DNA of 64,000 nt. Source: Pseudomonadota bacterium (lineage in GTDB: Bacteria; Pseudomonadota; Gammaproteobacteria; Burkholderiales; Burkholderiaceae_C). The notes under the pieces are model-generated. The model did no database searches. It had not been told where the DNA came from and saw nothing but the letters and a program-made list of their open reading frames with translations. The position numbers and the translations under genes were made by a program. Below, piece by piece: positions 1 to 64,000 of this stretch. The stretch covers positions 124,001 through 188,000 of the forward strand of contig JAJZVU010000001.1 in the NCBI GenBank assembly GCA_021845505.1, given 5' to 3'. The number at the start of each line of letters is the position of its first letter. The first letter of the stretch is position 1.

Positions 1-1
1 C

Positions 2-235
2 ATGATGTTCGAGGTCACCCGCAACTACAACGTGGTGATGGCGACCATGCCGGCCTGTGTGATCGCCTCGGTGATCGGCAGCCTGCTGCGCCACCGCTCG
101 GTCTACGCCGAGGCCCTCGGGCTGCGCGAGGAGCCCGAGGAACTGGGCCGCCAGGCGGCCGAGCACGCCTCCGGCCGGGCGGGCGGGGACGCCGCCGAAG
201 GGGCCGGGGCGACGGCCGCCGCCGGGCCCCGCTGA
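2..235 (+). CDS. ClC-family chloride channel/transporter, C-terminal fragment
   Basis: The reading frame is open to the left edge, so only the last 77 residues are visible and the first Met here need not be the start. The visible segment begins with MMFEVTRNYNVVMATMPACV, which matches the last membrane segments of ClC chloride channels, where a conserved FExT(R/G) stretch precedes a helix ending in a short cytoplasmic tail. After about residue 45 the sequence turns Ala/Gly/Glu-rich, as expected of an unstructured tail without CBS domains. A strong hairpin terminator follows, so it is the last gene of its transcript and is not co-transcribed with hpf. The family assignment rests on a short segment. 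Confidence 0.6.
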   Translation: MMFEVTRNYNVVMATMPACVIASVIGSLLRHRSVYAEALGLREEPEELGRQAAEHASGRAGGDAAEGAGATAAAGPR

Positions 236-251
236 ACCCCCGGAAGGGCCT

Positions 252-290
252 TCGACAAGCCGCGCGCTCGCGACGGCTTGTCGACCTTTT
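252..290 (+). terminator. Rho-independent terminator after the ClC gene
   Basis: A perfect 11-bp inverted repeat, TCGACAAGCCG at 252-262 and its complement at 274-284, encloses an 11-nt loop and is followed by CCTTTT at 285-290. It lies 17 nt past the ClC stop codon and separates that gene from hpf. The rest of the 236-553 gap holds the leader of hpf and no further gene that I can support. Confidence 0.8.
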
Positions 291-542
291 AGTGACAGTT
301 CGCGTGAATTGCTGGCCCATTCGACCAGAAAGGCCGGGTGTTCGGCCCATTCTTGCGGGTCGCGCGGCGGCCTCGCGGCAGCGCCGCCGGGGCCTTCCCG
401 CAGCGGCTTGATTTTGCTACGCGGCGGGCGCACACTGGCATCGCCGGGTCGCGCGCGGGCCGCGCGGCGCGCCCCGACGGCCTGCTGCGCCGGCGTCGAG
501 GGCTACCGGTAAGGACCTGCAACAACTGTTGTCATACGAATC

Positions 543-548
543 AGGAGG
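543..548 (+). promoter_or_regulatory. strong ribosome binding site of hpf
   Basis: AGGAGG lies 5 nt before the ATG at 554. This decides the start: the same frame stays open upstream to 338, but the family begins at this Met. Confidence 0.75.
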
Positions 549-553
549 GATTG

Positions 554-889
554 ATGAACCTGACCATCAGCGGCCATCACATGGAAGTCACCCCGGCGCT
601 GCGCAGCTACGTCGAATCCAAGCTGCACCGCGTGACCCGTCATTCCGACCAGCTGATCAGTGTCAACGTGCTGCTGTCGGTGGAAAAGCAGAAGGAAAAG
701 GAACGCCGGCAACGGGCCGAATGCAATCTGCAGCTCAAAGGACGCAACATCTTCGCCGAAAGCCAGGACCAGGACCTGTACGCCGCCATCGACGAACTCG
801 TCGACAAGCTCGACCGCCAGGTGGTCGAGCACAAGAACCGCACGCGGGCCCACCAGGCCGTTGCGGGCAAGCATCTGGCCGCCTCCTGA
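554..889 (+). CDS. hpf: ribosome hibernation promoting factor (short HPF/YhbH)
   Basis: This 111-residue protein matches the short HPF family, which binds the decoding centre of the 30S subunit in stationary phase and promotes 100S dimer formation. It begins MNLTISGHHMEVTPALRSYV, the family's first beta-strand and helix, and continues with the KQKEKERRQRAECNLQL strand and a terminal helix rich in basic residues. It lacks the long-form C-terminal dimerisation domain. The start is set by the AGGAGG site just upstream. It is followed by ptsN, the usual Proteobacterial order, although rpoN, which often precedes it, is not visible in this window. The gap to ptsN holds a minisatellite. Confidence 0.93.
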   Translation: MNLTISGHHMEVTPALRSYVESKLHRVTRHSDQLISVNVLLSVEKQKEKERRQRAECNLQLKGRNIFAESQDQDLYAAIDELVDKLDRQVVEHKNRTRAHQAVAGKHLAAS

Positions 890-939
890 GCCAGTGCACC
901 GGGGGGCCGGCGGCGGCTGGCACGCCCGCCCACCCTCCC

Positions 940-991
940 GGTCCACCCGGTCCACCCGGTCCACCCGATCCACCCCATCCACCCCATCCAC
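940..991 (+). repeat. 9-bp minisatellite between hpf and ptsN
   Basis: About six tandem copies of a 9-bp unit: three exact GGTCCACCC copies (940-966), then GATCCACCC, CATCCACCC and a partial CATCCAC. The 3' copies drift by one base in the first position. The array is intergenic, 51 nt after hpf and 172 nt before ptsN. Long ORFs through it on either strand are compositional artefacts. Confidence 0.85.
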
Positions 992-1163
992 GAATTGCCC
1001 GCGGGTCTTCGCCCCGCCGCACGACTGCCGATACACTGAGCCTGCACGCAAGCGGTGCCTGGACCCCGCCCGGCGGGCAGCCCGCACGGGCGGGCTGCCG
1101 TCGACGGCGAGCCGGCCTGCGCATGCGTACTCCGCAACCCACGTCAGCACGGAAACCGATGCC

Positions 1164-1634
1164 ATGAATCCCCTGGCCCAGATCCTGCCGCTGGCCCATG
1201 TCCAGGTGAATGTCGAGGCCAGCAGCAAGAAGCGGGCCTTCGAGTTCGCCGGGCTGCTGTTCGAGAACCATCTGGGGCTCGCGCGCTCGGTGGTCACCGA
1301 CAACCTGTTCGCCCGCGAGCGCATGGGCTCGACCGGCCTCGGCCAGGGCGTGGCGATACCCCATGGCCGCATCAAGGGCCTGAAACAGCCCAGCGCCGCA
1401 CTGGTGCGACTGGCCGCGGCGGTGCCCTTCGAGGCGCCCGACAACCAGCCGGTGCAACTGCTGGTGTTCCTGCTGGTTCCCGAGGCGGCGTCGGCCAAGC
1501 ACCTGGAACTGTTGTCGGTGATCGCCGAGATGCTGTCCGACGACGCGTTCCGCCAGCGCATGCTCGACGCCGCCGACGCCCAGGCCCTGCATCGCCTGGT
1601 GCACGACTGGGCGACCCTGCAGCATGCGGCCTGA
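1164..1634 (+). CDS. ptsN: nitrogen PTS enzyme IIA component PtsN (EIIA-Ntr)
   Basis: The 156-residue protein is the phosphoacceptor of the nitrogen phosphotransferase system (PtsP-NPr-EIIA-Ntr). It carries no sugar but regulates potassium transport, nitrogen responses and other targets. The active-site His is His67 in GQGVAIPHGRIKG, and the downstream strand VQLLVFLLVPEAASAKHLELL is typical of the family. Start chosen at ATG 1164 (MNPLAQILPL), where the family begins; the frame is open upstream through the minisatellite but has no homology there. hprK follows 36 nt later, so the two are probably co-transcribed. Confidence 0.93.
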   Translation: MNPLAQILPLAHVQVNVEASSKKRAFEFAGLLFENHLGLARSVVTDNLFARERMGSTGLGQGVAIPHGRIKGLKQPSAALVRLAAAVPFEAPDNQPVQLLVFLLVPEAASAKHLELLSVIAEMLSDDAFRQRMLDAADAQALHRLVHDWATLQHAA

Positions 1635-1670
1635 GCGCGTCCCGGCCGCCCGCGCCCCGGCCCGCCCGCG

Positions 1671-2627
1671 TTGAAAGCCGCCACCCTCTCCGCCGACCGG
1701 CTGTTCGAGGCCAACGCCGCGCTGCTCAAGTGGCGCTGGGTGGCCGGCCAGAGCCATCCCGAAAGGCGCTTCGACGACGCCGCGGTGCAAGGCGCAGCGT
1801 CGGGCGCCGACCTCGTCGGCTACCTGAACTACATCCACCCGTACCGGGTGCAGATCCTCGGCTGGCGCGAGGTGCATTACCTGATGCACGCCGACGAGGC
1901 CGACAGCGGTCGGCGGGTGCGCAGGGTGATCGGGCTGGGGCCGCCGGCGCTGGTCATCGCCGACGGTCAGGAGCCGCCGCCGCCGCTGCTCAGGACCTGC
2001 GACGACGCCGGCATCCCGGTGTTCGTCACCGAGGAGCCCGCGGCCTTTGTCATCGACGTGCTGCGCACCTACCTGGGCAAGCTGTTCGCCAACCGCACCA
2101 CGCTGCACGGGGTGTTCATGGACATCCTCGGCCTGGGCGTGCTGATCACCGGCGAATCCGGGCTGGGCAAGAGCGAACTCGGGCTGGAACTCATCTCCCG
2201 CGGCCACGGCCTGGTCGCCGACGACTGCGTCGAGTTGCTGCGGGTGACCCAGAGCACCATCGAAGGCCAGTGCCCGCCGCTGCTGCAGAACCTGCTGGAG
2301 GTGCGGGGGATCGGCATCCTCGATATCCGCACCATCTTCGGGGAGACCGCGGTCAGGCGCAAGATGCGCCTGCGGCTGATCGTGCATCTGGTTCGCCGCG
2401 ACACCCAGGATTCGGACTTCGAGCGCCTGCCCAGCGGCAATGTGCGTCAGGACGTGCTCGGGGTGTCGATCCGCAAGGTGCTGATCCCGGTGGAGGCGGG
2501 CCGCAACCTGGCGGTGCTGGTCGAGGCCGCGGTGCGCAACACCATCCTGCAACTGCGGGGGATCGACACCTTCAAGGAATTCCAGGAGCGCCAGCGCCAG
2601 GCCATGCTCGACGGGGGCGACGACTGA
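1671..2627 (+). CDS. hprK: HPr kinase/phosphorylase
   Basis: A 318-residue bifunctional enzyme that phosphorylates and dephosphorylates a serine of HPr-like proteins, using ATP or pyrophosphate. The N-terminal MurF-like domain covers roughly residues 1-135. The C-terminal catalytic domain has a Walker A motif GESGLGKS at 161-168 and the family signature [10 protein letters not shown] near residue 210. Start taken at TTG 1671 ([17 protein letters not shown]), since no ATG lies near the expected N-terminus. In betaproteobacteria the gene sits with ptsN in an incomplete PTS thought to be purely regulatory, as here. Confidence 0.93.
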
Positions 2628-2647
2628 ACGCCCGCGCGGCGCAGCCC

Positions 2648-3097
2648 TCAGCCGCCGGTGCTGCGCGGGCGGAAGGGGCAGTCCTCGCGGGTGCAGTTGG
2701 CGTACAGCGCCAGCGAGTGGTCCTGCAACGCGAAGCCCCGCTCGGCGGCGATGTTGCGCTGGCGGCGCTCGATCTCGGCGTCGACGAACTCCTCGACGCG
2801 CCCGCAGTCCAGGCACAGCAGGTGATCGTGGTGCTTGCCCTCGTTGATCTCGAACATCGCCTTGCCGGACTCGAAATGGGTGCGCGACAGGATTCCGGCC
2901 TGCTCGAACTGGGTGAGTACCCGGTACACCGTGGCCAGCCCGATGTCCCGCGTGTTGTCGTTGAGCAGCTCGCGGTAGACGTCCTCGGCGGTCATGTGGC
3001 GCAGCGCTCCCTTCTGGAAGATTTCCAGAATCCTCAGGCGTGGCTGGGTGACCTTCAGCCCCGTGCTGCGCAAGCCTTGGGCGTTCGAAACCGTCAT
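2648..3097 (-). CDS. fur: ferric uptake regulator Fur
   Basis: A 149-residue metal-responsive repressor. The N-terminal winged helix (about 10-80) includes LATVYRVLTQFEQAGILSR, the Fur DNA-recognition region. The dimerisation domain holds the metal site HHDHLLCLDC at 89-98 (His89, His90, Asp91, His92 with Cys95 and Cys98) and a second Cys pair, Cys135 and Cys140, as in zinc-structured Fur. It is convergent with hprK and divergent from bamE, an arrangement conserved in many beta- and gammaproteobacteria. The spacer to bamE has AT-rich hexamers on both strands that could be divergent -10 boxes. Confidence 0.96.
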   Translation of the reverse strand: MTVSNAQGLRSTGLKVTQPRLRILEIFQKGALRHMTAEDVYRELLNDNTRDIGLATVYRVLTQFEQAGILSRTHFESGKAMFEINEGKHHDHLLCLDCGRVEEFVDAEIERRQRNIAAERGFALQDHSLALYANCTREDCPFRPRSTGG

Positions 3098-3109
3098 GGG
3101 GGCGGGGGG

Positions 3110-3135
3110 TGTTTAGAATCCGCATGATAGTTCAG
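3110..3135. promoter_or_regulatory. possible divergent promoter elements between fur and bamE
   Basis: This is the only AT-rich patch in the spacer. TAGAAT at 3114-3119 could serve as a -10 for bamE, and TATCAT read on the minus strand (3124-3129) as a -10 for fur. I could not identify convincing -35 boxes or a Fur box, so this is a weak call. Confidence 0.3.
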
Positions 3136-3219
3136 CCCTCCCCAGCGCCCAAGCCGCCTTGCGGCGGTCGCGCGAACCGGTGCCGACCGGTTGCCGCGCG
3201 CCTCACATCCCTGATCGCA

Positions 3220-3891
3220 ATGCCCCTGTCGTCCATGTTGGAACACCGAGCCGCGCGCCTCGCCCTCGGCTGCGCGCTGGGGCTGCTGGCCTTGGCGACG
3301 CTGGGCGCCTGCAGCACGCAAACGCAGCGGCGCGACCTGACGAGCCTGTTCAAGCCCTACCGCATCGACGTCATCCAGGGCAATTTCGTGTCGCGCGAAA
3401 TGGCCGCGGAGCTGCACCCGGGGATGACCAAGGCGCAGGTGCGCAACATCCTGGGAACGCCTCTGCTGGAGGACGTGTTCCACGCCGACCGCTGGGAGTA
3501 TGTGTTCAGCCTGCGCCAGGGCTACCAGCCGCCGATCGTCCGCCGCTTCACCGTGGTGTTCGACAAGCAGGGCCGGCTGCTGCGCACCCAGGGCGACCCG
3601 CTGCCCTCGGAGGACCAGTTCGTCGCCCAGATCGACGCGCTGCACGATGGCAGCAAGGAACCCAAGCTGACCCGCGCGCAACTGCAGGCGCAGATCTCCG
3701 CCGCGCAGAAGAAGCTCGCTGCGCGCAAGCCGGCGCACGCCGCGTCCGCGGCGGGCCCGCTGAGCGTGGTCGCGCCGCCTGCGGAAATCGACAAGCTGCG
3801 CGCGCTGGCCGCACGCGACGACCAGCAGGTGCTGCAACCGCCCGCGTCGCAGCCGCAGATCTCGCTGCTGCCGCAGGCCGGCGGGCAATGA
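3220..3891 (+). CDS. bamE: outer-membrane assembly lipoprotein BamE (SmpA/OmlA)
   Basis: A 223-residue lipoprotein of the BAM outer-membrane protein assembly complex. The N-terminal signal ends in the lipobox LGAC, with lipidated Cys31. The SmpA/OmlA domain spans about 40-120 and contains LHPGMTKAQVRNILGTPL and DRWEYVFSL, both hallmarks. About 100 residues of low-complexity Ala/Gln-rich C-terminal extension follow, longer than the roughly 115-residue E. coli protein but common in Burkholderiales. Start at ATG 3220, with ATG 3235 an alternative that keeps the signal peptide intact. dapB follows 45 nt downstream. Confidence 0.92.
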   Translation: MPLSSMLEHRAARLALGCALGLLALATLGACSTQTQRRDLTSLFKPYRIDVIQGNFVSREMAAELHPGMTKAQVRNILGTPLLEDVFHADRWEYVFSLRQGYQPPIVRRFTVVFDKQGRLLRTQGDPLPSEDQFVAQIDALHDGSKEPKLTRAQLQAQISAAQKKLAARKPAHAASAAGPLSVVAPPAEIDKLRALAARDDQQVLQPPASQPQISLLPQAGGQ

Positions 3892-3936
3892 CGGCGGCAG
3901 GCGGGGCTCGCCGATGACCACCTGGGGCAGACCATC

Positions 3937-4749
3937 GTGAGCCAGCCGTACCGCATCGCGATCGCAGGCTGTGGCGGCCGCATGGGCCGCATGCTGATCG
4001 AGGCCGTGGCCGCGGCCCCCGACTGCCGGCTGGCCGGCGCGCTGGCCCGCGCAGGCTCGCCGCTGCTCGGGCAGGATGCCGGAGCCGCGCTGGGGCTGCG
4101 AACCGGGGTGCCGGTGGTGGCCGAGCCCGGGCAGGCGCTGCGCGACAGCGCGTTCCTGATCGACTTCACCCGCCCCGAGGCGACGCTGGCGAACCTGCGC
4201 GCCTGCGTGGCCGCCGGCGTCGCGATGGTCATCGGCACCACCGGCTTCGACGCCGAGGGCCTGCTGCGCATCGCCGACGCGGCGCGCCACATCCCGCTGG
4301 TGTTCTCGCCCAACATGAGCGTCGGGGTCAACGTGGTGCTCAAGCTGCTCGAGCAGGCCGGGCGTGCGCTCGGCTCGGGTTTCGACATCGAGGTCATCGA
4401 GGCCCACCATCGCCACAAGGTCGACGCCCCGTCGGGCACCGCGCTGAAGATGGGCGAGGTGGTCGCGCGCGCCGCCGGACGCGACTGGCCGGGCGACGCC
4501 GTGTGGGCGCGCCACGGCCACACGGGAGCGCGCGCCGCCGGGTCGATCGGCTTCGCGGTGGTGCGCGGCGGCGACATCGTCGGCGACCACACGGTGCTGT
4601 TCGCCGGCACCGGCGAAAGGGTCGAGATCACCCACAAGTCGAGCAGCCGCGCCACCTACGCCGAAGGCAGCCTGCGCGCGGTGCGCTTTCTCGACGGCCG
4701 CTCCCCCGGGCTGTACGACATGCACGACGTGCTCGGCCTGAAGGACTGA
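3937..4749 (+). CDS. dapB: 4-hydroxy-tetrahydrodipicolinate reductase
   Basis: A 270-residue cytosolic enzyme of lysine/diaminopimelate synthesis that reduces 4-hydroxy-tetrahydrodipicolinate with NAD(P)H. The cofactor loop GCGGRMGRM is at 11-19. The catalytic signature [15 protein letters not shown] is at 155-169, with His157 and Lys161 as the presumed acid/base pair. Start is GTG 3937; ATG codons slightly upstream are out of frame. It lies in the direction of bamE and the ExbB-like gene, with a 24-nt gap to the latter, so one transcript is likely. Confidence 0.95.
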
Positions 4750-4773
4750 ATCCGCGCCTGCGGCCCGACCGAC

Positions 4774-5436
4774 ATGCAGTCCGGCTGGACATCCTGGCTC
4801 CAGGGCGACCCGCTGATGCAGGCGGTGGCGCTGCTGCTGCTGGCCATGTCGCTGTCGAGCTGGTTCGTGATCTTCTGGAAGACCGCGCTGCTCGCGCGCA
4901 GCGCGCGGCGCGTGCCGCGCGCCATCGCCGCCTTCTGGGCCGCGCCCAGCGCCGCGGCGGCGGCGCAGGCCGCGGCGGCGGCCGATCCCGACGGCCCTGC
5001 CGCCGCGCTGGCGGCCAGTTGCCTGGGCCTGGCCCGCGACCCGGGGCATGCCTGGCAGGCGCACGCCGACCGCGTGCGCCGCCAGTTGCGCGACAGCCTG
5101 GACGACGCCAGCCGTCGATTGCACGCCGGCCATGTGCTGCTGGCCAGCGTGGGCAGCACGGCGCCTTTCGTCGGGCTGTTCGGAACGGTCTGGGGAATCG
5201 AACACGCGCTGCTGGCCATGGCTGCCAGCCGCCAGCTGGGCATCGCCCAGGTCGCAGCGCCGGTGGGTGCGACCCTGGTCATGACCGCTGCCGGGCTGGC
5301 GGTGGCCATCCCGGCGGTGCTGGCCTACAACGCGCTGGGCAAGCGCGCTCGCGCGCTGGATTCGCAGCTCGAGGGGTTCGCCCTCGACCTGCAGCATCTG
5401 CTGGGGGCGGCCGGCGAGCAGCCGGCACAGCGCTGA
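4774..5436 (+). CDS. MotA/TolQ/ExbB-family proton channel protein
   Basis: The 220-residue protein has the ExbB/TolQ layout: one N-terminal membrane segment (about 15-36), a long Ala-rich cytoplasmic stretch, and two C-terminal segments. The conserved block VGSTAPFVGLFGTVWGIEHA and the final helix pair ending AVAIPAVLAYNALG are diagnostic. ExbB/TolQ channels use proton flow to energise ExbD-TonB or TolR partners. No ExbD or TolR gene follows; the next gene, 2 nt away, is an arginase, so the partner must be encoded elsewhere. I therefore give no symbol. Confidence 0.85.
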   Translation: MQSGWTSWLQGDPLMQAVALLLLAMSLSSWFVIFWKTALLARSARRVPRAIAAFWAAPSAAAAAQAAAAADPDGPAAALAASCLGLARDPGHAWQAHADRVRRQLRDSLDDASRRLHAGHVLLASVGSTAPFVGLFGTVWGIEHALLAMAASRQLGIAQVAAPVGATLVMTAAGLAVAIPAVLAYNALGKRARALDSQLEGFALDLQHLLGAAGEQPAQR

Positions 5437-5438
5437 GC

Positions 5439-6362
5439 ATGAGCGCGCGCGGCCTGCGGCTGATCGGCGCGCCCACCGACGTCGGCGCCGGGGTGCGCGG
5501 CGCCTCGATGGGCCCGGAGGCGCTGCGCGTGGCCGGGCTGCTGCCCCAGCTGCGGGCCCTCGGGCTCGAGGTCCGCGACCGCGGCAACCTCGACGGCCCG
5601 GGCAACCCGGCGGGGTCCGCGCAGGACGGCTGGCGTCACCTGCCCGAGGTCCTGGCATGGTGTCGCGCGGTGCGCGACGCCACCGCGCAGGCGCTGCGCG
5701 AAGGGGATCTGCCGCTGCTGCTCGGCGGCGACCACAGCCTGGCCTTCGGCTCCGTCGCCGCGGTGGCCTCGCATTGCCGGGACGTCGGGCGCGAGCTGCG
5801 CGTGCTGTGGCTGGACGCGCATGCCGACTTCAACACCCGCGAGACCACGCCCAGCGGCAACCTGCACGGCATGGTGCTGGCCTGCCTGTGCGGCCAGGGG
5901 CCCGAGGAACTGCTGCAGCTGGCGTCGACCCGGCCGGTGCTGCGCGCCGGGCAGGTACGCCTGCTGGGGGTGCGCAGTGTCGACGAACTCGAGCGCCGCA
6001 GGGTGCTGCGCGAGGCGCTGCCGGTGCTGGACATGCGCGCCATCGACGAGACCGGGATGCGCCAGGCGATGCAACGCGTACTCGAGGGCATCGGCCCGCG
6101 CACCCACCTGCACCTGAGCCTGGACGTGGACTTCCTCGACCCCGAGACGGCGCCCGGCGTGGCCACCGCGGTGCGCGGCGGCCCGACGTGGCGGGAAGCG
6201 CAGCTGTGCATGGAAATGCTCGCCGATACCGGCTGCGTGGCGTCGGTCGACGTGGTCGAGCTGAACCCCGCGCTCGACATGCGCAACCGCAGCGCCGAGG
6301 CGCTGGTGGAACTGCTGCTCAGCCTGTTCGGCCGCTCGACCCTGCTGCGCCCGCCGGGCTAG
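5439..6362 (+). CDS. arginase (ureohydrolase family)
   Basis: A 307-residue binuclear manganese hydrolase, most like arginase (arginine to ornithine and urea). The metal ligands are visible in order: GGDHSLAFGS with His99, DAHADFN with Asp126, His128 and Asp130, and SLDVDFLDP with Asp229 and Asp231. The N-terminal GAPTDVGAGVRGASMGPEAL and the NLHGM segment after the second motif fit arginase better than agmatinase, but formiminoglutamase or another ureohydrolase is not excluded. It starts 2 nt after the ExbB-like stop and is convergent with the EamA gene 15 nt on. Arginine-derived nitrogen fits the nitrogen-control genes nearby. Confidence 0.85.
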   Translation: MSARGLRLIGAPTDVGAGVRGASMGPEALRVAGLLPQLRALGLEVRDRGNLDGPGNPAGSAQDGWRHLPEVLAWCRAVRDATAQALREGDLPLLLGGDHSLAFGSVAAVASHCRDVGRELRVLWLDAHADFNTRETTPSGNLHGMVLACLCGQGPEELLQLASTRPVLRAGQVRLLGVRSVDELERRRVLREALPVLDMRAIDETGMRQAMQRVLEGIGPRTHLHLSLDVDFLDPETAPGVATAVRGGPTWREAQLCMEMLADTGCVASVDVVELNPALDMRNRSAEALVELLLSLFGRSTLLRPPG

Positions 6363-6377
6363 CGCGGGCCCTGCGCG

Positions 6378-7274
6378 TCAGCGCGCGGCCCCGCGCAGCA
6401 ACAGCAGCAGCGCGGCGGCGATCACCCCGACTCCGGCGAGCTCCGAAGCTCCCGGGCGCTCGCCCAGCCAGGCCCAGGCCATCAGCACGCCGGTGGTCGG
6501 GATCGCCAGGCTCGACAGCCCGGCCACGCCGGCCGGCAGGCGCTGCACCACATAGGACCACAGCGTCCACGCCAGCCCGCCGGAGAGCAGCACGTTGAAG
6601 CCCAGCGCTGCGACCATGCCGACGCCCCAGTGCACCGGCCGCTCGGGGACCACCAGCGCGAGCGCGCACAGCACCACGCCGCCGAGCAGCATCTGCCAGG
6701 CGGTCATGCGCAAGGCCGACAGCCCCTGCCCCTGGCGCAGGAACAGTCGCTTGCTCAGCACCGTCCCGGCGGCCCAGCCGATCCCGGCGACCACCGCCAG
6801 CGCGCCATTGGGCAAGTCGGCATGGCGCCCCCACGGCCGCAGCACCAGCAGCATGCCCAGCGCCGCCAGCGCGACGCTGGCCCATTGCGCGAGCCGCAGG
6901 CGCTCGTGCAGGAACATCCGGGCCATCAACAACGCCCAGAACGGCATGGTGTAGACCAGCAGCGCGGTCTGGCCGGCTCCGCCGCGGACCAGCGCCCATT
7001 GCGCCAGCGCGGTGAAGGCCGTGGTCTGGGTCAGCCCGACCGCCAGCGTCGGGCCCAGCGCCGGCGGGGCCAGGCTTTCGCCGCGCAGCAGCAGCACGAT
7101 GAACAGCACCGCCGAAGCCCCGGCGTAGCGCATCGCGGAAAAATCGAAAGGCCCGCAATAGCGCATGGCCAGCTTCATCACGATCCAGTTGGAACTCCAG
7201 ATCAGGGTCAGCAGCAGCAGCGCCAGCAGCGCGGCACCGGGTACGCCGCCGCGCGGCCGGGGAAGGGAGTTCAT
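6378..7274 (-). CDS. EamA/DMT-superfamily membrane transporter
   Basis: A 298-residue inner-membrane protein with about ten predicted membrane segments in two EamA halves. The first half starts LIWSSNWIVMKLAMRYCGPF, and the second starts near GIGWAAGTVLSKRL. The end AWAWLGERPGASELAG is the usual conserved EamA glutamate segment. Members export metabolites or amino acids, but the substrate cannot be read from sequence. Start at the ATG with its first base at 7274; the frame continues far upstream only as an artefact. It diverges from the ammonium transporter, and the NtrC-type sites lie between the two, so nitrogen control of this gene too is conceivable. Confidence 0.85.
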   Translation of the reverse strand: MNSLPRPRGGVPGAALLALLLLTLIWSSNWIVMKLAMRYCGPFDFSAMRYAGASAVLFIVLLLRGESLAPPALGPTLAVGLTQTTAFTALAQWALVRGGAGQTALLVYTMPFWALLMARMFLHERLRLAQWASVALAALGMLLVLRPWGRHADLPNGALAVVAGIGWAAGTVLSKRLFLRQGQGLSALRMTAWQMLLGGVVLCALALVVPERPVHWGVGMVAALGFNVLLSGGLAWTLWSYVVQRLPAGVAGLSSLAIPTTGVLMAWAWLGERPGASELAGVGVIAAALLLLLRGAAR

Positions 7275-7320
7275 GGCGGGATCGTAGATCGGCGGCGGGC
7301 AACGCGCAGCCCGGAGTGAC

Positions 7321-7385
7321 GCACCATTGTGGTGCATCCGTATCCCGGCACCGCACCAGGGTGATGCAGCGAACCACCGTGGTGC
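7321..7385 (+). promoter_or_regulatory. three NtrC-type enhancer sites upstream of amt
   Basis: Three copies of the NtrC pattern GCACCA-N3-TGGTGC are present: GCACCATTGTGGTGC at 7321-7335 (perfect), GCACCAGGGTGATGC at 7353-7367 (one mismatch) and GAACCACCGTGGTGC at 7371-7385 (one mismatch). Their centres lie about 140, 108 and 90 bp upstream of the transcription start expected from the sigma-54 promoter, the usual enhancer distance. Site recognition is seen in sequence; binding by NtrC is inferred from the consensus. Confidence 0.85.
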
Positions 7386-7441
7386 GTGCAGGCCCCGCCG
7401 GCCGCGGGCCGCGCACCCTATCGGCGCCATCCGCACGGTTT

Positions 7442-7457
7442 TGGAACATTTCTTGCT
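7442..7457 (+). promoter_or_regulatory. sigma-54 (-24/-12) promoter of amt
   Basis: TGGAACATTTCTTGCT places GG at 7443-7444 and GC at 7455-7456, with the mandatory 10-nt spacing, and matches TGGCAC-N5-TTGC at all but one base. Transcription should start near 7468, about 47 nt before the amt ATG. Together with the upstream NtrC sites this forms a complete nitrogen-regulated promoter. Confidence 0.85.
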
Positions 7458-7514
7458 TCCTGACGGGGTCTGTCTTCCATCCCGGTGCATCCGCCCGCAC
7501 GGAGTCCTCCGCCC

Positions 7515-8714
7515 ATGCAAGCCCTGCAAACCAGCGCCAACGTGCTGTTCCTCCTTCTCGGCGCCATCCTGGTGCTGTTCATGCACGCCGGTTTCGCGTT
7601 CCTCGAACTCGGCACGGTGAGGCGCAAGAACCAGGTCAATGCCCTGGTGAAGATCCTCGCCGACTTCTCGGTCGCGACCCTGGCCTACTACTTCGTCGGC
7701 TACACCATCGCCTACGGCGTGAGCTTCCTGTCGCCGGCCGCGCACCTGGACCTCGACGACGGCCTGGAGCTGACGCGCTTTTTCTTCCTGCTGACCTTCG
7801 CCGCGGCGGTGCCCGCGATCATCTCGGGGGGCATCGCCGAGCGCGCCAAGTTCTACCCCCAGCTGCTGGCCACCGCGCTGATCGTCGGCGTGGTCTACCC
7901 GCTGTACGAGGGCGCGATGTGGGGCCAGCGCTTCGGCGTGCAGGCGTGGATGCGCGCGACCTTCGGCGCGCCCTTCCACGACTTCGCCGGCTCGATCGTG
8001 GTGCACGCGATGGGCGGCTGGATGGCGCTGCCCGCGGTGCTGCTGCTGGGCGCGCGCAGGGGGCGCTACCGCGACGGCCGGGTCAACCCGCATCCGCCGT
8101 CGAGCATCCCTTTCCTCGCGCTGGGCTCGTGGATCCTGGTCGTCGGCTGGTTCGGCTTCAATGTCATGAGCGCGCAAAGCGTCACCCACATTTCCGGGCT
8201 GGTGGCGGTCAACTCCCTGCTGGCGATGGTCGGTGGCACGCTGGCCGCGCTGTTCGCCGGGCGCAACGACCCCGGCTTTGTCTACAACGGTCCGCTGGCC
8301 GGCCTGGTCGCGGTTTGCGCCGGCTCCGATGTCATGCATCCGCTGGGCGCGCTGATCACCGGCGCGGTCGCCGGCTGGCTGTTCGTGCGCATGTTCACCC
8401 TGACCCAGAACCGGCTGCGCATCGACGACGTGCTGGGCGTGTGGCCGTTGCACGGGCTGTGCGGCACCTGGGGCGGAATCGCCGCCGGCATCTTCGGCCA
8501 GACCGCCCTCGGCGGCCTGGGCGGCGTCAGCCTGGGGGCGCAACTGCTGGGCACCGCGGCCGCCGTGGTCTGGGCGCTGCTCGGAGGCGTCGCGGTCTAC
8601 GGCCTGCTCAAGCTCACGCTGGGCTTGCGGCTGGACGCCGAGGCCGAGTTCGACGGCGCCGACCTGTCGATCCACCAGATCACCTCGACCCCGGAACGCG
8701 AAGTCAGCTGGTGA
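7515..8714 (+). CDS. amt: ammonium transporter (Amt family)
   Basis: A 399-residue inner-membrane ammonium channel with about 11 membrane segments. The twin pore histidines are His164 in [13 protein letters not shown] and His313 in [12 protein letters not shown], and family blocks such as [14 protein letters not shown] and [10 protein letters not shown] are present. Start at ATG 7515, with GGAG ten bases upstream; the family usually begins close to this point. The typical glnK partner does not precede it, so this is a stand-alone amt gene. Its upstream region carries a sigma-54 promoter and NtrC-type sites, so expression under nitrogen limitation is expected. The C-terminal tail ends with a short hydrophilic stretch. 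Confidence 0.94.
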
Positions 8715-8817
8715 GTCCGTGCCGGGGCCGCGAGCCGTCGGGGAAGTCCCGGGGCGGCCGGCGGCGACGCGGTGCACCGCAGTTTGCGACAATGCGCATG
8801 TACCCAGGAAAGCCCCG

Positions 8818-10110
8818 ATGAGCCGTTCCGCCCCGAGCATCCACGACCTGATGACCGACCTAGGCGAGCGCGCGCGCGCCGCCTCGCGCCACATGGCGCG
8901 CGCCGGCACCGCCGACAAGGATCGCGCGCTGCTGGCGCTGGCGGCCATCCTGCGCGAGCAGCGCGCGGCGCTGCAGCAGGCCAACGAGCTGGACGTCGCG
9001 GCGGCGCGCCAGGGCGGGCTGCAGCCGGCCTTCGTCGACCGGCTGCTGCTCGGCGACAAGGTGCTCGAGCAGATGGCCGCCTCGTGCGAGCAGGTGGCCG
9101 CGCTGGCCGACCCGGTCGGCGAGATGACCGACCTGCGCCGCCGCCCGAGCGGCATCACGGTCGGCCGCATGCGCGTGCCGCTGGGGGTGTTCGGAATGAT
9201 TTTCGAAAGCCGCCCGAATGTCACCATCGAAGCCGCCAGCCTGGCGATCAAGTCGGGCAACGCGGTGATCCTGCGCGGCGGCTCCGAGGCCATCCACAGC
9301 AACCGCGCGCTGGCCGGCCATGTGCGCCAGGCGCTGCGCCAGGCCGGGCTGCCGGAGGACGCCGTGCAACTGGTGCCGGTGACCGACCGCGCGGCGGTCG
9401 GCGAACTCATCGCGATGCCCCGCTACGTCGACGTGATCATCCCGCGCGGCGGCAAGGGCCTGATCGAGCGCATCAGCGCCGAGGCGCGCGTTCCGGTGAT
9501 CAAGCACCTGGACGGCAACTGCCACGTCTACGTCGACCATCCGGTCGACCTGGACATGGCGGTGGCCGTCACCGACAACGCGAAGACCCAGCGCTACAGC
9601 CCGTGCAACGCCGCCGAGTCGCTGCTGGTCGCCGAGGCCAGCGAGGCGCGGTTCCTGCCGCTCATCGGCGCGGTGTTCGCCGCCAAGGGCGTGGAAATGC
9701 GCTGCTGCCCGCGAAGCCTGGCGCGGCTGGGCGGCGTGCCGCAAGCCGCACCGCTGCTGCGCGAGGCCAGCGACGAGGACTGGAGCACCGAGTACCTGGC
9801 GCCGATCATTTCGATCAAGGTGGTGGCCGACGTCGACGCGGCGATCGCCCACATCAACCGCTACGGCTCCCAGCACACCGACACGATCGTCACCACCGAC
9901 CACCAGCATGCGATGCGCTTCCTGCGGGAGGTCGACTCGGCGGCCGTGATGATCAACGCTTCCACGCGGTTCAGCGACGGCTTCGAGTTCGGCCTGGGAG
10001 CGGAAATCGGCATTTCCACCGACAAGTTCCATGCCCGCGGCCCGGTCGGACTGGAAGGCCTGACCAGCCAGAAATGGGTGGTCCTGGGCGACGGCCAGTT
10101 GCGCCGCTGA
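8818..10110 (+). CDS. proA: glutamate-5-semialdehyde dehydrogenase (gamma-glutamyl phosphate reductase)
   Basis: A 430-residue NADPH-dependent enzyme of proline synthesis that reduces gamma-glutamyl phosphate to glutamate semialdehyde. The aldehyde-dehydrogenase fold is clear: [20 protein letters not shown], the cofactor region [13 protein letters not shown], and the catalytic Cys263 in [13 protein letters not shown]. The C-terminal [20 protein letters not shown] is the family signature. Start chosen at ATG 8818 ([12 protein letters not shown]); the frame stays open back to 8719 but without family similarity. proB is not nearby. Confidence 0.95.
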
Positions 10111-10188
10111 ATGCCGACTGCTGCCGACGAACGCCGCCGCACGCCGCCGCCCCCATCCCGATCCCCGTCCCTCCACCGGTCCCGCGCG

Positions 10189-10479
10189 ATGCGCCATCCC
10201 GAGCACCACGAAGGCATCCTCAGCTTGCCCACCCTGCTGCGCGTGAGCTGTGCGCTGGGCAGCGGAATGGGCGTGGTCAGCGCGCTGCTCGCGCTGCTGG
10301 TGTACCGGCGGCAGGTCGAACTGGGCAGCGGCCTCGGGCTGCTGCTGGGCAGCGTGCTGTTCAACGCGCTGGCGCTGAGCTTCGCGACCCTGGTCGGCTA
10401 CTGGCCGTATCGCGCGCTGGCCCGGCGACGGCGCTTCGGACTGCATCGACTGAGTGTTTTCCCGTTGCCGGCACCCTGA
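10189..10479 (+). CDS. small membrane protein of unknown function
   Basis: A 96-residue product with two predicted membrane segments, roughly residues 22-40 and 49-70, an HPEHHEG start and a basic ARRRRFG stretch after the second helix. I do not recognise the family. The frame extends back to 10111, but the region before Met 10189 is Pro/Arg-rich and looks non-coding. It follows proA by 78 nt on the same strand and precedes the DsrE-like gene. The compositional pattern (hydrophobic helices with positive-inside ends) supports a real gene. Confidence 0.6.
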   Translation: MRHPEHHEGILSLPTLLRVSCALGSGMGVVSALLALLVYRRQVELGSGLGLLLGSVLFNALALSFATLVGYWPYRALARRRRFGLHRLSVFPLPAP

Positions 10480-10565
10480 GGTCCGGCCCCCCGCCGCCGG
10501 CGGCGCCCGCGCCGCCTTGGCGAACCTGCACAGGCCGCCCAGACGGCCCACCCCGAGGAGCATCG

Positions 10566-11021
10566 ATGAACCCACGTGACCGCATCCGCCTGCTGGGCGC
10601 CGGACTGGCCGGAGCCGGCGTCGCGCCGACCGCGCTGGCCCAGGCCGCGACCAAGCCCATTTCCAGCGCGCCATGGAAGGTGGTGATGCAGATCAGCGTC
10701 GACCTGCAGCAGGCCTACGAGGGGCTGATCAACATCCAGAACGTGCTCAAGCTCGACCCCGACATGAAGTTCACCGTGGTCGGCTACGGCAAGGCCATCC
10801 GCTTCTTGCTCAGCGGAGCGCGCGCGCCGACCGGCGCCGCCTTCTCCGGCATCATCGGCGGCCTGGCCAACCAGGGGGTTGAATTCAAGGCGTGCCAGAA
10901 CACCCTGGACTTCCTGAAGATCCCCGCGAGCAAGCTGGTGCTCGCCGCCGGCACCGTTCCGGCGGGCGTCTACGAAATCATCCGCCTGCAAAGCCAGGGC
11001 TGGTACTACCTCAAGCCCTGA
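10566..11021 (+). CDS. secreted DsrE/DsrF-like protein
   Basis: A 151-residue protein with an N-terminal signal sequence (MNPRDRIRLLGAGLAGAGVA then ALAQA, cleavage near residue 27) and a DsrE-like alpha/beta domain. Supporting stretches are KVVMQISVDLQQAYEGLINIQNVL, the FTVVGYGKAIRFLL strand-helix, and a conserved Cys in VEFKACQNTL. DsrE-family proteins handle sulfur transfer in the cytoplasm. Exported single-domain relatives in Proteobacteria have no settled role, so sulfur chemistry in the periplasm is only a guess. An AGGAG site (10556-10560) precedes the ATG. Confidence 0.8.
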   Translation: MNPRDRIRLLGAGLAGAGVAPTALAQAATKPISSAPWKVVMQISVDLQQAYEGLINIQNVLKLDPDMKFTVVGYGKAIRFLLSGARAPTGAAFSGIIGGLANQGVEFKACQNTLDFLKIPASKLVLAAGTVPAGVYEIIRLQSQGWYYLKP

Positions 11022-11034
11022 GCTGCGCTCGCCC

Positions 11035-12387
11035 TTGGCCGCCCCGACCCTGCGCGACTCCACCCCACCCGGCGCCGGCGCGCGCGCGCTGCGCCACGAC
11101 CTGCTGGCCGCGGCAGCGCTGCTCGGCAGCGTGCTGCAGGGACAGTCGCTGGCTGCCGCGCTGCCGGAGCTGGCGGCCCGCCAGCGCTGGACTGCCGCCG
11201 AGCGTGCCGCGGCGCAGGCACTGGGATTCGAGGCACTGCGTGGCCTCGGGCGGGCCCGCGAGGTGCTGCGGCTGCTGCAGCCGCGCCGCATCAAGCCCGC
11301 GCAGCTGGAGCATCTGCTGCTGGTCGCGCTGGCGCTTCTGAGCCTGCCGCAGTCGCGGCCCTACGCCGACCACACGCTGGTGTTCGAGGCCGTGCAGGCC
11401 TGTGGCGAGCAGCCCCGGCTGGCGCACGCGCGCGGCCTGGTCAACGCGCTGCTGCGGCGCGCCCAGGCGCAGCGCGAGGAGCTGCTGCGGCAGGCGCTGC
11501 AGGTCGAGCAGGCGCGCCACAACCATCCCCCGTGGTGGATCGACGCCTGCCGGGCCGCGTGGCCGGACGACTGGCAGGCGATGCTCGAACTGGCCGCGCT
11601 GCCGCCGCCGATGACCCTGCGAGTCAACCGGCGCTGGGGCAGCCGTGAGCAATACCTGCAGCACCTGCGCGAGGCCGGGCTCGATGCCGTCGCCCCGCAG
11701 CAGCCCGGGCTCGAGCAGGCGCTGATCCTCGAGCGCGCGGTGCCGGTGCACCAGCTGCCGCTGTTCGAAAGCGGTGCGGTCAGCGTACAGGATGCGTCGG
11801 CCCAGCTGGCCGCCGGGCTGCTCGACGTCGCCGACGGCATGCGGGTGCTCGACGCCTGCGCCGCGCCCGGCGGCAAGACCGCGCACATCCTGGAACTCGC
11901 CGACTGTCGCTTGCTGGCGCTGGAGCGCGATCGCGAGCGCGCGCCGCGCATCGCCGACACCCTGCGCCGGCTGCGGCTGGCCGAGGCGCAGGTGCGGGTG
12001 GCCGACGCCGCGCAACCGCAGTCGTGGTGGGACGGCGCCGCCTTCGACCGCATCCTGCTCGACGCCCCGTGCAGCGCCAGCGGCATCAGCCGGCGCCACC
12101 CCGACATCCGCTGGCTGCGCCGCCGCGAGGACATCGACGCGCTGGCGGCCGCGCAGCGCGCGCTGCTGCGCGCGCTGTGGCCGCTGCTGCGCCCGGGCGG
12201 CCGGCTGCTGTACGCCACCTGCTCGGTGTTCCCGGCCGAGGGGCTGGAGCAGGCGCAAGACTTCCTGGCAGGCCACGGCGATGCGCTAGCATTGGTCGCT
12301 CCGGGGCAGATCCTGCCCGGCAGGTCGCCCGAGCGCGACGGCTTTTTCTACGCCCTGTTCGCCAAGCGTGCCGATGCTCCCGCATGA
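11035..12387 (+). CDS. rsmB: 16S rRNA (cytosine-967-C5)-methyltransferase RsmB
   Basis: A 450-residue enzyme that methylates C967 of 16S rRNA using S-adenosylmethionine. The N-terminal NusB-like RNA-binding domain (about 15-150) is followed by the methyltransferase domain with the SAM loop LDACAAPGGKTAHI, motif IV DAPCSASG with Cys346 and motif VI YATCSV with Cys396, the two cysteines of the m5C mechanism. The start is probably TTG 11035, which lies 13 nt after the DsrE-like stop; no nearby ATG is in frame. Its stop overlaps the next ATG by ATGA, so the DUF4390 gene and ntrYX are translationally linked. Confidence 0.93.
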   Translation: MAAPTLRDSTPPGAGARALRHDLLAAAALLGSVLQGQSLAAALPELAARQRWTAAERAAAQALGFEALRGLGRAREVLRLLQPRRIKPAQLEHLLLVALALLSLPQSRPYADHTLVFEAVQACGEQPRLAHARGLVNALLRRAQAQREELLRQALQVEQARHNHPPWWIDACRAAWPDDWQAMLELAALPPPMTLRVNRRWGSREQYLQHLREAGLDAVAPQQPGLEQALILERAVPVHQLPLFESGAVSVQDASAQLAAGLLDVADGMRVLDACAAPGGKTAHILELADCRLLALERDRERAPRIADTLRRLRLAEAQVRVADAAQPQSWWDGAAFDRILLDAPCSASGISRRHPDIRWLRRREDIDALAAAQRALLRALWPLLRPGGRLLYATCSVFPAEGLEQAQDFLAGHGDALALVAPGQILPGRSPERDGFFYALFAKRADAPA

Positions 12388-13013
12388 GTCCGTCGCAGGC
12401 CCCTGACCCGAAGCGCCGTTGCCTGCTGGCCGCGGCCGGGGCCGGCGCGGCCGGCGGGCTGTTGCAGGGTTGGGCGCCGGCCGCCGTCGCCGCGGCGGCC
12501 GCCACCGTGTACGCCCAGCCGCCGACCGTCGAGTTGCGGGCCGACGGCGCCTATGCCAGCGCCAGCGTGGTGTTCGCGCTGCCGATCCCGCTCGAAGACG
12601 CGCTGCGCCGCGGCATCCCGCTGTCCTTCCTGACCCGCCTGCGCGTCACCCAGGCGCGCTGGTGGTGGTTCGACTCGACCCTCGGCGAAGGCCACATGCT
12701 GACCCGGCTGGGCTACGAGCCGCTGCTCGACAAGTACCGCGTGTCCGCAGGGGCGCTGCGCACCACCTATTCCTCGCTCGACGAGGCGCTCGACCAGGTG
12801 CAGCACATCTCGCGCCTGAAGGTCGCCGATGCCTCGGTGCTGAAGGCCGGCCAGCGCTACGAGGTGGGCGGCAGCTTCGAGCTCGACCTGTCGCGACTGC
12901 CGCGACCCTTCCAGCTCAACGTCGGTTCGCAGGCGGACTGGCAGTTGCAGGCGGACTTCCCCCAGGTCAGTTTCCTATGGACTCCCGCGCCGTCAACCGC
13001 GCCACACGCCTAG
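12384..13013 (+). CDS. DUF4390 domain protein, exported
   Basis: A 209-residue protein with a hydrophobic, Ala-rich N-terminus (about 15-40) that looks like a signal peptide, followed by a beta-rich domain. FALPIPLEDALRRGIPLSFL, the Trp-rich RWWWFDSTLG and SYEL/YEVGGSFELDLSRLP-type stretches match DUF4390, a family regularly found between rsmB and ntrY in betaproteobacteria. Function unknown; the conserved linkage suggests a role with NtrY signalling or the envelope. It overlaps rsmB by 4 nt and ntrY by 37 nt. Confidence 0.85.
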   Translation: MSPSQAPDPKRRCLLAAAGAGAAGGLLQGWAPAAVAAAAATVYAQPPTVELRADGAYASASVVFALPIPLEDALRRGIPLSFLTRLRVTQARWWWFDSTLGEGHMLTRLGYEPLLDKYRVSAGALRTTYSSLDEALDQVQHISRLKVADASVLKAGQRYEVGGSFELDLSRLPRPFQLNVGSQADWQLQADFPQVSFLWTPAPSTAPHA

Positions 13014-15214
13014 CCTCCTGGGCAGCGCTGGCGGTCGGGCTGCCGCTGGTGGTGTTCCTGGTGTTCCTGCTGGTGGTGTCGACCAAGAACACCGCGGCGG
13101 TCAACCCCTTCTTCGGCGTCCTCTACTGGATCAACATCGCGGTGGCGCTGCTGCTGCTGTTGCTGATCCTCGGGCTGTCGTCGCGCCTGATCTGGCGGCT
13201 GCGCAAGCGCCGCTTCGGCAGCCGGCTGCTGTTCAAGCTGGCGGCGGTGTTCACCCTGGTGGGCGTGCTGCCCGGGTTGGTGATCTACGTCGTGTCCTAC
13301 CAGTTCGTCGCGCGCAGCATCGAGACCTGGTTCGACGTCAAGGTCGAGCGCGCGCTGAGCTCGGGGCTGAACCTCGGCCGCACCACGCTGAACGTGCTGC
13401 TGGCCGACCTCAGCGCCAAGGCGCGCAACGTCGCCGGGCAGATCGCCGACAGCCGCGGCGAGGTGCAGCCGGTGATGCTCGAGCAACTGCTGCAGCAGCT
13501 CAGCCTGGAACAGGCCACGGTGTTCGACGCCAACGGCAACGTGCTGGCCAGCGCAGGCGGCAACCCCTTCGCGCTGATTCCCGACCTGCCCGGCGCCGAG
13601 GCCATGCGCCAGCTGCGGCTGATGGGCCAGCTGGCCAGCGTCGAGGGCGGCGCCGACGACTCGCGCTCGGCGGACGAGCAACTGCGCCTGCGCGTGGTCG
13701 TCGCGCTGCCCACGCGCGGGCTTCCGCTGCCCGGCCACCAACGCTACCTGCTGCTGGTGCAGAACGTGCCGGGGGCGATCACGCGCAGCGCGCTGGAAGT
13801 GCAGCGGGCCTACGCCGAGTACCAGGAGCGCGCGCTCGGGCGCGACGGCCTGCGCAGGATGTACATCTCCACGCTGACGCTGACCCTGTTTCTCGCGCTG
13901 TTCGCTGCCGTGCTGCTGGCGGTGCTGCTGGGCAACCAGCTCGCCAGCCCGCTGCTGCTGCTGGCCGACGGCATGCGCGCGGTGGCCGGGGGCGACCTGC
14001 GGCAGCGGCCCGAGGCGCGCTCGCGCGACGAGCTGGCCACGCTGACGCGCTCGTTCAACGCCATGACCGCGCAGCTGGCCGAGGCCCGCCAGCAGGCGGA
14101 GGCCAGCCGCAATGCGCTCGAGGCCTCGCGCGCCTACCTGCAGAGCGTGCTCGACAACCTGTCGGCCGGGGTGCTGGTGCTGGGAGAGGGACTGCGCCTG
14201 ACCCTGGCCAACCCCAGCGCGACCCGGGTGCTGCGGGTCGCCATGCAGGGCGCTGTGGGCCAGCCGATCGCCGGCGTGCCGGGGCTGCGGGAGTTCGCCG
14301 CGGAGATCGACAAGGCCTTTCACGAACTCGGCAGCGGCGGCGCCGACCACTGGCTGCGCCAGCTGGACTACACCCCGCCGGGCAGCGACACCGCGCTGAC
14401 CCTGCTGGTGCGCGGCGCGCGGCTGATGCTGCCGGGACCGAGCGCGTCGGTCGTGGTGTTCGACGACATCAGCGAACTGATCTCGGCCCAGCGCTCGCTG
14501 GCCTGGGGCGAGGTCGCCAGGCGCCTGGCGCACGAGATCAAGAACCCGCTGACGCCCATCCAGCTGTCGGCCGAGCGCCTGCAGATGAAGCTGGAGCCCC
14601 GGCTGGCCGGGCCCGACCTGGAAATGCTCAAGCGCGCCACCGGGACGATTGTCAACCAGGTGACCGCGATGCGGCGCATGGTCGACGAGTTCCGCGACTA
14701 TGCGCGGGCCCCGGTGACCCACCTGGCGCCGATGGACCTCAACGCCCTGGTCGGCGACGTGCTCAACCTGTACGCTGCGCAGTCGGCGCACCTGCGCGCC
14801 GAGCTCGGCGCGGCGCTTCCGAGCATCGAGGGCGACGCCGCGCAGCTCAGGCAGGTGGTGCACAATCTGCTGCAGAACGCGCTCGATGCCATCGCCGGCC
14901 AGGAGCGAGGCTCGATCACCATCCGCACCGAGACCCTGCAACCGGCGAGCGGGGGCGCGCCGCGGGTGCGGCTCTCGGTCAGCGACAGCGGGCCGGGCTT
15001 CAGCGACAAGGTGCTGGCGCGCGCCTTCGAGCCGTATGTGACGACCAAGCCGCGCGGCACCGGCCTGGGACTGGCGGTGGTGAAGAAAATCGCCGAGGAA
15101 CATCATGCGCGCGTGGAGGTGCAAAATCTCAGCACCGCCGCGGGGATCTGCGGAGCTCGCGTTTCCCTTATATTTCCCGTTATCAACCCCCCCGCGCCGG
15201 CCAGCGGGGCATGA
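12977..15214 (+). CDS. ntrY: NtrY-type membrane sensor histidine kinase
   Basis: A 745-residue kinase. Three N-terminal membrane segments (about 10-35, 47-70 and 80-105) precede a periplasmic or extracytoplasmic sensing region. A further membrane segment near 300-325, a HAMP linker and a PAS-like domain (about 390-490) follow. The phosphorylation site is His519 in LAHEIKNPLTPIQLSAERL, and ATP binding is shown by NLLQNALDAI, DSGPGF and GTGLGLAVVKKI. NtrY responds to nitrogen, redox or envelope cues in different bacteria. Its first 37 nt overlap the DUF4390 gene, and ntrX begins 27 nt after its stop. Confidence 0.93.
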   Translation: MDSRAVNRATRLASWAALAVGLPLVVFLVFLLVVSTKNTAAVNPFFGVLYWINIAVALLLLLLILGLSSRLIWRLRKRRFGSRLLFKLAAVFTLVGVLPGLVIYVVSYQFVARSIETWFDVKVERALSSGLNLGRTTLNVLLADLSAKARNVAGQIADSRGEVQPVMLEQLLQQLSLEQATVFDANGNVLASAGGNPFALIPDLPGAEAMRQLRLMGQLASVEGGADDSRSADEQLRLRVVVALPTRGLPLPGHQRYLLLVQNVPGAITRSALEVQRAYAEYQERALGRDGLRRMYISTLTLTLFLALFAAVLLAVLLGNQLASPLLLLADGMRAVAGGDLRQRPEARSRDELATLTRSFNAMTAQLAEARQQAEASRNALEASRAYLQSVLDNLSAGVLVLGEGLRLTLANPSATRVLRVAMQGAVGQPIAGVPGLREFAAEIDKAFHELGSGGADHWLRQLDYTPPGSDTALTLLVRGARLMLPGPSASVVVFDDISELISAQRSLAWGEVARRLAHEIKNPLTPIQLSAERLQMKLEPRLAGPDLEMLKRATGTIVNQVTAMRRMVDEFRDYARAPVTHLAPMDLNALVGDVLNLYAAQSAHLRAELGAALPSIEGDAAQLRQVVHNLLQNALDAIAGQERGSITIRTETLQPASGGAPRVRLSVSDSGPGFSDKVLARAFEPYVTTKPRGTGLGLAVVKKIAEEHHARVEVQNLSTAAGICGARVSLIFPVINPPAPASGA

Positions 15215-15241
15215 GTCCAACCATCGGAAACTTCTTGGCCT

Positions 15242-15928
15242 ATGGCTAGCATCCTTGTGGTGGACGACGAGATCGGCATCCGCGATCTGTTGTCCGAAAT
15301 CCTGAACGACGAGGGTCATACGGTCGAAGCAGCCGAGAACGCGCAGCAGGCGCGCGAGATGCGCGCGCGCTTCCAGCCCGACCTGGTGTTGCTGGACATC
15401 TGGATGCCCGACACCGACGGCGTGACCCTGCTCAAGGAGTGGGCCGGGGCGGGGCAGCTGACCATGCCGGTGATCATGATGAGCGGCCACGGCACCATCG
15501 ACAACGCGGTCGAGGCCACGCGCATCGGCGCGATGGCCTTCCTCGAAAAGCCCATCGCGCTGCAGAAGCTGCTGCGCGCGGTCGAGCAGGGGCTGAGCAA
15601 GCCTGCGCCCAAGCCGCGCGCCGAGGTCGGCGCCAGCGCGCCGGCGGCACCGCCGGTGCCGCAACTGCTGGCCGAGCAGAGCTTCCCCCTCGACCGCCCG
15701 TTGCGCGAAGCGCGCGACGACTTCGAGCGCGCGTACTTCGAGTTCCACCTGGCGCGCGAGGGCGGCAGCATGACCCGCGTGGCCGACAAGACCGGACTCG
15801 AGCGCACCCACCTGTACCGCAAGCTCAAGCAGCTCGGCGTCGACTGGGGACGCGGCGCGCGCCGGGCTCCGGGCCCCGGTCCGGCGCTTGCGCCGGGCCA
15901 CGCTCCGGCCGGGCCCGACGAGGACTGA
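15242..15928 (+). CDS. ntrX: NtrX-like response regulator lacking the AAA+ domain
   Basis: Only 228 residues: a receiver domain (3-117) with the phosphoacceptor Asp52 in LLDIWMPDTDG and the invariant Lys in LEKPIALQKLL, a Pro/Ala linker (about 118-157), and a Fis-type helix-turn-helix (about 159-200) ending THLYRKLKQLGVDW. Full NtrX proteins are about twice as long and have a sigma-54-activating AAA+ domain with a GAFTGA loop. Neither the loop nor a Walker motif is present, and the linker is too short for a frameshifted remnant. The protein should therefore bind DNA under NtrY control without directly activating sigma-54 polymerase. Such short forms are known in betaproteobacteria. Confidence 0.88.
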   Translation: MASILVVDDEIGIRDLLSEILNDEGHTVEAAENAQQAREMRARFQPDLVLLDIWMPDTDGVTLLKEWAGAGQLTMPVIMMSGHGTIDNAVEATRIGAMAFLEKPIALQKLLRAVEQGLSKPAPKPRAEVGASAPAAPPVPQLLAEQSFPLDRPLREARDDFERAYFEFHLAREGGSMTRVADKTGLERTHLYRKLKQLGVDWGRGARRAPGPGPALAPGHAPAGPDED

Positions 15929-16062
15929 AGCCCCGGCCCTTGGCAACGCGCGGGCGTTGCCGGCGGCCCGGCGAGGTTTGCTAATATGTGCGGCTTGCCC
16001 GGACGCTGCGGCCACGCAGACAGCGCCCGCATCGAGCAGGTTGCTCGGCAAGTTCCAGTTGC

Positions 16063-16138
<76 letters not shown>

Positions 16139-16147
16139 ATCGATTCG

Positions 16148-16186
16148 ACGACAAGGCCCCGCCTCACCCGCGGGGCCTTGTCGTTT
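16148..16186 (+). terminator. terminator of tRNA-Phe
   Basis: A perfect 15-bp inverted repeat (ACGACAAGGCCCCGC at 16148-16162 with its complement at 16170-16184) surrounds a 7-nt loop and is followed by a short T tract (GTTTCT). It lies 9 nt after the tRNA. The rest of the gap to 16536 contains a perfect 10-bp hairpin at 16370-16392 (arms GCGAGCGGGC, loop TCA) without a T tract, and the promoter/operator of the IclR gene; no gene is supported there. Confidence 0.85.
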
Positions 16187-16476
16187 CTGCCGGGCGCGCT
16201 GCCAGACTGCGCAGGACTTCGCGTGGCTCCATCACACGCAGGAGTTCACGGTGGAGCGGCACCCGGCGACTTCAACGCAAGGACGCCGCATCGCCGGCTG
16301 CCCCGAGCATCCTTGTGCGAGCAGACCCCCTACGACAGCCGACATGCGCATCGCCGCGGGCAGGTGCGAGCGAGCGGGCTCAGCCCGCTCGCCGACGTGG
16401 TCCTGCGCAACGGCGCATGCGCGGTCGCGTTGCACTGATGCGCGCCCGGCGCGACGCATCTGCGCGTAAACCCGGT

Positions 16477-16506
16477 TTGACAGGCCGCCCGGCACCGCCC
16501 TAGGAT
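16477..16506 (+). promoter_or_regulatory. sigma-70 type promoter of the iclR-like gene
   Basis: A perfect -35 box TTGACA at 16477-16482 and a -10 box TAGGAT at 16501-16506 are separated by 18 nt. Transcription would start near 16513, inside the first operator palindrome, so a bound repressor would occlude initiation. Confidence 0.7.
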
Positions 16507-16507
16507 A

Positions 16508-16542
16508 GTTCATATTCCTGAACACTGTTCACATATATGAAC
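16508..16542 (+). promoter_or_regulatory. twin-palindrome operator over the iclR start codon
   Basis: Two 16-bp palindromes of identical form, GTTCA-N6-TGAAC, occur at 16508-16523 and 16527-16542, with centres 19 bp apart. The second covers the ATG at 16537. The spacing of nearly two helical turns and the repeat of one half-site fit cooperative binding of two dimers of the IclR-family protein encoded immediately downstream, and autorepression. The motif is seen directly; the protein that binds it is inferred. Confidence 0.75.
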
Positions 16543-17322
16543 GACTCAAGCGTCAAGTCTGCGGCGCGCGTGCTCGACCTGCTGGAACTGCTGTCCGTCA
16601 CCGACCACGCCCTGGGCGTTTCCGACGTATCGCGGCGACTGGGCATACCGAAAAGCAGTGCGGCGATGCTCCTCGCCACGCTGGAGAAGCGCGGATATGT
16701 CGTCGGAGACCGCAATCGCCAGTTCTCGCTGCCACCCGCATTCACGGGCGAGGGCTCGTATGTCGGCGGCATCTATGCGGTCTTGCGTCGCCTGGCGCGG
16801 CCGGCGATGCATGCGCTGGTCGAAGCGACAGGGGAAAGTTCCTTCCTGGGAATACTGACCCCGAGCCTGCAACTCCAGTACATAGACAAGGCGCTGAGCA
16901 CCAACGAAGTCCGCTACGACACCGACATCTCCATACCTCGCGCACTGCATTGCACGAGCGTCGGCATGGTCCTGCTCGCCCATCTTCCCGAGCCGGAAAT
17001 CGAGCGCTTCATGCGCCACGCCGACCTCGAGAAGCGCACGACCGAAACCATCAGCGAAGGCGCCGCGCTGAGGGCCGAACTCGCCCAGATCCGCGAACGC
17101 GGCTACGCCTGCGCCCGCGACACCAACGCGGTCGGGGTCGCCGGATTCGCAGCGCCGCTCTTCGGATGGGACGGCACCATCGTGGCCGGCCTCAACATCA
17201 GCGCGCCGACTCTGCGCTTCGACCAGAAGCGCGACCCGATGAGATCGGCGCTGCTCGAGCAAGCCGGTGCGGTCAACGAAGCCTTCAGCAGACTGCGCCT
17301 GCGCTCGGCCGCGGCCGATTGA
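16537..17322 (+). CDS. IclR-family transcriptional regulator
   Basis: A 261-residue regulator. The N-terminal winged helix-turn-helix (about 8-70) contains ALGVSDVSRRLGIPKSSAAM. The C-terminal effector domain (about 80-255) has the family's LARPAMHALVEATGESSFLG and RGYACARDTNAVGVAGFAAP segments. IclR proteins sense small carboxylic or aromatic acids. The target is probably the adjacent lyase/hydratase/MFS/lactonase/oxidase cluster on the same strand, starting 44 nt downstream. Start at ATG 16537 lies inside a twin palindrome and has no clear Shine-Dalgarno sequence, so translation may begin on a very short leader. Confidence 0.9.
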   Translation: MNDSSVKSAARVLDLLELLSVTDHALGVSDVSRRLGIPKSSAAMLLATLEKRGYVVGDRNRQFSLPPAFTGEGSYVGGIYAVLRRLARPAMHALVEATGESSFLGILTPSLQLQYIDKALSTNEVRYDTDISIPRALHCTSVGMVLLAHLPEPEIERFMRHADLEKRTTETISEGAALRAELAQIRERGYACARDTNAVGVAGFAAPLFGWDGTIVAGLNISAPTLRFDQKRDPMRSALLEQAGAVNEAFSRLRLRSAAAD

Positions 17323-17366
17323 TCCCGCGTTGCGCCCCACCCGCGACCAGCCACCCCGAGGACGCC

Positions 17367-18260
17367 ATGAACCCTACCCCGGACCCGCAACGCCGCCGGC
17401 GCCTGCGCCAGCTGATCGAACAACGCTCCCCCTTGCTCATACCGGGCACCGGCGATGCGTTGGGTGCCCGCCTGATCGAGAGGGCAGGCTTCGACGCGGT
17501 CTATGTCTCGGGCTACTGCATCGAAGGCACACATGCCTATCCGGACGTCGGCCTGCTGGGCATGTCGGAGGTCGCGCGCCGCGCGGCGGAGGTCGTCGCC
17601 GCAACGAATCTCCCGGTCCTCTGCGATGCCGACACGGGCTACGGCGGCATCGTCCAGGTGGTGCGTACCGTACGCGAATTCGAGCGCGCAGGCGTGGCCG
17701 CGATCCAGCTCGAAGACCAGGCGCTTCCCAAGCAATGCGGCTCGATGGCGGGCAAGCGACTGGTGGATCTGCCAGAGATGGTGGCCAAGATCCGCGCTGC
17801 GGTCGACGCGCGCGTCGACCCGGACTTCCTCATCATCGGGCGCACCGATTCGATCGCGACCGAGGGGATCGCTGCGGCGATGGCGCGCCTGGACGCCTAT
17901 GCCGAGGCCGGCGCCGACCTGCTCATGGCCCTGGGCCCCTATGCGGTCGACGATGTGCGACGCCTGGCAGGCGCCGCCAGGCGCCCGTTGGTCTACCTGA
18001 ACTCCGAGAGCTTCACGATGCCCATGCTGCCTCCCGCCGAACTGCACGATGCCGGCATCGACATCGTCGTCTTTCCGCTGTCGCTGCTGCTGAGCGCCAC
18101 GCATGCCATGCAGCGCACGCTCGCGCAGATCCGACGCTTCGGCACGACCAGGCCGGTGTGCGCCGACACCATGGTTTCCTGGGCGGAATTCAACGAAATT
18201 GCCGGCCTGCCCGAAATCCGGGAACTCGAAGGCCGCTACACCGACACGCGAGTTCGCTGA
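17367..18260 (+). CDS. isocitrate lyase/PEP mutase superfamily C-C lyase
   Basis: A 297-residue TIM-barrel protein of the ICL/PEP-mutase superfamily, the group of 2-methylisocitrate lyase, dimethylmalate lyase and oxaloacetate decarboxylase. The metal site DADTGYGG includes Asp87 and Asp89, IQLEDQALPKQCGSM carries the candidate catalytic Cys124, and IGRTDSIATEGIAAAMAR is conserved. A catalytic Cys in KQCG suggests a true lyase that cleaves a 2-hydroxy-acid into a 2-oxoacid (glyoxylate or pyruvate) plus a carboxylate. The adjacent aconitase-like hydratase would supply its substrate. Which acid is used cannot be told from sequence. SD-like GAGGA precedes the ATG. Confidence 0.85.
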   Translation: MNPTPDPQRRRRLRQLIEQRSPLLIPGTGDALGARLIERAGFDAVYVSGYCIEGTHAYPDVGLLGMSEVARRAAEVVAATNLPVLCDADTGYGGIVQVVRTVREFERAGVAAIQLEDQALPKQCGSMAGKRLVDLPEMVAKIRAAVDARVDPDFLIIGRTDSIATEGIAAAMARLDAYAEAGADLLMALGPYAVDDVRRLAGAARRPLVYLNSESFTMPMLPPAELHDAGIDIVVFPLSLLLSATHAMQRTLAQIRRFGTTRPVCADTMVSWAEFNEIAGLPEIRELEGRYTDTRVR

Positions 18261-18268
18261 GCCAGGCC

Positions 18269-19597
18269 ATGCGGGATCACGACCGTACGGGACCGCCGCT
18301 GCACAGGCCAGTGGCCGGCAAGACCTTGGCGCAGAAGATCCTGGCGCGCGCAAGCGGCCGCAGCGAAGTCGCCATCGGCGAGGTCGTCGTGGCCCAGCCC
18401 GACGTGTTCGAACTGATCGACCTGGTGCTGCCGCAATACTTCAGGACCCTGCAGCAGCACGGCGTGACGACGTTGAGGTTTCCCGAGCGATGCGTGGTGT
18501 TCGCCGACCATGAAGTGCCGTCGCAGACCGTCCGCATGGCGTCGCTGAAAAAGAACCTGCGTCAGCAGATGCAGGCCTACGGGATGACCACCTTCTATAG
18601 CGAAGGGCGGCATGGCATCAGCCACCAGGCGATCGTCGAGAAGGGCCACATCACGCCCGGGATGCTGGTGTTGAGCGCGGACACCCACGCCACGACGCTG
18701 GGCTGCGTGGGCGCGCTGGCGCCGCCGATCAACTACGAGACCGTCCAGGCGCTCGCCACCGGCGACATCTGGCTCAAGGTACCGCAGACCATCCGGGTCG
18801 AGCTCGTCGGGCGCCTGCCCGCGCACGTGCTCAGCCGCGACCTCGCCCAGCATGTGATCGCCACCCTCGGGCCCGAGCTGTGCGACTACCGGGTGATCGA
18901 ATACGCCGGCCCCGCGATGGCCAATCTGGACATGGACGCTCGCATGACCTTGTGCAACGTGGCGGTCGAAGCCGGTGCCAAGGCCGGACTCGTCGAACCC
19001 GATGCCCTCACCGACGCGTACCTGCGTGCGCGCGCGAAGCAGCCGTACGAGCTGTTGACCAGCGACCCCGATGCGGACTTCCACCACCGCGTGACCATCG
19101 ACCTGGCGACCATCGAGCCGATGGTCGCGGCTCCACCCCGGCCCGACAACCTGGTGCCCATCGCCAGCCTGGCCGGAAAGCGGGTCGACCAGGTCTACAT
19201 CGGCTCCTGCGCGGGCGGCAGACTCGAGGATCTGCGTGCCGCCGCGGCCGTGGTGCGAGGGCGCCAGGTGCATGCCGGCGTCACCATGCTCGTCGTGCCG
19301 ACCAGCCAGGAGATCTTTGCCGCCGCCGCACGCGAAGGGCTGCTGGCGGTGTTCGCCGAGGCGGGCGCGCTGGTGCTGCCGCCCACCTGCGGCCCCTGCT
19401 ACGGCAACCTGGCGCCGCTGACCGACGGCGATGTCTGCATCGGCACGGCGACCACCAACATCCCGGGCCGCATGGGAAGCGCGTCCGCGTCGATCTACCT
19501 GTCCAACGCGGCAGTGGCCGCGGCATCGGGCATCGCGGGCTCGATCTGCACACCGCAACGCCTGCCGGAGCTGTCCGGCGCGCAGGCCAGGCCATGA
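18269..19597 (+). CDS. aconitase/LeuC-type hydratase, large (Fe-S) subunit
   Basis: A 442-residue large subunit of the two-subunit aconitase superfamily (3-isopropylmalate dehydratase, homoaconitase, dimethylmaleate hydratase). The 4Fe-4S ligands are in place: Cys314 in YIGSCAGGRLEDL, and Cys374 and Cys377 in PPTCGPCYGN. Other family blocks are FADHEVPSQT, LVLSADTHATTLGCVGALAPP and ATTNIPGRMGS. It should interconvert an unsaturated di- or tricarboxylate and its 2-hydroxy form. Start at ATG 18269, 8 nt after the lyase stop. Its stop overlaps the small-subunit ATG by ATGA. Divergence from ordinary LeuC, and the absence of leuB or leuA, argue against leucine synthesis. Confidence 0.88.
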   Translation: MRDHDRTGPPLHRPVAGKTLAQKILARASGRSEVAIGEVVVAQPDVFELIDLVLPQYFRTLQQHGVTTLRFPERCVVFADHEVPSQTVRMASLKKNLRQQMQAYGMTTFYSEGRHGISHQAIVEKGHITPGMLVLSADTHATTLGCVGALAPPINYETVQALATGDIWLKVPQTIRVELVGRLPAHVLSRDLAQHVIATLGPELCDYRVIEYAGPAMANLDMDARMTLCNVAVEAGAKAGLVEPDALTDAYLRARAKQPYELLTSDPDADFHHRVTIDLATIEPMVAAPPRPDNLVPIASLAGKRVDQVYIGSCAGGRLEDLRAAAAVVRGRQVHAGVTMLVVPTSQEIFAAAAREGLLAVFAEAGALVLPPTCGPCYGNLAPLTDGDVCIGTATTNIPGRMGSASASIYLSNAAVAAASGIAGSICTPQRLPELSGAQARP

Positions 19598-20127
19598 ACT
19601 GGCGCTGGAAGGGCACGGCCTGGGTCTTCGGCGACGACGTGCCGAACGACGAGGGACTCATGCCCCTGGCGATGACCCGCCGGCAGGAATACGACCCGGC
19701 CGTTCTGGCCAGCCACTGCTTCGAGCAGTTGGACCCGGCGTTCGCCAGACGGGTCAAGCCGCACGACTTCGTGGTGGCAGGCAGGCGCTTCGGCCACGGC
19801 AACCCGCACATCCAGGGCTTCCTGGGGCTGAAGGGCGCAGGGGTCGGACTGCTCGTGGAATCGATGGGCCGGGGGCCCTTGCGCGCCTGCATCAACGCCG
19901 GAGTCCCGGTGCTGCAGGCGCCCGGGTTGCGCGCCTTGTGCCGCGCCGGGGACGAGTTGGAGGTGGATTTCGAGGTCGGCGTCATCCGGAATCTGCGCAC
20001 GGACGGGACGCTGCAGGCGGAGCCCATGCATTCGGTGATGCGCGAAATCATCGCCGCGGGCGGCGGGCTCGCGCACATGATGCAACGCCTGGGAGAGCGG
20101 ACGCGGCAGCGCGGTCCTTGCGCCTGA
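19594..20127 (+). CDS. aconitase/LeuD-type hydratase, small subunit
   Basis: A 177-residue swivelling domain subunit that completes the active site of the preceding large subunit. KGTAWVFGDDVPNDEGLMPL matches the LeuD N-terminus (G-x-V/A-x-x-x-GDxI/V-TD-like), with a change to PNDEG at the usual NTD position. VAGRRFGHGNPHIQGFLGLKGAGVG occupies the position of the substrate-binding loop, with GHGN instead of the LeuD GCGSSRE. The altered loop suggests a substrate different from isopropylmalate. ATG overlaps the large-subunit stop, so translation is coupled. Confidence 0.85.
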   Translation: MNWRWKGTAWVFGDDVPNDEGLMPLAMTRRQEYDPAVLASHCFEQLDPAFARRVKPHDFVVAGRRFGHGNPHIQGFLGLKGAGVGLLVESMGRGPLRACINAGVPVLQAPGLRALCRAGDELEVDFEVGVIRNLRTDGTLQAEPMHSVMREIIAAGGGLAHMMQRLGERTRQRGPCA

Positions 20128-20204
20128 TGGTGCGCCGTGTGGCCGGTCCGGACCCGGATCGGCGTGGACCGGTTCGCACCCAAGACCCATACCTGGAGGA
20201 GACC

Positions 20205-21476
20205 ATGAAGAACACGGAAAATCTGAGCACCCCGCTGGTACCGGGAGCCATGCGCGCGGAGCGCGCCGACGCGATCTCCGGCAACCACGCATGGGCGCTG
20301 CTTGCCATCGTCTGGACGATCTACCTGATCAGTTGCGTCGATCGGCTGGCGTGGGGAAACCTGTCGCTGTCGGTGGGACGCGACCTCCACCTGCCGATCT
20401 CGAGCCTGGGCTTGTTCGTCACGGCCTTCTTCGTCGGGTATGTGATCTCCAACGTCGCCTCGGGAGCCCTGTGCGATGCGATCGGCCCACGACGGCTGCT
20501 CGCCTATGCGATGATCCCGATGGGCTTCTTCACCTTCGTCTTCGGCTCGGTGACCTCGCTGGCCTTCGGGCTCGGTGTGCAGGCATTGATCGGCCTGTGC
20601 GCGGGAGCCGACGCCGTGGCGGGCTTCAAGATCATCTCCGTCTGGTTCGACCGGCGTCGCTGCGGGCGCGCGATGGGAATCTTCCTGACGGGAACCTCGG
20701 GCGCGGTGATCGTCACCAACATCGTCGTGCCCAGGGCCCTGGCGCTGCTCGGCTGGGGCGGTGTCTATCATGCGCTGGGAGTCGTCACCGCACTGTGCGG
20801 CGTGCTGGCGCTGTTCACGTTGCCCGAACTCGGCCGTGCGCCCGGCAAGCAGCCGACGGCGGACACCGGCTGGAGCCACCTCTTCGCCGACAGGACCAAG
20901 ACCTTCGAACTGTCGATGATCGCCCTCGCCGGTTTCGGGGGCTTCTGGGGCATCTGGGGCTTTGCCTTCTGGGCCAACGCACTCATGGTGAAGGCCGCGC
21001 ATCTGTCGCCGGTGCGGGCCGGCGTCATCATGGCGTCCTTCGGCGTGGGGGCCCTGGTGGCCAAGCCGCTGGTCGGGTGGCTGTCCGATCTGCTGGGGGG
21101 CCGACGGCGCGGCCTGGCCATCGTGTCGTTCGTCGCGTTCGCGGTCTCGCTCGTCGTCTTCGGCCACCTGCGCAGCGACACGGCGTTCAACCTGATCGCG
21201 CCGTTGGCCGGGGTCGCGGCGTTCGCGTTCTCCCCTTTGCTCTACGCCATCGTCACCGAGGCGTCAGGGGCGGCCCGCGCCGGGGCCGCGACGGGCTTCG
21301 CGACCGCCTTCTGGCAGCTCGGGACACTGATCGTGCCGGTCGCTGTCGGGTCGCTTTTCCAGGCCACGCATTCCTTTTCGTCGGCCTTCGTGGTCCTCGC
21401 GCTGGGTCCGGCCCTGGGCATGATCTGCCTGCTGTTCGTCCGCGAGCCGCAGGCGAACCGCCGCTCCGCGCACTGA
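20205..21476 (+). CDS. MFS transporter, probable organic-acid uptake
   Basis: A 423-residue major facilitator protein with 12 predicted membrane segments. The loop-2/3 motif SGALCDAIGPRRLLAYAM (variant of GxLaDrxGrrxxl) and the second-half copy VGWLSDLLGGRRRGLAIV are visible. RLAWGNLSLSVGRDLHLPIS resembles the start of anion/hexuronate-type carriers. A good Shine-Dalgarno GGAGGA (20195-20200) precedes ATG 20205. The position inside the lyase/hydratase cluster suggests that it imports the cluster's carboxylate or lactone substrate; specificity is inferred from context only. Confidence 0.88.
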   Translation: MKNTENLSTPLVPGAMRAERADAISGNHAWALLAIVWTIYLISCVDRLAWGNLSLSVGRDLHLPISSLGLFVTAFFVGYVISNVASGALCDAIGPRRLLAYAMIPMGFFTFVFGSVTSLAFGLGVQALIGLCAGADAVAGFKIISVWFDRRRCGRAMGIFLTGTSGAVIVTNIVVPRALALLGWGGVYHALGVVTALCGVLALFTLPELGRAPGKQPTADTGWSHLFADRTKTFELSMIALAGFGGFWGIWGFAFWANALMVKAAHLSPVRAGVIMASFGVGALVAKPLVGWLSDLLGGRRRGLAIVSFVAFAVSLVVFGHLRSDTAFNLIAPLAGVAAFAFSPLLYAIVTEASGAARAGAATGFATAFWQLGTLIVPVAVGSLFQATHSFSSAFVVLALGPALGMICLLFVREPQANRRSAH

Positions 21477-21524
21477 CCCGCCCGCACGCCAGCGGCCTTG
21501 CAGCATGCCGGACGGGTTCCATCC

Positions 21525-22418
21525 ATGATCATCGACACCACCCCCTTCGCGGTGATGCCCGGCTCTTTGCGCCGCCCCGGCGTGACGGCCTGGTCGAACG
21601 CCAACATGGCCGGCCGGCCGGTCGACAGCTTCATCGAGGGCCCCTGCTTCGATGCGCGGGGCCATCTCTACGTCACCGACATTCCGCATGGACGGATCTT
21701 CCGGGTGACGGCGGGCGCGGACTGGCAGGTGATCGCCGAATACGACGGGGAGCCGAACGGTCTGGCCTGCCATCCAGACGGCCGGCTGTTCATCGCCGAC
21801 TATCGCCGAGGCCTGCTGAGTCTGGACCCCGATTCGGGAACGCTGACCACCGTGCTGGCGCGACGCAATTCGGAATCCTTCAAGGGCCTGAACGACCTGG
21901 TCTTTGCAGGCAACGGCGACCTGTATTTCACCGATCAGGGGCAGACCGGTCTGCATGATCCGACGGGCCGCGTCTTCCGCCTGCGCCCCGACGGCACGCT
22001 GGACTGCCTGATCGACAATGGCCCCAGTCCGAACGGCCTGGCCTTGTCGCCCGACGAAGGGGTCCTGTACGTGGCCATGACCCGAGACAACTCCGTCTGG
22101 CGTCTGCCGCTGATGAAGGACGGATCGACCAGCAAGGTGGGTCGCTTCCGCCTGTTCCACGGCACCGGCGGCCCCGACGGGATGGCGATGAACCGCGAGG
22201 GCTTCCTCTTCGTCGCCCATGTCTCGCTGGGCACGGTGTTCGTCCTCGACCCCGACGGCGACGAGGTGGCACGCATCCGTTCCTGCGCGGGAAAGGCCAC
22301 CACCAATGTCACGTGGCGAGGCGCCGATCAGGGCGTCGCCTACATCACGGAGTCGGCGACCGGCACGGTGCTGCGCGCCCGCCTGCCGGAGCTGCGGGTT
22401 GTCGACGCAGGCCTTTGA
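21525..22418 (+). CDS. SMP-30/gluconolactonase-family lactonase
   Basis: A 297-residue six-bladed beta-propeller of the SMP-30/gluconolactonase/LRE family, which hydrolyses sugar-acid or other lactones with a divalent metal. The metal-ligand blocks are recognisable: Glu38 in FIEGPCFDARGHLYVTDI, the Asn in FKGLNDLVFAGNG with GDLYFTDQG, and SPNGLALSPDEGVLYVAMT. Start at ATG 21525 (MIIDTTPF); a TTG 27 nt upstream is in frame but less likely. Between the carrier and the FAD oxidase, it probably opens a lactone form of a hydroxy-acid in the pathway. Confidence 0.88.
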   Translation: MIIDTTPFAVMPGSLRRPGVTAWSNANMAGRPVDSFIEGPCFDARGHLYVTDIPHGRIFRVTAGADWQVIAEYDGEPNGLACHPDGRLFIADYRRGLLSLDPDSGTLTTVLARRNSESFKGLNDLVFAGNGDLYFTDQGQTGLHDPTGRVFRLRPDGTLDCLIDNGPSPNGLALSPDEGVLYVAMTRDNSVWRLPLMKDGSTSKVGRFRLFHGTGGPDGMAMNREGFLFVAHVSLGTVFVLDPDGDEVARIRSCAGKATTNVTWRGADQGVAYITESATGTVLRARLPELRVVDAGL

Positions 22419-22448
22419 ACGCCGGCGCGGACCGTTGTGCGAGCGAAG

Positions 22449-23636
22449 ATGATCTACGACTTCTGCGTCATCGGGGGCGGCATCGTCGGGCTGGCGACGG
22501 CGATGGAACTGCTGCGGCGCGAGCCGGCCGCGTCGCTGCTGCTGCTCGAGAAGGAGCCTGCGCTCGCAACCCATCAGACCGGCCACAACAGTGGCGTGAT
22601 CCACGCGGGCGTCTACTATGCGCCGGGCAGCTTGAAGGCCGAGCTGTGCCGACGCGGATCGGCAGCCACCCAGGACTTCTGCAGGCAGCACGGGATTGCC
22701 TTCGACGTGTGCGGCAAGCTGCTGGTCGCCTCGACGGCCATCGAATGGGCACGCATGGACGCCTTGCACGCGCGTGCCCGGCACAACGGCTTGCGCGTGG
22801 AACGCCTCGATGCCGCCGAGCTGCAGCGGCGTGAGCCGAACATCGTCGGACTCGGCGCGCTCTGGGTGGAGGCGACCGCCATCGTCGATTACCGGAAGAT
22901 CGCCCAGGCGATGGCGCGAGTCGTCGCCGCGGCGGGTGGGGACATCCGGCTGGGCACGCAGGTGACGTCGATCGCCGAAACGCACGACAGCGTGTCCGTC
23001 GGCGCCGGCGACGTGCGCTGGAAGGCCAGGAAGCTCGTGGCCTGCGCGGGCCTGCAGTCCGATCGGCTGGCCCGCCTCGCGGGCCTCGAGACCGCATTCC
23101 AGATCATCCCGTTTCGCGGTGAGTACTACCGGCTGCCGGCTTCCAGGAAGGATGTCGTGAAGCACCTCATCTATCCGATCCCGGACCCCGACCTGCCGTT
23201 TCTTGGCATCCACCTGACCCGCACGATCGACGGGGGTGTCACGGTGGGGCCGAACGCGGTGCTGGGCCTGGCTCGAGAAGGGTACAGGAAGTTCTCCGTG
23301 GAACCGCGCGACGTCGCCCGGTACCTGGCGTTCCCGGGGTTCTGGAAGGTCATGCGGACGCACTTCGCTTCAGGGCTTGGGGAACTGAAGAACTCGCTGT
23401 CCAGGCGCGGCTATCTCGAACAGTGCCGCAAATACTGTCCGACCCTGGAGCTTGCCGATCTGCTGCCCCACGAGGCGGGAATCCGCGCCCAGGCCGTGCT
23501 GCGCGACGGCACGCTGGTGCATGATTTCCTGTTCCTCGACACGCCACGCATGGTGCACGTGTGCAATGCGCCGTCGCCGGCGGCGACTTCGGCGATTCCC
23601 ATCGGCTCGATGATCGCGGACAGGATCCTGGGCTGA
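22449..23636 (+). CDS. lhgO: LhgO-like FAD-dependent L-2-hydroxyacid oxidase
   Basis: A 395-residue flavoprotein that closely follows L-2-hydroxyglutarate oxidase LhgO, which converts L-2-hydroxyglutarate to 2-oxoglutarate and passes electrons to the respiratory chain. The dinucleotide fold is CVIGGGIVGLATAMELLRR at the N-terminus. The LhgO-typical THQTGHNSGVIHAGVYYAPG and the C-terminal GIRAQAVLRDGTLVHDFLF and VCNAPSPAATSA are present. Start at ATG 22449; a GTG 12 nt upstream is an alternative. It is the last gene of the IclR-linked run. A related 2-hydroxydicarboxylate is equally possible as substrate. Confidence 0.85.
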   Translation: MIYDFCVIGGGIVGLATAMELLRREPAASLLLLEKEPALATHQTGHNSGVIHAGVYYAPGSLKAELCRRGSAATQDFCRQHGIAFDVCGKLLVASTAIEWARMDALHARARHNGLRVERLDAAELQRREPNIVGLGALWVEATAIVDYRKIAQAMARVVAAAGGDIRLGTQVTSIAETHDSVSVGAGDVRWKARKLVACAGLQSDRLARLAGLETAFQIIPFRGEYYRLPASRKDVVKHLIYPIPDPDLPFLGIHLTRTIDGGVTVGPNAVLGLAREGYRKFSVEPRDVARYLAFPGFWKVMRTHFASGLGELKNSLSRRGYLEQCRKYCPTLELADLLPHEAGIRAQAVLRDGTLVHDFLFLDTPRMVHVCNAPSPAATSAIPIGSMIADRILG

Positions 23637-23750
23637 AGGACGCCGGGCCGGGTCCGCTGCCATGGCCCGTCCCGGTCCGCGCTGAAGTACAGTGTCGGCT
23701 GAGCGAACATCCGCTCGCAGCTCGAACCTTCCGCAACGCTGGAACCTTCC

Positions 23751-24419
23751 ATGATCGACAAGTTCGTCGAGTCCGCAGACGCGGCATTGCAAGGCATCGC
23801 CGACGGGGCCACGGTGATGATCGGCGGCTTCGGCGGCGCCGGGCAGCCGGTGGAGCTGATCGACGCGCTGCTGGCCAACGGGGTGCGCGACCTCACGGTG
23901 GTCAGCAACAACGCGGGCAACGGCGACACCGGGCTGGCCGCGCTGCTGGCCGCAGGCCGGGTGCGCAAGATCATCTGTTCGTTCCCGCGCCAGGTCGACT
24001 CCCACGTTTTCGACGCGCTGTACCGCCAGGGGCGCATCGAGCTCGAGCTGGTGCCGCAAGGCAACCTGGCCGAGCGGATCCGCGCCGCCGGCGCGGGCAT
24101 CGGCGCCTTCTACACCCCCACCGGGTACGGCACGCTGCTCGCGCAGGGCAAGGAGACGCGGGAGATCGACGGGCGCATGTACGTGCTGGAAAAACCCATC
24201 CATGCCGACGTCGCGCTCATCCAGGCCGAGCGCGGCGATCGCTGGGGCAACCTCACCTACCGCAAGACCGCGCGCAACTTCGGGCCGATCATGGCGACCG
24301 CGGCCGCGCTGACCATCGCCGCGGTACGCGAAGTGGCCGAACTGGGCAGCATCGACCCCGAATGCGTGGTCACGCCGGGGGTGCATGTCGATCGCCTGGT
24401 CCACCTGGCGCGCGCCTGA
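23751..24419 (+). CDS. 3-oxoacid CoA-transferase, subunit A
   Basis: A 222-residue alpha subunit of a family I CoA-transferase (succinyl-CoA:3-ketoacid or acetoacetate type). MIGGFGGAGQPVELIDALL is the subunit A glycine-rich start, followed by LTVVSNNAGNGDTGLAALL, and FYTPTGYGTLLAQGKETREI with RKTARNFGPIMATAA near the end, all characteristic of the family. Start at ATG 23751. The upstream 30 nt contain AACCTTCC twice (ending at 23726 and 23750). Subunit B follows after 22 nt. Whether it belongs functionally to the preceding island is open; it could activate a dicarboxylate or recycle acetoacetate. Confidence 0.92.
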   Translation: MIDKFVESADAALQGIADGATVMIGGFGGAGQPVELIDALLANGVRDLTVVSNNAGNGDTGLAALLAAGRVRKIICSFPRQVDSHVFDALYRQGRIELELVPQGNLAERIRAAGAGIGAFYTPTGYGTLLAQGKETREIDGRMYVLEKPIHADVALIQAERGDRWGNLTYRKTARNFGPIMATAAALTIAAVREVAELGSIDPECVVTPGVHVDRLVHLARA

Positions 24420-24441
24420 GGCGCCCGAGCGGAGAACCTTG

Positions 24442-25080
24442 ATGCAGAACTGGACACGCGAGCAGATGGCCCGGCGGCTGGCCGCGGACATTCCCGAGGG
24501 CGCGGTGGTGAACCTGGGGATCGGGCTGCCCACGCTGGTGGCCAACCACCTCGACCCCGACCGCGAGGTCGTGCTGCACACCGAGAACGGGCTGCTGGGA
24601 ATGGGGCCGGCGCCTGCGCCCGGCGCGGAGGACCCCGACCTGGTCAACGCCGGCAAGCAGCCGGTCACGGCCTTGCCCGGCGCCAGCTTCTTCCACCACG
24701 GCGACAGCTTCGCGATGATGCGCGGAGGGCATATCGACATCTGCGTGCTCGGCGCGTTCCAGGTGTCGGCGCGCGGCGACCTGGCGAACTGGAGCACCGG
24801 AGCGCCGGGCGCCATCCCGGCGGTCGGCGGCGCCATGGACCTGGCGGTCGGTGCGCGCAACACCTGGGTGATGATGGAATACCTGGCGCGCGACGGCAGC
24901 TGCAAGATCGTGCGCGACTGCAGCTACCCGCTGACCGCGGTGGCCTGCGTCGACCGCGTCTACACCGACCTCGCGGTGCTCGAATTCTCCGACGGCGCGC
25001 TGCGCGTGCTCGACATGGCTCCGGGCTGGGACCTCCAGGCCCTGCAGCGCGTCACCCCGGTGCAGCTGGCGCGCGGCTGA
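24442..25080 (+). CDS. 3-oxoacid CoA-transferase, subunit B
   Basis: The 212-residue beta subunit. The catalytic glutamate is Glu48 in LHTENGLLGMGP, which forms the CoA thioester. NLGIGLPTLVANHLDPDREV and the later MRGGHIDICVLGAFQVSARG and GAMDLAVGARNTWVMMEY are family hallmarks. Start at ATG 24442 (MQNWTREQMARR) preceded by GGAG; the open frame upstream overlaps subunit A and is discounted. Both subunits together form a complete heteromeric transferase. Confidence 0.93.
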   Translation: MQNWTREQMARRLAADIPEGAVVNLGIGLPTLVANHLDPDREVVLHTENGLLGMGPAPAPGAEDPDLVNAGKQPVTALPGASFFHHGDSFAMMRGGHIDICVLGAFQVSARGDLANWSTGAPGAIPAVGGAMDLAVGARNTWVMMEYLARDGSCKIVRDCSYPLTAVACVDRVYTDLAVLEFSDGALRVLDMAPGWDLQALQRVTPVQLARG

Positions 25081-25084
25081 GGAG

Positions 25085-25104
25085 GCCCGCACGCGCTTGC
25101 GGGC
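25085..25104. terminator. hairpin between convergent CoA-transferase and phosphoesterase genes
   Basis: GCCCGCA at 25085-25091 pairs with TGCGGGC at 25098-25104 around a 6-nt loop, in the 64-nt space between two converging genes. No T tract follows on either strand, so terminator function is only plausible. Confidence 0.35.
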
Positions 25105-25144
25105 GCTGCCGCGGGCGGCTCCGGCGATCCGATCGCCTGCAGGC

Positions 25145-26239
25145 TCACCGCGCCGGCGCGCCGAAACGCCTCGTCGGGTGGCGCTCGCCGGTGTCGAGCA
25201 CGAGTTCGCGCTCGGGCCAGCGCAACGCGGCCAGGCGGGTTTGCGGCGCCGCTTCGCCGGCGCGTTCGCGGTAGCGTCCGCCGACCGAGTAGTCGACACA
25301 GAACACCCGGCCGCGCGGGCCCATCCAGTCGAGCGGGGCGATGCCCGCGAACAGATCGCCGTCGCCCTGCGACGGATGCGGTGGCTGCGCTGGCTTCCAG
25401 TGCCTCCAGAAGTGCCCGACCACCACCGGCACCTCGTCCGCGTAGTCGTCCCACCAGGGCACGCGACGCGCGAAGCGCCACTGGCCGCCGGCGTAGAAGG
25501 GCGCCTGCGCCCGGCGCTCGATCCCCGACGTGAGCACCCGCAGCGGATTGCCCATCTGTCGCTGCTGGTCGCAATGCGCGACGGCCTCGAGCATCGGCAT
25601 CGCATACCGCGGGTCGGCGAAGGCGTGGCGGTGCGCGGCCTTTTCGGCGGCCGCGCGCTGCGCCCAGCCGGCCGCCGCCAGTCCGGCGTCGGACTGCGCG
25701 TCCCAGCGCGCGAACAGGCCGGCCAGCGGGCCCTCGCCGTGGCCCGCCCGGCGCAGCGAGTCGGCGTGCCAGGCCGCGTGGACGACGCGCAGGTCGTCGC
25801 GCAGCAGCGCCAGCGGCAGGCCGTCGAACCATTGCAGCCACTGCGCGCGGAGCTCGCCCGGCACGCGGGCGTAGGGCTCGAACACCGCGTCGCGGCGCGA
25901 GCCCTCGTCCCAGAACCAGTCGTTGCCCAGCTTGCGCTGGCCGCGCAGCAGGTTGAGCTCGTGGTTGCCCAGCACCACCCGCGCGCCCGCGCGATCGACC
26001 TGGCGTCGCACCAGTTCGAGCACGCCCACGCTGTCGGGGCCGCGGTCGACCAGGTCGCCGACGAACACCAGCCGGCGCCCCTGCGGGTGGCTGCCGTCGG
26101 CGGCATGGCCGAGCAGACGCAGCAATTCGCGCAGCGCCTGGAGCTCGCCGTGCACGTCGCCGACGATGTCCAGCGGGCCGGCGGGCAGGGCCTCGATGCG
26201 CGAGCCGCGCGGGCTGGCGTCGGAGCTCATCGTTGGCAT
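25145..26239 (-). CDS. calcineurin-like metallophosphoesterase (PPP/ApaH type)
   Basis: A 364-residue phosphoesterase. The binuclear-metal motifs appear in order: GDVHGE (Asp28, His30), GDLVDRGPDS (Asp62, Arg66) and GNHELNLL (Asn92, His93), followed by a VVHAAWH motif and a GHFWRHW histidine near residue 280. This is the PPP serine/threonine phosphatase / diadenosine tetraphosphatase arrangement; the larger size and long insert between GNHE and the last His separate it from ApaH itself (about 280 aa). Start at the Met coded at 26239, seven bases after GGAGGG; a second Met three codons later is the alternative. Substrate unknown. Confidence 0.85.
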   Translation of the reverse strand: MPTMSSDASPRGSRIEALPAGPLDIVGDVHGELQALRELLRLLGHAADGSHPQGRRLVFVGDLVDRGPDSVGVLELVRRQVDRAGARVVLGNHELNLLRGQRKLGNDWFWDEGSRRDAVFEPYARVPGELRAQWLQWFDGLPLALLRDDLRVVHAAWHADSLRRAGHGEGPLAGLFARWDAQSDAGLAAAGWAQRAAAEKAAHRHAFADPRYAMPMLEAVAHCDQQRQMGNPLRVLTSGIERRAQAPFYAGGQWRFARRVPWWDDYADEVPVVVGHFWRHWKPAQPPHPSQGDGDLFAGIAPLDWMGPRGRVFCVDYSVGGRYRERAGEAAPQTRLAALRWPERELVLDTGERHPTRRFGAPAR

Positions 26240-26512
26240 CGCGGGCCCTCCTCGCGCAAGCCTAGCATCGCGCGCGGACCGCCGGCACGCCGCGCGAGCG
26301 CTCGGCCTGTCGGGGGACGGGCCCGGCGGCGCGGCCGGCACGCGGCGACCGCTGTCACAACTGCTTGCAATTGCGGCGCCGGCGCTGTCGCGCAACACCG
26401 CGGGCGCGGCGTTAACAGTCCGTGGATGCGACAAGCCGTGCAACAACCCTGCGCCGCGCAGCCTGGAGGGCCAGGCGCGTTGCGCCCATCCGATCCGACC
26501 CTGGAGAATGCG

Positions 26513-26596
26513 ATGTTCCCTCGCCCGCCTAGCCGCCCGCCCGCGGCCCGCTCGTCCCGCCACCGCGCCGAACCCGCGCGGCGCGCCGCGCCATGA
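26513..26596 (+). CDS. possible 27-residue leader peptide coupled to the small lipoprotein
   Basis: A short frame, [20 protein letters not shown] and seven more residues, has a GGAG site 7 nt before its ATG and ends with ATGA that overlaps the start of the following lipoprotein gene. The peptide itself is basic and Pro-rich and resembles nothing I know. The coding value is uncertain; the ribosome site and exact stop/start overlap suggest translational coupling. The rest of 26240-26512 shows no gene. Confidence 0.35.
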   Translation: MFPRPPSRPPAARSSRHRAEPARRAAP

Positions 26597-26760
26597 AGCC
26601 CCGCCTGCTGCTGCGCCTGCTGGCCGCGCTGCTCGCCGTCGCCGGGCTGCTCAGCCTGGGAGGCTGCTTCGTCGTGCCGGCGGGCCCGCCGGGTTATTAC
26701 TATGGCTACCACGGCTACTGGGGCTGGGGCCGCGGCGACCGCGACCGCGACCGCGACTGA
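26593..26760 (+). CDS. small Gly/Tyr-rich lipoprotein, unknown function
   Basis: A 55-residue product. A clear lipoprotein signal (MKPRLLLRLLAALLAVAG then LLSLGGC) has the lipobox cysteine at residue 25. The mature part is only about 30 residues: VVPAGPPGYYYGYHGYWGWG followed by a charged RD-repeat tail (four Arg-Asp pairs). Similar tiny Tyr/Gly-rich lipoproteins occur in Proteobacteria without known function. The upstream short frame ends on its start codon. The next small secreted gene begins 36 nt after its stop. Confidence 0.7.
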   Translation: MKPRLLLRLLAALLAVAGLLSLGGCFVVPAGPPGYYYGYHGYWGWGRGDRDRDRD

Positions 26761-26796
26761 AGTCCCCGCCGACACGACACGACCTGGAGACTCCCG

Positions 26797-27069
26797 ATGA
26801 TCCGCCGCATACCGACCCCGCGCCGCGCCGCCGCGCTTGCGCTGCTTGTGCTCGGCCTGGGACTGGGCGCCGGCGCGGCCCGCGCCGATTTCGACAACCA
26901 TCCGCGGCTGGTCGCGGCCGATCGCGACACCTACGCGGCATGGACCCAGCTGCGCGCCGCCAACGACCGCGGACGGGGCTTCGGCGGCCACCGCCGGCGC
27001 GCGATGCAGCTGCTGCAGGCGGCGCGGCGGCAGATGCGCATGGCCGCCGCCTTCGCGGACCACCACTAG
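26797..27069 (+). CDS. small secreted protein, unknown function
   Basis: A 90-residue protein with a convincing signal peptide (RRIPTPRRAAALALLVLGLG then GAGAARA, cleavage near residue 30) and a short helical mature part rich in Arg, His and Met, ending AAFADHH. GGAG lies 9 nt before the ATG. I do not recognise a family. It follows the small lipoprotein on the same strand and is convergent with the T6SS operon, sharing a hairpin with it. Confidence 0.65.
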   Translation: MIRRIPTPRRAAALALLVLGLGLGAGAARADFDNHPRLVAADRDTYAAWTQLRAANDRGRGFGGHRRRAMQLLQAARRQMRMAAAFADHH

Positions 27070-27084
27070 CAGGGGATGGAAGTA

Positions 27085-27114
27085 CCGCAGCGGGCCGCAC
27101 GCGGCCCGCTGCGG
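27085..27114. terminator. long GC hairpin between the secreted-protein gene and tssA
   Basis: CCGCAGCGGGCCG at 27085-27097 pairs perfectly with 27102-27114 (13 bp, 4-nt loop). It lies between two converging genes, 15 nt after one stop and 15 nt after the other, so it can stop or stabilise both transcripts. T tracts are short, which makes intrinsic termination less than certain. Confidence 0.6.
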
Positions 27115-27129
27115 TCGTTCGACGCCGGG

Positions 27130-28185
27130 CTAGTCCGCGGCCTGTTCCCAGCGCGCCAGCAACTCGGCGGGTATCGCCTGCACGATGTCGGCGTAGCGCC
27201 TGCCGACCAGCCGCTCGGCCTGGCGCAGCAGCACCGCCACCGGGCTGCTGGGTTCGTGCTCCTCGAACCACGCGCGGGCGCCGGCGATGCAACGACGGGC
27301 GGCGTCGCGGTGCTGCGGTACGCACCCGGCATCGGACTGCACCAGCGCCTGCGCATCGGACTGCACCAGCGCCTGCGCATCGGACTGCACCAGCGCCTGC
27401 GCAGCGGACTGCGCGCGCACCGGCGCATCAGCGTGCGCGGCCGGCTCGGCGGCGCGTTGCGCGGCGGCGGGCGGTGGCGGCCGCGCGAAGGGCTGCAGCA
27501 GCCGCAGCAGCGCGCCGAGGTCCGGCATGTGCTCGCCCAGGTCGGCAGCGGCCCACTCGAGCAGCGCCTGCAAGTGCAACCAGCCCTGGTGCAGCGCCAG
27601 GCAGTGGGGATCGGCAGCCTGCCAGGCCCGTTGCAGCTCGCGCTGCATCGGCTGGCAGGCTGCCTCGCCTGCTCCCAGCGCGTGCTCGACCTCGCGCAGC
27701 CTGCGCGGCTCGCCGCCGCAGCGCAGCGCGACGAGGTCGCGCAGATCGGCCAGCAGGCCTTGCGGGTCGGCCAGCTGCGCCAGCGCATTGGCGCGCAGCA
27801 CCGGATCGTGGCGGCCCTCGACCACGGCCTGCGGGTGGATGTGGGCACCCAGCGCGCGCACCACCTGCGACACCTGCCGCAGGCCGTTCTGCAGCCCTTG
27901 CGCTCCGGCGTTGCGCACCCGGCAGCGCAGCCACCAGACCAGCAGCGTGAGGTCGCGGCTGCGCTCCAGCAAGCGCGCGCAGTCGCGCTCGAGCTCGTTC
28001 CACCGAGGACCCTGGCGTCGCTGCGCGAGGTCGCCGCACTCGGGATCGTCGGCGGGCAGCATGCGCGCCTGCAGCGCGGCGTACGCGGCGTCGTATTCGA
28101 GCCAGGGCCCTGCCGGGCACGGCCCGCCCAGCGGCCGCATCCACTCCCCGGTGCCGTGCTCGGGCGCGCCATCGAGCCCGCTCAT
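27130..28185 (-). CDS. tssA: type VI secretion protein TssA
   Basis: A 351-residue protein with an ImpA-type N-terminal domain (about 15-130: PCPAGPWLEYDAAYAALQ, then RWNELERDCARLLERSRDL and LLVWWLRCRVRNAG). TssA proteins cap the growing sheath and link it to the baseplate. A linker near residue 260-285 contains three exact copies of AQALVQSD, coded by a 24-bp tandem repeat. The C-terminal 60 residues are helical. This is the last gene of the operon; its ATG overlaps the tssG stop (ATGA). A hairpin follows. Confidence 0.85.
   Translation of the reverse strand: MSGLDGAPEHGTGEWMRPLGGPCPAGPWLEYDAAYAALQARMLPADDPECGDLAQRRQGPRWNELERDCARLLERSRDLTLLVWWLRCRVRNAGAQGLQNGLRQVSQVVRALGAHIHPQAVVEGRHDPVLRANALAQLADPQGLLADLRDLVALRCGGEPRRLREVEHALGAGEAACQPMQRELQRAWQAADPHCLALHQGWLHLQALLEWAAADLGEHMPDLGALLRLLQPFARPPPPAAAQRAAEPAAHADAPVRAQSAAQALVQSDAQALVQSDAQALVQSDAGCVPQHRDAARRCIAGARAWFEEHEPSSPVAVLLRQAERLVGRRYADIVQAIPAELLARWEQAAD
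27331..27402 (-). repeat. 24-bp tandem repeat inside tssA
   Basis: Three exact 24-bp copies (27331-27354, 27355-27378, 27379-27402) encode three in-frame copies of AQALVQSD, followed by a degenerate fourth. Because the unit is a multiple of three, copy-number change would lengthen or shorten the linker without breaking the frame. Confidence 0.9.
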
Positions 28186-29207
28186 CGGGTGCCCGCCGCG
28201 GAGTCGAACACCAGGCTCAGCACGCCTGGGTCGCGCGGGTCGGCGAGCCAGGCGCTGCAGCCCAGCGCGCCGGGCCCGCCCAGCGCGGCGGCGCGCGCCT
28301 GCGAGGCCGCAAGCAGCAGCTCCAGGTCCCAGTCGTGGTCGACGCCGATGCACGCGCGCACGCAGGCCTGCAGCGCGGCGAAGGCCGAGCCGCGGCCCGG
28401 CAGCAGCTGCAGGTAGCTGGCGCGCTGCAGCGGCCCGAACACGATGCGCAGCCGACCCTGGCGGTCGGGCACGCGCTCGCCCAGGCATGCGGCATCCGCC
28501 AGGCATGCGCCACGGTCTGCGGCGCCCAGGCGCGAGCGCTCGGACGGATCGATGCGCAGCCACTGCAGCACGAATTCCTCGATGCGCACCGGGAGCTGCC
28601 AGTGGGCCTGCAACGCAGCGCGCAGCGCGGCGGCGGTGCGCACCGGGCGCAGGCGCTGCGCGGCGCTGGCCCAGCGCGCGTGCGCCGGCCACGGCCCCGC
28701 GGGCTGGCGCGGGCTGTCGCCGGACAGGCTGGCCACGTAGAGGGTGAAGGGCTCGCGTTGGCGGTCGTCCAGCCCGGCGCAGGCCTGCGCCTGCGCCCAG
28801 GCGCGGTACAGCAGGCACAGCGCGCGGTGATGGAACAGATCGAGGAAGTCGAGCAGCGCTCGGTCGCGGCCGGCGTGCAGGCATTCGTGCGCCAGCTCGG
28901 TGTAGTGCAGCGGCAGCGCGCCGTTCGGCCCGAGCATGCCCAGGCCGTACAGGTCGATGCGCAGGCCGCCACCGCGGCTGGCGATCGCCGCGATCTCCCG
29001 CGGCGCGAATGCCAGGCTGGGCTGTTGCCCGAGCCGCAGGATCTCCCGGCGCGGCAGCCGCGCCTGGCCGATGGCCGGCGCATCGGGCTGGCTGGCCTGC
29101 AGCCTGCGCAGCAGCGCGAACAGCTGCCAGCGCCAAGGCTGCCGCGCCGCCCGCTGCAGCCACCGCGGCAGCTCGCCGGCGTCGGGGTCGCGCTCACGCG
29201 GGGTCAC
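28182..29207 (-). CDS. tssG: type VI secretion baseplate protein TssG
   Basis: A 341-residue baseplate wedge subunit that binds TssF. Family blocks are WRWQLFALLRRLQASQPDAP, LGMLGPNGALPLHYTELAHE, LLDFLDLFHHRALCLLYRAW and the C-terminal YLQLLPGRGSAFAALQACVR. Start at GTG 29207, overlapping the tssF stop in GTGA; no ATG occurs near the family start. The 3' end overlaps tssA by 4 nt. Confidence 0.93.
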   Translation of the reverse strand: MTPRERDPDAGELPRWLQRAARQPWRWQLFALLRRLQASQPDAPAIGQARLPRREILRLGQQPSLAFAPREIAAIASRGGGLRIDLYGLGMLGPNGALPLHYTELAHECLHAGRDRALLDFLDLFHHRALCLLYRAWAQAQACAGLDDRQREPFTLYVASLSGDSPRQPAGPWPAHARWASAAQRLRPVRTAAALRAALQAHWQLPVRIEEFVLQWLRIDPSERSRLGAADRGACLADAACLGERVPDRQGRLRIVFGPLQRASYLQLLPGRGSAFAALQACVRACIGVDHDWDLELLLAASQARAAALGGPGALGCSAWLADPRDPGVLSLVFDSAAGTR

Positions 29208-31099
29208 AGCGCCTCGCGCCCGCCCATGCGCAGCGGGCCCCGCCAGATCGGCCCGCGCTGCAAGGTGTGCACCTCGGTGCTGCAGCAGGTGTTGATGGCC
29301 ACGTATTGCGCCATCCACTGCTCCAGCACCATGCCCAGCAGCAGCGGGCTGCCGGGGCTGAAGGCGCTCTCGTCGAATTCCAGCCGGGCCTGCACCGCAC
29401 GCCCGTGCACCAGCGGGCCGGGCAGCGGCAGGCGCCGGGTGCGGACCTCGATGCGCGCGCCGCGCAGCGCCTCGATGCGCGCGGCTGCGGCGGCGTCGGC
29501 CGCCGGGGCGAACAGCCGCAGCAGTTCGCGCAGCGCCTGCGCCCCGGACTGCGCGTCGAGCTCGGCCAGCGGCAGATGGTGCAGCCCGAGCAGGCGGATG
29601 AACTGCCACGCCGGATGATCGAGGCCCAGCGGCGGCCGCGGCGGCGAGGGCGGCCGCAACAGCCTGGCATCGCGCAACTGCGCCGCCACGGTCAGCTGCA
29701 GGCCCGCGCCCGACTCGCCAGCCAGCCACAGCGGCAGGTCGCGGTTGCTCAGCCAGGCGCGAGCCCACAGTTGATGCAGATCCAGCGGATGCGGCGCATC
29801 GAACTGGTCGACCAGGCTGGCGTACACCTCGGTGCCGACATACGGCGAGCGAGCGCCGCGCCGCAATGCGGCCTGCGATGGCCGCCGCGGCTCGCGGCGC
29901 AGCGAAAAGTACCTGCGGTGGTCCCCGCCGTCGCGCTGCAGCGTCTGGTACAGCGGGCGGAACACCCGTTCGCGGCCGTCCGCCGCGGCATGTCCGCGCA
30001 GTTCGTCGACGCCCCAGACCTCGAAGTCCAGCGGCCGCGTGCGGTCGGCCACGACGTGGCATTCGCTGCTGCCCGCGGCCAGCTGCAGGCGCTCGGTGCG
30101 CGCCTCGAACAGGTTGACCACCGGAGTGCAGCCCAGCACGAAGGTCTGTTCGTCGACCCACGAGCCCAATGGCCCGGGGTCTCGTCGCAGCAGCAGCCAC
30201 AGGTCGACTTCGCCGCCGGCCGTCCGGGCCAGCGCCTGCTCCAGCCCGTGCAGCGTGAACTCGAGCAGGCACGCCGGGGCGTGGAAGTACTCCAGCAACA
30301 GGTTGTGGGACGCCAGCCAGCCGGGACGCAGCGGCAGCGCTCCCTGGCCGGGTTGCAGCGCCTGGCACGACAGCGAGCAGCCGGGCAGCGGCGTGGCGCG
30401 GTCGACCCTGCCGGGCAGCCCGGCGACGCAGCCTGCGAAGCTGCCGTGCAGCAGCTCGAACACCTGCGCGGCGACGGCCTCGTCGCCGCCCAGATGCACC
30501 CGCAGGCTGTGCAGCCCCTGCAGCTGGTCCAGCCGCCACGGCGGCAAGGCGCGCAGGCGCAGCCGCAGGCAGGCGCGGACCCCCGCCGCGCCGCGCTGCC
30601 CGGCCTGCGCCGCGGCCGCGAGCACCGCCGCGCCGAACGCCGGCAGCCCGCGCTGCAGCTCGGCCTCGGCGATGTCCACAGGCCACAGCTCGAGTTCGCG
30701 CGCGCTGCGCCACTGCACCTCGGTGTCGGGGTGGCTGGCCAGCCGCGTGGACATCGCGGTGCGCGGCGGCAGGCGCAGGCCGGTGGCCATTTCGGAGCGA
30801 TCCGGGTCGGGCTGCAGCCGGGCCACCGCCATCGCGGGCAGCGGGCTGAGGAACTGCGGCTGCACCACCTCCAGCAGCCTGCCGGAAAAACGGGGGAACT
30901 CGGCATCGAGCTGGATGCGGGTGCGCGCGCTGAGCAGGCAGAAGGCCTCGATCAGCCTCTCGACGTAGGGGTCGGCGATCGCCGGCGCCGCGGCCCCCAG
31001 GTGCGAGGCCACTGCCGGATGCTCGCGCGCGAACTCGGCCGCGCACTGCCGCATGTACAGCAGCTCCTGGTTGAAATACTCGAGCAGCCGCGGGTGCAT
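29204..31099 (-). CDS. tssF: type VI secretion baseplate protein TssF
   Basis: A 631-residue baseplate wedge protein. It begins MHPRLLEYFNQELLYMRQCA, the standard TssF start, and includes FAREHPAVASHLG, DPYVERLIEAFCLLSARTRI and the FPRFSGRLLEVVQPQFLSPL segment; near the C-terminus CCSTEVHTLQRG is also typical. Its ATG shares one base with the tssE stop, and its stop overlaps the tssG GTG. Length is normal for the family (about 590-630). Confidence 0.95.
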   Translation of the reverse strand: MHPRLLEYFNQELLYMRQCAAEFAREHPAVASHLGAAAPAIADPYVERLIEAFCLLSARTRIQLDAEFPRFSGRLLEVVQPQFLSPLPAMAVARLQPDPDRSEMATGLRLPPRTAMSTRLASHPDTEVQWRSARELELWPVDIAEAELQRGLPAFGAAVLAAAAQAGQRGAAGVRACLRLRLRALPPWRLDQLQGLHSLRVHLGGDEAVAAQVFELLHGSFAGCVAGLPGRVDRATPLPGCSLSCQALQPGQGALPLRPGWLASHNLLLEYFHAPACLLEFTLHGLEQALARTAGGEVDLWLLLRRDPGPLGSWVDEQTFVLGCTPVVNLFEARTERLQLAAGSSECHVVADRTRPLDFEVWGVDELRGHAAADGRERVFRPLYQTLQRDGGDHRRYFSLRREPRRPSQAALRRGARSPYVGTEVYASLVDQFDAPHPLDLHQLWARAWLSNRDLPLWLAGESGAGLQLTVAAQLRDARLLRPPSPPRPPLGLDHPAWQFIRLLGLHHLPLAELDAQSGAQALRELLRLFAPAADAAAAARIEALRGARIEVRTRRLPLPGPLVHGRAVQARLEFDESAFSPGSPLLLGMVLEQWMAQYVAINTCCSTEVHTLQRGPIWRGPLRMGGREAL

Positions 31100-31833
31100 C
31101 AAGCGTCCCCGGCGGCGCCGGCCAGCGGCAGCAGGCGCCAGTGGCGGGTTTCCAGGTCGACCGCCGAGCGCACCGCGAACTCCAGGTCCCGCGGCAGGTC
31201 GCGGATCAGCCCGGACATCGCGAAGCGCAGCACATGGCTGGGCGCCGACGGCCGCGGCTGGCCGACCGGCTGCAGCTGCACCGACTCGGCGACGATCCGC
31301 GGCTCGAAGCGGGCTACGGCCTGGCGGATCGCCAGCTCCAGCCGGATCCATCCCGAGCGGTCGGCAAAGCTGCCGGCCAGCGCACCGATGCCGAAGTTGC
31401 AGCACGAGGCCAGCGCCGCCGCGTCGGCCAGCGGGTCCAGTCGGTGCTCGTCGTTGCAGGCGTTGAGCAGATCGCCCAGGTCGCGCAACACCAGTTCGCG
31501 CAATTGCTCGCGGCGAGCGCGCAGCGAAGGCGCCGCCGAGCGTCCGCCGCGCAGGCGGTCGAACAGGCTGGGTAGCGGGGGCAACGCGGTCGCAGGCAAG
31601 ACCAGGGCCGCATCGAGGCCGCCGTGGTGGTGTTCGGAGCGCAGCAGGCCGGGCGGCAGCCGTGGGCATGGCGCGCGCTGCTGCGGCGGCAGCAGCGGCT
31701 GCTCCGGCGGGCTCGCGAGGCAGTGCAGAGGGTGCGGGGCGGGGCGGTCGCGCAGCAGATCCGATGCATCGTGCGCGCCCAGGCGATCCAGCATCGCGCT
31801 GCCGCGAGGATCGAGGGGGTTCAGCGGGGGCAT
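31099..31833 (-). CDS. tssE: type VI secretion baseplate protein TssE (gp25-like) with N-terminal extension
   Basis: A 244-residue protein with the GPW/gp25 fold in its second half: REQLRELVLRDLGDLLNACN, then SCCNFGIGALAG and LELAIRQAVARFEPRI. Gp25-like TssE joins sheath and baseplate. The family is typically about 140-190 residues; here about 85 Pro/His-rich residues precede the domain (start MPPLNPLDPRG). A second Met 13 codons later would shorten it only slightly. The conserved EF pair seen in many TssE proteins is not obvious in this copy. The start overlaps the end of tssM by 13 nt. Confidence 0.85.
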   Translation of the reverse strand: MPPLNPLDPRGSAMLDRLGAHDASDLLRDRPAPHPLHCLASPPEQPLLPPQQRAPCPRLPPGLLRSEHHHGGLDAALVLPATALPPLPSLFDRLRGGRSAAPSLRARREQLRELVLRDLGDLLNACNDEHRLDPLADAAALASCCNFGIGALAGSFADRSGWIRLELAIRQAVARFEPRIVAESVQLQPVGQPRPSAPSHVLRFAMSGLIRDLPRDLEFAVRSAVDLETRHWRLLPLAGAAGDA

Positions 31834-34800
31834 GCGAAGCCTTGCAGGAGTCCGGGTTGCCACGGGTCGGGATCGGCCGATTGCAGCCGCAGCACGGCGT
31901 GGCGTCCGCGCAGGTCGTATTGCAGGTCCAGCGTGCCGGGTGCGGCGCTGTGCAGCCGCCTGCCCTGCGCCAGCAGGTGCAGCCAGGCCCAGGGCCCCTG
32001 GGCGAGCAGCTCCAGCGCGGGCCGGCCGTCGTCGGGCTGCAGGCGCAGCTGCGCGCTGGTGGCGGGCCGCGGCCCCGGCCAGCTGGCGCGCCAGGGCTGC
32101 ACCGGTCCGTGCACGTAGCGCATCCGCTGGCCGTCGAAGTCGATGCGCAGCTCGAGCAGACGCGGGTCGAGCTCGGGGACGCTCAACGCGAAGCTCCAGT
32201 TCGGCGCGGCCGCGGCGCCGCGCCACAGTGCGCTGCGCAGCCGGGCGATACGGGCGAAGTCGCGCGGATCGGGACCCTGGCGGCGCAGCAGTTCCAGCAG
32301 GCTGTTGGCCACTGCCGCGCCCATCGGCCCGTCGAGCCGAGGCACCGCGTCGCCGGGCTGCAGGTCTTCGCGATAGCGCCATGGGGTGCGCGAGGTGTCG
32401 ACCCAGCGCAGCAGGTAGGAGTCGAAATAGCGTTGCGCGGAACCGCCGGGTCGCAACCATTCGACGAAGGCATCGAAGTCGGCGTCCGCGCCGTCGGCCT
32501 GCAGCGGGAAGCGCCCGGCCAGGTCGCGCGCGCAAGGCTCGGCCACCTGTTCGCGGTAGGCGCCGGCGATGCGCCGGTACGACTGCTCGGCCTGTCGGCG
32601 CGCCACGCTGCTGCCGGCACCGAGCAGCAGCGCCGTGGTGTCGTGCTCCAGGCTGGCGAGCACCCCGGCCAGCGGGGCCGGCAACGTGGCGGCCTGGGCA
32701 CGCAGCCGCGCCGCTGCCAGCGCCAGCGCGTCGCCGGGCGCGCCGGCGGCGGCGATCGCGCTGGCGGCCATGCTGGCCGCGGTGTAGTACGTGTCCAGCC
32801 AGCCCCGCAGCTGCGAGCGCGCCGGGTCCGCGCCGCCGGTCGTCGCCGCGCTCAGCTCGAGCAGGGCCGCGACCCGTGGATCGCGGCTGCCCAGGCCCGA
32901 GCGCTGCAGCGGCTGCAGCTGCTCGGCGGCGCGGCGCGCGAGTTCCAGCACCGGCGACCGATCGCCGCCCATGCGGCGCAACAGATCGAGCTGGGCCGGC
33001 AGGTCGGGCATCGGCTGCGCCCGCACGTCCTGCAGGAAGCTGCTCCAGCGCAGTGCGTAGTGCATCCAGTAGGCGTCGCGCAACTGCGCCTCGGTGCTCG
33101 CCGGCGATGGCGCGGCGGCTCCGCCGCCGAGCAGCCGGCGGTCGGCCTCGGCTGCTCGGTCGGCGAGAGCCTCCAGCCTCGGCGCCAGCCATTGCCAGCC
33201 GCGCAGGGTGTACCAGCCGGCGACGCCCTGGGTCAGCGGCCGGCCGGAGGCCAGGCGCAGCGGTCTTTGCAGCGCCGACCCCGGCAGCCCGGCCAGCGTG
33301 AAGGCCGGCGGCTGCAGCCGCGCCGGCAGCGCCTGCTCGAGCAGATGCCACAGTCGCTGCCCGCGGTCGGTGCGCGCCAGCCACTCGCGCGCCCCGCGCA
33401 GCAGCTCGGCGTCGGGCGCGAGCGGGTCGCGCAACGGCAGTTGCGGCGGGCGCAGCAAGGCCTGCGCCAGTCCGGGGCCGGCATGGCGCAGAGCCCAGCG
33501 GCGCAGCTGCGACGCGTCCGCCTGCGCGGGGTCGTGCAGCCTGAGGTACAGCGCGAGGGTGTCGGACACCGTGGCGACATCGTTGTCGCGCATCGCGGTG
33601 GCCAGTACCTGGCGCATGCGCCGCAGCAGCCCGGGCAGCAGCAGCGCCTGGCGCAGCCGCAGCAGCAGGCCGTCTGCGGCCTCGCGCACCGGCTGCAGCA
33701 GCGTGCCGGCCAGCGGCCAGTCGAGCGGTGCGAAGCGCACGCCGTCGACCAGCGCATCGGCCCGCGCCTGCGCCGCGAGCAGTCCGTCGGGCCAGGATGC
33801 GCGCGCGACCCGCGACCACTCCGCCTGCAAGCTGCCGGCGAGCCGCTGCAGTTGCAGCAGGCCGGCCTGGCTCTGCCGCTGGGCCTGCGCCAGCAGCCAC
33901 CATCCGGCCAGCAGCGGCAGCAGGCAGGCCACGGCCGCGAGGGCGCGACGCAGCCGCGGGTGGCGCGGTCGCGTCGCGCCCTCGCCGGCGCGCGCGGAGT
34001 CGGCGAGCAGCACGCCGCCGAGCAGCGCGCCCGCGAAGCGGCCCGTGCCGTCGGGGCGCGCAGCCGGCGCCAGGTCCCCGCGGTCCAGGCTGCTGCTCAG
34101 GTACACGCCGCGCAGCTGCGGCAGTGCGGCGGGCGCCTGCGCGAACACCAGGTCGAGCCAGCCCAGCAGGCGGCGCGCCAGTTCGGCGTAGGCGTGGGGC
34201 AGCTCGTACAGGCGGCAGCGGCGCGGCAGCTCGAGTTCGTGCTCCAGGCAGCCGGGCAGCGCCAGCTGCAACCTGCGGCCCAGCAGCTCCAGCTCGGCGC
34301 GCACCTGCCGCAGCGGCTGGTGCGCACCGGGCTCGGGCGACGCCAGCACGAAGCCCCACAGCATCTCGGCGGATCGGCTGCCGTCGCGGCCCTCGAGTGC
34401 CTGGAAGAACTCCTCGAAGCCCGGCAGGATGTCGGCCTTGTTCAGCACCAGGTACAGCGGCGGCCGCGCCGCGAGCTCGGCGCGCAAGGGCAACAGCCGC
34501 TGGCGCGCGGCGCTCGCCGACGCGCCGACGCGCGCCGCGCATTCGTGCATCAGCAGCGCCGCGTCGACGGTCAGCACCACGCCGTGCAGCGCGGTCGCTG
34601 CGCCGCGCTGGCGCAGCGCCTGCAACAGCGCGCCGCAGGCCGGCGATGCCGCGCCGTGGGTGGCGCCGTCGGCCGCGCGGGGTGACGACGCGCCGGGGAT
34701 CGCCGCAGGCTGGGTCGCGCAGCTCGCCGCGGCCGCGTCGTCCGCGCCGGCCGGCGTCGCCTCGGCGACCGCATCCGGCGTCGCATCGCCGTCTCGCAGC

Positions 34801-35516
34801 TCGGCGAACACCGCCCGCTCGCCCAGCCACCAGCGGCACAGGCCGGCTTGCGGTTGGGCGTCGGTCGCCTCGCAGCGCAGCAGGCGCAGCGCCGACGCCT
34901 CGAGCAGCGCGCTCTTGCCGCTGCCCGGCGAGCCGAGCACCAGGTACCACGGCAGCCGCCTGCGCTGTCGCAGCGCCAGCAGCCGGCCGCGCCAACCGGC
35001 TGCGCCATGCAGCATCCGCCACTGCCGCTGCACCCGGCGCACCTGGGCCGCCAGCTCGGCCGCCAGCGGCTCGCGCTGGCCGTCCGGCGGCCTGAACAGT
35101 CGCCGCAGGGCCCGCAGCACCTCGGTCGCCGCCTGCGCCCGCTGGCGGGCCGAGCGCAGCACCGCGCAGGCGATGCCGGCCAGCGCGAGCACTCCGATGA
35201 GCCCCGCGCGCGCCCACGCAGGCCGCAGCGGGTGGTGCTCGCCCCAGGCCAGCGCGGGACCCGCGCCGGCCACCAGCAGGCAGGCCAGCGCGAGCAGCGG
35301 CCCGCGCGGCGAGCGGCGCAGGCCCCAGCAAGCCAGCGCCCACGCCAGCACCAGGCCCAGCGCCAGGCGCGCGCCGGGCGGCTCGAGGGGACGCCAGTCG
35401 CCCACTGCCAGGTCCTGCCCGCCCAGGCCGAGCCAAGCGCCCGCGACCAGCGCGAGCAGCGCCGCCGCCAGCAGGCGCGGCGGCCAGCGACCCAGCGCGG
35501 CGGCCAGCCGGGACAT
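31821..35516 (-). CDS. tssM: type VI secretion membrane-complex protein TssM (IcmF family)
   Basis: A 1231-residue inner-membrane protein. Membrane segments lie near 14-31, 51-66 and 72-90. A cytoplasmic NTPase-like domain has a Walker A motif GSPGSGKS at 195-202 and LVLNKADILPGFEEFFQALE further on. A membrane segment around residue 530 (AVACLLPLLAGWWLLA) leads to the large periplasmic part that contacts TssJ. C-terminal blocks such as GPMGAAVANSLLELL and the DLQYDLRGRHAVLRLQS end are usual for the family. The ATG shares one base with the tssL stop. Length is in the normal range (about 1150-1300). Confidence 0.95.
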   Translation of the reverse strand: MSRLAAALGRWPPRLLAAALLALVAGAWLGLGGQDLAVGDWRPLEPPGARLALGLVLAWALACWGLRRSPRGPLLALACLLVAGAGPALAWGEHHPLRPAWARAGLIGVLALAGIACAVLRSARQRAQAATEVLRALRRLFRPPDGQREPLAAELAAQVRRVQRQWRMLHGAAGWRGRLLALRQRRRLPWYLVLGSPGSGKSALLEASALRLLRCEATDAQPQAGLCRWWLGERAVFAELRDGDATPDAVAEATPAGADDAAAASCATQPAAIPGASSPRAADGATHGAASPACGALLQALRQRGAATALHGVVLTVDAALLMHECAARVGASASAARQRLLPLRAELAARPPLYLVLNKADILPGFEEFFQALEGRDGSRSAEMLWGFVLASPEPGAHQPLRQVRAELELLGRRLQLALPGCLEHELELPRRCRLYELPHAYAELARRLLGWLDLVFAQAPAALPQLRGVYLSSSLDRGDLAPAARPDGTGRFAGALLGGVLLADSARAGEGATRPRHPRLRRALAAVACLLPLLAGWWLLAQAQRQSQAGLLQLQRLAGSLQAEWSRVARASWPDGLLAAQARADALVDGVRFAPLDWPLAGTLLQPVREAADGLLLRLRQALLLPGLLRRMRQVLATAMRDNDVATVSDTLALYLRLHDPAQADASQLRRWALRHAGPGLAQALLRPPQLPLRDPLAPDAELLRGAREWLARTDRGQRLWHLLEQALPARLQPPAFTLAGLPGSALQRPLRLASGRPLTQGVAGWYTLRGWQWLAPRLEALADRAAEADRRLLGGGAAAPSPASTEAQLRDAYWMHYALRWSSFLQDVRAQPMPDLPAQLDLLRRMGGDRSPVLELARRAAEQLQPLQRSGLGSRDPRVAALLELSAATTGGADPARSQLRGWLDTYYTAASMAASAIAAAGAPGDALALAAARLRAQAATLPAPLAGVLASLEHDTTALLLGAGSSVARRQAEQSYRRIAGAYREQVAEPCARDLAGRFPLQADGADADFDAFVEWLRPGGSAQRYFDSYLLRWVDTSRTPWRYREDLQPGDAVPRLDGPMGAAVANSLLELLRRQGPDPRDFARIARLRSALWRGAAAAPNWSFALSVPELDPRLLELRIDFDGQRMRYVHGPVQPWRASWPGPRPATSAQLRLQPDDGRPALELLAQGPWAWLHLLAQGRRLHSAAPGTLDLQYDLRGRHAVLRLQSADPDPWQPGLLQGFACPR

Positions 35517-36817
35517 CAACCGTCCCGCGCGCCGGCTGGCGGCGCGGCCTCGTCGAGCAGCCAGATGTCGACCCGGCGGTTGCGCGAACGCCCGCCCGGC
35601 GTGGCGTTGTCGGCCAGCGGCTGGCCGCTGCCGCGGCCCTGTACCCGCAGCGACGCGGCGGCCACGCCGAGTTCGCGCAACCGCTCGGCCACCTGCTGCG
35701 CGCGGCGCAGCGACAGCGCGGGGTTGATCGCCGCGCCGCGCGCACCGCCGGGCGTGTCGTCGGTATGGCCGACCACCAGCACGCTGCCGCTGCGCGCGCG
35801 CAGCACCGCGGCCACCTGCTGCAACAGCGGCAGAACCTGCGGACGCAACGTGCTGCTGGAGCTGGCGAACATGTCGTCGCTGCGAAAGCGCACCAGCCAG
35901 CCGCACCGCTGCAGGCTGAGCTGCAACTGTCCTGCCCGCACCGCGGCGGCCAGCCAGCCGCGGGGGTCGAAGCCGGCGGCGGCGGGCGCTGCCGCCGGAG
36001 CGCGCAGCCCGGCTCCGAGCTCGGTCTGCAGCGCGACCAGCTGGCCGCGCAACTCGCCGGCCTGGCGCGACAGCCGGGCATGCCAGCTGGCCAGGCAAGC
36101 CAGCATCGCGACCAGCGCGCCGGCCGGAATCCACCACCAGGCCGGCCGGCGCCCGCGCGCATGCGCGGCCGGCACCGGCCGCGCATGCGGGGCCAGCTCG
36201 ACGGCCGCGGTGCCGCCGAGCAGCTCGTGCAGGCGGCGGCGCAATGCATCCAGCGACTGGCGACCGTCGACCCGTCGCCGGTAGTCCCCCATGAATCCCA
36301 GCGCCAGGACATGCAGCAGCACCTGCAGCACCTCGCGATGCGCCTGGGGTTGCGCGGCCAGGCGGGCCAGCAGCAGGAACACCGTCTTGCCGCCTTCGCC
36401 TTCCTGGTGGAACCGCTGCAGCAGCGCGTATTGCGACCACGGCCCGACGCTGCCCTGCTCGCCCCCGGCCCACGGCTTGCAGCTCAGCGCCTCGTCGAGC
36501 GCCGTGCACAGCGCGTAGCGGGCGGCGACCATGTGCTCGTGGCGCAGCTGCGCGCGGTCGCAGGCATCGGAAAACTCCACCACCGCGCGCGCCAGACGGT
36601 CGTGCAGGCTCGCCAGGCCGCCGGCCGCCGGCTCGCTCGCGCACTGGATCGCCGCCAGCGCGCGCAACAGCGGCGCGGCATGGCGCAACAGCGCGTCGGC
36701 CTCGGCCGCCTGCCCGGGGCTGCGCGCCGACGTCTGCGGATCCGGCATCGCGGGCGGCGCGGCCTGCCAGGCGGGCGCGTCCAGCGGCGGCAGCTCGCAG
36801 CTCGGCGTGCCGGTCAC
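35516..36817 (-). CDS. tssL: type VI secretion membrane-complex protein TssL with OmpA-like domain
   Basis: A 433-residue (GTG start) DotU/IcmH-type protein. The cytoplasmic domain (about 50-200) contains YALCTALDEALSCKPW and LLHVLALGFMGDYRRRVDGR. One membrane segment lies at about 226-245 (AWWWIPAGALVAMLACLASW). A C-terminal OmpA-like peptidoglycan-binding domain includes VLVVGHTDDTPGGARGAA and LSLRRAQQVAERL, making this an evolved TssL with its own wall anchor. GTG 36817 overlaps the vgrG stop (GTGA) and has AGGA just upstream; ATG 36748 is an alternative, giving 410 residues. Confidence 0.93.
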   Translation of the reverse strand: MTGTPSCELPPLDAPAWQAAPPAMPDPQTSARSPGQAAEADALLRHAAPLLRALAAIQCASEPAAGGLASLHDRLARAVVEFSDACDRAQLRHEHMVAARYALCTALDEALSCKPWAGGEQGSVGPWSQYALLQRFHQEGEGGKTVFLLLARLAAQPQAHREVLQVLLHVLALGFMGDYRRRVDGRQSLDALRRRLHELLGGTAAVELAPHARPVPAAHARGRRPAWWWIPAGALVAMLACLASWHARLSRQAGELRGQLVALQTELGAGLRAPAAAPAAAGFDPRGWLAAAVRAGQLQLSLQRCGWLVRFRSDDMFASSSSTLRPQVLPLLQQVAAVLRARSGSVLVVGHTDDTPGGARGAAINPALSLRRAQQVAERLRELGVAAASLRVQGRGSGQPLADNATPGGRSRNRRVDIWLLDEAAPPAGARDG

Positions 36818-39297
36818 GGCGGATCCTGCCCCGGCTGGCGCGGCGGCTCCGCGGGCGCGTCGGCGGCGGCCGCCAGCCAGTGGTGCGCGGCCGCCCGCAC
36901 GCGCCAGCGCCCGCTGCTCGCGTGCTCGATTCCCTGCGGGCCGAACACCACGCTGTGGCCGCCCGCGCGAAGCACCAGCCGGCCGCCGGCCTGCAGGCTG
37001 GCGACCTGCGCGCACGCCAGCTGCACCGCATCGCGGGCCTGCACGCGCAGCGACTCGCGGCGAGCCTGCAGGCGCAGCGTACCGGTGCTCGCCCGCAGCA
37101 GCAGCCCGGCGCCGGCGGCACCCAGCCGCACGCCGCCTGCTGCGTGCAGGTGCATGCCGCGCAGCGCCAGCGCGCTCAGGTCGCGCTGCGCGCTGCACGC
37201 CAGGTGCGCCTGCGATGCCAGCGCGAGGTCGCCCGCGCTGGCCGCCAGCAGCGCGCGATCGGCGCGCAGCGCCAACACCGCGTCGCCGCCCGGGGTGGTC
37301 GGCGCAGCCGCGCGCGCGCCGACATCGGCCTCGAGCTCGTCCAGCGCTGCGCCGGCCGGCCAGGCGGCGTCGGCACCGCCGCGGCGCAGCGTCAGGCGCG
37401 CCCGCAACCCCAGCAGCAAGCGCTGCCGGCAGGCCTGCAGCGGCAGCAGCAGCGCCTGCGCCGCCTCGCCGGCGACCGCGCCGAGCACCAGCAACGCGCG
37501 CGCGGCGCGCACCGCGCCGGCGGCTGCGGTGCGCAGTTCCGCGCCTTCGCCGCGCGCCGGCTGGCGCTGGCCGTCGTCGGCCAGCGCGACGTGGCGCCCG
37601 AGGCACAGCGCGCTGTCGGCGGCGCTGCAGGCCAGCTGGGCCTGCAAGCCACCGGGGGTATCGTCGAGCAGCAGATGGTTGGTGGCGGCCAGCCCGGCGG
37701 CCGCCTCGCCGCACTGGGTCTCGCGGGTCTTCCAGCCGGCGAGAGCGCGCGCCTGCGCCAGCTCCCAGGGCGGCGCATGGGCGGCATTGCGCACCACGCC
37801 GATGCACAGCGGGCAATCGAGGTCGCCGTCGAGGTATTCGACCAGCACTTCGTCGGCCGCACGCGGCCACGCTGCGCTGCCGAAGCCGTCGCCGGCCGCC
37901 GGCAGCGCCACGCGCAGCCAGCAGGTGGCGGCATCGGGCTGGTCCGCCGCCCAGTGCAGGCGCACCTTCACACGTCCCAGCGCATCGACGGGCAGCGCAT
38001 CGACGGCCAGCGCGTGGTCGGGCAGCGGCGCATCGGCGTCGAGCACCGTCGCGGTCTGGGTGCCCGGGACGCGCGCGCGCGGCCAAGGCGGCGCGGGCTC
38101 GACTCCGTCGGCCAGCGCGACCGCGTCGAAGTCCATCCAGACCGTGGTCGCGCGCTCGGCGTCGGCGCACCAGTCCAGGCAGGTGGCCAGCACGAGGTGG
38201 CTGGCGCCGTCGGGCCCGGCAAGCCGCGGCCCGCCGGCGAGCTGCGGCGCCGGAAGGCGCAGCAGATGGCCGGCACACAACCCGGGCAGCGGGCCGGCGC
38301 CGCGCAGCAGCCGGCAACCGCGCCGAGCCTGCCGCAGGCGGATGCGGTTGAGCTGCTCGTCGGCGTCGTCGCCGCCCGACGCGGCGCGCGCCCGCGCGCC
38401 GTCACCCCGATGCAGGCCGATGCCGTCGCTGCCGCGCCAGCGCTCGATGGTCCCGCAGGCCGGCGGCGAGCCCGCGGCCGCGCAGGCGCGCCAGTCGCGG
38501 GCATCGCGCGGGCTGCATTCGGGCTGGCTGCGCCCCTCCCAGGCCTGCACGCCGAGCGCCGCCTGCTCGCTCAGGTGGTGCAGCGCCGGCGCGTCGGCGC
38601 ATGCCGCTGCGGCGCGCAGAGTCGGGGCGGCATGGCCGGCCACCGGCTGTGCGCGCAAGGCATGCGGGCCGTCGCCGATGACCAGCCGATGGCCGCCGCG
38701 ATGATGCTCGAAGTGGTAGTGCAGTCCCCAGCGGCCGCACAGGTATTGCACGAAATCCCAGTCGGACTGGTCGAACTGCGCCAGGTAGTCGAGCCGGGGA
38801 TAGCTGCGCTGCAGCCGCAGTTCCCACTCCCACGCATAGCCCCGCAACACCTGCTGCAGCACCTCGACCACGCTGCGCTGCTGGTGCATGCGGCTGGCCA
38901 CCCGCAGTTGCGCCAGCTGCGCCCACGGCCGCAACACCCACCGCGCCTGCGAGCCACCGCAGGCGGACGGCCCGAGCTGGCGGACCTCGGCCACCACGCC
39001 GCACAGGTGGCGCAGCGCGCCGGCGTCGGGGACGTCGCGGGACGGCGCGTCGGCGGCACAGCGCAGGCCGACGCGCAACTCGCGGCCGAGCAGCGGCCGC
39101 AGGTCGCCGGGCAGCCGCGGGTGCCGCACCCAGAGGTCGTAGCGGTACAGGCTGTTCATCGCCTCGCTGCCCCGCAGTCGCAGCAGTTGCCAGTCGCTGC
39201 GGTCGGGCGGCTGCTGCAGCGCCTGCAGCGCCGGGCCGCCCAGCTCGACCCCGGCGCCGTCCAGCCAGGCTGCCGCGACGCGGTCTTCGCGACTCAT
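36814..39297 (-). CDS. vgrG: type VI secretion spike protein TssI/VgrG
   Basis: An 827-residue spike. The gp27-like N-terminal part includes NSLYRYDLWVRHP, VVEVLQQVLRGYAWEW, YLAQFDQSDWDFVQYLCGRW and LHYHFEHHRGGHRLVIGDGP. The gp5-like OB region holds VKVRLHWAADQPDAATCWLR and DEVLVEYLDGDLDCPLCIGV. The last 250 residues resemble a DUF2345 extension (NHLLLDDTPGGLQAQL and a repetitive LHAAGGVRLGAAG-type beta part). No catalytic effector domain is recognisable in the tail. Its ATG overlaps the PAAR stop (ATGA), so the spike and tip are coupled. Confidence 0.93.
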   Translation of the reverse strand: MSREDRVAAAWLDGAGVELGGPALQALQQPPDRSDWQLLRLRGSEAMNSLYRYDLWVRHPRLPGDLRPLLGRELRVGLRCAADAPSRDVPDAGALRHLCGVVAEVRQLGPSACGGSQARWVLRPWAQLAQLRVASRMHQQRSVVEVLQQVLRGYAWEWELRLQRSYPRLDYLAQFDQSDWDFVQYLCGRWGLHYHFEHHRGGHRLVIGDGPHALRAQPVAGHAAPTLRAAAACADAPALHHLSEQAALGVQAWEGRSQPECSPRDARDWRACAAAGSPPACGTIERWRGSDGIGLHRGDGARARAASGGDDADEQLNRIRLRQARRGCRLLRGAGPLPGLCAGHLLRLPAPQLAGGPRLAGPDGASHLVLATCLDWCADAERATTVWMDFDAVALADGVEPAPPWPRARVPGTQTATVLDADAPLPDHALAVDALPVDALGRVKVRLHWAADQPDAATCWLRVALPAAGDGFGSAAWPRAADEVLVEYLDGDLDCPLCIGVVRNAAHAPPWELAQARALAGWKTRETQCGEAAAGLAATNHLLLDDTPGGLQAQLACSAADSALCLGRHVALADDGQRQPARGEGAELRTAAAGAVRAARALLVLGAVAGEAAQALLLPLQACRQRLLLGLRARLTLRRGGADAAWPAGAALDELEADVGARAAAPTTPGGDAVLALRADRALLAASAGDLALASQAHLACSAQRDLSALALRGMHLHAAGGVRLGAAGAGLLLRASTGTLRLQARRESLRVQARDAVQLACAQVASLQAGGRLVLRAGGHSVVFGPQGIEHASSGRWRVRAAAHHWLAAAADAPAEPPRQPGQDPP

Positions 39298-39551
39298 TCG
39301 ACCAAGGCTCCGCTGCTGCCGATCAGCGTGGCGCCGCACGCGGTCCGGTGGCCTGCCAGCGCCAGCGGGCGGCCGTCGATGCAGGCGCTCGCGCATCCCT
39401 CGACGATCACCGTGGGACCATGCTGCAGGCACCAGACCGGGTCGCCCAGGCGTGCGATCGCCCGCCCGCCGATCCGGTTGCGCGGGCAGCCCGCCAGCAC
39501 CTGTCCGCCATGGTCGATCGGATCGCCTTCGACTATCAGCTGGCGCGACAT
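39294..39551 (-). CDS. PAAR-domain spike tip protein
   Basis: An 85-residue single PAAR domain, the cone that sharpens the VgrG trimer. DHGGQVLAGCPRNRIGGRAIARLGDPVWC has the glycine/aspartate turns of the family, and the cysteine and histidine residues (CLQHGPTVIVEGCASACIDG, then AGHRTACGATLIG) suit the tip metal site. There is no effector extension. It lies between tssK (11-nt gap) and vgrG (4-nt overlap). Confidence 0.92.
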   Translation of the reverse strand: MSRQLIVEGDPIDHGGQVLAGCPRNRIGGRAIARLGDPVWCLQHGPTVIVEGCASACIDGRPLALAGHRTACGATLIGSSGALVE

Positions 39552-39562
39552 CGCGGGCCGCC

Positions 39563-40897
39563 TCAGCGCACGCCCCACAGCTGCAACACCAGCCCGGGGA
39601 ACTCCACCGCCATGTGGACGGCGATCCCCCCGTGGCCGAGCATGTGCTGCCACAGGGCGCTGTCGGTTTCGAGCTGGAAGTACACCTGGCCGGCGTGAAA
39701 GGGCAATTGCCGCGGCGCCACCGGCAGCGCCCGCAGCCCGATGCCCGGCAGGTGCAGCCGCACCAGCTCGGCCAGTCGGTCGGCCGGCCCGACCTTGGCC
39801 TGGGAGACGAACTGCTGCGCCAGTGCGTCGGCGGGCAGGTCGGCGCCGGCCGCCAGCACCAGCGCGCTGAACTCGCGCAGCAGCGACGGCGCCACGCTGG
39901 CCACGCGCAGGCCGTGCGACTGGGATTGCAGTTCGATCGCCTCGGCGCCGCGGCGCACCGCGGCGTGCAGCAGGGCGCGCAGTCGTTCGAGCAGCGGCCC
40001 GAAGCTGGCGGCCGGGTCGCGGTGGCGATAGTCGGGCAGCCCCTCGGGGCGACGCGTCCCGGTGTCCAGGTAGGTGCACAGCTCGGCCGCCAGCGCGCGC
40101 AGCAGCTCGTGCACCCTCTCCGGCGCCACGCAGCGCAGCCCCAGCAGGTGGCCGAGGCGGCTGTGGTGGCCGTTGAGCAACTGCAGCAACAGGTAGTCGG
40201 CGACATCGCCGGCCTGCACCCTCGAGGGCCCGCACAGGCTTTGCGCGATCTGCGCGGCGCGCTGCCCGAGGTGGCCGTGCAGTTCCTCGAGCCACCGCAC
40301 CAGCGCCTGGCTGGCGCCGACCACGTTGATCGGCGGGATCATCCGGGAATCGAGTTCCACCGCGCCATCGGCGTGCACCGCCGCGACCCGCGCCAGAGGC
40401 AGGCTCATCCAGCCGTCGGGGATGTCCGGCAGCGCCAGCAGGTGCATGCGCAAATGCAGCAGCTGCACGCTGCGCGCTCCCATCGCGATCGAGTTGATGT
40501 CCTGCAGCTCGCTCTCGAACACGCCGTAGCGCGCGCCCTCGGGAGGCGGGTCGTCGAAGCCGACCTCGACCGCCTGAGGCGTGCAGGCCGGCAGCGCCAG
40601 CCCGATGTCCTGCCCGAGGTGCCTCGCGTCGACGCGCAACGGCCGCGGCGGCGGCGACAGCCGCGGGATGTCGAAGGCCAGCCCGTCGGGCCACACCCCA
40701 CGCGCATGGGCCAGCTGCAGCAGCCCCAGGCCCAGCGCCGGGGCTTCGATGGCCAGCGACGAGAAACCCCAAAACAGGCTGCCCAGCGGCTCGCACCGCA
40801 GGTGCGCCTGGTGCTCCAGGTAGCGCTCCTGCTGCTGGAACAATTGCGGGCGCAGGAACAGGCCCTCGCTCCAGCTGACCTTGTTGTACCAGGGCAT
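39563..40897 (-). CDS. tssK: type VI secretion baseplate protein TssK
   Basis: A 444-residue protein linking the baseplate to the TssLM membrane complex. It begins MPWYNKVSWSEGLFLRPQLF, almost invariant in TssK, and includes RYLEHQAHLRCEPL, GRYGVFESELQDINS-like and DYLLLQLLNGHHSRLGHLL blocks, with FPGLVLQLWGVR at the C-terminus. The start lies 2 nt after the tssJ stop. Size is normal. Confidence 0.95.
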   Translation of the reverse strand: MPWYNKVSWSEGLFLRPQLFQQQERYLEHQAHLRCEPLGSLFWGFSSLAIEAPALGLGLLQLAHARGVWPDGLAFDIPRLSPPPRPLRVDARHLGQDIGLALPACTPQAVEVGFDDPPPEGARYGVFESELQDINSIAMGARSVQLLHLRMHLLALPDIPDGWMSLPLARVAAVHADGAVELDSRMIPPINVVGASQALVRWLEELHGHLGQRAAQIAQSLCGPSRVQAGDVADYLLLQLLNGHHSRLGHLLGLRCVAPERVHELLRALAAELCTYLDTGTRRPEGLPDYRHRDPAASFGPLLERLRALLHAAVRRGAEAIELQSQSHGLRVASVAPSLLREFSALVLAAGADLPADALAQQFVSQAKVGPADRLAELVRLHLPGIGLRALPVAPRQLPFHAGQVYFQLETDSALWQHMLGHGGIAVHMAVEFPGLVLQLWGVR

Positions 40898-40899
40898 GG

Positions 40900-41505
40900 T
40901 CAGTCGACCGCCTCGATGCGCACCTGCCTGGCGTCGAGCCGGATGCGCGCGTGCAGCACCGGGGTCGGCAGCACGGCGCTCCACCAGTGCGCGCCCGGGC
41001 GCGGCACGTCGCGGCTGGCGCGCCAGGCCGCCTGCGGCAGGTCGCGGTAGGCCGCGCTGACACCCAGCGCGCGCATGCCCGGCGCAGCCGCGCAGCGCAG
41101 CCGCAACGACTGCCCGGGCCGCAGCACGACCTCGCGCTGGCGCAACAGCGTGCCTTCCAGCGCGGAGCGCTCGTCGGCAGCGAGGAGGAAGTAGTCGACG
41201 GTCGCGAAGGGCTCGCGGCTGCGCAGCTGGTAGATGCGCAGCAGGATCGGCGCCGGGCGGCCGTGTGCGTCGGGGTTGACCCCCCCGGAGGCGTCGATCC
41301 GCAGGTCCAGCGCCAGCGCGGCCGGCTGCGCGGGGTCCGCCGACGAGCCGCCGGCGCAGGCGCCGAGCAGCGCCGGCAGCATGCCCGACAGCAGCGCGGC
41401 GCTGCCGGCGCGCAACCACCTGCGCCGCTGCGCGGCGATCGCGCAGGCGTCGGGCGCGGCGGCCGGGCGGGGCGCCGCAGCGGACGAAGGCGCGGCCGCC
41501 GGCAT
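40900..41505 (-). CDS. tssJ: type VI secretion outer-membrane lipoprotein TssJ
   Basis: A 201-residue lipoprotein that binds the periplasmic end of TssM. The mature beta-sandwich has ILLRIYQLRSREPFATVDYF and QREVVLRPGQSLRLR, and ends AYRDLPQAAWRASRDVPRPG with VRIEAVD. The signal is unusual: about 28 Ala/Pro-rich residues precede a basic RRRWLR and hydrophobic GSAALLSGMLPALLGAC lipobox (Cys near 50). A later start would give an ordinary signal, but no ATG or GTG exists at the right point. The ATG follows a GTG codon, and both sit on the hcp stop. Confidence 0.88.
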   Translation of the reverse strand: MPAAAPSSAAAPRPAAAPDACAIAAQRRRWLRAGSAALLSGMLPALLGACAGGSSADPAQPAALALDLRIDASGGVNPDAHGRPAPILLRIYQLRSREPFATVDYFLLAADERSALEGTLLRQREVVLRPGQSLRLRCAAAPGMRALGVSAAYRDLPQAAWRASRDVPRPGAHWWSAVLPTPVLHARIRLDARQVRIEAVD

Positions 41506-41990
41506 CACACCTCCTGGTTGCGCTTGAGGTCATAGCCGGCGCTGACCGCGCCGCCCGATCCGCCCTGCTGGGTCTGCACCAGGTATTCCTGGGTCACGCG
41601 GGCGAAGCTCAGGTGGAACTGTTCGCGCCCGCGCGCATCGTCGGCGGCCTCGACCGCCGGGCTGACGCGGGTGACCAGCACGTCGTCCAGGGTCAGCCTG
41701 AGGTAGTCCAGCGGCTCGCCGCCGGACTTGCGCACGCTGAGCACCGCCTTCGCCAGATGCCTGCCGGTCAGGCACATGCGCATCAGGTTGGGGCTGGCTC
41801 GATCCAGGTAATGCAGGCATTCGAGGTCGTGCACCTCGGCCTTGCCGGCGCCGCCCCCGCTTCCGGTGTGCATCGCCCCCGACTGGACGATGGTCCAGCG
41901 CCAGCCGAGCACCTCGATCTCGTCCTTGTGATGGGCGTCCTGGGCTTCGCCGGCGACTCCGTCGAGCTTCAGAAAGATGTCCTGTGCCAT
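41505..41990 (-). CDS. hcp: Hcp tube protein TssD
   Basis: A 161-residue Hcp that forms the inner tube rings. MAQDIFLKLDGVAGEAQDAH is the standard start; EIEVLGWRWTIVQSG, KAEVHDLECLHYLDRASPNLM and EYLVQTQQGGSGGAVSAGYD follow. The family's length is about 160-170. There is no C-terminal extension with an effector domain. The start lies 49 nt after the tssC stop, the largest intergenic gap inside the operon, and the stop overlaps the tssJ start. Confidence 0.96.
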   Translation of the reverse strand: MAQDIFLKLDGVAGEAQDAHHKDEIEVLGWRWTIVQSGAMHTGSGGGAGKAEVHDLECLHYLDRASPNLMRMCLTGRHLAKAVLSVRKSGGEPLDYLRLTLDDVLVTRVSPAVEAADDARGREQFHLSFARVTQEYLVQTQQGGSGGAVSAGYDLKRNQEV

Positions 41991-42039
41991 GCTCGCTCCT
42001 GTGGGGTTGTGGGGACCGAAGGGAAGGCGCCGCCAAGGC

Positions 42040-43566
42040 TCACGCGCGCGCGGGGACCGCCGGCAGGCGCGCCACCAGCCGCAGGCTCACCGTCAGGCCC
42101 TCGAGCTGGTAGTGCGGGCGCAGATAGAACCTGGCGCTGTAGTAGCCGGGCTGGCCCTCGGCCGGTTCGACCACGACCTGCGCCGCGGCCAGCGGGCGCC
42201 GCGCCTTGGCGGCCTGCGAGGAGTTGGCCGGATCGGCGTCGACGTAGCCCATGATCCACTCGTTGAGCCAGCGCTGCATGTCGTCGCGCTCCTTGAACGA
42301 GCCGATCTTGTCGCGCACGATGGCCTTCAGGTAATGGGCGAACCGCGTGCTGGCGAACAGGTAGGGCAGCCGCGCCGACAGCTGGGCATTGGCGGTGGCG
42401 TCGGCGTCGGGGTAGACCTGGGGCCGCTGCAGCGACTGCGCGCCGAGGAACGTGGCGTGGTCGGTGCCCTTGCGATGCACCAGGGGGATCAGGCCCGCGC
42501 GCGCCAGCTCGGCCTCGCGGCGATCGGAAATCGCGATCTCGGTCGGGCAGCGGATGTCGAAGCCGCCCTCGTCGGTGGGAAAGGCGTGGCAGGCCAGCCC
42601 CTCGACGGTGCCGCCCGACTCGACGCCGCGGATCATCGAGCACCAGCCGTACTCGCGGAAGCTGCGGTTGATGTTGACGGCCAGCGCGTACACCGCGTTG
42701 GCCCACACGTAGTTGGAGTGGTCGGCGCCGTCGGCGCTTTCCTCGAAGTGGAACTCGTCGACCGGATGGCTGCGCGCGCCGTAGGGCAGGCGCGCCAGGA
42801 AGCGCGGCATCACCAGCCCGACATAGCGAGCGTCCTCGGTGTCGCGCAGGCTGTTCCACGCGGCGTGGTCGAGGTTGCCGGTGATGCGCGCCAGGTCGCG
42901 CGGGTTGGCCAGCTCCTGCCAGCTGCGCATCTGCAGCAGCGACGGCGCGGCGCCGGCCAGCAGCGGGGCGTGCGCGGCGGCCGCGATGCGCGCCATCGCG
43001 GCCAGCAGCTCGACGTCGGCGGCGCCGTGGTCGAAGTAGTAGTCGGCGACGATGCAGCCGTAGGGCTGGCCGCCGAGCTGGCCGTATTCGTCCTCGTACA
43101 GGCGCTTGAACAGCGGGCTCTGGTCCCATGCCACGCCCTTGTAGCGCCGCAGGCTGCGCCGCAACTCGTCCTTGCCGAGGTCGAGCGCGCGGATCTTCAG
43201 CGTCTCGTCGGTCTCGCTGTGGCTGACCAGGTGGTGCAGCCCTCGCCACGTCGACTCCATCTGCTGGAAGCTGGGGTGGTGCAGGATCAGGTCGATCTGC
43301 TCGCCGAGCCTGGCGTCGATCGCGGCGATCACCGCGTCGATGCAGGCATAGGCATCGTCGGCGAGCGCGACGCGGTGCGCCAGGGCCTGCTCGGCCAGCG
43401 CGCAGACGGCCTGCTCGACGGCCATCTGCTGCGCCGGCCCGCGCGGATGGAATTCGCGCAGGATCAGCTCGCCGAGCGGCTCGCCTTGCGGCGGCGGGCG
43501 ATCGGCGGCGTCGCCGGCGCGCCCGGGCAGCGGCGCGGCCTCGGGGCTGGCAGGGAGATCGGACAT
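42040..43566 (-). CDS. tssC: type VI secretion sheath protein TssC (VipB)
   Basis: A 508-residue large sheath subunit. YACIDAVIAAIDARLGEQID, the invariant HHPSFQQMESTWRGLHHLVS, DWDQSPLFKRLYEDEYGQLG-type and YGCIVADYYFDHG, then NAVYALAVNINRSFREYGW and the end YYSARFYLRPHYQLEGLTVS are all hallmark segments. Together with TssB it forms the contractile cylinder. Start at Met 43566 (MSDLPASPEAA); tssB is 86 nt upstream. C-terminal REF-type tail LRLVARLPAV is normal. Confidence 0.96.
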   Translation of the reverse strand: MSDLPASPEAAPLPGRAGDAADRPPPQGEPLGELILREFHPRGPAQQMAVEQAVCALAEQALAHRVALADDAYACIDAVIAAIDARLGEQIDLILHHPSFQQMESTWRGLHHLVSHSETDETLKIRALDLGKDELRRSLRRYKGVAWDQSPLFKRLYEDEYGQLGGQPYGCIVADYYFDHGAADVELLAAMARIAAAAHAPLLAGAAPSLLQMRSWQELANPRDLARITGNLDHAAWNSLRDTEDARYVGLVMPRFLARLPYGARSHPVDEFHFEESADGADHSNYVWANAVYALAVNINRSFREYGWCSMIRGVESGGTVEGLACHAFPTDEGGFDIRCPTEIAISDRREAELARAGLIPLVHRKGTDHATFLGAQSLQRPQVYPDADATANAQLSARLPYLFASTRFAHYLKAIVRDKIGSFKERDDMQRWLNEWIMGYVDADPANSSQAAKARRPLAAAQVVVEPAEGQPGYYSARFYLRPHYQLEGLTVSLRLVARLPAVPARA

Positions 43567-43652
43567 CGGTCGGGCGGCGCGAAGGGGTTGGCGGGATGGA
43601 CTGGGGCGGAGCGGGCGTCGCGACGCTGGCAGCGCGCCGCGGCGGCGGGTGC

Positions 43653-44225
43653 TCAGCCGGTTGGCTGCTCGCCGGCCGGTGCGGACGCAGGTGCGGACGA
43701 CGGTGCTGGCAGCGGCGCGGCGGGCGGCGACCCGCGGCGCTGCGCCAGCGCCTGCAGCCATTGCGGGTCGCGCAGCAGTCGGAACACCAGTTCCTCGGCG
43801 CCGGACTTGCCGTCGATGTAGGTCTGCAGGTTGGCCAGCTGGGTGCGCGCATGCAGCAGCGCGCGCAGCGCGCCGACCTTGGAGGCCACCGCCGCAGGCG
43901 AGAAGTCCTCGATGCTGTGGAAGCACAGGTCGACGCTCAGCTGTCCGCCGCCGCCCAGGGTGTCGGGCACGCTGAAGGCCACTCGCGGGGACAGGGCCTG
44001 CATGCGCTGGTCGAAGTTGTCGGCGTCGATGTCGACAAGGCGGCGCTGTCCCAGGTCGTCGGCGGCCCGGCTCGCGTGGCCGGCCTGGCCCGACAGGTCG
44101 GCCAGCACCGCCATCACGAAGGGCAGCTGCACGCTGGCCTGACTGCCGTAGGTCTCGACTTCGTACTCGATGTGCACCCTGGGAGGGCGGTTGCGGGCGA
44201 GGAACTTCTGGCTGCTCTGGGTCAT
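43653..44225 (-). CDS. tssB: type VI secretion sheath protein TssB (VipA)
   Basis: A 190-residue small sheath subunit. It starts MTQSSQKFLARNRPPRVHIE, the near-invariant TssB opening, and continues with YEVETYGSQASVQLPFVMAV, RRLVDIDADNFDQRM and FHSIEDFSPAAVASKV. The last 30 residues form a Pro/Ala/Ser tail beyond the usual end. It is the first gene of the 13-gene operon, divergent from the HugZ-like gene with a 158-nt shared upstream region. I could not find a clear promoter there. Confidence 0.95.
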   Translation of the reverse strand: MTQSSQKFLARNRPPRVHIEYEVETYGSQASVQLPFVMAVLADLSGQAGHASRAADDLGQRRLVDIDADNFDQRMQALSPRVAFSVPDTLGGGGQLSVDLCFHSIEDFSPAAVASKVGALRALLHARTQLANLQTYIDGKSGAEELVFRLLRDPQWLQALAQRRGSPPAAPLPAPSSAPASAPAGEQPTG

Positions 44226-44383
44226 GGCGCGGGCCTTGCGCCCCGCGAGGGGCATGGTCTGCAGGAACACGTGCGCGGCGGCACTGCCTTCAGGTAGAGT
44301 GCGAGGCGCCCGGCAAGTTCCCCTGGCCCCGCTTCGCCTGGGGTCTTGGTGCAAGGCCACGGTCACTACCAGCGAGGTCGCCG

Positions 44384-45121
44384 ATGTCCGCAACGCCTGC
44401 GTTTCCCGAGCCTGCCGCGGACCGCGCGGCACAGGCACGATGCGTGCTGCGCCGCCACCTGCACGGAGTGCTGAGCACCCTGTCGCGTCGCTGCGGGGGC
44501 GCGCCCTTCGGGTCGGTGACGCCCTTTGTCCTCGACGCGGCCTGCCGCCCGGTGATCCTGGTGTCGAGCCTGGCCGAGCACACCCGCAACCTGCAGGCCG
44601 ACGCCCGCTGCAGCCTGCTCGCCCACCCCTGCGCGCCCGACTCACAGGCCGCGGCGCGGGTCACCGTGGTCGGACGCGCACGCAGCCTGCCCGACAAGCA
44701 GGCGCTGGGCCCGCGCTACCTGCGCTATTTCCCCGAGGCGCAGCGCCACTACGAACTGGCGGATTTCCAGTTCTACGTCATCGAACCGCAGACCCTTCGA
44801 TACATCGGGGGCTTCGGGAGCATCCACTGGATTTCGGCCGAGGATTTCGCGCCCCCAGCCAACTCGCTGCAGGAGGCCGAACCGTCGATCCTCGACACCA
44901 TGAACCGCGACCACGCGGAGCGCCTGCGCGACTGGTGCGCGCAACTGAACGGGGTGCGGCCGCTCCAGGCGTGCATGGTCGGGGTCGACGTCGACGGCTG
45001 CGACCTGCGCGCCGACCAGCAGCTGCTGCGCCTGGATTTCGCGCGGCCGGCGCCGCACCCCGAGGCGGTGCAGCAGGCGCTGGCCGAGCTGGACCGGGCC
45101 TGCGCCGGGCACCCGCGCTGA
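44384..45121 (+). CDS. HugZ/pyridoxamine-5'-phosphate-oxidase-like protein with DUF2470 domain
   Basis: A 245-residue cytosolic protein with an FMN-binding split-barrel (about 20-160: VLSTLSRRCGGAPFGSVTPF, SSLAEHTRNLQADARCSLL and FYVIEPQTLRYIGGFGS) and a C-terminal DUF2470 domain (ILDTMNRDHAERLRDWCAQL and GVDVDGCDLRADQQLLRLDF). This arrangement is found in the HugZ/CREG-like family, which includes heme-degrading enzymes; redox or heme roles are possible but unproven here. It diverges from the T6SS operon. A 32-bp tandem repeat begins at its last codons. Confidence 0.85.
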   Translation: MSATPAFPEPAADRAAQARCVLRRHLHGVLSTLSRRCGGAPFGSVTPFVLDAACRPVILVSSLAEHTRNLQADARCSLLAHPCAPDSQAAARVTVVGRARSLPDKQALGPRYLRYFPEAQRHYELADFQFYVIEPQTLRYIGGFGSIHWISAEDFAPPANSLQEAEPSILDTMNRDHAERLRDWCAQLNGVRPLQACMVGVDVDGCDLRADQQLLRLDFARPAPHPEAVQQALAELDRACAGHPR

Positions 45122-45210
45122 GCCCGACCGGCGCGGGCTCCGGCCCGCGCTGAGCCCGACCGGCGCGGGCTCCGGCCCGCGCTGAGCGCGGCCGACGCGG
45201 GCTCGGGCCG
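45117..45210 (+). repeat. 32-bp tandem repeat at the end of the HugZ-like gene
   Basis: Two exact 32-bp copies (45117-45148 and 45149-45180) and a third diverged copy (45181-45210) run from the last codons of the gene into the intergenic space. Each unit begins GCTGAGC and includes the inverted repeat GCGGGC-TCC-GGCCCGC, so the array can form successive hairpins and each copy repeats the TGA. Position between two converging genes suggests a terminator-like role. Confidence 0.8.
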
Positions 45211-45211
45211 A

Positions 45212-45931
45212 CTACTTGGCCGCGTCGAGCCGACGCACCAGCACCGCCTGGTCGACCGCGCCGGTGATGCGGCTGCCGTCGTGCAGGAACATGGTCGGGG
45301 TGCTCTGGATGTCCAGGCTCTCGCCCAGCTTCAGGTTGGCCTTCAGCACCTGGGAATCGCACTGGGCGGGGGCCGGCGGCGGGCTCTTGTGGCTGCCCAT
45401 CCACTCCACCCAGGCCTGGCCGGGCTTGGGCGCACACCAGATGTCGCGCGACTTGGCAGGCGAGTCCTGGCTGATCACCGGGAACAGGAACACATGCACC
45501 GTCAGGTTGCCGATCCTGGCCAGCGTGCGGTCGAGCGCACGGCAGTAGGGACAGTACGGGTCCTCGAACACCGCGACCTGGCGCGCCCCCTTGCCGTACA
45601 CCACGCTGAACGAGTCCTTCAGCGGCAGCTTGTTCCAGTCCACCCTCTGCAGCTGCTGCACCCGCAGCTGGGTCAGGTTGGTCCCGCTGTGGGCTTCGAT
45701 GATGTCGCCGCTGAACAGGTACTTGGCCTGGGCGTCGGTGTAGAACACATGGTCGCCGATGTCGACTTCGTACAGCCCCGAATAGGGGGTCTTGAGCACG
45801 TGCGCCGAAGCCGGGAAGCCCGGCACGTGCTCGGCCAGGGCGCGGCGCACCTGGGCGGTGGCATCGGCATGCGCGGGGCCCGACAGGGCGCACGCGGCGA
45901 CGGCGGCGATCAACCAATCTCGGATGTTCAT
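45212..45931 (-). CDS. DsbC/DsbG-family periplasmic disulfide isomerase
   Basis: A 239-residue periplasmic thiol-disulfide isomerase. The signal peptide (MNIRDWLIAAVAACALSGPA then HA) is followed by a DsbC dimerisation domain (about 25-95: TPYSGLYEVDIGDHVFYTDA) and a thioredoxin domain with CPYC at 127-130 in VFEDPYCPYCRALDRTL. The second conserved Cys pair (IWCAPKPGQA and PAQCDSQVLK) and the cis-Pro in IQSTPTMFLHDG are present. DsbC shuffles wrong disulfides and is kept reduced by DsbD. Start at the Met coded at 45931. Confidence 0.92.
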   Translation of the reverse strand: MNIRDWLIAAVAACALSGPAHADATAQVRRALAEHVPGFPASAHVLKTPYSGLYEVDIGDHVFYTDAQAKYLFSGDIIEAHSGTNLTQLRVQQLQRVDWNKLPLKDSFSVVYGKGARQVAVFEDPYCPYCRALDRTLARIGNLTVHVFLFPVISQDSPAKSRDIWCAPKPGQAWVEWMGSHKSPPPAPAQCDSQVLKANLKLGESLDIQSTPTMFLHDGSRITGAVDQAVLVRRLDAAK

Positions 45932-46079
45932 GGGGGCAGTCTTCGTTGGGGTCGGGCCGCCGCTGGCGGCGGCCGCTGCAAGGCGCTGTGCACAGTCTGG
46001 TCCTGTCGCGCCGCCTGCGCAAGTCCCGCGACAGGCCGGCAGCGGGGACGCCACCGGCCCGCGGGCTCGCGGGATCGGC

Positions 46080-47279
46080 TCAGAACAGCACCGAACTCCC
46101 CGAAGCATAGCCCGCCAGCCAGGTTTTCAGCGGCGACAGGCGATCGACCGCGAGCAGGCCCAGCGCCCGCAGCGGGGCCATCCACCGCAGCTGCGGGGCG
46201 TACAGGCGGTGCAGGCCGTCGGTCGCCAGCTGCATCGCCAGCACCTGCTCGGCACGCGCCCGGGCGTAGCGCCGCAGCAGTTCGGGCCTGCCCGCGGACT
46301 CGCCCGGCAGGCGTCGCGCCAGCACCGCGGCCAGCGCCTGCACGTCCTGCAGTCCCAGGTTCAAGCCGTGCCCGGCCATCGGGTGGACCACGTGGGCGCT
46401 GTCGCCCAGCAGCGCCACGCCGTCGCCCGCCACGCTTTCGGCGCGCTGCAGCAACAGCGGCCAGGCCGCCGACGCGCCGGCCGCCCGCAACCCCCCCAGC
46501 CGCTCGGCGCCCAGCGCGGGCAGCTGCTGCTGCACCCTTTCGGCCAGTTGCTCGCCCGGCAGCGCGCGCAACTGCTCGGCCAGCCCGTCCGGCGCCGACC
46601 ACACCAGCGACACCTGGTGCTGGCCCTGCCAGTCGGGCAGCGGCAGCAGCGCCAGCACGCCGCCGTCGGGCGTGAAGGCCTGCAGCGCGCGGGCACCGTG
46701 CGCTGCCGCGCAGCTGAAATTGCACACCACCGCCGACTGCCCGTAGGCCCTGCTGCGCACGCCGATGCCGCTCCATTCGCGCACCCGGCTGGAGCGGCCG
46801 TCGGCACCCACCAGCAGCCCGACGCGCAGCACCTCGCCGCCGGACAGCTCGAGCTGCCAGCCGGCGTCCGCGCGTTGCGCCCGCACGACGGTGTCGGCAT
46901 GCAGCCGCACCCCGCGCTCGAAACGCAGCACCAGGTCCAGCGCCCGCTCGACGGCATCGGATTCGACAATCCAGGCCAGCGACTCCAACCGCTGCGAGTA
47001 GGCGTCGAAATGCAGCGTCGCGCCGTCGGCTGCGATCTGCATGGCCTGCACCGGCTGGATCCGTTCGCCGGGCAGTTGCTCCCAGACGCGCAGGCGCTGC
47101 AGCAACCGGCGCGACGCCGCGTTGACGGCGTAGATGCGCTGGGCAAAGCCCGCCTGCGGCTGCGCCGGCGCGCTGCCGGCGCCGCACAGCGCCACGCGCA
47201 GGCCGGCCTGCGCCAGCGCCAGCGCGGCGGCCTTGCCCACCAATCCACCGCCGACCACCGCGACTTCGTCGTCCAGCAT
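46080..47279 (-). CDS. UbiH/UbiF-type FAD-dependent hydroxylase
   Basis: A 399-residue flavoprotein monooxygenase of the ubiquinone-hydroxylase family. The N-terminal dinucleotide motif is VAVVGGGLVGKAAALALAQ. The middle DG motif GLLVGADGRSSRVREW and the second FAD motif GDSAHVVHPMAGHGLNLGLQ (the UbiH signature) are clear. It probably hydroxylates a ring position in ubiquinone synthesis; which (UbiH, UbiF or UbiM-like) is not resolvable. GAGG sits 9 nt before Met 47279; a Met 9 nt upstream (47288) is the alternative. It diverges from the AsmA-like gene. Confidence 0.88.
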   Translation of the reverse strand: MLDDEVAVVGGGLVGKAAALALAQAGLRVALCGAGSAPAQPQAGFAQRIYAVNAASRRLLQRLRVWEQLPGERIQPVQAMQIAADGATLHFDAYSQRLESLAWIVESDAVERALDLVLRFERGVRLHADTVVRAQRADAGWQLELSGGEVLRVGLLVGADGRSSRVREWSGIGVRSRAYGQSAVVCNFSCAAAHGARALQAFTPDGGVLALLPLPDWQGQHQVSLVWSAPDGLAEQLRALPGEQLAERVQQQLPALGAERLGGLRAAGASAAWPLLLQRAESVAGDGVALLGDSAHVVHPMAGHGLNLGLQDVQALAAVLARRLPGESAGRPELLRRYARARAEQVLAMQLATDGLHRLYAPQLRWMAPLRALGLLAVDRLSPLKTWLAGYASGSSVLF

Positions 47280-47398
47280 CGTCGTCATCCTCGAGCTGTG
47301 CCTAGAATCAACCGCAGAATGTCGCCAACACCCAACATCCCGCCGATTGTGCTTGAGCATTGTGCTCCCATCGACCGCGCCGCCCGGCGCCGCTGCCG

Positions 47399-49456
47399 AT
47401 GTCGGGGCACGGCGCCGCCGGGCCTGCGGCGGGCACCGGCCGGCGCATGCTCGCGCGGCTGATCCGCGTCGCCGCCGCGGCGCTGGCGGCACTGGCCATC
47501 CTGCTGGTCGGCGGCGCCGGGCTCGGGCTGCTGGCCTTCCACACCGACGCCTTCAAGTCGGTGCTCATCGACTCGGTGCTGCAGCGCTACCACCGCCGGC
47601 TGGAACTGCCGGGCACGCTGCAGCTGCGACTGTTCCCCCCTTTCACGCTGGAAACCGGCCCGATGCGGCTGAGCGCTGCCGACGGGCATTCGCCCTTCGC
47701 CGAGGCGGCCGACATGCGGCTGCGCCTGGCGCCGCTGGCGCTGCTGCGCCGCCACGTCGAGATCGAGGCCATCGAGCTCGACGCGCCGCGCCTGCAGCTG
47801 CGGCGCGACACCGACGGGCGGTGGAATTTTGCCGACCTGCTGGCCGCCCCCGGCGCGCGCCTGCCGGCGCTGGACGTGCGACGCCTGGTCATCAAGGCAG
47901 CGACCATTCGCGTCAGCGACGCCGCAGGCCGGCTCGACGGCACGCTGCACGGGGTCGATGCCGACATCGCGGGGATCGGCGTCGCCGGCTGGCATCCGCT
48001 CAGCGTGTCGGGCCAGGCGATGCTGCCGCGGGCGCGCTCGCAGGCGCGTTTCACCCTGCTCGGGCAGTTGCATACCGAAGCCTCGGGCCGCGCGTGGGTG
48101 CGCGACCTGGTGCTGCGCGGCGACGCGCGGCTGTCGGGCGGCGCGCGGCTGCTCGGCGACCTGCACGCCAACCTGCAGTGGAACACCGGCGCGAGCCAGC
48201 CCTGGCTGCAGCTGGCCGGCCTGCAGCTGCGGGCCCAGGGCCGGCTGGCCGATGGGCAGCCGGCCCAGCTGCAACTGGCCGAGCCGCTGCTGCAGTGGCA
48301 GGGGCAGCGCACTCTGGGCGGCCCGCTGCACGGCTGGGCGCTGATCGGCGCGGCGCCGCGCACCCTGCGCCTGCAGCTGAGCAGCTCCGGCCTCGGCGGC
48401 CCGGACTCCGACCTGGCGCTGCCCGAGCTGCGCCTGAGCGCGGCGCGCTCCGCGCCGACTCCGCTGCGGCTGCGGCTGCGGCTGGGCGGGCGGCTCGACC
48501 TGGTCCACGGCAGCGCGGTGATCGACCACCTGCAGGCGCGCGCCAGCTGGGGCGCGCCGACGCAGTCGACGCACTGGCAGGTCAGCGGCAGCGGCTCCTT
48601 CGCTCCCGACCAGGGGCTGCAGGTGCAGCTGCAGGGCGACGATGCGGCGTCGGCACTGCACCTGCAGGCACGCCGCGACCAGCAGGGCTGGAGCCTGGCC
48701 GCGCAGGCCGGCGCGATCGACCTGGGCAAGGTCGACGGCACGAGCCTGCGGCCTGCGCGCGAACTGCTGCGCGCGCTGCCCCCCGCGCGCCTGCGGTTGC
48801 AGGCCAGCTCGCTGCGCTGGCGGGCGCTGCAGTTGTCGCAGCTGACTCTGCAGGCGCACGACAGCGAATCGGCGCTGGTGCTCGACCAGCTTCGCGCGCG
48901 CGCCTGGGGAGGCGAGCTGCAGGCCAGCGGCCACCTCGGGCTGGCGGCCGGCGACGGCCAGTTGCAGGCCCGCTTGCAGCAGGCTTCGATGCCCCGTCTG
49001 CTGCAGGCGCTGTACGGCAATGCGGTGCTCAGCGGCAGCGGCGACCTGCGCGCCGATCTGCGCTGGCAGCGCCCGGGCCCGATCGTGCGCCAGGCCGAGG
49101 GCAGCGCGCGTGTGCAGGTGGACGGCGGACGGCTGCTCGGCATCGACCTGCTGCGGCCGCGGGCCGCGCAGACCCGGGCGTTCAGTTCCTTCAGGCAGCT
49201 CGACGCCCAGGCGGCGATCCGCGACGGGGTCGTCGAACTGACGCAGTTGCGGCTGCAGGCGGCCGACGGCGACTGGGCCGGCGGCGGCAGCTATGACCTC
49301 GCGACCCGGCAGCTGCGGCTGCGGCTGCGCCCGGGGGCCAGGCCGCGCCAGCCGGCCTGGCTGGCCGCCGGCCACTGGCGGGTGCGCGGCGAGCCCGGCA
49401 GCCCCCGTTTCGACTGGCGCGCCGGCGCCGCCGCGGCGACTCAGAGCCCGAAGTAG
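47399..49456 (+). CDS. AsmA-family envelope protein
   Basis: A 685-residue protein with one N-terminal membrane segment (VAAAALAALAILLVGGAGLG, about 24-45) and a long periplasmic part of repetitive beta-strands. The AsmA start FHTDAFKSVLIDSVLQRYHR, the LQLRLFPPFTLETGPMRLS strand and LDAPRLQLRRDTDGRWNFADL are characteristic. The C-terminal AsmA_2 region around 560-640 includes GSGDLRADLRWQRPGP and the RAFSSFRQLDAQAAIRDGVV strand. AsmA-like proteins affect lipid traffic to the outer membrane. Start at the first ATG; ATG 47447 (MLARLIRV) is equally plausible. It overlaps the convergent livF by 16 nt. Confidence 0.85.
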   Translation: MSGHGAAGPAAGTGRRMLARLIRVAAAALAALAILLVGGAGLGLLAFHTDAFKSVLIDSVLQRYHRRLELPGTLQLRLFPPFTLETGPMRLSAADGHSPFAEAADMRLRLAPLALLRRHVEIEAIELDAPRLQLRRDTDGRWNFADLLAAPGARLPALDVRRLVIKAATIRVSDAAGRLDGTLHGVDADIAGIGVAGWHPLSVSGQAMLPRARSQARFTLLGQLHTEASGRAWVRDLVLRGDARLSGGARLLGDLHANLQWNTGASQPWLQLAGLQLRAQGRLADGQPAQLQLAEPLLQWQGQRTLGGPLHGWALIGAAPRTLRLQLSSSGLGGPDSDLALPELRLSAARSAPTPLRLRLRLGGRLDLVHGSAVIDHLQARASWGAPTQSTHWQVSGSGSFAPDQGLQVQLQGDDAASALHLQARRDQQGWSLAAQAGAIDLGKVDGTSLRPARELLRALPPARLRLQASSLRWRALQLSQLTLQAHDSESALVLDQLRARAWGGELQASGHLGLAAGDGQLQARLQQASMPRLLQALYGNAVLSGSGDLRADLRWQRPGPIVRQAEGSARVQVDGGRLLGIDLLRPRAAQTRAFSSFRQLDAQAAIRDGVVELTQLRLQAADGDWAGGGSYDLATRQLRLRLRPGARPRQPAWLAAGHWRVRGEPGSPRFDWRAGAAAATQSPK

Positions 49457-50145
49457 GTCTCGCGCACCGCGTCGCTGGCTTCGAGCTCCTCGCGCGTGCC
49501 GCTGGCGCGCACCTTGCCGTGGTCGAGCAGGTAGCCGCGGTCGGCCAGCGCGAGGAAGGCCACGTTCTGCTCGGCGATGAGCAGCGAGGTGCCGCCGCCG
49601 ATGGTGGTGCGCAGCACGTCGATGACCTGCTTGACGAACACCGGCGCCAGGCCCGACGAAGGCTCGTCCATCAGCAGCAGCCTGGGCTCGGCCACCAGGA
49701 CCTTGGCGATGCCCAGCATCTTGCGCTGCCCGCCCGACAGGGTCGAGGCCGCGTCGCGGCGCTTTTTCGCCAGGTCCGGGAACACCGTGAACAACTCGTC
49801 GCGGCGGCGGCGCATCTTCGCGTCCGGCATGAAATAGCCGCCGAGGGCGATGTTCTCGTCGATCGACAACGTCGGGAACACCCCGAGTTCGGACATGAAG
49901 GCCAGCCCGCGCCGGATGCGCTGGTCCGGGCGCAGCCCATCGATGCGCTCGCCGTCGAAGGTGATGCTTCCCGATCGGCAGGGCAGCAGGCCGATCAGGG
50001 TGCGCAGCAGCGTGGTCTTGCCGGCGCTGTTGGCGCCCAGCAGCAGCACCGTCTGCCCGGGCCGCACCTCCATGTCGATACCCCACAGCACCTGCATGGC
50101 GCCATAGCCGGCCTGCAGGCCCTGCACTTGCAGCGCGGCAGTCAT
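49441..50145 (-). CDS. livF: branched-chain amino-acid ABC transporter ATP-binding protein LivF
   Basis: A 234-residue ATPase. Walker A is GANSAGKT at 37-44, the signature LSGGQRKMLGIAKVL lies near 136, and Walker B is RLLLMDEPSSGLAP. The FMSELGVFPTLSIDENIALG segment is typical of LivF. It pairs with LivG to energise the LivHM permease. Its ATG overlaps the livG stop by ATGA. LivF ends inside the 3' end of the convergent AsmA-like gene. Confidence 0.93.
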   Translation of the reverse strand: MTAALQVQGLQAGYGAMQVLWGIDMEVRPGQTVLLLGANSAGKTTLLRTLIGLLPCRSGSITFDGERIDGLRPDQRIRRGLAFMSELGVFPTLSIDENIALGGYFMPDAKMRRRRDELFTVFPDLAKKRRDAASTLSGGQRKMLGIAKVLVAEPRLLLMDEPSSGLAPVFVKQVIDVLRTTIGGGTSLLIAEQNVAFLALADRGYLLDHGKVRASGTREELEASDAVRETYFGL

Positions 50146-50858
50146 GGTTCTGTCGTGGCTCCGATGAATGCGGCGACCACCTCGGGGTCGCGCGAGGCCG
50201 CCTGCAGCGGGCCTTCGAACAGCATGCGCCCGGCGCCGAGGACGATGACCCGTTCGGTGATGCGGTTCAGGAAGTCCAGCAGATGCTCGACGACGATCAG
50301 CGCGATGCCGCTGCGCGCAAGCTTGAGCAGCAACTCGGCGATCACTCCCAGCTCGGCCGGGTTGAGGCCGGCGCCGATTTCGTCGACCAGCAGCAGCTTG
50401 GGGCGCGTGGCCAGCGCGCGCCCGAGGTCGAGCAGCTTCTGCTGGTTGACCGTCAGCGAGCCGGCGACCCGCCCGGCGACCGCCAGCAGGTCGATGTCGC
50501 GCAGGATGTCCTGCACCTGGGAATCGCTCAGCCGCTGGGTGCGCGCCGCGACCTCGACGTTTTCCAGCGCCGTCATGTCGCGGAACACCTTGGGCACCTG
50601 GAAGGTGCGGTTGATCCCGGCGCGCGCGCGCTTGAACATCGGCAGGCGGTTGATGTCCCGGCCGAGGAACTCGACGCGGCCGGCGTCGGCCTGCAGCAGC
50701 CCGGAGATCACGTTGATGGTCGTGGTCTTGCCCGAGCCGTTGGGGCCCACGAGGCCGACGATCTCCCCCGGCGCGACCCGGAAGCCGACATCGTTCAGCA
50801 CCACGTGGGCGCCGAACTGCTTGCGCACCCCGGAGAGTCGGAGCAGTTCAGAAGACAT
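50142..50858 (-). CDS. livG: branched-chain amino-acid ABC transporter ATP-binding protein LivG
   Basis: A 238-residue ATPase with Walker A GPNGSGKT at 38-45 and Walker B KLLLVDEIGAGLNPAE. The signature loop reads LTVNQQKLLDLGRAL rather than the usual LSxGxQ or LSYGQQ form; the LivG family normally has LPYGxQR, so SLTVNQQ is a deviation worth noting. GINRTFQVPKVFRDMTALEN is the LivG-specific stretch. The start overlaps the end of livM by 11 nt. Confidence 0.9.
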   Translation of the reverse strand: MSSELLRLSGVRKQFGAHVVLNDVGFRVAPGEIVGLVGPNGSGKTTTINVISGLLQADAGRVEFLGRDINRLPMFKRARAGINRTFQVPKVFRDMTALENVEVAARTQRLSDSQVQDILRDIDLLAVAGRVAGSLTVNQQKLLDLGRALATRPKLLLVDEIGAGLNPAELGVIAELLLKLARSGIALIVVEHLLDFLNRITERVIVLGAGRMLFEGPLQAASRDPEVVAAFIGATTEP

Positions 50859-51798
50859 CGATCCCCCGGCGCTGGAACAGCGACAGCACGCCCCCCGGCA
50901 GGAACAGCACCAGCAGCGCGATCAGTCCGCCGTAGATCAACTGGAAGTACTGCGGGGTGGAAATTCCGATCGCCGAATACAGGGCATACAGCAGCGCGGC
51001 GCCGATCATCGGCCCGATCACCGTGCCCACCCCGCCGAACAGCGCGAACACGATCGCGAACACCGACAGCTGCAGGGTGAACACCGCGTCGGGGTAGAAC
51101 ACCGACAGGTTCCACGCGTAGACCCCGCCGGCCAGCCCGGCGACTCCGGCCGACACCAGCCAGACGATGAGCCTGGCGCGCACGACGTGGATGCCCGCCA
51201 TCGCCGCGCTCAGCGGGTCCTGCTTGATCGCGCGCAGCGACATGCCGAAGCGCGAGGCGCGGAAATACGCGGCCAGCGCGCAGCTCAGCAGCAACACCCC
51301 CAGCATGACCAAATAGCTGAGGCTGGGGTCGTAGACCTGCTCGATCTTCAGTCCGTAGGGGCCGCCGGTGATGTCCGACAGGTTCGGATTGGAAACGACG
51401 AAATACAGGATCTGCGAAGCCGCCAGGTTGGCGATCGAAAAATACGCTCCCGACAGCCGCAGCAGCGGGCCCAGCACCAGCCCGAGCAGCACCGCCACCA
51501 GCGTGCCGCCGGCCACGCACCCCAGCACCGGCAGATGGGTGTGCAGCACCAGCAGCGAGGTCGCGTAGGCGCCGCTGCCGAAAAAGCCGACATAGCCGAA
51601 GGGCAGGTAGCCGGTGAATCCGTACAGCAGGTTCAGGCCCTGCGCCAGCGCCATGAAGGTCATCATGGTGAACAGCAGCGACAGGTTGCCGTACAGGTGC
51701 GGGGCGAGCGCGAAGGCCAGCGCGGTCACCGCCAGCACCAGCGCGCCGGCGCGCAGCCCGCGCAGCCGAGGGGAGCGGGAAGCTTGGATGTCAGGCAA
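50848..51798 (-). CDS. livM: branched-chain amino-acid ABC transporter permease LivM
   Basis: A 316-residue inner-membrane permease with 8-10 membrane segments. LNLLYGFTGYLPFGYVGFFG is the LivM N-terminal motif, and the permease loop RLIVWLVSAGVAGLAGGVYAW and IGPMIGAALLYALY are typical. It shares 8 nt with the end of livH. With LivH it forms the membrane channel. Confidence 0.92.
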   Translation of the reverse strand: MPDIQASRSPRLRGLRAGALVLAVTALAFALAPHLYGNLSLLFTMMTFMALAQGLNLLYGFTGYLPFGYVGFFGSGAYATSLLVLHTHLPVLGCVAGGTLVAVLLGLVLGPLLRLSGAYFSIANLAASQILYFVVSNPNLSDITGGPYGLKIEQVYDPSLSYLVMLGVLLLSCALAAYFRASRFGMSLRAIKQDPLSAAMAGIHVVRARLIVWLVSAGVAGLAGGVYAWNLSVFYPDAVFTLQLSVFAIVFALFGGVGTVIGPMIGAALLYALYSAIGISTPQYFQLIYGGLIALLVLFLPGGVLSLFQRRGIDVF

Positions 51799-52672
51799 GG
51801 CGCACCGCCTTTCCGAGCAGGCCCGACGGCCGGATCAGCACGATCACCAGCAGCAGCGCGTAGGGAACCACGTTGGACCAGGAGGAGTAGTAGGTCTGCA
51901 TCAGCATGGTGCCCAGCCCGAACACCAGCCCGCCGACGATGGTGCCCAGCGGGTTGCCCAGCGAGCCGATGATCACGATGGCGAACGCGGTGGTCGTCAG
52001 GCCGTCGCCGAGGTCGGGCGACACCGAGCCCAGCAGGTAGGGCACGAACACCCCGGCGATGCCGGCCAGCGCCAGACCGCCGACGAAGGCGATGGTCGAG
52101 ACCTTGCGCACGTCGATCCCGGTGGCCACCGCCTCCTCGCGGTTGGCCATCACCGCGCGGGTCGCATAGCCCAGCCGGGAGTGGGAGAAATACAGCCACA
52201 GCAGCACCAGCGCGGCGATGCTCACCGCCGCCGCGACCCACCAGCTGTCGGGAAACTGCTGCCCCAGCACGCCCAGGTTGCCGCCGCCCAGCGCCGACTC
52301 GGGAAGCGAGCGCTGGTCGGCGCCGAACGCCAGCTCGGTCAGCGACTCGAGGATCTGCCCGATTCCGAAGAACAGGATGAACGACAGCATTTCCGGGTCG
52401 CCGCTGCGCTGCAGCCGCGGCACCACCCCCCGGTACAGCGGCCAGCCGACGACCAGCGCGCCCAGCACCGACAGCGGCACCGCCCACAGCGGGTTGAGCC
52501 CGAGGTGGCGCGACACCAGCCAGGCGCAGTAGCCGCCGAGCACGATGAACTGGCCGTGGGCGAGGTTGATGATGCGCATCACCCCGAAGATCAGGTTCAG
52601 CCCGAGCCCGACCAGGGTGAAGAAAATGCCGTAGAGAAGCCCGCCGACAATGGCGTACAGCAGAAGTTCCAC
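51791..52672 (-). CDS. livH: branched-chain amino-acid ABC transporter permease LivH
   Basis: A 293-residue permease. The start MELLLYAIVGGLLYGIFFTL and FGVMRIINLAHGQFIVLGGY are classic LivH features; IAFVGGLALAGIAGVFVPYL carries the EAA-like loop. GTG 52672 is chosen because AGGGG lies 7 nt upstream and the family starts here; the frame is open upstream only as an extension into the livK gap. That 83-nt gap holds a strong hairpin. Confidence 0.92.
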   Translation of the reverse strand: MELLLYAIVGGLLYGIFFTLVGLGLNLIFGVMRIINLAHGQFIVLGGYCAWLVSRHLGLNPLWAVPLSVLGALVVGWPLYRGVVPRLQRSGDPEMLSFILFFGIGQILESLTELAFGADQRSLPESALGGGNLGVLGQQFPDSWWVAAAVSIAALVLLWLYFSHSRLGYATRAVMANREEAVATGIDVRKVSTIAFVGGLALAGIAGVFVPYLLGSVSPDLGDGLTTTAFAIVIIGSLGNPLGTIVGGLVFGLGTMLMQTYYSSWSNVVPYALLLVIVLIRPSGLLGKAVRLA

Positions 52673-52699
52673 AATCGCCCCTTCGGCATGGAAATCTCC

Positions 52700-52722
52700 G
52701 GGTGCCGCGGCCCGCGGCACCC
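52700..52722 (-). promoter_or_regulatory. intercistronic hairpin between livK and livH
   Basis: GGGTGCCGCGG at 52700-52710 is followed after one base by its exact complement at 52712-52722, giving a hairpin of at least 9 bp in practice. A further GC palindrome (GCCGGCGCGCCGGC) lies at about 52735-52748. Placed after the binding-protein gene and before the permease genes, it probably protects the livK message or partly stops transcription, so that more binding protein is made than channel. Confidence 0.6.
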
Positions 52723-52755
52723 GTCATGCGCCGGCGCCGGCGCGCCGGCGCGGCT

Positions 52756-54012
52756 TCAGCCCTTGGGCGCCGGGTAGACGGCCTTGCCCGTGGCGTGCTC
52801 CTCGGGATAGAGCACGACGAACTTGACGCTCTTGCCGTCGGGGACCATCTGCGCCACCGGCAGCGGCTGGCCGAGCTGGGCGCCGTTCTCATTGATCTTG
52901 AACGGCCCGAGCAGCGTGGTCACCTTGCCCGACATGTCGTGCAGCAGCGCGGAGTGGAAGTCCTCCTGGGTGAACTTGGGCGCCTTGTCCAGCATGTACT
53001 GCATCACCAGCCCGGTGTTGTAGCCGGCCGAGTCCAGGAAGGTCGGCGCCTTGTGGTGCTGGGCTTCGAAGGCCTTTTCGAACTGCGCGGTGTTCATGCC
53101 GTAGCTGACCTTGTCATAACGCACCAGCGGCGGAGTCGGATAGGTGTAGGTGTACGCCAGCCCCTTGACCCCCACGTTCTTTTCCATGAGGGCCAGCAAC
53201 TGCCCCGGGAAGATCGTGAAGGTCATGTTGAAGTGCAGGCCGCTTTGCGACAGCGCCCGCAGGAAGGCGATGTCGTTGGGCGGGTAGCCGAACTCCAGCA
53301 CCGCGTCGGGGTTGCTCGCCTTGATGGTGTGCAGCAGCACCGTGTAGTTGGATTCGGTCGTCGGCACCGCGTGGTAGTACACCGGCGTGACCCCGCCCTT
53401 GGCCAGCTGCGCCTTCATGGTCTCGGCCTGCGAGGCATCGAAGTCATTGCCGTCGTAGACGATGGCCACCCGCTTGATATGCTGCTTGAGCAGGTACTGC
53501 GCCAGCGGCACCGGCCATACCGTCGAAGCCGGGATGCTCACATCGGCCAGGTAATCGGTCTTCTTGGTGAAGAAGTTCGCCCCCGACCCGGTGGGGTCGA
53601 TCAGCAGCATGTGGTGCTCGGCGGCCAGCGGTACCGCCACCGAGGTCAGCACCGAGCCGAAGTCGGCCACCAGCACGTCCACCTTGTCCTGGGTGATCAG
53701 CTGGTTGTACAGCGTGGTCGCGGTCGACGTCGAACTCTGGTCGTCGTAGGCGACGATCTTCACCGGAATCTTCTTGCCGAAGGCCTTGACGAAGACGCCG
53801 CCCTCCTTGTTGACCGCGGCGGCCCAGAACTTCAGTCCCTCGTACTGGCCCTGGGAGGCCACCGCGAACGGCCCGGTACTGGCGTACAGGGTGCCGATCT
53901 TGAGTTCTGCCGGGGCGCCAGCCGCGTGGGCGCCGAAGCTGGCGGCTGCCAGCGCTGCTGCCGCCGCGGCCGCCTTCAGCGGCTTGAGGGTCCTGCGGGC
54001 ACGAGTCTGCAT
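52756..54012 (-). CDS. livK: branched-chain amino-acid/amide ABC transporter binding protein LivK-type
   Basis: A 418-residue periplasmic type 1 binding protein. The signal peptide (residues about 1-30, ending AAASFGAHA) is followed by ELKIGTLYASTGPFAVASQG and GVFVKAFGKKIPVKIVAYDD, the family's first lobe. Later ADFGSVLTSVAVPLAAEHHM and VAIVYDGNDFDASQAETMKA occur. It feeds LivHMGF encoded downstream. Ligand could be branched-chain amino acids, urea or another amide; not resolved. GGAG lies 8 nt before the ATG. The 316-nt gap upstream contains an eight-A tract (54215-54222) but no promoter I can assign with confidence. Confidence 0.9.
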   Translation of the reverse strand: MQTRARRTLKPLKAAAAAAALAAASFGAHAAGAPAELKIGTLYASTGPFAVASQGQYEGLKFWAAAVNKEGGVFVKAFGKKIPVKIVAYDDQSSTSTATTLYNQLITQDKVDVLVADFGSVLTSVAVPLAAEHHMLLIDPTGSGANFFTKKTDYLADVSIPASTVWPVPLAQYLLKQHIKRVAIVYDGNDFDASQAETMKAQLAKGGVTPVYYHAVPTTESNYTVLLHTIKASNPDAVLEFGYPPNDIAFLRALSQSGLHFNMTFTIFPGQLLALMEKNVGVKGLAYTYTYPTPPLVRYDKVSYGMNTAQFEKAFEAQHHKAPTFLDSAGYNTGLVMQYMLDKAPKFTQEDFHSALLHDMSGKVTTLLGPFKINENGAQLGQPLPVAQMVPDGKSVKFVVLYPEEHATGKAVYPAPKG

Positions 54013-54328
54013 GCGAAATCTCCGTGGAAAAGACCCCGCTCCATCCGGCCCGAAAGCCGCAGGTGGCGCTGGCCTGGAAGGGAATGATCCGGGCATTCTG
54101 GTGGGCCGCGCGAATCCCAGTCAACGCGAGCACCCCGCGAAATTGCAACCGCCTGTTACGACAGGCCGCGCCGCGAAGACCGCCCGCGTGCCCGGCGCGG
54201 CGACCTGTCCATGCAAAAAAAATCGGATCCGGCGTGACATGGTTCACGTAACAACGGGTGTCCCCGCAATAGCATGCTGCACTGCGGCGGCGCTCGCCGC
54301 GGCACCTCCAAGCTACCTGTTCCCGACC

Positions 54329-54805
54329 ATGAAACGACTCGTCCTCGCCGTTGCGCTGCCCCTGGCCCTGGCCTGGGGCCCGAGCGCGCTGGCCTGCAAG
54401 TACAACTTCACCTTCGTCGCCGGCAACGACCTGACCCAGCTGATCCTCAACCCCCAGCTCAAGGACCCGCCGATCACCGACCAGCAGTGCGCGACCTTCC
54501 AGCACTACTCGCCGTTCCTGCACGCCAACCAGCTCAAGTTCAATGTCAACGGCGACAACTTCGTCAGCCACGGCGTGGCCATCGGCTGGGCCTCGGTGCA
54601 GTTGATGGACTCGCACGGCATCGTGTCGTCGGAGTACTCGCAGCAGACCTCGGTCGTGGCCAACCCGGACGACATCCAGGCGCAGAAGAACGAGTACAAG
54701 TCGGTGGTGAACGCGGTATTCGGATTGAACCTGCGGCACGCGCTGGCCCAGTTGCGCCAGCGTGAGATCGCCGCCGGGATCCAGCCGATCCCGGCCGTGC
54801 GCTGA
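54329..54805 (+). CDS. secreted protein of unknown function
   Basis: A 158-residue product with a good signal peptide (MKRLVLAVALPLALAWGPSA then LA, Cys at 23). The mature part, starting CKYNFTFVAGNDLTQLILNP, contains one more Cys (QQCATFQHYSPF), so a disulfide is likely, and ends in a helical LRHALAQLRQREIAAGIQP stretch. I recognise no family. It diverges from livK. A GC hairpin (arms GGGCGCGCG at 54812-54820 and 54830-54838) without T tract follows the stop. Most of 54839-55185 shows no gene. Confidence 0.65.
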   Translation: MKRLVLAVALPLALAWGPSALACKYNFTFVAGNDLTQLILNPQLKDPPITDQQCATFQHYSPFLHANQLKFNVNGDNFVSHGVAIGWASVQLMDSHGIVSSEYSQQTSVVANPDDIQAQKNEYKSVVNAVFGLNLRHALAQLRQREIAAGIQPIPAVR

Positions 54806-55203
54806 CGCGCCGGGCGCGCGCCCTCCCCGCGCGCGCCCGCACGGCACGCCGACCTCGTCCATCTCCCGGACCTGCGCGTGCCGGTGCTCCGGCGCCTCGC
54901 CGCTGCACGCGCGGCGCGCCGGCCTTGCGGCGGCCCGACGGGTCGCGGAATAACCCGGCGTCAAAGCCGGATCGTTCGATCCGTGATCGTGCCGGGAAAC
55001 GCCTGATACCCCTGTCCGGACCTCCGGAAAGTCCGATACAACGTGATCATCCACGTCGGCCGGGACCGGCATCGACGGCTGGGGATGGGACTCGCGACGG
55101 CCACAGGCGGCGGACGACATGCCCGGGCACACGGTGAGCATCCCGTTTGGACCTCGAACGCGCACCACGTGCGCTCTGAACACCATCCCTAGGAGTCCAC
55201 GCC

Positions 55204-56391
55204 ATGGCAGCAGTCGTCATCTGGTCCGCCGATCTCGCCAAGAGGATGACCTACAAACCCCGGAAGGTCCGCATCACGGGTTTCCAGTTCTCGATGACGG
55301 TCGACAAGCCCGTGTCGGACTTCCTGGAAAAGGACGAAGGCCCGCGCCAGCAACAGGCGATGGTCGATGACGCGAACAAGGCGATGGCCAAGGCGGTCAA
55401 GGAAGTCGAGGCGTCGGTCAAGCTGCTCGACTCCATCGCCAGCGGCGAGCACGGCTCGGGCAACAAGGACGTCGCGCAGATGCTGGCCGACTGCCAGCGC
55501 GCGATCACCAGGTCCTGCCAGGAACTCTACGACGAACTGAACGAAATCCCCAAGCGCCGTTGGGAGCTTTGGCTGAAGATCCGCAAGGATTACCGCAACT
55601 ACAAGCTCAAGAGCGCGGGCAAGATGGTCATCGGCACCTTGTCGCTGGTCGCCAACCTCGCGTCGGCGGCAAGCTCCGTGCTCACCGCCGGAGTGACACT
55701 GGCGCTGAGCCTCGTCGGCATGACCCGCGCGTCGGTGGCGGTGGGCGATCTGCTGGTCAAGTTGTGGGAAGAGGCCGAGCAGGTGCAAAAGCGCCTGATC
55801 GCCAACGCCGACAAGGTCAAGGGCCTCTACGAGACCAAGGGCAAGCAGGCGCTGGGACGGCGCTCGACCGGAATGGCCGCGATCAACGCGCTGCTCGGCA
55901 GCGACGTCGCGCCGAGCCTGAAGGCGATGGAATCGGACTGCCAACTCTGGCTGGACAAGCTCAACGGAATCGACCTCGCCGCGGGCAAGTCCGCGCAAGT
56001 CGCGGTCAAGGGCCTGACCGACGCCGAGAAACTCGAGAAGAGCCTGAAGACCGTGAAGGCCAAGGCCCTGTCCAGGGCGCTGGACAACCTGGTCGAGTTG
56101 CGCCAGACCATCCACCAGAACCTCGAATCCTGCCACGCGCAGTCGCAGCGTTGCAACAACGGCAGGGAGTTGCACAAGATCTACGCGGCGATCGTCAAGG
56201 ACCTGCGGTCGGCGCAGCCGACGTGGAGCACGGTCTGCGACAAGCTGATCCCGGCCGCCGCCGGCCTGGCCTATGCCGGGGCCAACGCCGCGCATGGCCT
56301 GCAGCAGGCGAGCAGCGCGCTGCAGGCGACCAAGCAGACGGTGGTGATGGCGGCTCGGGTGGCCGACATCGTCCAGAAGCTCGGCGGCTGA
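55204..56391 (+). CDS. long helical protein with central hydrophobic segment, unknown
   Basis: A 395-residue protein without a signal peptide. After a short beta-like start (VRITGFQFSMTV) it is almost wholly helical: charged heptad-rich stretches at about 48-140 and 180-345, a 32-residue hydrophobic segment at 142-173 (VIGTLSLVANLASAASSVLT then AGVTLALSLVGM), and an Ala-rich amphipathic C-terminus (349-390). A helical bundle with one buried hydrophobic hairpin recalls alpha-pore-forming toxins such as ClyA or XaxA, but this is a shape argument only. It is Lys-rich and less GC-biased than its neighbours. AGGAG lies 8 nt before the ATG. Gene reality is well supported; function is not. Confidence 0.75.
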   Translation: MAAVVIWSADLAKRMTYKPRKVRITGFQFSMTVDKPVSDFLEKDEGPRQQQAMVDDANKAMAKAVKEVEASVKLLDSIASGEHGSGNKDVAQMLADCQRAITRSCQELYDELNEIPKRRWELWLKIRKDYRNYKLKSAGKMVIGTLSLVANLASAASSVLTAGVTLALSLVGMTRASVAVGDLLVKLWEEAEQVQKRLIANADKVKGLYETKGKQALGRRSTGMAAINALLGSDVAPSLKAMESDCQLWLDKLNGIDLAAGKSAQVAVKGLTDAEKLEKSLKTVKAKALSRALDNLVELRQTIHQNLESCHAQSQRCNNGRELHKIYAAIVKDLRSAQPTWSTVCDKLIPAAAGLAYAGANAAHGLQQASSALQATKQTVVMAARVADIVQKLGG

Positions 56392-56716
56392 CTCCGGCCC
56401 GCTTCATCGGCGAGCGCGATCGACCGCTGGGGCGAGCCCGACCTCGCGGACAGGCCGCGACGAAGCCATGGCCATCGTAGCGGGGCCACGATCCGGCCCT
56501 CGCACCCCCACGCGGCCCGCCGCGTGAGCCCGATGTCAGCAAGCGCGCAGTCCTGGGTGATCCATCGCCCCGGGGCCTTGCCAGCGACGCCGTTCGCGGG
56601 TGTGATGCGGGCATGGACACGTACAGATACCGATGGTTTCCTTTCGCTACCTTCGGGGTGCGGGACTTTCCCGGCGGCGCGGGCGCACCCCGCGAACCCC
56701 GGGCACGCCGATCGAA

Positions 56717-56845
56717 GGTCACGGCGGCAGGTTGTGCGCAGTCAGCCTGCGCGGCGGCGACCCCGAGCTGGGCAGCGTCTGCAGCGTCGAGCCCGCCAGC
56801 GGGCGCATCGCGCTGCACCACTCGCTCGGCGAGGCCATCGACTGA
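56717..56845 (+). pseudogene. decayed fragment of a Gloeo_Verruco-repeat protein
   Basis: The frame ending at the TGA of 56843-56845 encodes GGRLCAVSLRGGDPELGSVC followed by SVEPASGRIALHHSLGEAID. This matches one repeat blade of the two large downstream proteins (RLYGVxxxGG...GxVFxxDPxxGxxxxLHSF) with LYG changed to LCA and VFS to VCS. No signal peptide or further blades are readable upstream, so it looks like the remnant of a third paralogue. The rest of 56392-56912 holds no gene that I can support. Confidence 0.55.
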
Positions 56846-56912
56846 GGCTTCGATGGGCCCCTTCCCACCCGAACGCGGTTCGCCAGGCGTCCGCAAACCA
56901 GGAGTGTTGACG

Positions 56913-58439
56913 ATGACACCGACCCCATGCCTTCGAGCCTCGTTGCGCCGCGGCGGCGCCGCCTGCCTGGCCGCCGCGGGCCTTGCGCTGGCGCTGCCCG
57001 CGCCGGCCGCCGCCGGGCAATGCGCGAGTTCGTGCATGCTCGGGCAGCACCACCCCAGCTGGCGCATCGGCGGCAGCGCCGACGGCTTCGTCGGGCCCGG
57101 ACTGGAACTCAGCCTCAACAACGGCCTGGACACCCTGGCGCTGCAAGGCCCTGGAGCCTTCCGCTTCCAACGGCGGGTGCCCGACGGCCAGTCCTACTCG
57201 GTCCGCGTGACGCGCCACCCGGTGGGCAGGCACTGCACGCTCAGCCAGGACAGCGGGCTGGCGCTGGACCATGTGAGCGACCTGCAGGTGCACTGCACGG
57301 CCGGGCGCATGGCGGTGATCCGGCCGCCCGAGCAGGGCGAAGGCGCCGGCGCCGGCCCGGTGGGCCCGTTGCGCATGGACCACCTGCAATACCTCTACGG
57401 CCTGGCGGCCACCGGAGGCCAGCACGGCTACGGGGCGCTGATCCGCATCGCCCCCTCCGGCGAACGCCGCGTGCTGCACTCCTTTGCCGTCGCCAGGGAA
57501 GTCGAGCAGACCTACCGCCTGGCATTCGCTCCCGACGCGCAGTATCTGTATGGAGTCACCCAACGCGGCGGCGAGCACGACGGCGGGGTGATCTTCCGCG
57601 TGCGGCGCGACGGCGCGGACTACCAGGCGCTGCACAGCTTCGGCGGCCCGGGCGCGGGCGCGGTGCCCAGTTCGCCGTTGCTGCGGGCCAGCGACGGCCG
57701 CTTCTACGGAGTCACCGCCACAGGCGGCGAGCGCGGCGGCGGCACGCTGTATCGCTACGACCCCGACGCCGGCCATGAGCTGCTGCATGCCTTCGTCGGC
57801 GCCGACGCCCAGGGCGGCGACGCGCCTGCCGACCCCGACGTCGACGTCGAGGACCCGCAGCGGCCACTGCGCTTTCCCACCGGAGAACTGGCCGAAGGCG
57901 CCGACGGCACGCTGTACGGCGCAGCGGCCTTCGGCGGCGCCAGCGGCCGCGGCGGGGTGTTCGCCTTCGGGCTGCAAAGCGGCCAGCTGGGCACGCTGGT
58001 CTCGCTGCCCGCGGGCACCATGCCGCCGTTGTCGGGCCTGACGCGCACCCGCGACGGGAACCTGTACGGACTGACCACCAGCGATCCGCAATCGCGCTCC
58101 ACGCTGTTGCGCGTCAGCCCCCAGGGCCAGCTCACGCGCTACGTGCTGGACCCGGCGCAGCTCGGCATCCGCGAACCCCGCGGCGTGCTGGTCGAAGGCG
58201 GTGACGGGGTGCTGTACGGCACCAGCTCCGGCGGCGGAAGCCGCGACATCGGAACGGTGTTCGCGGTGAATCCCGGACAAGCCCAGGTGACGGTGATGTA
58301 CAGCTTCGGAGGCCCGGGTTGGCAGGCCTTGGGCGTGGCCCCCGAGCACGGGCTGCTGCTGGCCTCCAACGGAGACCTCTACGGCAGCACCCGCCGCGCC
58401 GGCCACCACGACCAGGGCGCGGTGTTCCGCATCCATTGA
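56913..58439 (+). CDS. secreted Gloeo_Verruco (GloVer)-type repeat protein
   Basis: A 508-residue exported protein. The signal peptide is followed by a small Ig-like domain (about 50-128) with two conserved cysteines (GRHCTLS and LQVHCTAG). Seven blades follow, each with an (L/F)YG-x2-GG core: YLYGLAATGG, YLYGVTQRGG, RFYGVTATGG, TLYGAAAFGG, NLYGLTTSDP, VLYGTSSGGG and DLYGSTRRAG, several closing with VLHSF-like strands. Seven repeats suggest a closed seven-bladed beta-propeller. Such proteins are secreted or surface-bound with unknown function. The start has AGGAG upstream; the paralogue follows 43 nt later. Confidence 0.82.
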   Translation: MTPTPCLRASLRRGGAACLAAAGLALALPAPAAAGQCASSCMLGQHHPSWRIGGSADGFVGPGLELSLNNGLDTLALQGPGAFRFQRRVPDGQSYSVRVTRHPVGRHCTLSQDSGLALDHVSDLQVHCTAGRMAVIRPPEQGEGAGAGPVGPLRMDHLQYLYGLAATGGQHGYGALIRIAPSGERRVLHSFAVAREVEQTYRLAFAPDAQYLYGVTQRGGEHDGGVIFRVRRDGADYQALHSFGGPGAGAVPSSPLLRASDGRFYGVTATGGERGGGTLYRYDPDAGHELLHAFVGADAQGGDAPADPDVDVEDPQRPLRFPTGELAEGADGTLYGAAAFGGASGRGGVFAFGLQSGQLGTLVSLPAGTMPPLSGLTRTRDGNLYGLTTSDPQSRSTLLRVSPQGQLTRYVLDPAQLGIREPRGVLVEGGDGVLYGTSSGGGSRDIGTVFAVNPGQAQVTVMYSFGGPGWQALGVAPEHGLLLASNGDLYGSTRRAGHHDQGAVFRIH

Positions 58440-58482
58440 AGCCCGTTCCGGCGCCACGCCCCCTCGAACCAGGATGGTCCCC

Positions 58483-59964
58483 ATGTACCGCTTGCGATTT
58501 CCCGCGTTGCCGGGCGCGCTGCCGAGGCTGGCGCTGCTGGCGCTGGCGCTGCTGGCCTGCTGCGTTCCGACCGTCGCGCGCGCCGAGCCCTTCGCGCTGT
58601 CGGGCCGCGTCGAGGGACTGCGCGGCCGCCTGGTGCTCTCGAACCGCGGCGCCGACACCCTGCGGCTGTCGCAGGACGGGCCTTTCACCTTCGCCCGGCC
58701 GGTGGCCGACGGCCAGCGCTACGAGGTGACGGTACGGGTCCATGCCACCGCCCAGCACTGCACGGTGCTGGGCGGCAGCGGGGTGGCCACCGCCGACGTG
58801 GCCGACATCCGGGTGCTGTGCGAAGCCGCCGGAGCGGAATTGGTGCACGAACTCGGCGCTGGCTTCGACGGCGCAGGGTGGACCAGCGCCTTCACCGAGG
58901 ACGAGGCGGGCAACCTCTACGCGGCCACCGCGGCCGGCGGCCTGGACGACCAGGGGGCGCTGATCCGCATCAGCCCGCGGGGCGAGGAGTCCCTGGTCGG
59001 CTGGTTCTCCGGCCAGCCCGACAGCTTCGCGCTGCCGCTGGAGCCGGGCCCCGGCGGGCGGCTGTACGGGGTGAGCTTCCGCGCCGGCGAGCACCAGGCA
59101 GGCATGATCTACCGGGTGCGCGAGCAGGGGGACTTCGACGTGCTGCACAGTTTCGGCGCCGCCCCGGATGCGGGGATGCTGCCGTCGTCCGGGCTGCTGC
59201 ACGCCAGCGACGGCCACCTCTACGGAGTCACGGCGGCCGGCGGCAGGGGGGACGGCGGAACCGTCTACCGCATCGACTCCCAGGGTCGCCACACGGTGCT
59301 GCATGCCTTCGTCCACCCGCTGGCCGAGGCCTCCGCCGACGTGCTCTCGACCACCGCGTCGGAGGACGGCGAGCCCCAGTCCGCGCCGCTCCACGCCCCG
59401 TTCGGACGCCTGCTCGAGCTGCGCCCCGGGGTGCTGTTCGGCACCGCGTCGCGCGGCGGCACCGCCGGGCGCGGCGGGGTGTTCGCCCTCGATCTGCAAG
59501 GCCGGCAGCTGTACGCGCTGGCGTCGATGCCCGCCGACGTCGCCGGGCCGATGCACGGCCTGATGCTCGCCAGCGACGGCAGGCTGTACGGGGTGTCCTC
59601 CGGGCCCGGCCAGCCCGGAGCGCTGTGGCGCTACGACCCGGTGCAAGGCCTGGCGGTCGTGCACCGCTTCGCCGACGACGCGGGAGCCGTGCGCGGGCCG
59701 CGGGGAGTGCTGGTCGAAGGCCACGACGCCAGGCTGTACGGCATCGCGTCGCGCGGCGGCCCGCAGAATGCGGGGGCGATCTACTCCTTCGACCCCGGGC
59801 AGCAGGACTTCCAGCTGCTGCACCGCTTCACCCCGGAAAGTCCGGGGGACCTGCTGGGCGGAACACCCAGGGACGGGCTGCTGCTGGCGCGCGACGGCAG
59901 GCTGTACGGCAGCACCTCGGTCGGCGGGCGCTTCGCGCGCGGAGCGGTGTTCCGCATCGACTAG
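58483..59964 (+). CDS. secreted Gloeo_Verruco (GloVer)-type repeat protein, paralogue
   Basis: A 493-residue paralogue of the preceding gene with the same layout: signal peptide, an Ig-like domain with cysteines in AQHCTVLGG and IRVLCEAAG, and seven blades ([70 protein letters not shown]). The two clearly arose by duplication. ATG 58483 is chosen because AGG lies 9 nt upstream; ATG 58474 is in frame and adds three residues. No enzyme motif is visible. It may act with its neighbour at the cell surface. Confidence 0.82.
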
Positions 59965-60106
59965 TCCGCCGCGTCCGCGGGCCCGCGCCGGCGATCGGCA
60001 GCGCCTGGGCGCGCGCCATCGCGCAGCGCCCCCGCCCGGCTACAATGGAAGGCTTCGTCCGCACCGCGCAGCGCCCCGGCCGCGGGGACGAACGCAAAGG
60101 AATTCC

Positions 60107-61201
60107 ATGAGCCTGCGATGTGGCATCGTCGGCCTGCCCAACGTCGGCAAGTCCACGCTGTTCAATGCGCTGACCCAGAGCGCGATCCCCGCCGAGAACT
60201 ACCCCTTCTGCACCATCGAGCCCAACGTGGGGATGGTGGAGGTCCCCGACCCCAGGCTGCAGCAGCTGGCCGCGATCGTGCAGCCGCAGCGCATCGTGCC
60301 GGCGGTCGTGGAGTTCGTCGACATCGCCGGGCTGGTCGCCGGCGCCTCCAAGGGCGAGGGCCTGGGCAACCAGTTCCTGGCGCACATCCGCGAGACCGAC
60401 GCGACGGTCCAGGTGGTGCGCTGCTTCGACGACCCGAACGTGGTGCACGTGGCCGGGCAGGTCGACCCGGTGGCCGACATCGAGGTGATCCAGACCGAGT
60501 TGTGCCTGGCCGACCTGGCCACCGTCGAGAAGGCCCTGCTGCGCGCGCAGAAGACCGCGCGCGCCGGAGACAAGGACGCGCAGCGGCTGCTCGAGGTGCT
60601 GCAACGCTGCGAGCAGGCGCTGAACCAGGCGCAGCCGCTGCGCTCGCTGAGCTGGTCGGACGCCGAGCGCGCGCTGCTCAAGCCGCTGTGCCTGATCACC
60701 GCCAAGCCGACCATGTACGTGGGCAACGTGCTGGAGGATGGATTCCGGGACAACCCCCACCTGCAGCGCCTGCAGGACTACGCGGCGACCCAGCATGCGC
60801 CGGTGGTGGCGATCTGCGCCAAGCTGGAAAGCGAGCTGGCCGGCATGTCGCCCGACGAGAAGGCCGAATTCCTGGCCGAGCTCGGCCAGACCGAGCCCGG
60901 GCTGAACCGCCTGATCCGCGCCGGCTACGCGTTGCTGGGGCTGCAGACCTACTTCACCGCCGGGGTCAAGGAAGTGCGCGCATGGACCGTCCCGGTCGGC
61001 GCCACCGCGCCGCAGGCGGCCGGGGTGATCCACACCGACTTCGAACGGGGATTCATCCGCGCCCAGACGATCTCCTTCGATGACTTCATCCGCCATGGCG
61101 GGGAGCAGGGCGCGAAGGATGCGGGTCGGATGCGAGCCGAAGGAAAGGACTATGTGGTGCAGGACGGGGACGTGCTGAACTTCCTGTTCTCGCCCAGGTA
61201 G
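60107..61201 (+). CDS. ychF: redox-regulated ATPase YchF (OLA1/Obg family)
   Basis: A 364-residue ribosome-associated P-loop protein of the Obg family that prefers ATP over GTP. The P-loop GLPNVGKS is at 9-16, followed by [20 protein letters not shown], the G3 motif [20 protein letters not shown] and a C-terminal TGS domain (about 280-364, ending [13 protein letters not shown]). AAAGGA lies 6 nt before ATG 60107. The codons upstream in the same frame are not part of the gene. In many betaproteobacteria it sits near pth and rpl genes; here it stands alone. Confidence 0.96.
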
Positions 61202-61280
61202 CCCTCGCGAACCGGCACCGGCGGCGCCGCGCGCCCGCCGCAGCTACGATGGTCGATTGCCCCGCACCCGTACCCCGATC

Positions 61281-62165
61281 ATGAATCCAGGCGTCGCCTA
61301 CGCACTGGCGGCCTACGTCATCTGGGGCCTTTTCCCGCTGTACTTCAAGCAGCTCGAGCGCGTCCCGGCGGTACAGATCCTGGCCCACCGCATGGTGTGG
61401 TCGGCGCTGCTGGTGCTGCTGCTGCTGCTGGCGCGTCGGCGCTGGGGCTGGCTGCGCCAACTGCGCAGCGACCCGGCGCTGACCTGGCGCTTCGCGGCCA
61501 GCGCAGTGTTGCTTTCCTGCAACTGGTTGACCTACATCTGGTCGGTCACCCACGGCCATGTGGTCGAGGCCAGCCTGGGCTACTACATCAACCCGCTGGT
61601 CAACGTCGCGCTGAGCACCCTGGTGCTGCACGAAAGGCTGCGCGCCCCGCAGTGGCTGGCGGTGGCCATCGCCGCCACCGGGGTGGCCTGGATGACCTGG
61701 GGCCTCGGCCACCTGCCCTGGCTGGCGCTGACGCTGGCCTTCACCTTCGCCGGCTATGGCCTGCTGCGCAAGCTGGCTCCGCTGGGTTCGCTCGAAGGGC
61801 TGGCGCTGGAAACCGGGCTGCTGCTGCCGCTTGCGCTGGCCTACCTGGCGTGGACCAGCCACGCCGGCGACAACGCCTTCGGGCGCGGCGACCTGGGGCT
61901 CAAGCTGCTGCTGATGGCGGCCGGGCCGGTGACCACCATCCCGCTGCTGCTGTTCGCCGCCGCGGCGCGGCGCATCGAGTTCTCGCTGCTGGGCATCCTG
62001 CAGTACCTGACCCCGACGCTGCTGCTGTTGCTGGGCGTCGGGCTGTACCACGAGTCCTTCGACACCGGCAAGGCGCTGGGCTTCGGCCTCGTGTGGTGCG
62101 GCATCGCGCTGTACCTGGGAGACGGACTGCGGCTGCGCTGGGCGCAGCGCAAGCCGAGCGCGTGA
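61281..62165 (+). CDS. rarD: RarD-type EamA transporter
   Basis: A 294-residue inner-membrane protein with about ten membrane segments. MNPGVAYALAAYVIWGLFPL and YFKQLERVPAVQILAHRMVW are the signature start of RarD (chloramphenicol-sensitive protein family), and CNWLTYIWSVTHGHVVEASL with GYYINPLVNVALS is equally typical. Substrate is unknown in most species. ATG 61281 is preferred over the TTG eight codons earlier. It converges with a small membrane gene 20 nt on. Confidence 0.9.
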   Translation: MNPGVAYALAAYVIWGLFPLYFKQLERVPAVQILAHRMVWSALLVLLLLLARRRWGWLRQLRSDPALTWRFAASAVLLSCNWLTYIWSVTHGHVVEASLGYYINPLVNVALSTLVLHERLRAPQWLAVAIAATGVAWMTWGLGHLPWLALTLAFTFAGYGLLRKLAPLGSLEGLALETGLLLPLALAYLAWTSHAGDNAFGRGDLGLKLLLMAAGPVTTIPLLLFAAAARRIEFSLLGILQYLTPTLLLLLGVGLYHESFDTGKALGFGLVWCGIALYLGDGLRLRWAQRKPSA

Positions 62166-62185
62166 CCGGCCGAGGCCGCCGCCTG

Positions 62186-62446
62186 CTAGCAGGCGGCCCG
62201 GCTCGCCGCCACCGACGCCAGCAGCACCGCCGCGTAGTCCAGCACCGCGCCGTCGCGCAGCGCCCCGGAAGCGACCAGCACCATGTGCACCAGCCACGCC
62301 GCGCCAGCCGCCCACAGGGCCTGGCGCCAGCGCGGGCCGCGACAGCGGCCGAGCACCCTGCGCGCCAGCAGCCCGGTTCCCGCGCCCACGAACAAGGGCA
62401 TGACGCTGGTGCCCAGCAGCCACTGCAGCGCCATCCACGCGACCAT
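62186..62446 (-). CDS. small membrane protein of unknown function
   Basis: An 86-residue protein with three short hydrophobic stretches (about 2-27, 42-58, 66-83) and basic residues between them (RRVLGRCRGPRWRQ). I recognise no family. GGAGG lies 9 nt before Met 62446, which supports this start; a TTG three codons earlier overlaps that ribosome site. It diverges from hemA. Confidence 0.6.
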   Translation of the reverse strand: MVAWMALQWLLGTSVMPLFVGAGTGLLARRVLGRCRGPRWRQALWAAGAAWLVHMVLVASGALRDGAVLDYAAVLLASVAASRAAC

Positions 62447-62539
62447 GGTGTGCAACCTCCGGGAGACATTCGGGGGCCGGCGCCGGGGGATCGGCGCCTG
62501 CTTTGACTTCGATCAGCCGCAAAAACCCGGCTGGCTTCG

Positions 62540-62545
62540 TAGAAT
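62540..62545 (+). promoter_or_regulatory. possible -10 box of hemA
   Basis: TAGAAT lies just upstream of the hemA ATG, so any transcript from it would have a leader of about 3-5 nt. I see no matching -35 box at 16-18 nt; a TTGACT at 62503-62508 is too far away. Weak call. Confidence 0.25.
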
Positions 62546-62554
62546 CAAGGATCC

Positions 62555-63856
62555 ATGTTATTAGCTGCTGTCGGAGTCAATCACCAGAGCGCCCCGCTGG
62601 ACGTGCGCGAGCGCCTGGCCTTTTCGGCTGAAGGGCTGAAGGAATCGCTGCGCTCGCTGCGCGACGCGCTGCTGGCGCGCAACGCGGGCAGCGCAGGCAA
62701 CGCGGTCGAGGCGGCGATCCTGTCGACCTGCAACCGCACCGAAATCTACTGCGCGGCGCCCGCCGATCCGCGCGAGACCCTGGTGCAGTGGCTGGCCGAG
62801 GCGCGCGACCTGCGGCGAGGCCAGTTGCTCGACCACAGCTACCGGCTGGTGCACGAAGGCACGGTGCGCCACGCCTTTCGCGTGGCCAGCGGTCTGGATT
62901 CGATGGTGCTGGGCGAACCCCAGATCCTCGGCCAGATGAAGGAAGCGGTGCGCACGGCCTCCGACATCGGCACCCTGGGCGGCACGCTGGGCCAGATGTT
63001 CCAGCGCACCTTCGCGGTGGCCAAGGAGGTGCGCAGCACCACCGAGATCGGCGCCCATTCGGTGAGCATGGCCGCGGCCAGCGTCAAGCTGGCCGAGGCG
63101 GTGTTCGAGGACCTGGCGGATTGCCGGGTCCTGCTGATCGGCGCCGGGGAAATGATCGAACTGGTGGCGACCCATTTCGGCTCGCGCCGGCCGCGCCACA
63201 TGGCCATCGCCAACCGCACGCTGGAGCGCGGTGCGCGTCTGGCGCAGCAGGTGGGCGCCGAGGCCATGCGGCTGGCCGACGTGCCGCAGCGCCTGGCCGA
63301 ATTCGACGTGGTCGTCAGCTCCACCGCCAGCACCCTGCCGATCATCGGCCTGGGTGCGGCCGAGCGCATGGTGCGCCAGCGCAGGCACAAGCCGGTGGTC
63401 ATGGTCGACCTGGCCGTGCCGCGGGACATCGAGGCCGAGGTCGCCGAACTGCCCGACGTGTACGTCTACTCGATCGACGACCTGACCGAGCTGGTGCGCA
63501 ACAACGGCGAGAAGCGCCAGGCGGCGGTGCAGCAGGCCGAGGCGATCATCGAGACCCGGGTGCAGGGCTTCCTGCAGTGGATGGGCGACCGCGAGCAGGT
63601 GCCGCTGATCCTGCAACTGCAGGATCAAAGCCGCAGCTGGCAGGAGGCCGAGCTCGAGCGAGCGCGGCGCTCGCTGGCGCGCGGAGAGTCGGCCGACGCG
63701 GTGATGGAGTCGCTGGCGCGCAGCTTGTCGCAGAAGTTCCTGCACAATGCCTTCGCGGCGATGCACCACACCGACCCGCAGCACCGTGAACAGGTCACGC
63801 GAGCGGTGCAACGCCTGTTCCTGCGGCCGCACCGGGGCTGCGGCAGCGATTCCTAG
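62555..63856 (+). CDS. hemA: glutamyl-tRNA reductase
   Basis: A 433-residue NADPH-dependent enzyme that makes glutamate-1-semialdehyde from glutamyl-tRNA, the first step of C5 tetrapyrrole synthesis. It begins [20 protein letters not shown]. The catalytic Cys59 is in [30 protein letters not shown] is invariant, and the cofactor fold is [19 protein letters not shown]-terminal dimerisation helix follows (about 330-430). The ATG at 62555 gives the family start. prfA follows 60 nt later, the usual order. Confidence 0.97.
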
Positions 63857-63916
63857 GCCGCGGCGCCGCCGCGGTCGCTTCGTCGGCGCTGCGCTGCCGC
63901 GCCGCGCCGCCCACGC

Positions 63917-64000
63917 ATGAAAGACTCCCTGCGAGACAAGCTCCAGACCGCCGCGCGCAGGCTGGAGGAAATCGACGCCCTGCTGGGTGCCGAGGGCATC
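63917..64000 (+). CDS. prfA: peptide chain release factor 1, N-terminal fragment
   Basis: The first 28 codons only (MKDSLRDKLQTAARRLEEID and eight more), cut by the window's right edge. The opening helix matches release factor 1 and the hemA-prfA order is standard in Proteobacteria. The GGQ and PxT motifs lie outside the window. Confidence 0.8.
   Translation, partial: MKDSLRDKLQTAARRLEEIDALLGAEGI

Follow-up and report, generated by a model that had tools for sequence, protein, structure and literature searches.

The window analysed here, a 64 kb stretch of DNA, carries a tRNA-Phe gene at 16063-16138 and, downstream of it, an operon of seven genes at 16537-23636, all on the + strand. The operon begins 398 bp from the tRNA with an IclR-family regulator (16537-17322, +; PF01614, PF09339). 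This is followed by a C-C lyase of the PEP mutase/isocitrate lyase (ICL) superfamily (17367-18260, +; PF13714, 167.9 bits), a LeuC/aconitase-like large subunit (18269-19597, +; PF00330), a LeuD-like small subunit (19594-20127, +; phmmer to 3vba, E 1.1e-27), an MFS transporter (20205-21476, +; PF07690), a protein of the SMP-30/gluconolactonase family that is a probable lactonase (21525-22418, +; PF08450, 141.1 bits), and LhgO of the L-2-hydroxyglutarate oxidase family (22449-23636, +; NF008726). With the start codons chosen by us, on which the gap sizes depend, the intergenic gaps are 44, 8, -4, 77, 48 and 30 bp; an alternative GTG start of LhgO lies at 22437. Rfam at the gathering score gives nothing beyond the tRNA. 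Comparison with one sister genome yields omega values of 0.09-0.21 across all seven genes. This is purifying selection, so the genes are real, and pseudogenes or chance frames are ruled out. The first-pass annotation described one IclR-headed catabolic operon of six genes on one strand about 400 bp past tRNA-Phe. Its layout, strand and distance hold; the count is seven, as in its own gene list. It was silent on the promoter-like site, the two palindromes and the CoA-transferase pair described below.

A consensus scan located a promoter-like site, TTGACA-18-TAGGAT (16477-16506, +), one match being found vs. a mean of 0.4 expected from shuffles of 16139-25200. An exact-match scan revealed tandem palindromes, GTTCATATTCCTGAAC and GTTCACATATATGAAC, together spanning 16508-16542 (strand not applicable). 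Both are perfect, 16 bp long (16508-16523 and 16527-16542) and of the form GTTCA-N6-TGAAC, and the second overlaps the start codon of the IclR gene. No other place in the window matches exactly; six more do so with one mismatch. The whole genome of the organism has 12 exact places vs. 1 for a control pattern, and the operon's two make up the sole tandem pair among the 12. The sister genome retains both palindromes, with one spacer base different. Judging by these features, the tandem palindromes are the probable IclR operator, and the operon is probably autoregulated. The best NCBIfam match of the regulator is BhcR with 131.5 bits, under the cut-off of 350. A single operon is favoured by the tight spacing, the one promoter-like site and the tandem palindrome, which the sister genome shares.

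A close LeuC, and with it the operon, occurs in 2 of 28 genomes of the genus, 21 of which reach a completeness of 90% or more with contamination no higher than 5%. The operon has a GC content of 68.1%, compared with 71.5% on its upstream and 73.2% on its downstream side. Sporadic in occurrence and deviant in composition, the operon bears the marks of horizontally acquired genes. A classical tRNA-borne integrative element was ruled out: no integrase was recognised by eye among the called genes of the window, and the window contains no direct repeat of the tRNA end (a second copy of at least the last 14 bases of tRNA-Phe). A 3-oxoacid CoA-transferase pair starts 115 bp downstream of the operon (23751-25080), with subunit A at 23751-24419 (+; TIGR02429, 377.5 bits, cut-off 128.5) and subunit B at 24442-25080 (+; TIGR02428, 285.6 bits, cut-off 243.55). 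The GC3 of these genes is 0.92 and 0.94, respectively, that of the upstream NtrX gene 0.91 and that of the seven operon genes 0.81-0.90; dS relative to the sister genome is 0.12 for the pair and 0.19-0.33 for the operon genes. Genome G026, which lacks the operon's LeuC, possesses an 86% identical pair, with a LysR-type gene on one side and, on the other, an IclR-type regulator and an amidohydrolase (names read from translations). The backbone-like GC3 and dS, plus the G026 pair without the operon, rule out the CoA-transferase as a sure operon member; the pair is probably backbone.

Isopropylmalate isomerases and aconitases have a GSSRE motif that the LeuD-like small subunit of the operon does not contain: FGHGNPHIQG occupies the site of FGxGSSREQA, and Asn70-Pro71-His72 stand for Ser-Ser-Arg of the classic motif in an alignment with 3vba that is ungapped across the motif. 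The protein has no Pfam match at 0.001 and remains below the NCBIfam cut-offs of TIGR02087 (101.6 vs. 108.95) and TIGR02084 (84.5 vs. 245.85). At the Arg position of the motif, 76 of 87 aligned LeuD-like proteins have His and 11 have Arg; manual reading of seven others adds one His and six Arg, and a third residue was not seen in either set. For conserved active-site chemistry, the aconitase superfamily is a textbook example, and the LeuD of the window departs from its serine motif. As stated in the available part of PMC8184944, more than 15 of 20 active-site residues are identical across the classic superfamily, and Ser642 serves as the base. Aconitase X is, like the LeuCD of the window, an aconitase-superfamily hydro-lyase with an altered active site. 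According to the same part of PMC8184944, it retains a serine as base, its differences lying in the Fe-S site and the substrate site, whereas the window enzyme keeps three Fe-S cysteines and is changed in the serine motif.

The large subunit retains these cysteines as Cys314, Cys374 and Cys377, and Cys is found there in all 89 aligned LeuC rows. Thr396 occupies the position of aconitase Arg447, a substrate-binding position of the classic enzymes. LeuCD shares with the methanogen isopropylmalate/citramalate isomerase and homoaconitase (4nqy/3vba, 4kp2/2pkp) the two-subunit organisation, the Fe-S cysteines and the His/Asp core residues, and the similarity is clear (E 3.7e-90 to 4nqy for LeuC). 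It differs from them in having GNPHI for GSSRE and Thr at Arg447. In addition, the LeuC tree splits along the LeuD His/Arg line with support of 99/97, and the window LeuC lies across this split from the methanogen enzymes.

The lyase carries its catalytic cysteine, Cys124, in KQCG, as the first-pass annotation had noted. Like PrpB and the petal death protein (9hra, 1zlp), it belongs to the superfamily and has the catalytic Cys in KxCG as well as the DxDTGxGG and RTD motifs. Unlike them, it has Leu189 (in MALGPY) where Glu188 of methylisocitrate lyase would fall in the motif table, and YLNSESF (within YLNSESFTMP) for ANxTEFG. It scores under every NCBIfam equivalog cut-off listed. One could think of mundane sequence divergence within an ordinary pathway of the methylisocitrate, citramalate or dimethylmalate type (DmdAB plus dimethylmalate lyase). 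The best lyase equivalog is indeed PrpB (246.5 bits, cut-off 354.4), the solved dimethylmalate lyase 3fa3 is among the relatives of the lyase (E 1.4e-43), and LeuC passes the subfamily cut-offs of PRK00402 and TIGR01343. We consider this improbable, since the GSSRE, Arg447 and Glu188 positions are all replaced, and the same genome encodes a separate PrpB-like protein that groups with a solved methylisocitrate lyase at 100/100. Furthermore, the lyase and LeuC of the window sit on isolated branches. In the tree check proposed earlier, both stood apart from the two references included per tree (dimethylmalate lyase being left out), so that the earlier reading was not refuted. In the available part of the isoprene paper PMC9804861, 2,3-dimethylmalate lyase is named only within a methylcitrate cluster.

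Related operons turned out to be widespread. Of the 91 loci compared, 75 have such a lyase in the fetched stretch together with LeuC/LeuD. The operons of Variovorax, Azospirillum, Alsobacter and relatives (IclR-LeuC-LeuD-ICL/PEPM) resemble that of the window in having the trio, a transporter and often IclR, in LeuD with His for Arg and in a lyase without the Glu; some also have a lactonase-like MBL protein and a GlcD-like oxidase. They differ in the LeuD motif FGYGHPHYP, in a lyase loop that is mostly KRCP or KRCA, in a LeuC about 39-42% identical, and in showing no SMP-30, LhgO or MFS match among the loci listed. Where LeuD is of the His type and a lyase was scored, the Glu is absent from the lyase in 69 of 69 loci. 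The loss of the lyase Glu thus tracks the Arg-to-His change in LeuD, over few lineages, because 67 of the 76 His-type rows share one motif, FGYGHPHYP. The Fisher p of 4e-6 was computed as if related loci were independent, and we do not read it as a probability. One exception, L062, combines a GSSRE LeuD with a lyase without the Glu, and L060 was scored by a lyase not adjoining LeuC, the adjoining one (that of L008) having Asp. Six further lyases without known LeuD partners (L204, L206, L207, L209-L211) are also devoid of the Glu, which is therefore not universal. The GSSRE-less LeuD with its Arg-to-His switch, which is the main point, as well as the altered lyase and this wide family of sister operons, had escaped the first-pass annotation.

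The core trio is found again in locus L108 (LeuC 79%, LeuD 71%, lyase 54%), whose lyase forms a separate clade with that of the window at 100/99. L108 has a binding-protein gene between lyase and LeuC and a different regulator (LysR, predicted from the translation), and on its 11.3 kb contig SMP-30, LhgO and MFS are unmatched. Among the loci listed, only those of the species of the window and its sister have SMP-30, LhgO and MFS joined to the trio. It is therefore conceivable, though rather unlikely in our opinion, that transfer joined two separable units, the lyase-LeuC-LeuD set with a carboxylate of its own and SMP-30-LhgO (with MFS) for a lactone of the L-2-hydroxyglutarate type. Consistent with this, LhgO shares 76% identity with a protein from a Paraburkholderia plasmid, neither LeuCD nor lyase adjoins LhgO in the three relatives with neighbours inspected, and on pDC3000B lhgO is flanked by a regulator and an MFS gene. 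The SMP-30 protein is 68.5% identical to a Roseomonas mucosa plasmid protein, itself downstream of an IclR gene, and in five SMP-30 relatives inspected LeuCD-lyase is absent within 8 kb. However, the seven genes lie on a single strand with gaps of at most 77 bp and one promoter-like site, and in sister operons the trio is accompanied by different genes of lactonase-like and 2-hydroxyacid-oxidase-like type: MBL lactonase-like proteins occur in 19 of the 91 loci and two GlcD-like oxidase families in 18 and 10. By family membership, these proteins would represent the same two auxiliary activities as SMP-30 and LhgO, drawn from unrelated families. The best NCBIfam score of the MFS protein is 111.7 bits with TIGR00893 (cut-off 395). 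LhgO scores about twice the equivalog cut-off (604.6 vs. 299 bits), which points to L-2-hydroxyglutarate itself as its likely substrate. The operon has no obvious gene producing L-2-hydroxyglutarate.

In general, the locus appears to be a recently acquired gene set that opens, rearranges and splits an organic acid with the help of a distant relative of aconitase, the Krebs-cycle enzyme. Our preferred reading, for which the case stands at about even, is that the operon arrived by horizontal transfer, is probably autoregulated and serves the catabolism of a single hydroxy-acid, of which a lactone form exists as well. We infer the regulation, the substrate class, and the reaction steps and their direction as follows. 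The MFS protein would import the hydroxy-acid or its lactone, and SMP-30 would open the latter. The LeuCD-type Fe-S hydro-lyase would dehydrate and rehydrate the acid, so that a hydroxyl is moved or added. The ICL-superfamily lyase would then split the C2-C3 bond of a 2-hydroxyacid in a retro-aldol reaction, Cys124 being the putative proton donor, and release glyoxylate or pyruvate as the 2-oxoacid along with another acid, while LhgO may oxidise an L-2-hydroxyacid of the route. The working logic proposed earlier, in which import and lactone opening are combined with an Fe-S hydro-lyase, a C-C lyase and a 2-hydroxyacid oxidase, is upheld. The earlier annotation also stated that the gene combination fits no pathway known to it, and our literature searches likewise did not find this combination or a described operon of LeuCD with an ICL-type lyase. 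Both central enzymes belong to altered branches: in LeuD the motif Arg has become His and the catalytic Ser Asn, LeuC has Thr for Arg447, and the lyase has Leu for Glu188. Therefore, the carboxylates of the substrate are probably not positioned like those of citrate, isopropylmalate or isocitrate. Homoisocitrate, methylisocitrate and dimethylmalate are disfavoured.

This bears on the more specific idea put forward initially, a homoisocitrate route with glyoxylate and glutarate as products and L-2-hydroxyglutarate oxidised by LhgO, which in its full form starts from the opening of homocitrate lactone and a homoaconitase-like isomerisation. Homocitrate can form a gamma-lactone, LhgO is present, and TIGR01343, passed by LeuC, is a homoaconitate-hydratase-family model. 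To our knowledge, CsiD is the only enzyme converting glutarate to L-2-hydroxyglutarate. It was found in none of the 28 genus genomes, that of the window included (in a control of 14 genomes it was detected in E. coli only, as expected), which argues against the glutarate route. Moreover, LeuC does not reach the HACN equivalog cut-off (343.9 of 550), and positions that bind the substrate in the classic enzymes are replaced in LeuC, LeuD and lyase. We regard this idea as unsupported and highly improbable. The Pseudomonas CsiD-LhgO glutarate route, as presented in the accessible part of PMC5974017, has LhgO in common with the window, where CsiD is absent. Another specific candidate, which we regard as highly improbable, would lead from 2-hydroxyparaconate lactone to itatartarate, through LeuCD to 3-(hydroxymethyl)malate, and on to glyoxylate and 3-hydroxypropionate. 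In this candidate, one branch is CH2OH instead of a carboxylate, which fits the replaced binding positions. The available part of PMC9875883 reports a bacterial 2-hydroxyparaconate lactonase in a Pseudomonas aeruginosa route where, as proposed here, a lactone is opened to a branched hydroxydicarboxylate, and the speculation of the authors is that itatartarate is dehydrated by an enzyme similar to aconitase. On the other hand, that lactonase is a small Rdo protein and not of the SMP-30 family, and the route relies on CoA-based itaconate genes, with no LeuCD or ICL-type lyase mentioned in that part of the paper. No itaconate genes were seen by eye in the gene list of the window, and LhgO would have no obvious job.

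Taking the sister operons together with the single hydroxy-acid operon preferred above, we assume, with slightly less than even confidence, that there is an undescribed branch of the aconitase superfamily, with His for the GSSRE Arg and usually without the serine base, that would have co-evolved with Glu-less ICL-superfamily lyases. The two would form a two-step catabolic module ('shift the hydroxyl, then split') that has spread among beta-, alpha- and a few further bacteria and in which lactonases and 2-hydroxyacid oxidases can replace one another; the window would represent the rarest version found here. If true, a hydro-lyase branch without the serine motif, tied by co-variation to an altered C-C lyase, would imply a new mechanism and a new degradation pathway, and in operons of this kind the labels '3-isopropylmalate dehydratase' and 'isocitrate lyase/PEP mutase family' would be misnomers. 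The substrate question is testable, because the sister operon is present in strains of Variovorax and Azospirillum.

The finding of note in the operon that follows tRNA-Phe is an altered aconitase-type pair together with a matching lyase, rather than its gene list. The window is part of contig C21 in an assembly of 3.70 Mb (84 contigs, 99.5% complete). The operon occupies 16537–23636 of the + strand and encodes, in this order, an IclR regulator, a lyase of the ICL/PEP-mutase superfamily, LeuC-like and LeuD-like subunits, an MFS carrier, an SMP-30 protein and LhgO, the family of L-2-hydroxyglutarate oxidase. The intergenic gaps are 44, 8, −4, 77, 48 and 30 bp with the start codons as chosen. 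Gene calls and family searches bear out the coordinates, the strand, the distance of about 400 bp from the tRNA and the catalytic Cys124 of the lyase in the first-pass annotation; its count of six genes has to be raised to seven.

Two perfect palindromes, GTTCA-N6-TGAAC, lie at 16508–16523 and 16527–16542, the second overlying the IclR start codon, and a single promoter-like site (16477–16506) is located upstream of them. They are the only exact matches within the 64-kb window. The genome as a whole has 12 exact places vs. 1 for a control pattern, and those of the operon, both kept in the sister genome G024, form the sole tandem pair. The promoter-like site and the tandem palindromes would fit an autorepressed operon. 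The top NCBIfam match of the regulator is BhcR with 131.5 bits, far under the cut-off of 350.

The LeuD-like protein aligns with 3vba, a solved small subunit of the isopropylmalate isomerase/homoaconitase group, with E of 1.1e-27 and with the active-site motif ungapped, FGHGNPHIQG standing opposite FGCGSSREHA. The motif Arg corresponds to Arg644 of aconitase. By position, His72 replaces this Arg and Asn70 replaces Ser642, the general base of aconitase according to PMC8184944. The comparison covered 91 loci, namely the best 80 of 468 LeuC relatives and 11 others (L044–L049, L059–L063); L050–L058 were excluded, L052–L056 being duplicates of loci already included. In the alignment of 87 LeuD proteins (the window's among them, no identical pair) 76 have His and 11 have Arg at the Arg position, with no third residue; L114 is excluded from the residue counts, and placement is less certain in L046 and L177, which have a gap inside the motif. 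The loci are termed His-type or Arg-type after this residue. The Ser position is occupied by His (69), Ser (13), Asn (2), Lys (2) or Gln (1). FGYGHPHYP is present in 67/87 proteins, and its exact DNA form in 3/398 phylum genomes. Seven extra small subunits outside the alignment have His (L108, GNPH) or Arg (L047, L057, L058, L116, L183 and the second of L109).

L120 (8336–11763), and likewise L110, carry a third His-type LeuD (FAQGSNH, FAHGSVH) that retains the serine; here the lyase motif is KKCGAM and an additional gene separates the lyase from LeuC. Other His-type LeuCD pairs occur without a scored adjacent lyase (L046, L177, L063) or with a distant-looking one (L113). On a Peribacillus plasmid (L047, 6781–10685), a LeuCD pair with the ordinary GSSRE is flanked by CoA-transferase and hydroxymethylglutaryl-CoA lyase genes, which may be a CoA-dependent substitute for an ICL-type lyase.

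The division of LeuC agrees with the His/Arg switch of LeuD. The LeuC tree of 35 rows has a 99/97 fork between 15 rows, which include both solved methanogen references and have an Arg-type partner wherever one was read, and 20 rows with His-type partners; branches are long on both sides and the program flags two doubtful joins within the halves. At the Arg447 position, 11/11 rows of Arg-type loci have Arg, vs. another residue in 72/76 rows of His-type loci. L110, L120 and the two LeuCs of L109 make up the four exceptions; the second L109 LeuC owns an Arg-type small subunit, and excluding it gives 72/75. The Fe-S cysteine positions are Cys and the Arg452 position is Arg in 89/89 LeuC rows. The Ser166 position is Thr in the window LeuC and Ser in 15/89 rows. 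Arg447 and Arg452 are residues with a functional role in aconitase, as are Glu188 and Asn210 in methylisocitrate lyase.

The lyase change also tracks the LeuD change, less sharply than LeuC does. Counted from the catalytic Cys, which is Cys123 in methylisocitrate lyase according to PMC7609661, the Glu188 position is Leu189 in the window lyase. Lyases were scored by pairwise alignment to the window lyase, the most similar one per locus being used. This Glu is absent in 69/69 His-type loci with a scored lyase (of 86 loci with a scored LeuD, 12 have no scored lyase). Of the five Arg-type loci that have a lyase, Glu was scored in four but not in L062; in L060 the lyase adjoining LeuC has Asp. Further loci combine GSSR with Glu (L026, L208, L212) or Asp (L051). 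The co-variation is taken as a pattern and not as a p-value because the His side consists of few lineages. Outside the window genome, the 34 nearest lyase loci (L187–L220) have Glu in 27, Asp in 1 and neither in 6 (L204, L206, L207, L209–L211). The latter are order-level lyases with a KKCGHI loop, and L207 shares its contig with a LeuC-like gene at a distance of ~7.5 kb. The lyase tree (57 rows) unites the window lyase with those of G024 and L108 at 100/99 and sets this clade apart from methylisocitrate lyase and petal death protein, the latter on a long, uncertain branch; deeper placement of the clade is weak (57/40). The window and L108 lyases share K[QK]CGSM, MALGPY and YLNSESFTMP.

An 84,980-species collection was scanned for LeuC relatives using a single peptide pattern derived from an alignment of nine LeuC rows. 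Among the best 80 of 468, G024 (L107) shows 95% identity and L108, a Burkholderiaceae MAG locus, 79%, followed by a fall to 43%. L108 comprises LysR, lyase, a tripartite-tricarboxylate-type binding protein, LeuC and LeuD (LysR and binding protein read from translations); its lyase and LeuD are 54% and 71% identical to the window proteins, and SMP-30, LhgO and MFS have no match on its 11.3 kb contig. In samples, rather than complete sets, of 399 order and 398 phylum genomes, the next LeuC (order) is at 43% and the next lyase at 47% and 46%, respectively. All LeuC (520/520) and lyase (400/400) matches in a plasmid collection are <60% identical. Given so few close relatives in the species, order, phylum and plasmid sets, the window trio of lyase, LeuC and LeuD is rare.

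A close LeuC is found in 2/28 genus genomes, the window's own and G024 (95%), and the same search of 32 more distant genomes gave a best identity of 39%. LhgO occurs in 3/28, the third being a 36% relative. Identity to G024 is 95.6% up to 16193, 91.8% in the operon stretch (16287–23671) and 95.1% in the CoA-transferase stretch (23671–25129). GC is 68.1% in the operon vs. 71.5% before and 73.2% after it. dS is 0.19–0.33 across the seven operon genes vs. 0.09–0.12 in the three flanking genes measured, and omega is 0.09–0.21 across the operon. On the grounds of sporadic occurrence, identity dip, deviant GC, dS and omega, the operon is a maintained block, probably acquired laterally. No second copy of the tRNA-Phe end was found in the window and no integrase was recognised among the called genes. 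A 3-oxoacid CoA-transferase pair (23751–25080) adjoins the operon; related pairs occur in genomes G026 (86%) and G015 (71%), the former beside LysR-type and IclR-type regulators and an amidohydrolase (read from translations).

The encoded proteins would import the substrate, hydrolyse a lactone, carry out Fe-S dehydration and then rehydration, cleave C2–C3 to a 2-oxoacid plus an acid, and oxidise an L-2-hydroxyacid. While the observation behind the first-pass annotation was confirmed, its interpretation stands in part: this outline is retained, and the proposed homoisocitrate is disfavoured, as are isocitrate, methylisocitrate and isopropylmalate, because binding positions are replaced in both enzymes. 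A substrate with another group in place of one carboxylate would fit better, for example itatartarate derived from 2-hydroxyparaconate, which PMC9875883 suggests and which is not claimed here. CsiD is absent in 28/28 genus genomes, a control search having found it in E. coli; therefore, L-2-hydroxyglutarate formation from glutarate via the CsiD route is very unlikely here.

Anywhere within the fetched stretches (up to about 21 kb per locus), the 91 loci contain LeuC (87), LeuD (86), lyase (75), IclR (56), ABC ATPase (49), tripartite-tricarboxylate-type binding protein (41), MBL (19) and two FAD oxidase families (18 and 10); beyond window matches, names come from profile scores (MBL, FAD proteins), plasmid annotations or reading of translations. 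Since the simplest arrangement is IclR, LeuC, LeuD, lyase and binding protein, two enzymes may be sufficient to reach central metabolism. In Variovorax, the top scores of the MBL protein are against lactonases and those of the FAD protein against GlcD, all under cut-offs; the window operon has SMP-30 and LhgO in their place. On our reading, unrelated families fill two equivalent auxiliary roles here, opening a lactone and oxidising a 2-hydroxyacid, perhaps with opposite stereochemistry. Five SMP-30 relatives (L224–L228) lie in islands with, variously, amidohydrolases, RraA-family proteins, MmgE/PrpD, tartrate dehydrogenase and CoA-lyases, and with tripartite-tricarboxylate binding proteins in 4/5, hinting at polycarboxylate lactones. 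In mostly open-licence literature, no description of this operon or of a GSSRE-less LeuD branch was recognised, a silence that is weak evidence of novelty.

Elsewhere in the window, the − strand carries a type VI secretion-like cluster at 27130–44270 (TssB, TssC, Hcp, TssK, VgrG, TssM, TssF, TssG) and a branched-chain amino-acid type ABC transporter operon at 49441–54012, both read from translations. At 45112–45209, a 32-bp unit stands in tandem, with 3.1 copies and 93% matches.
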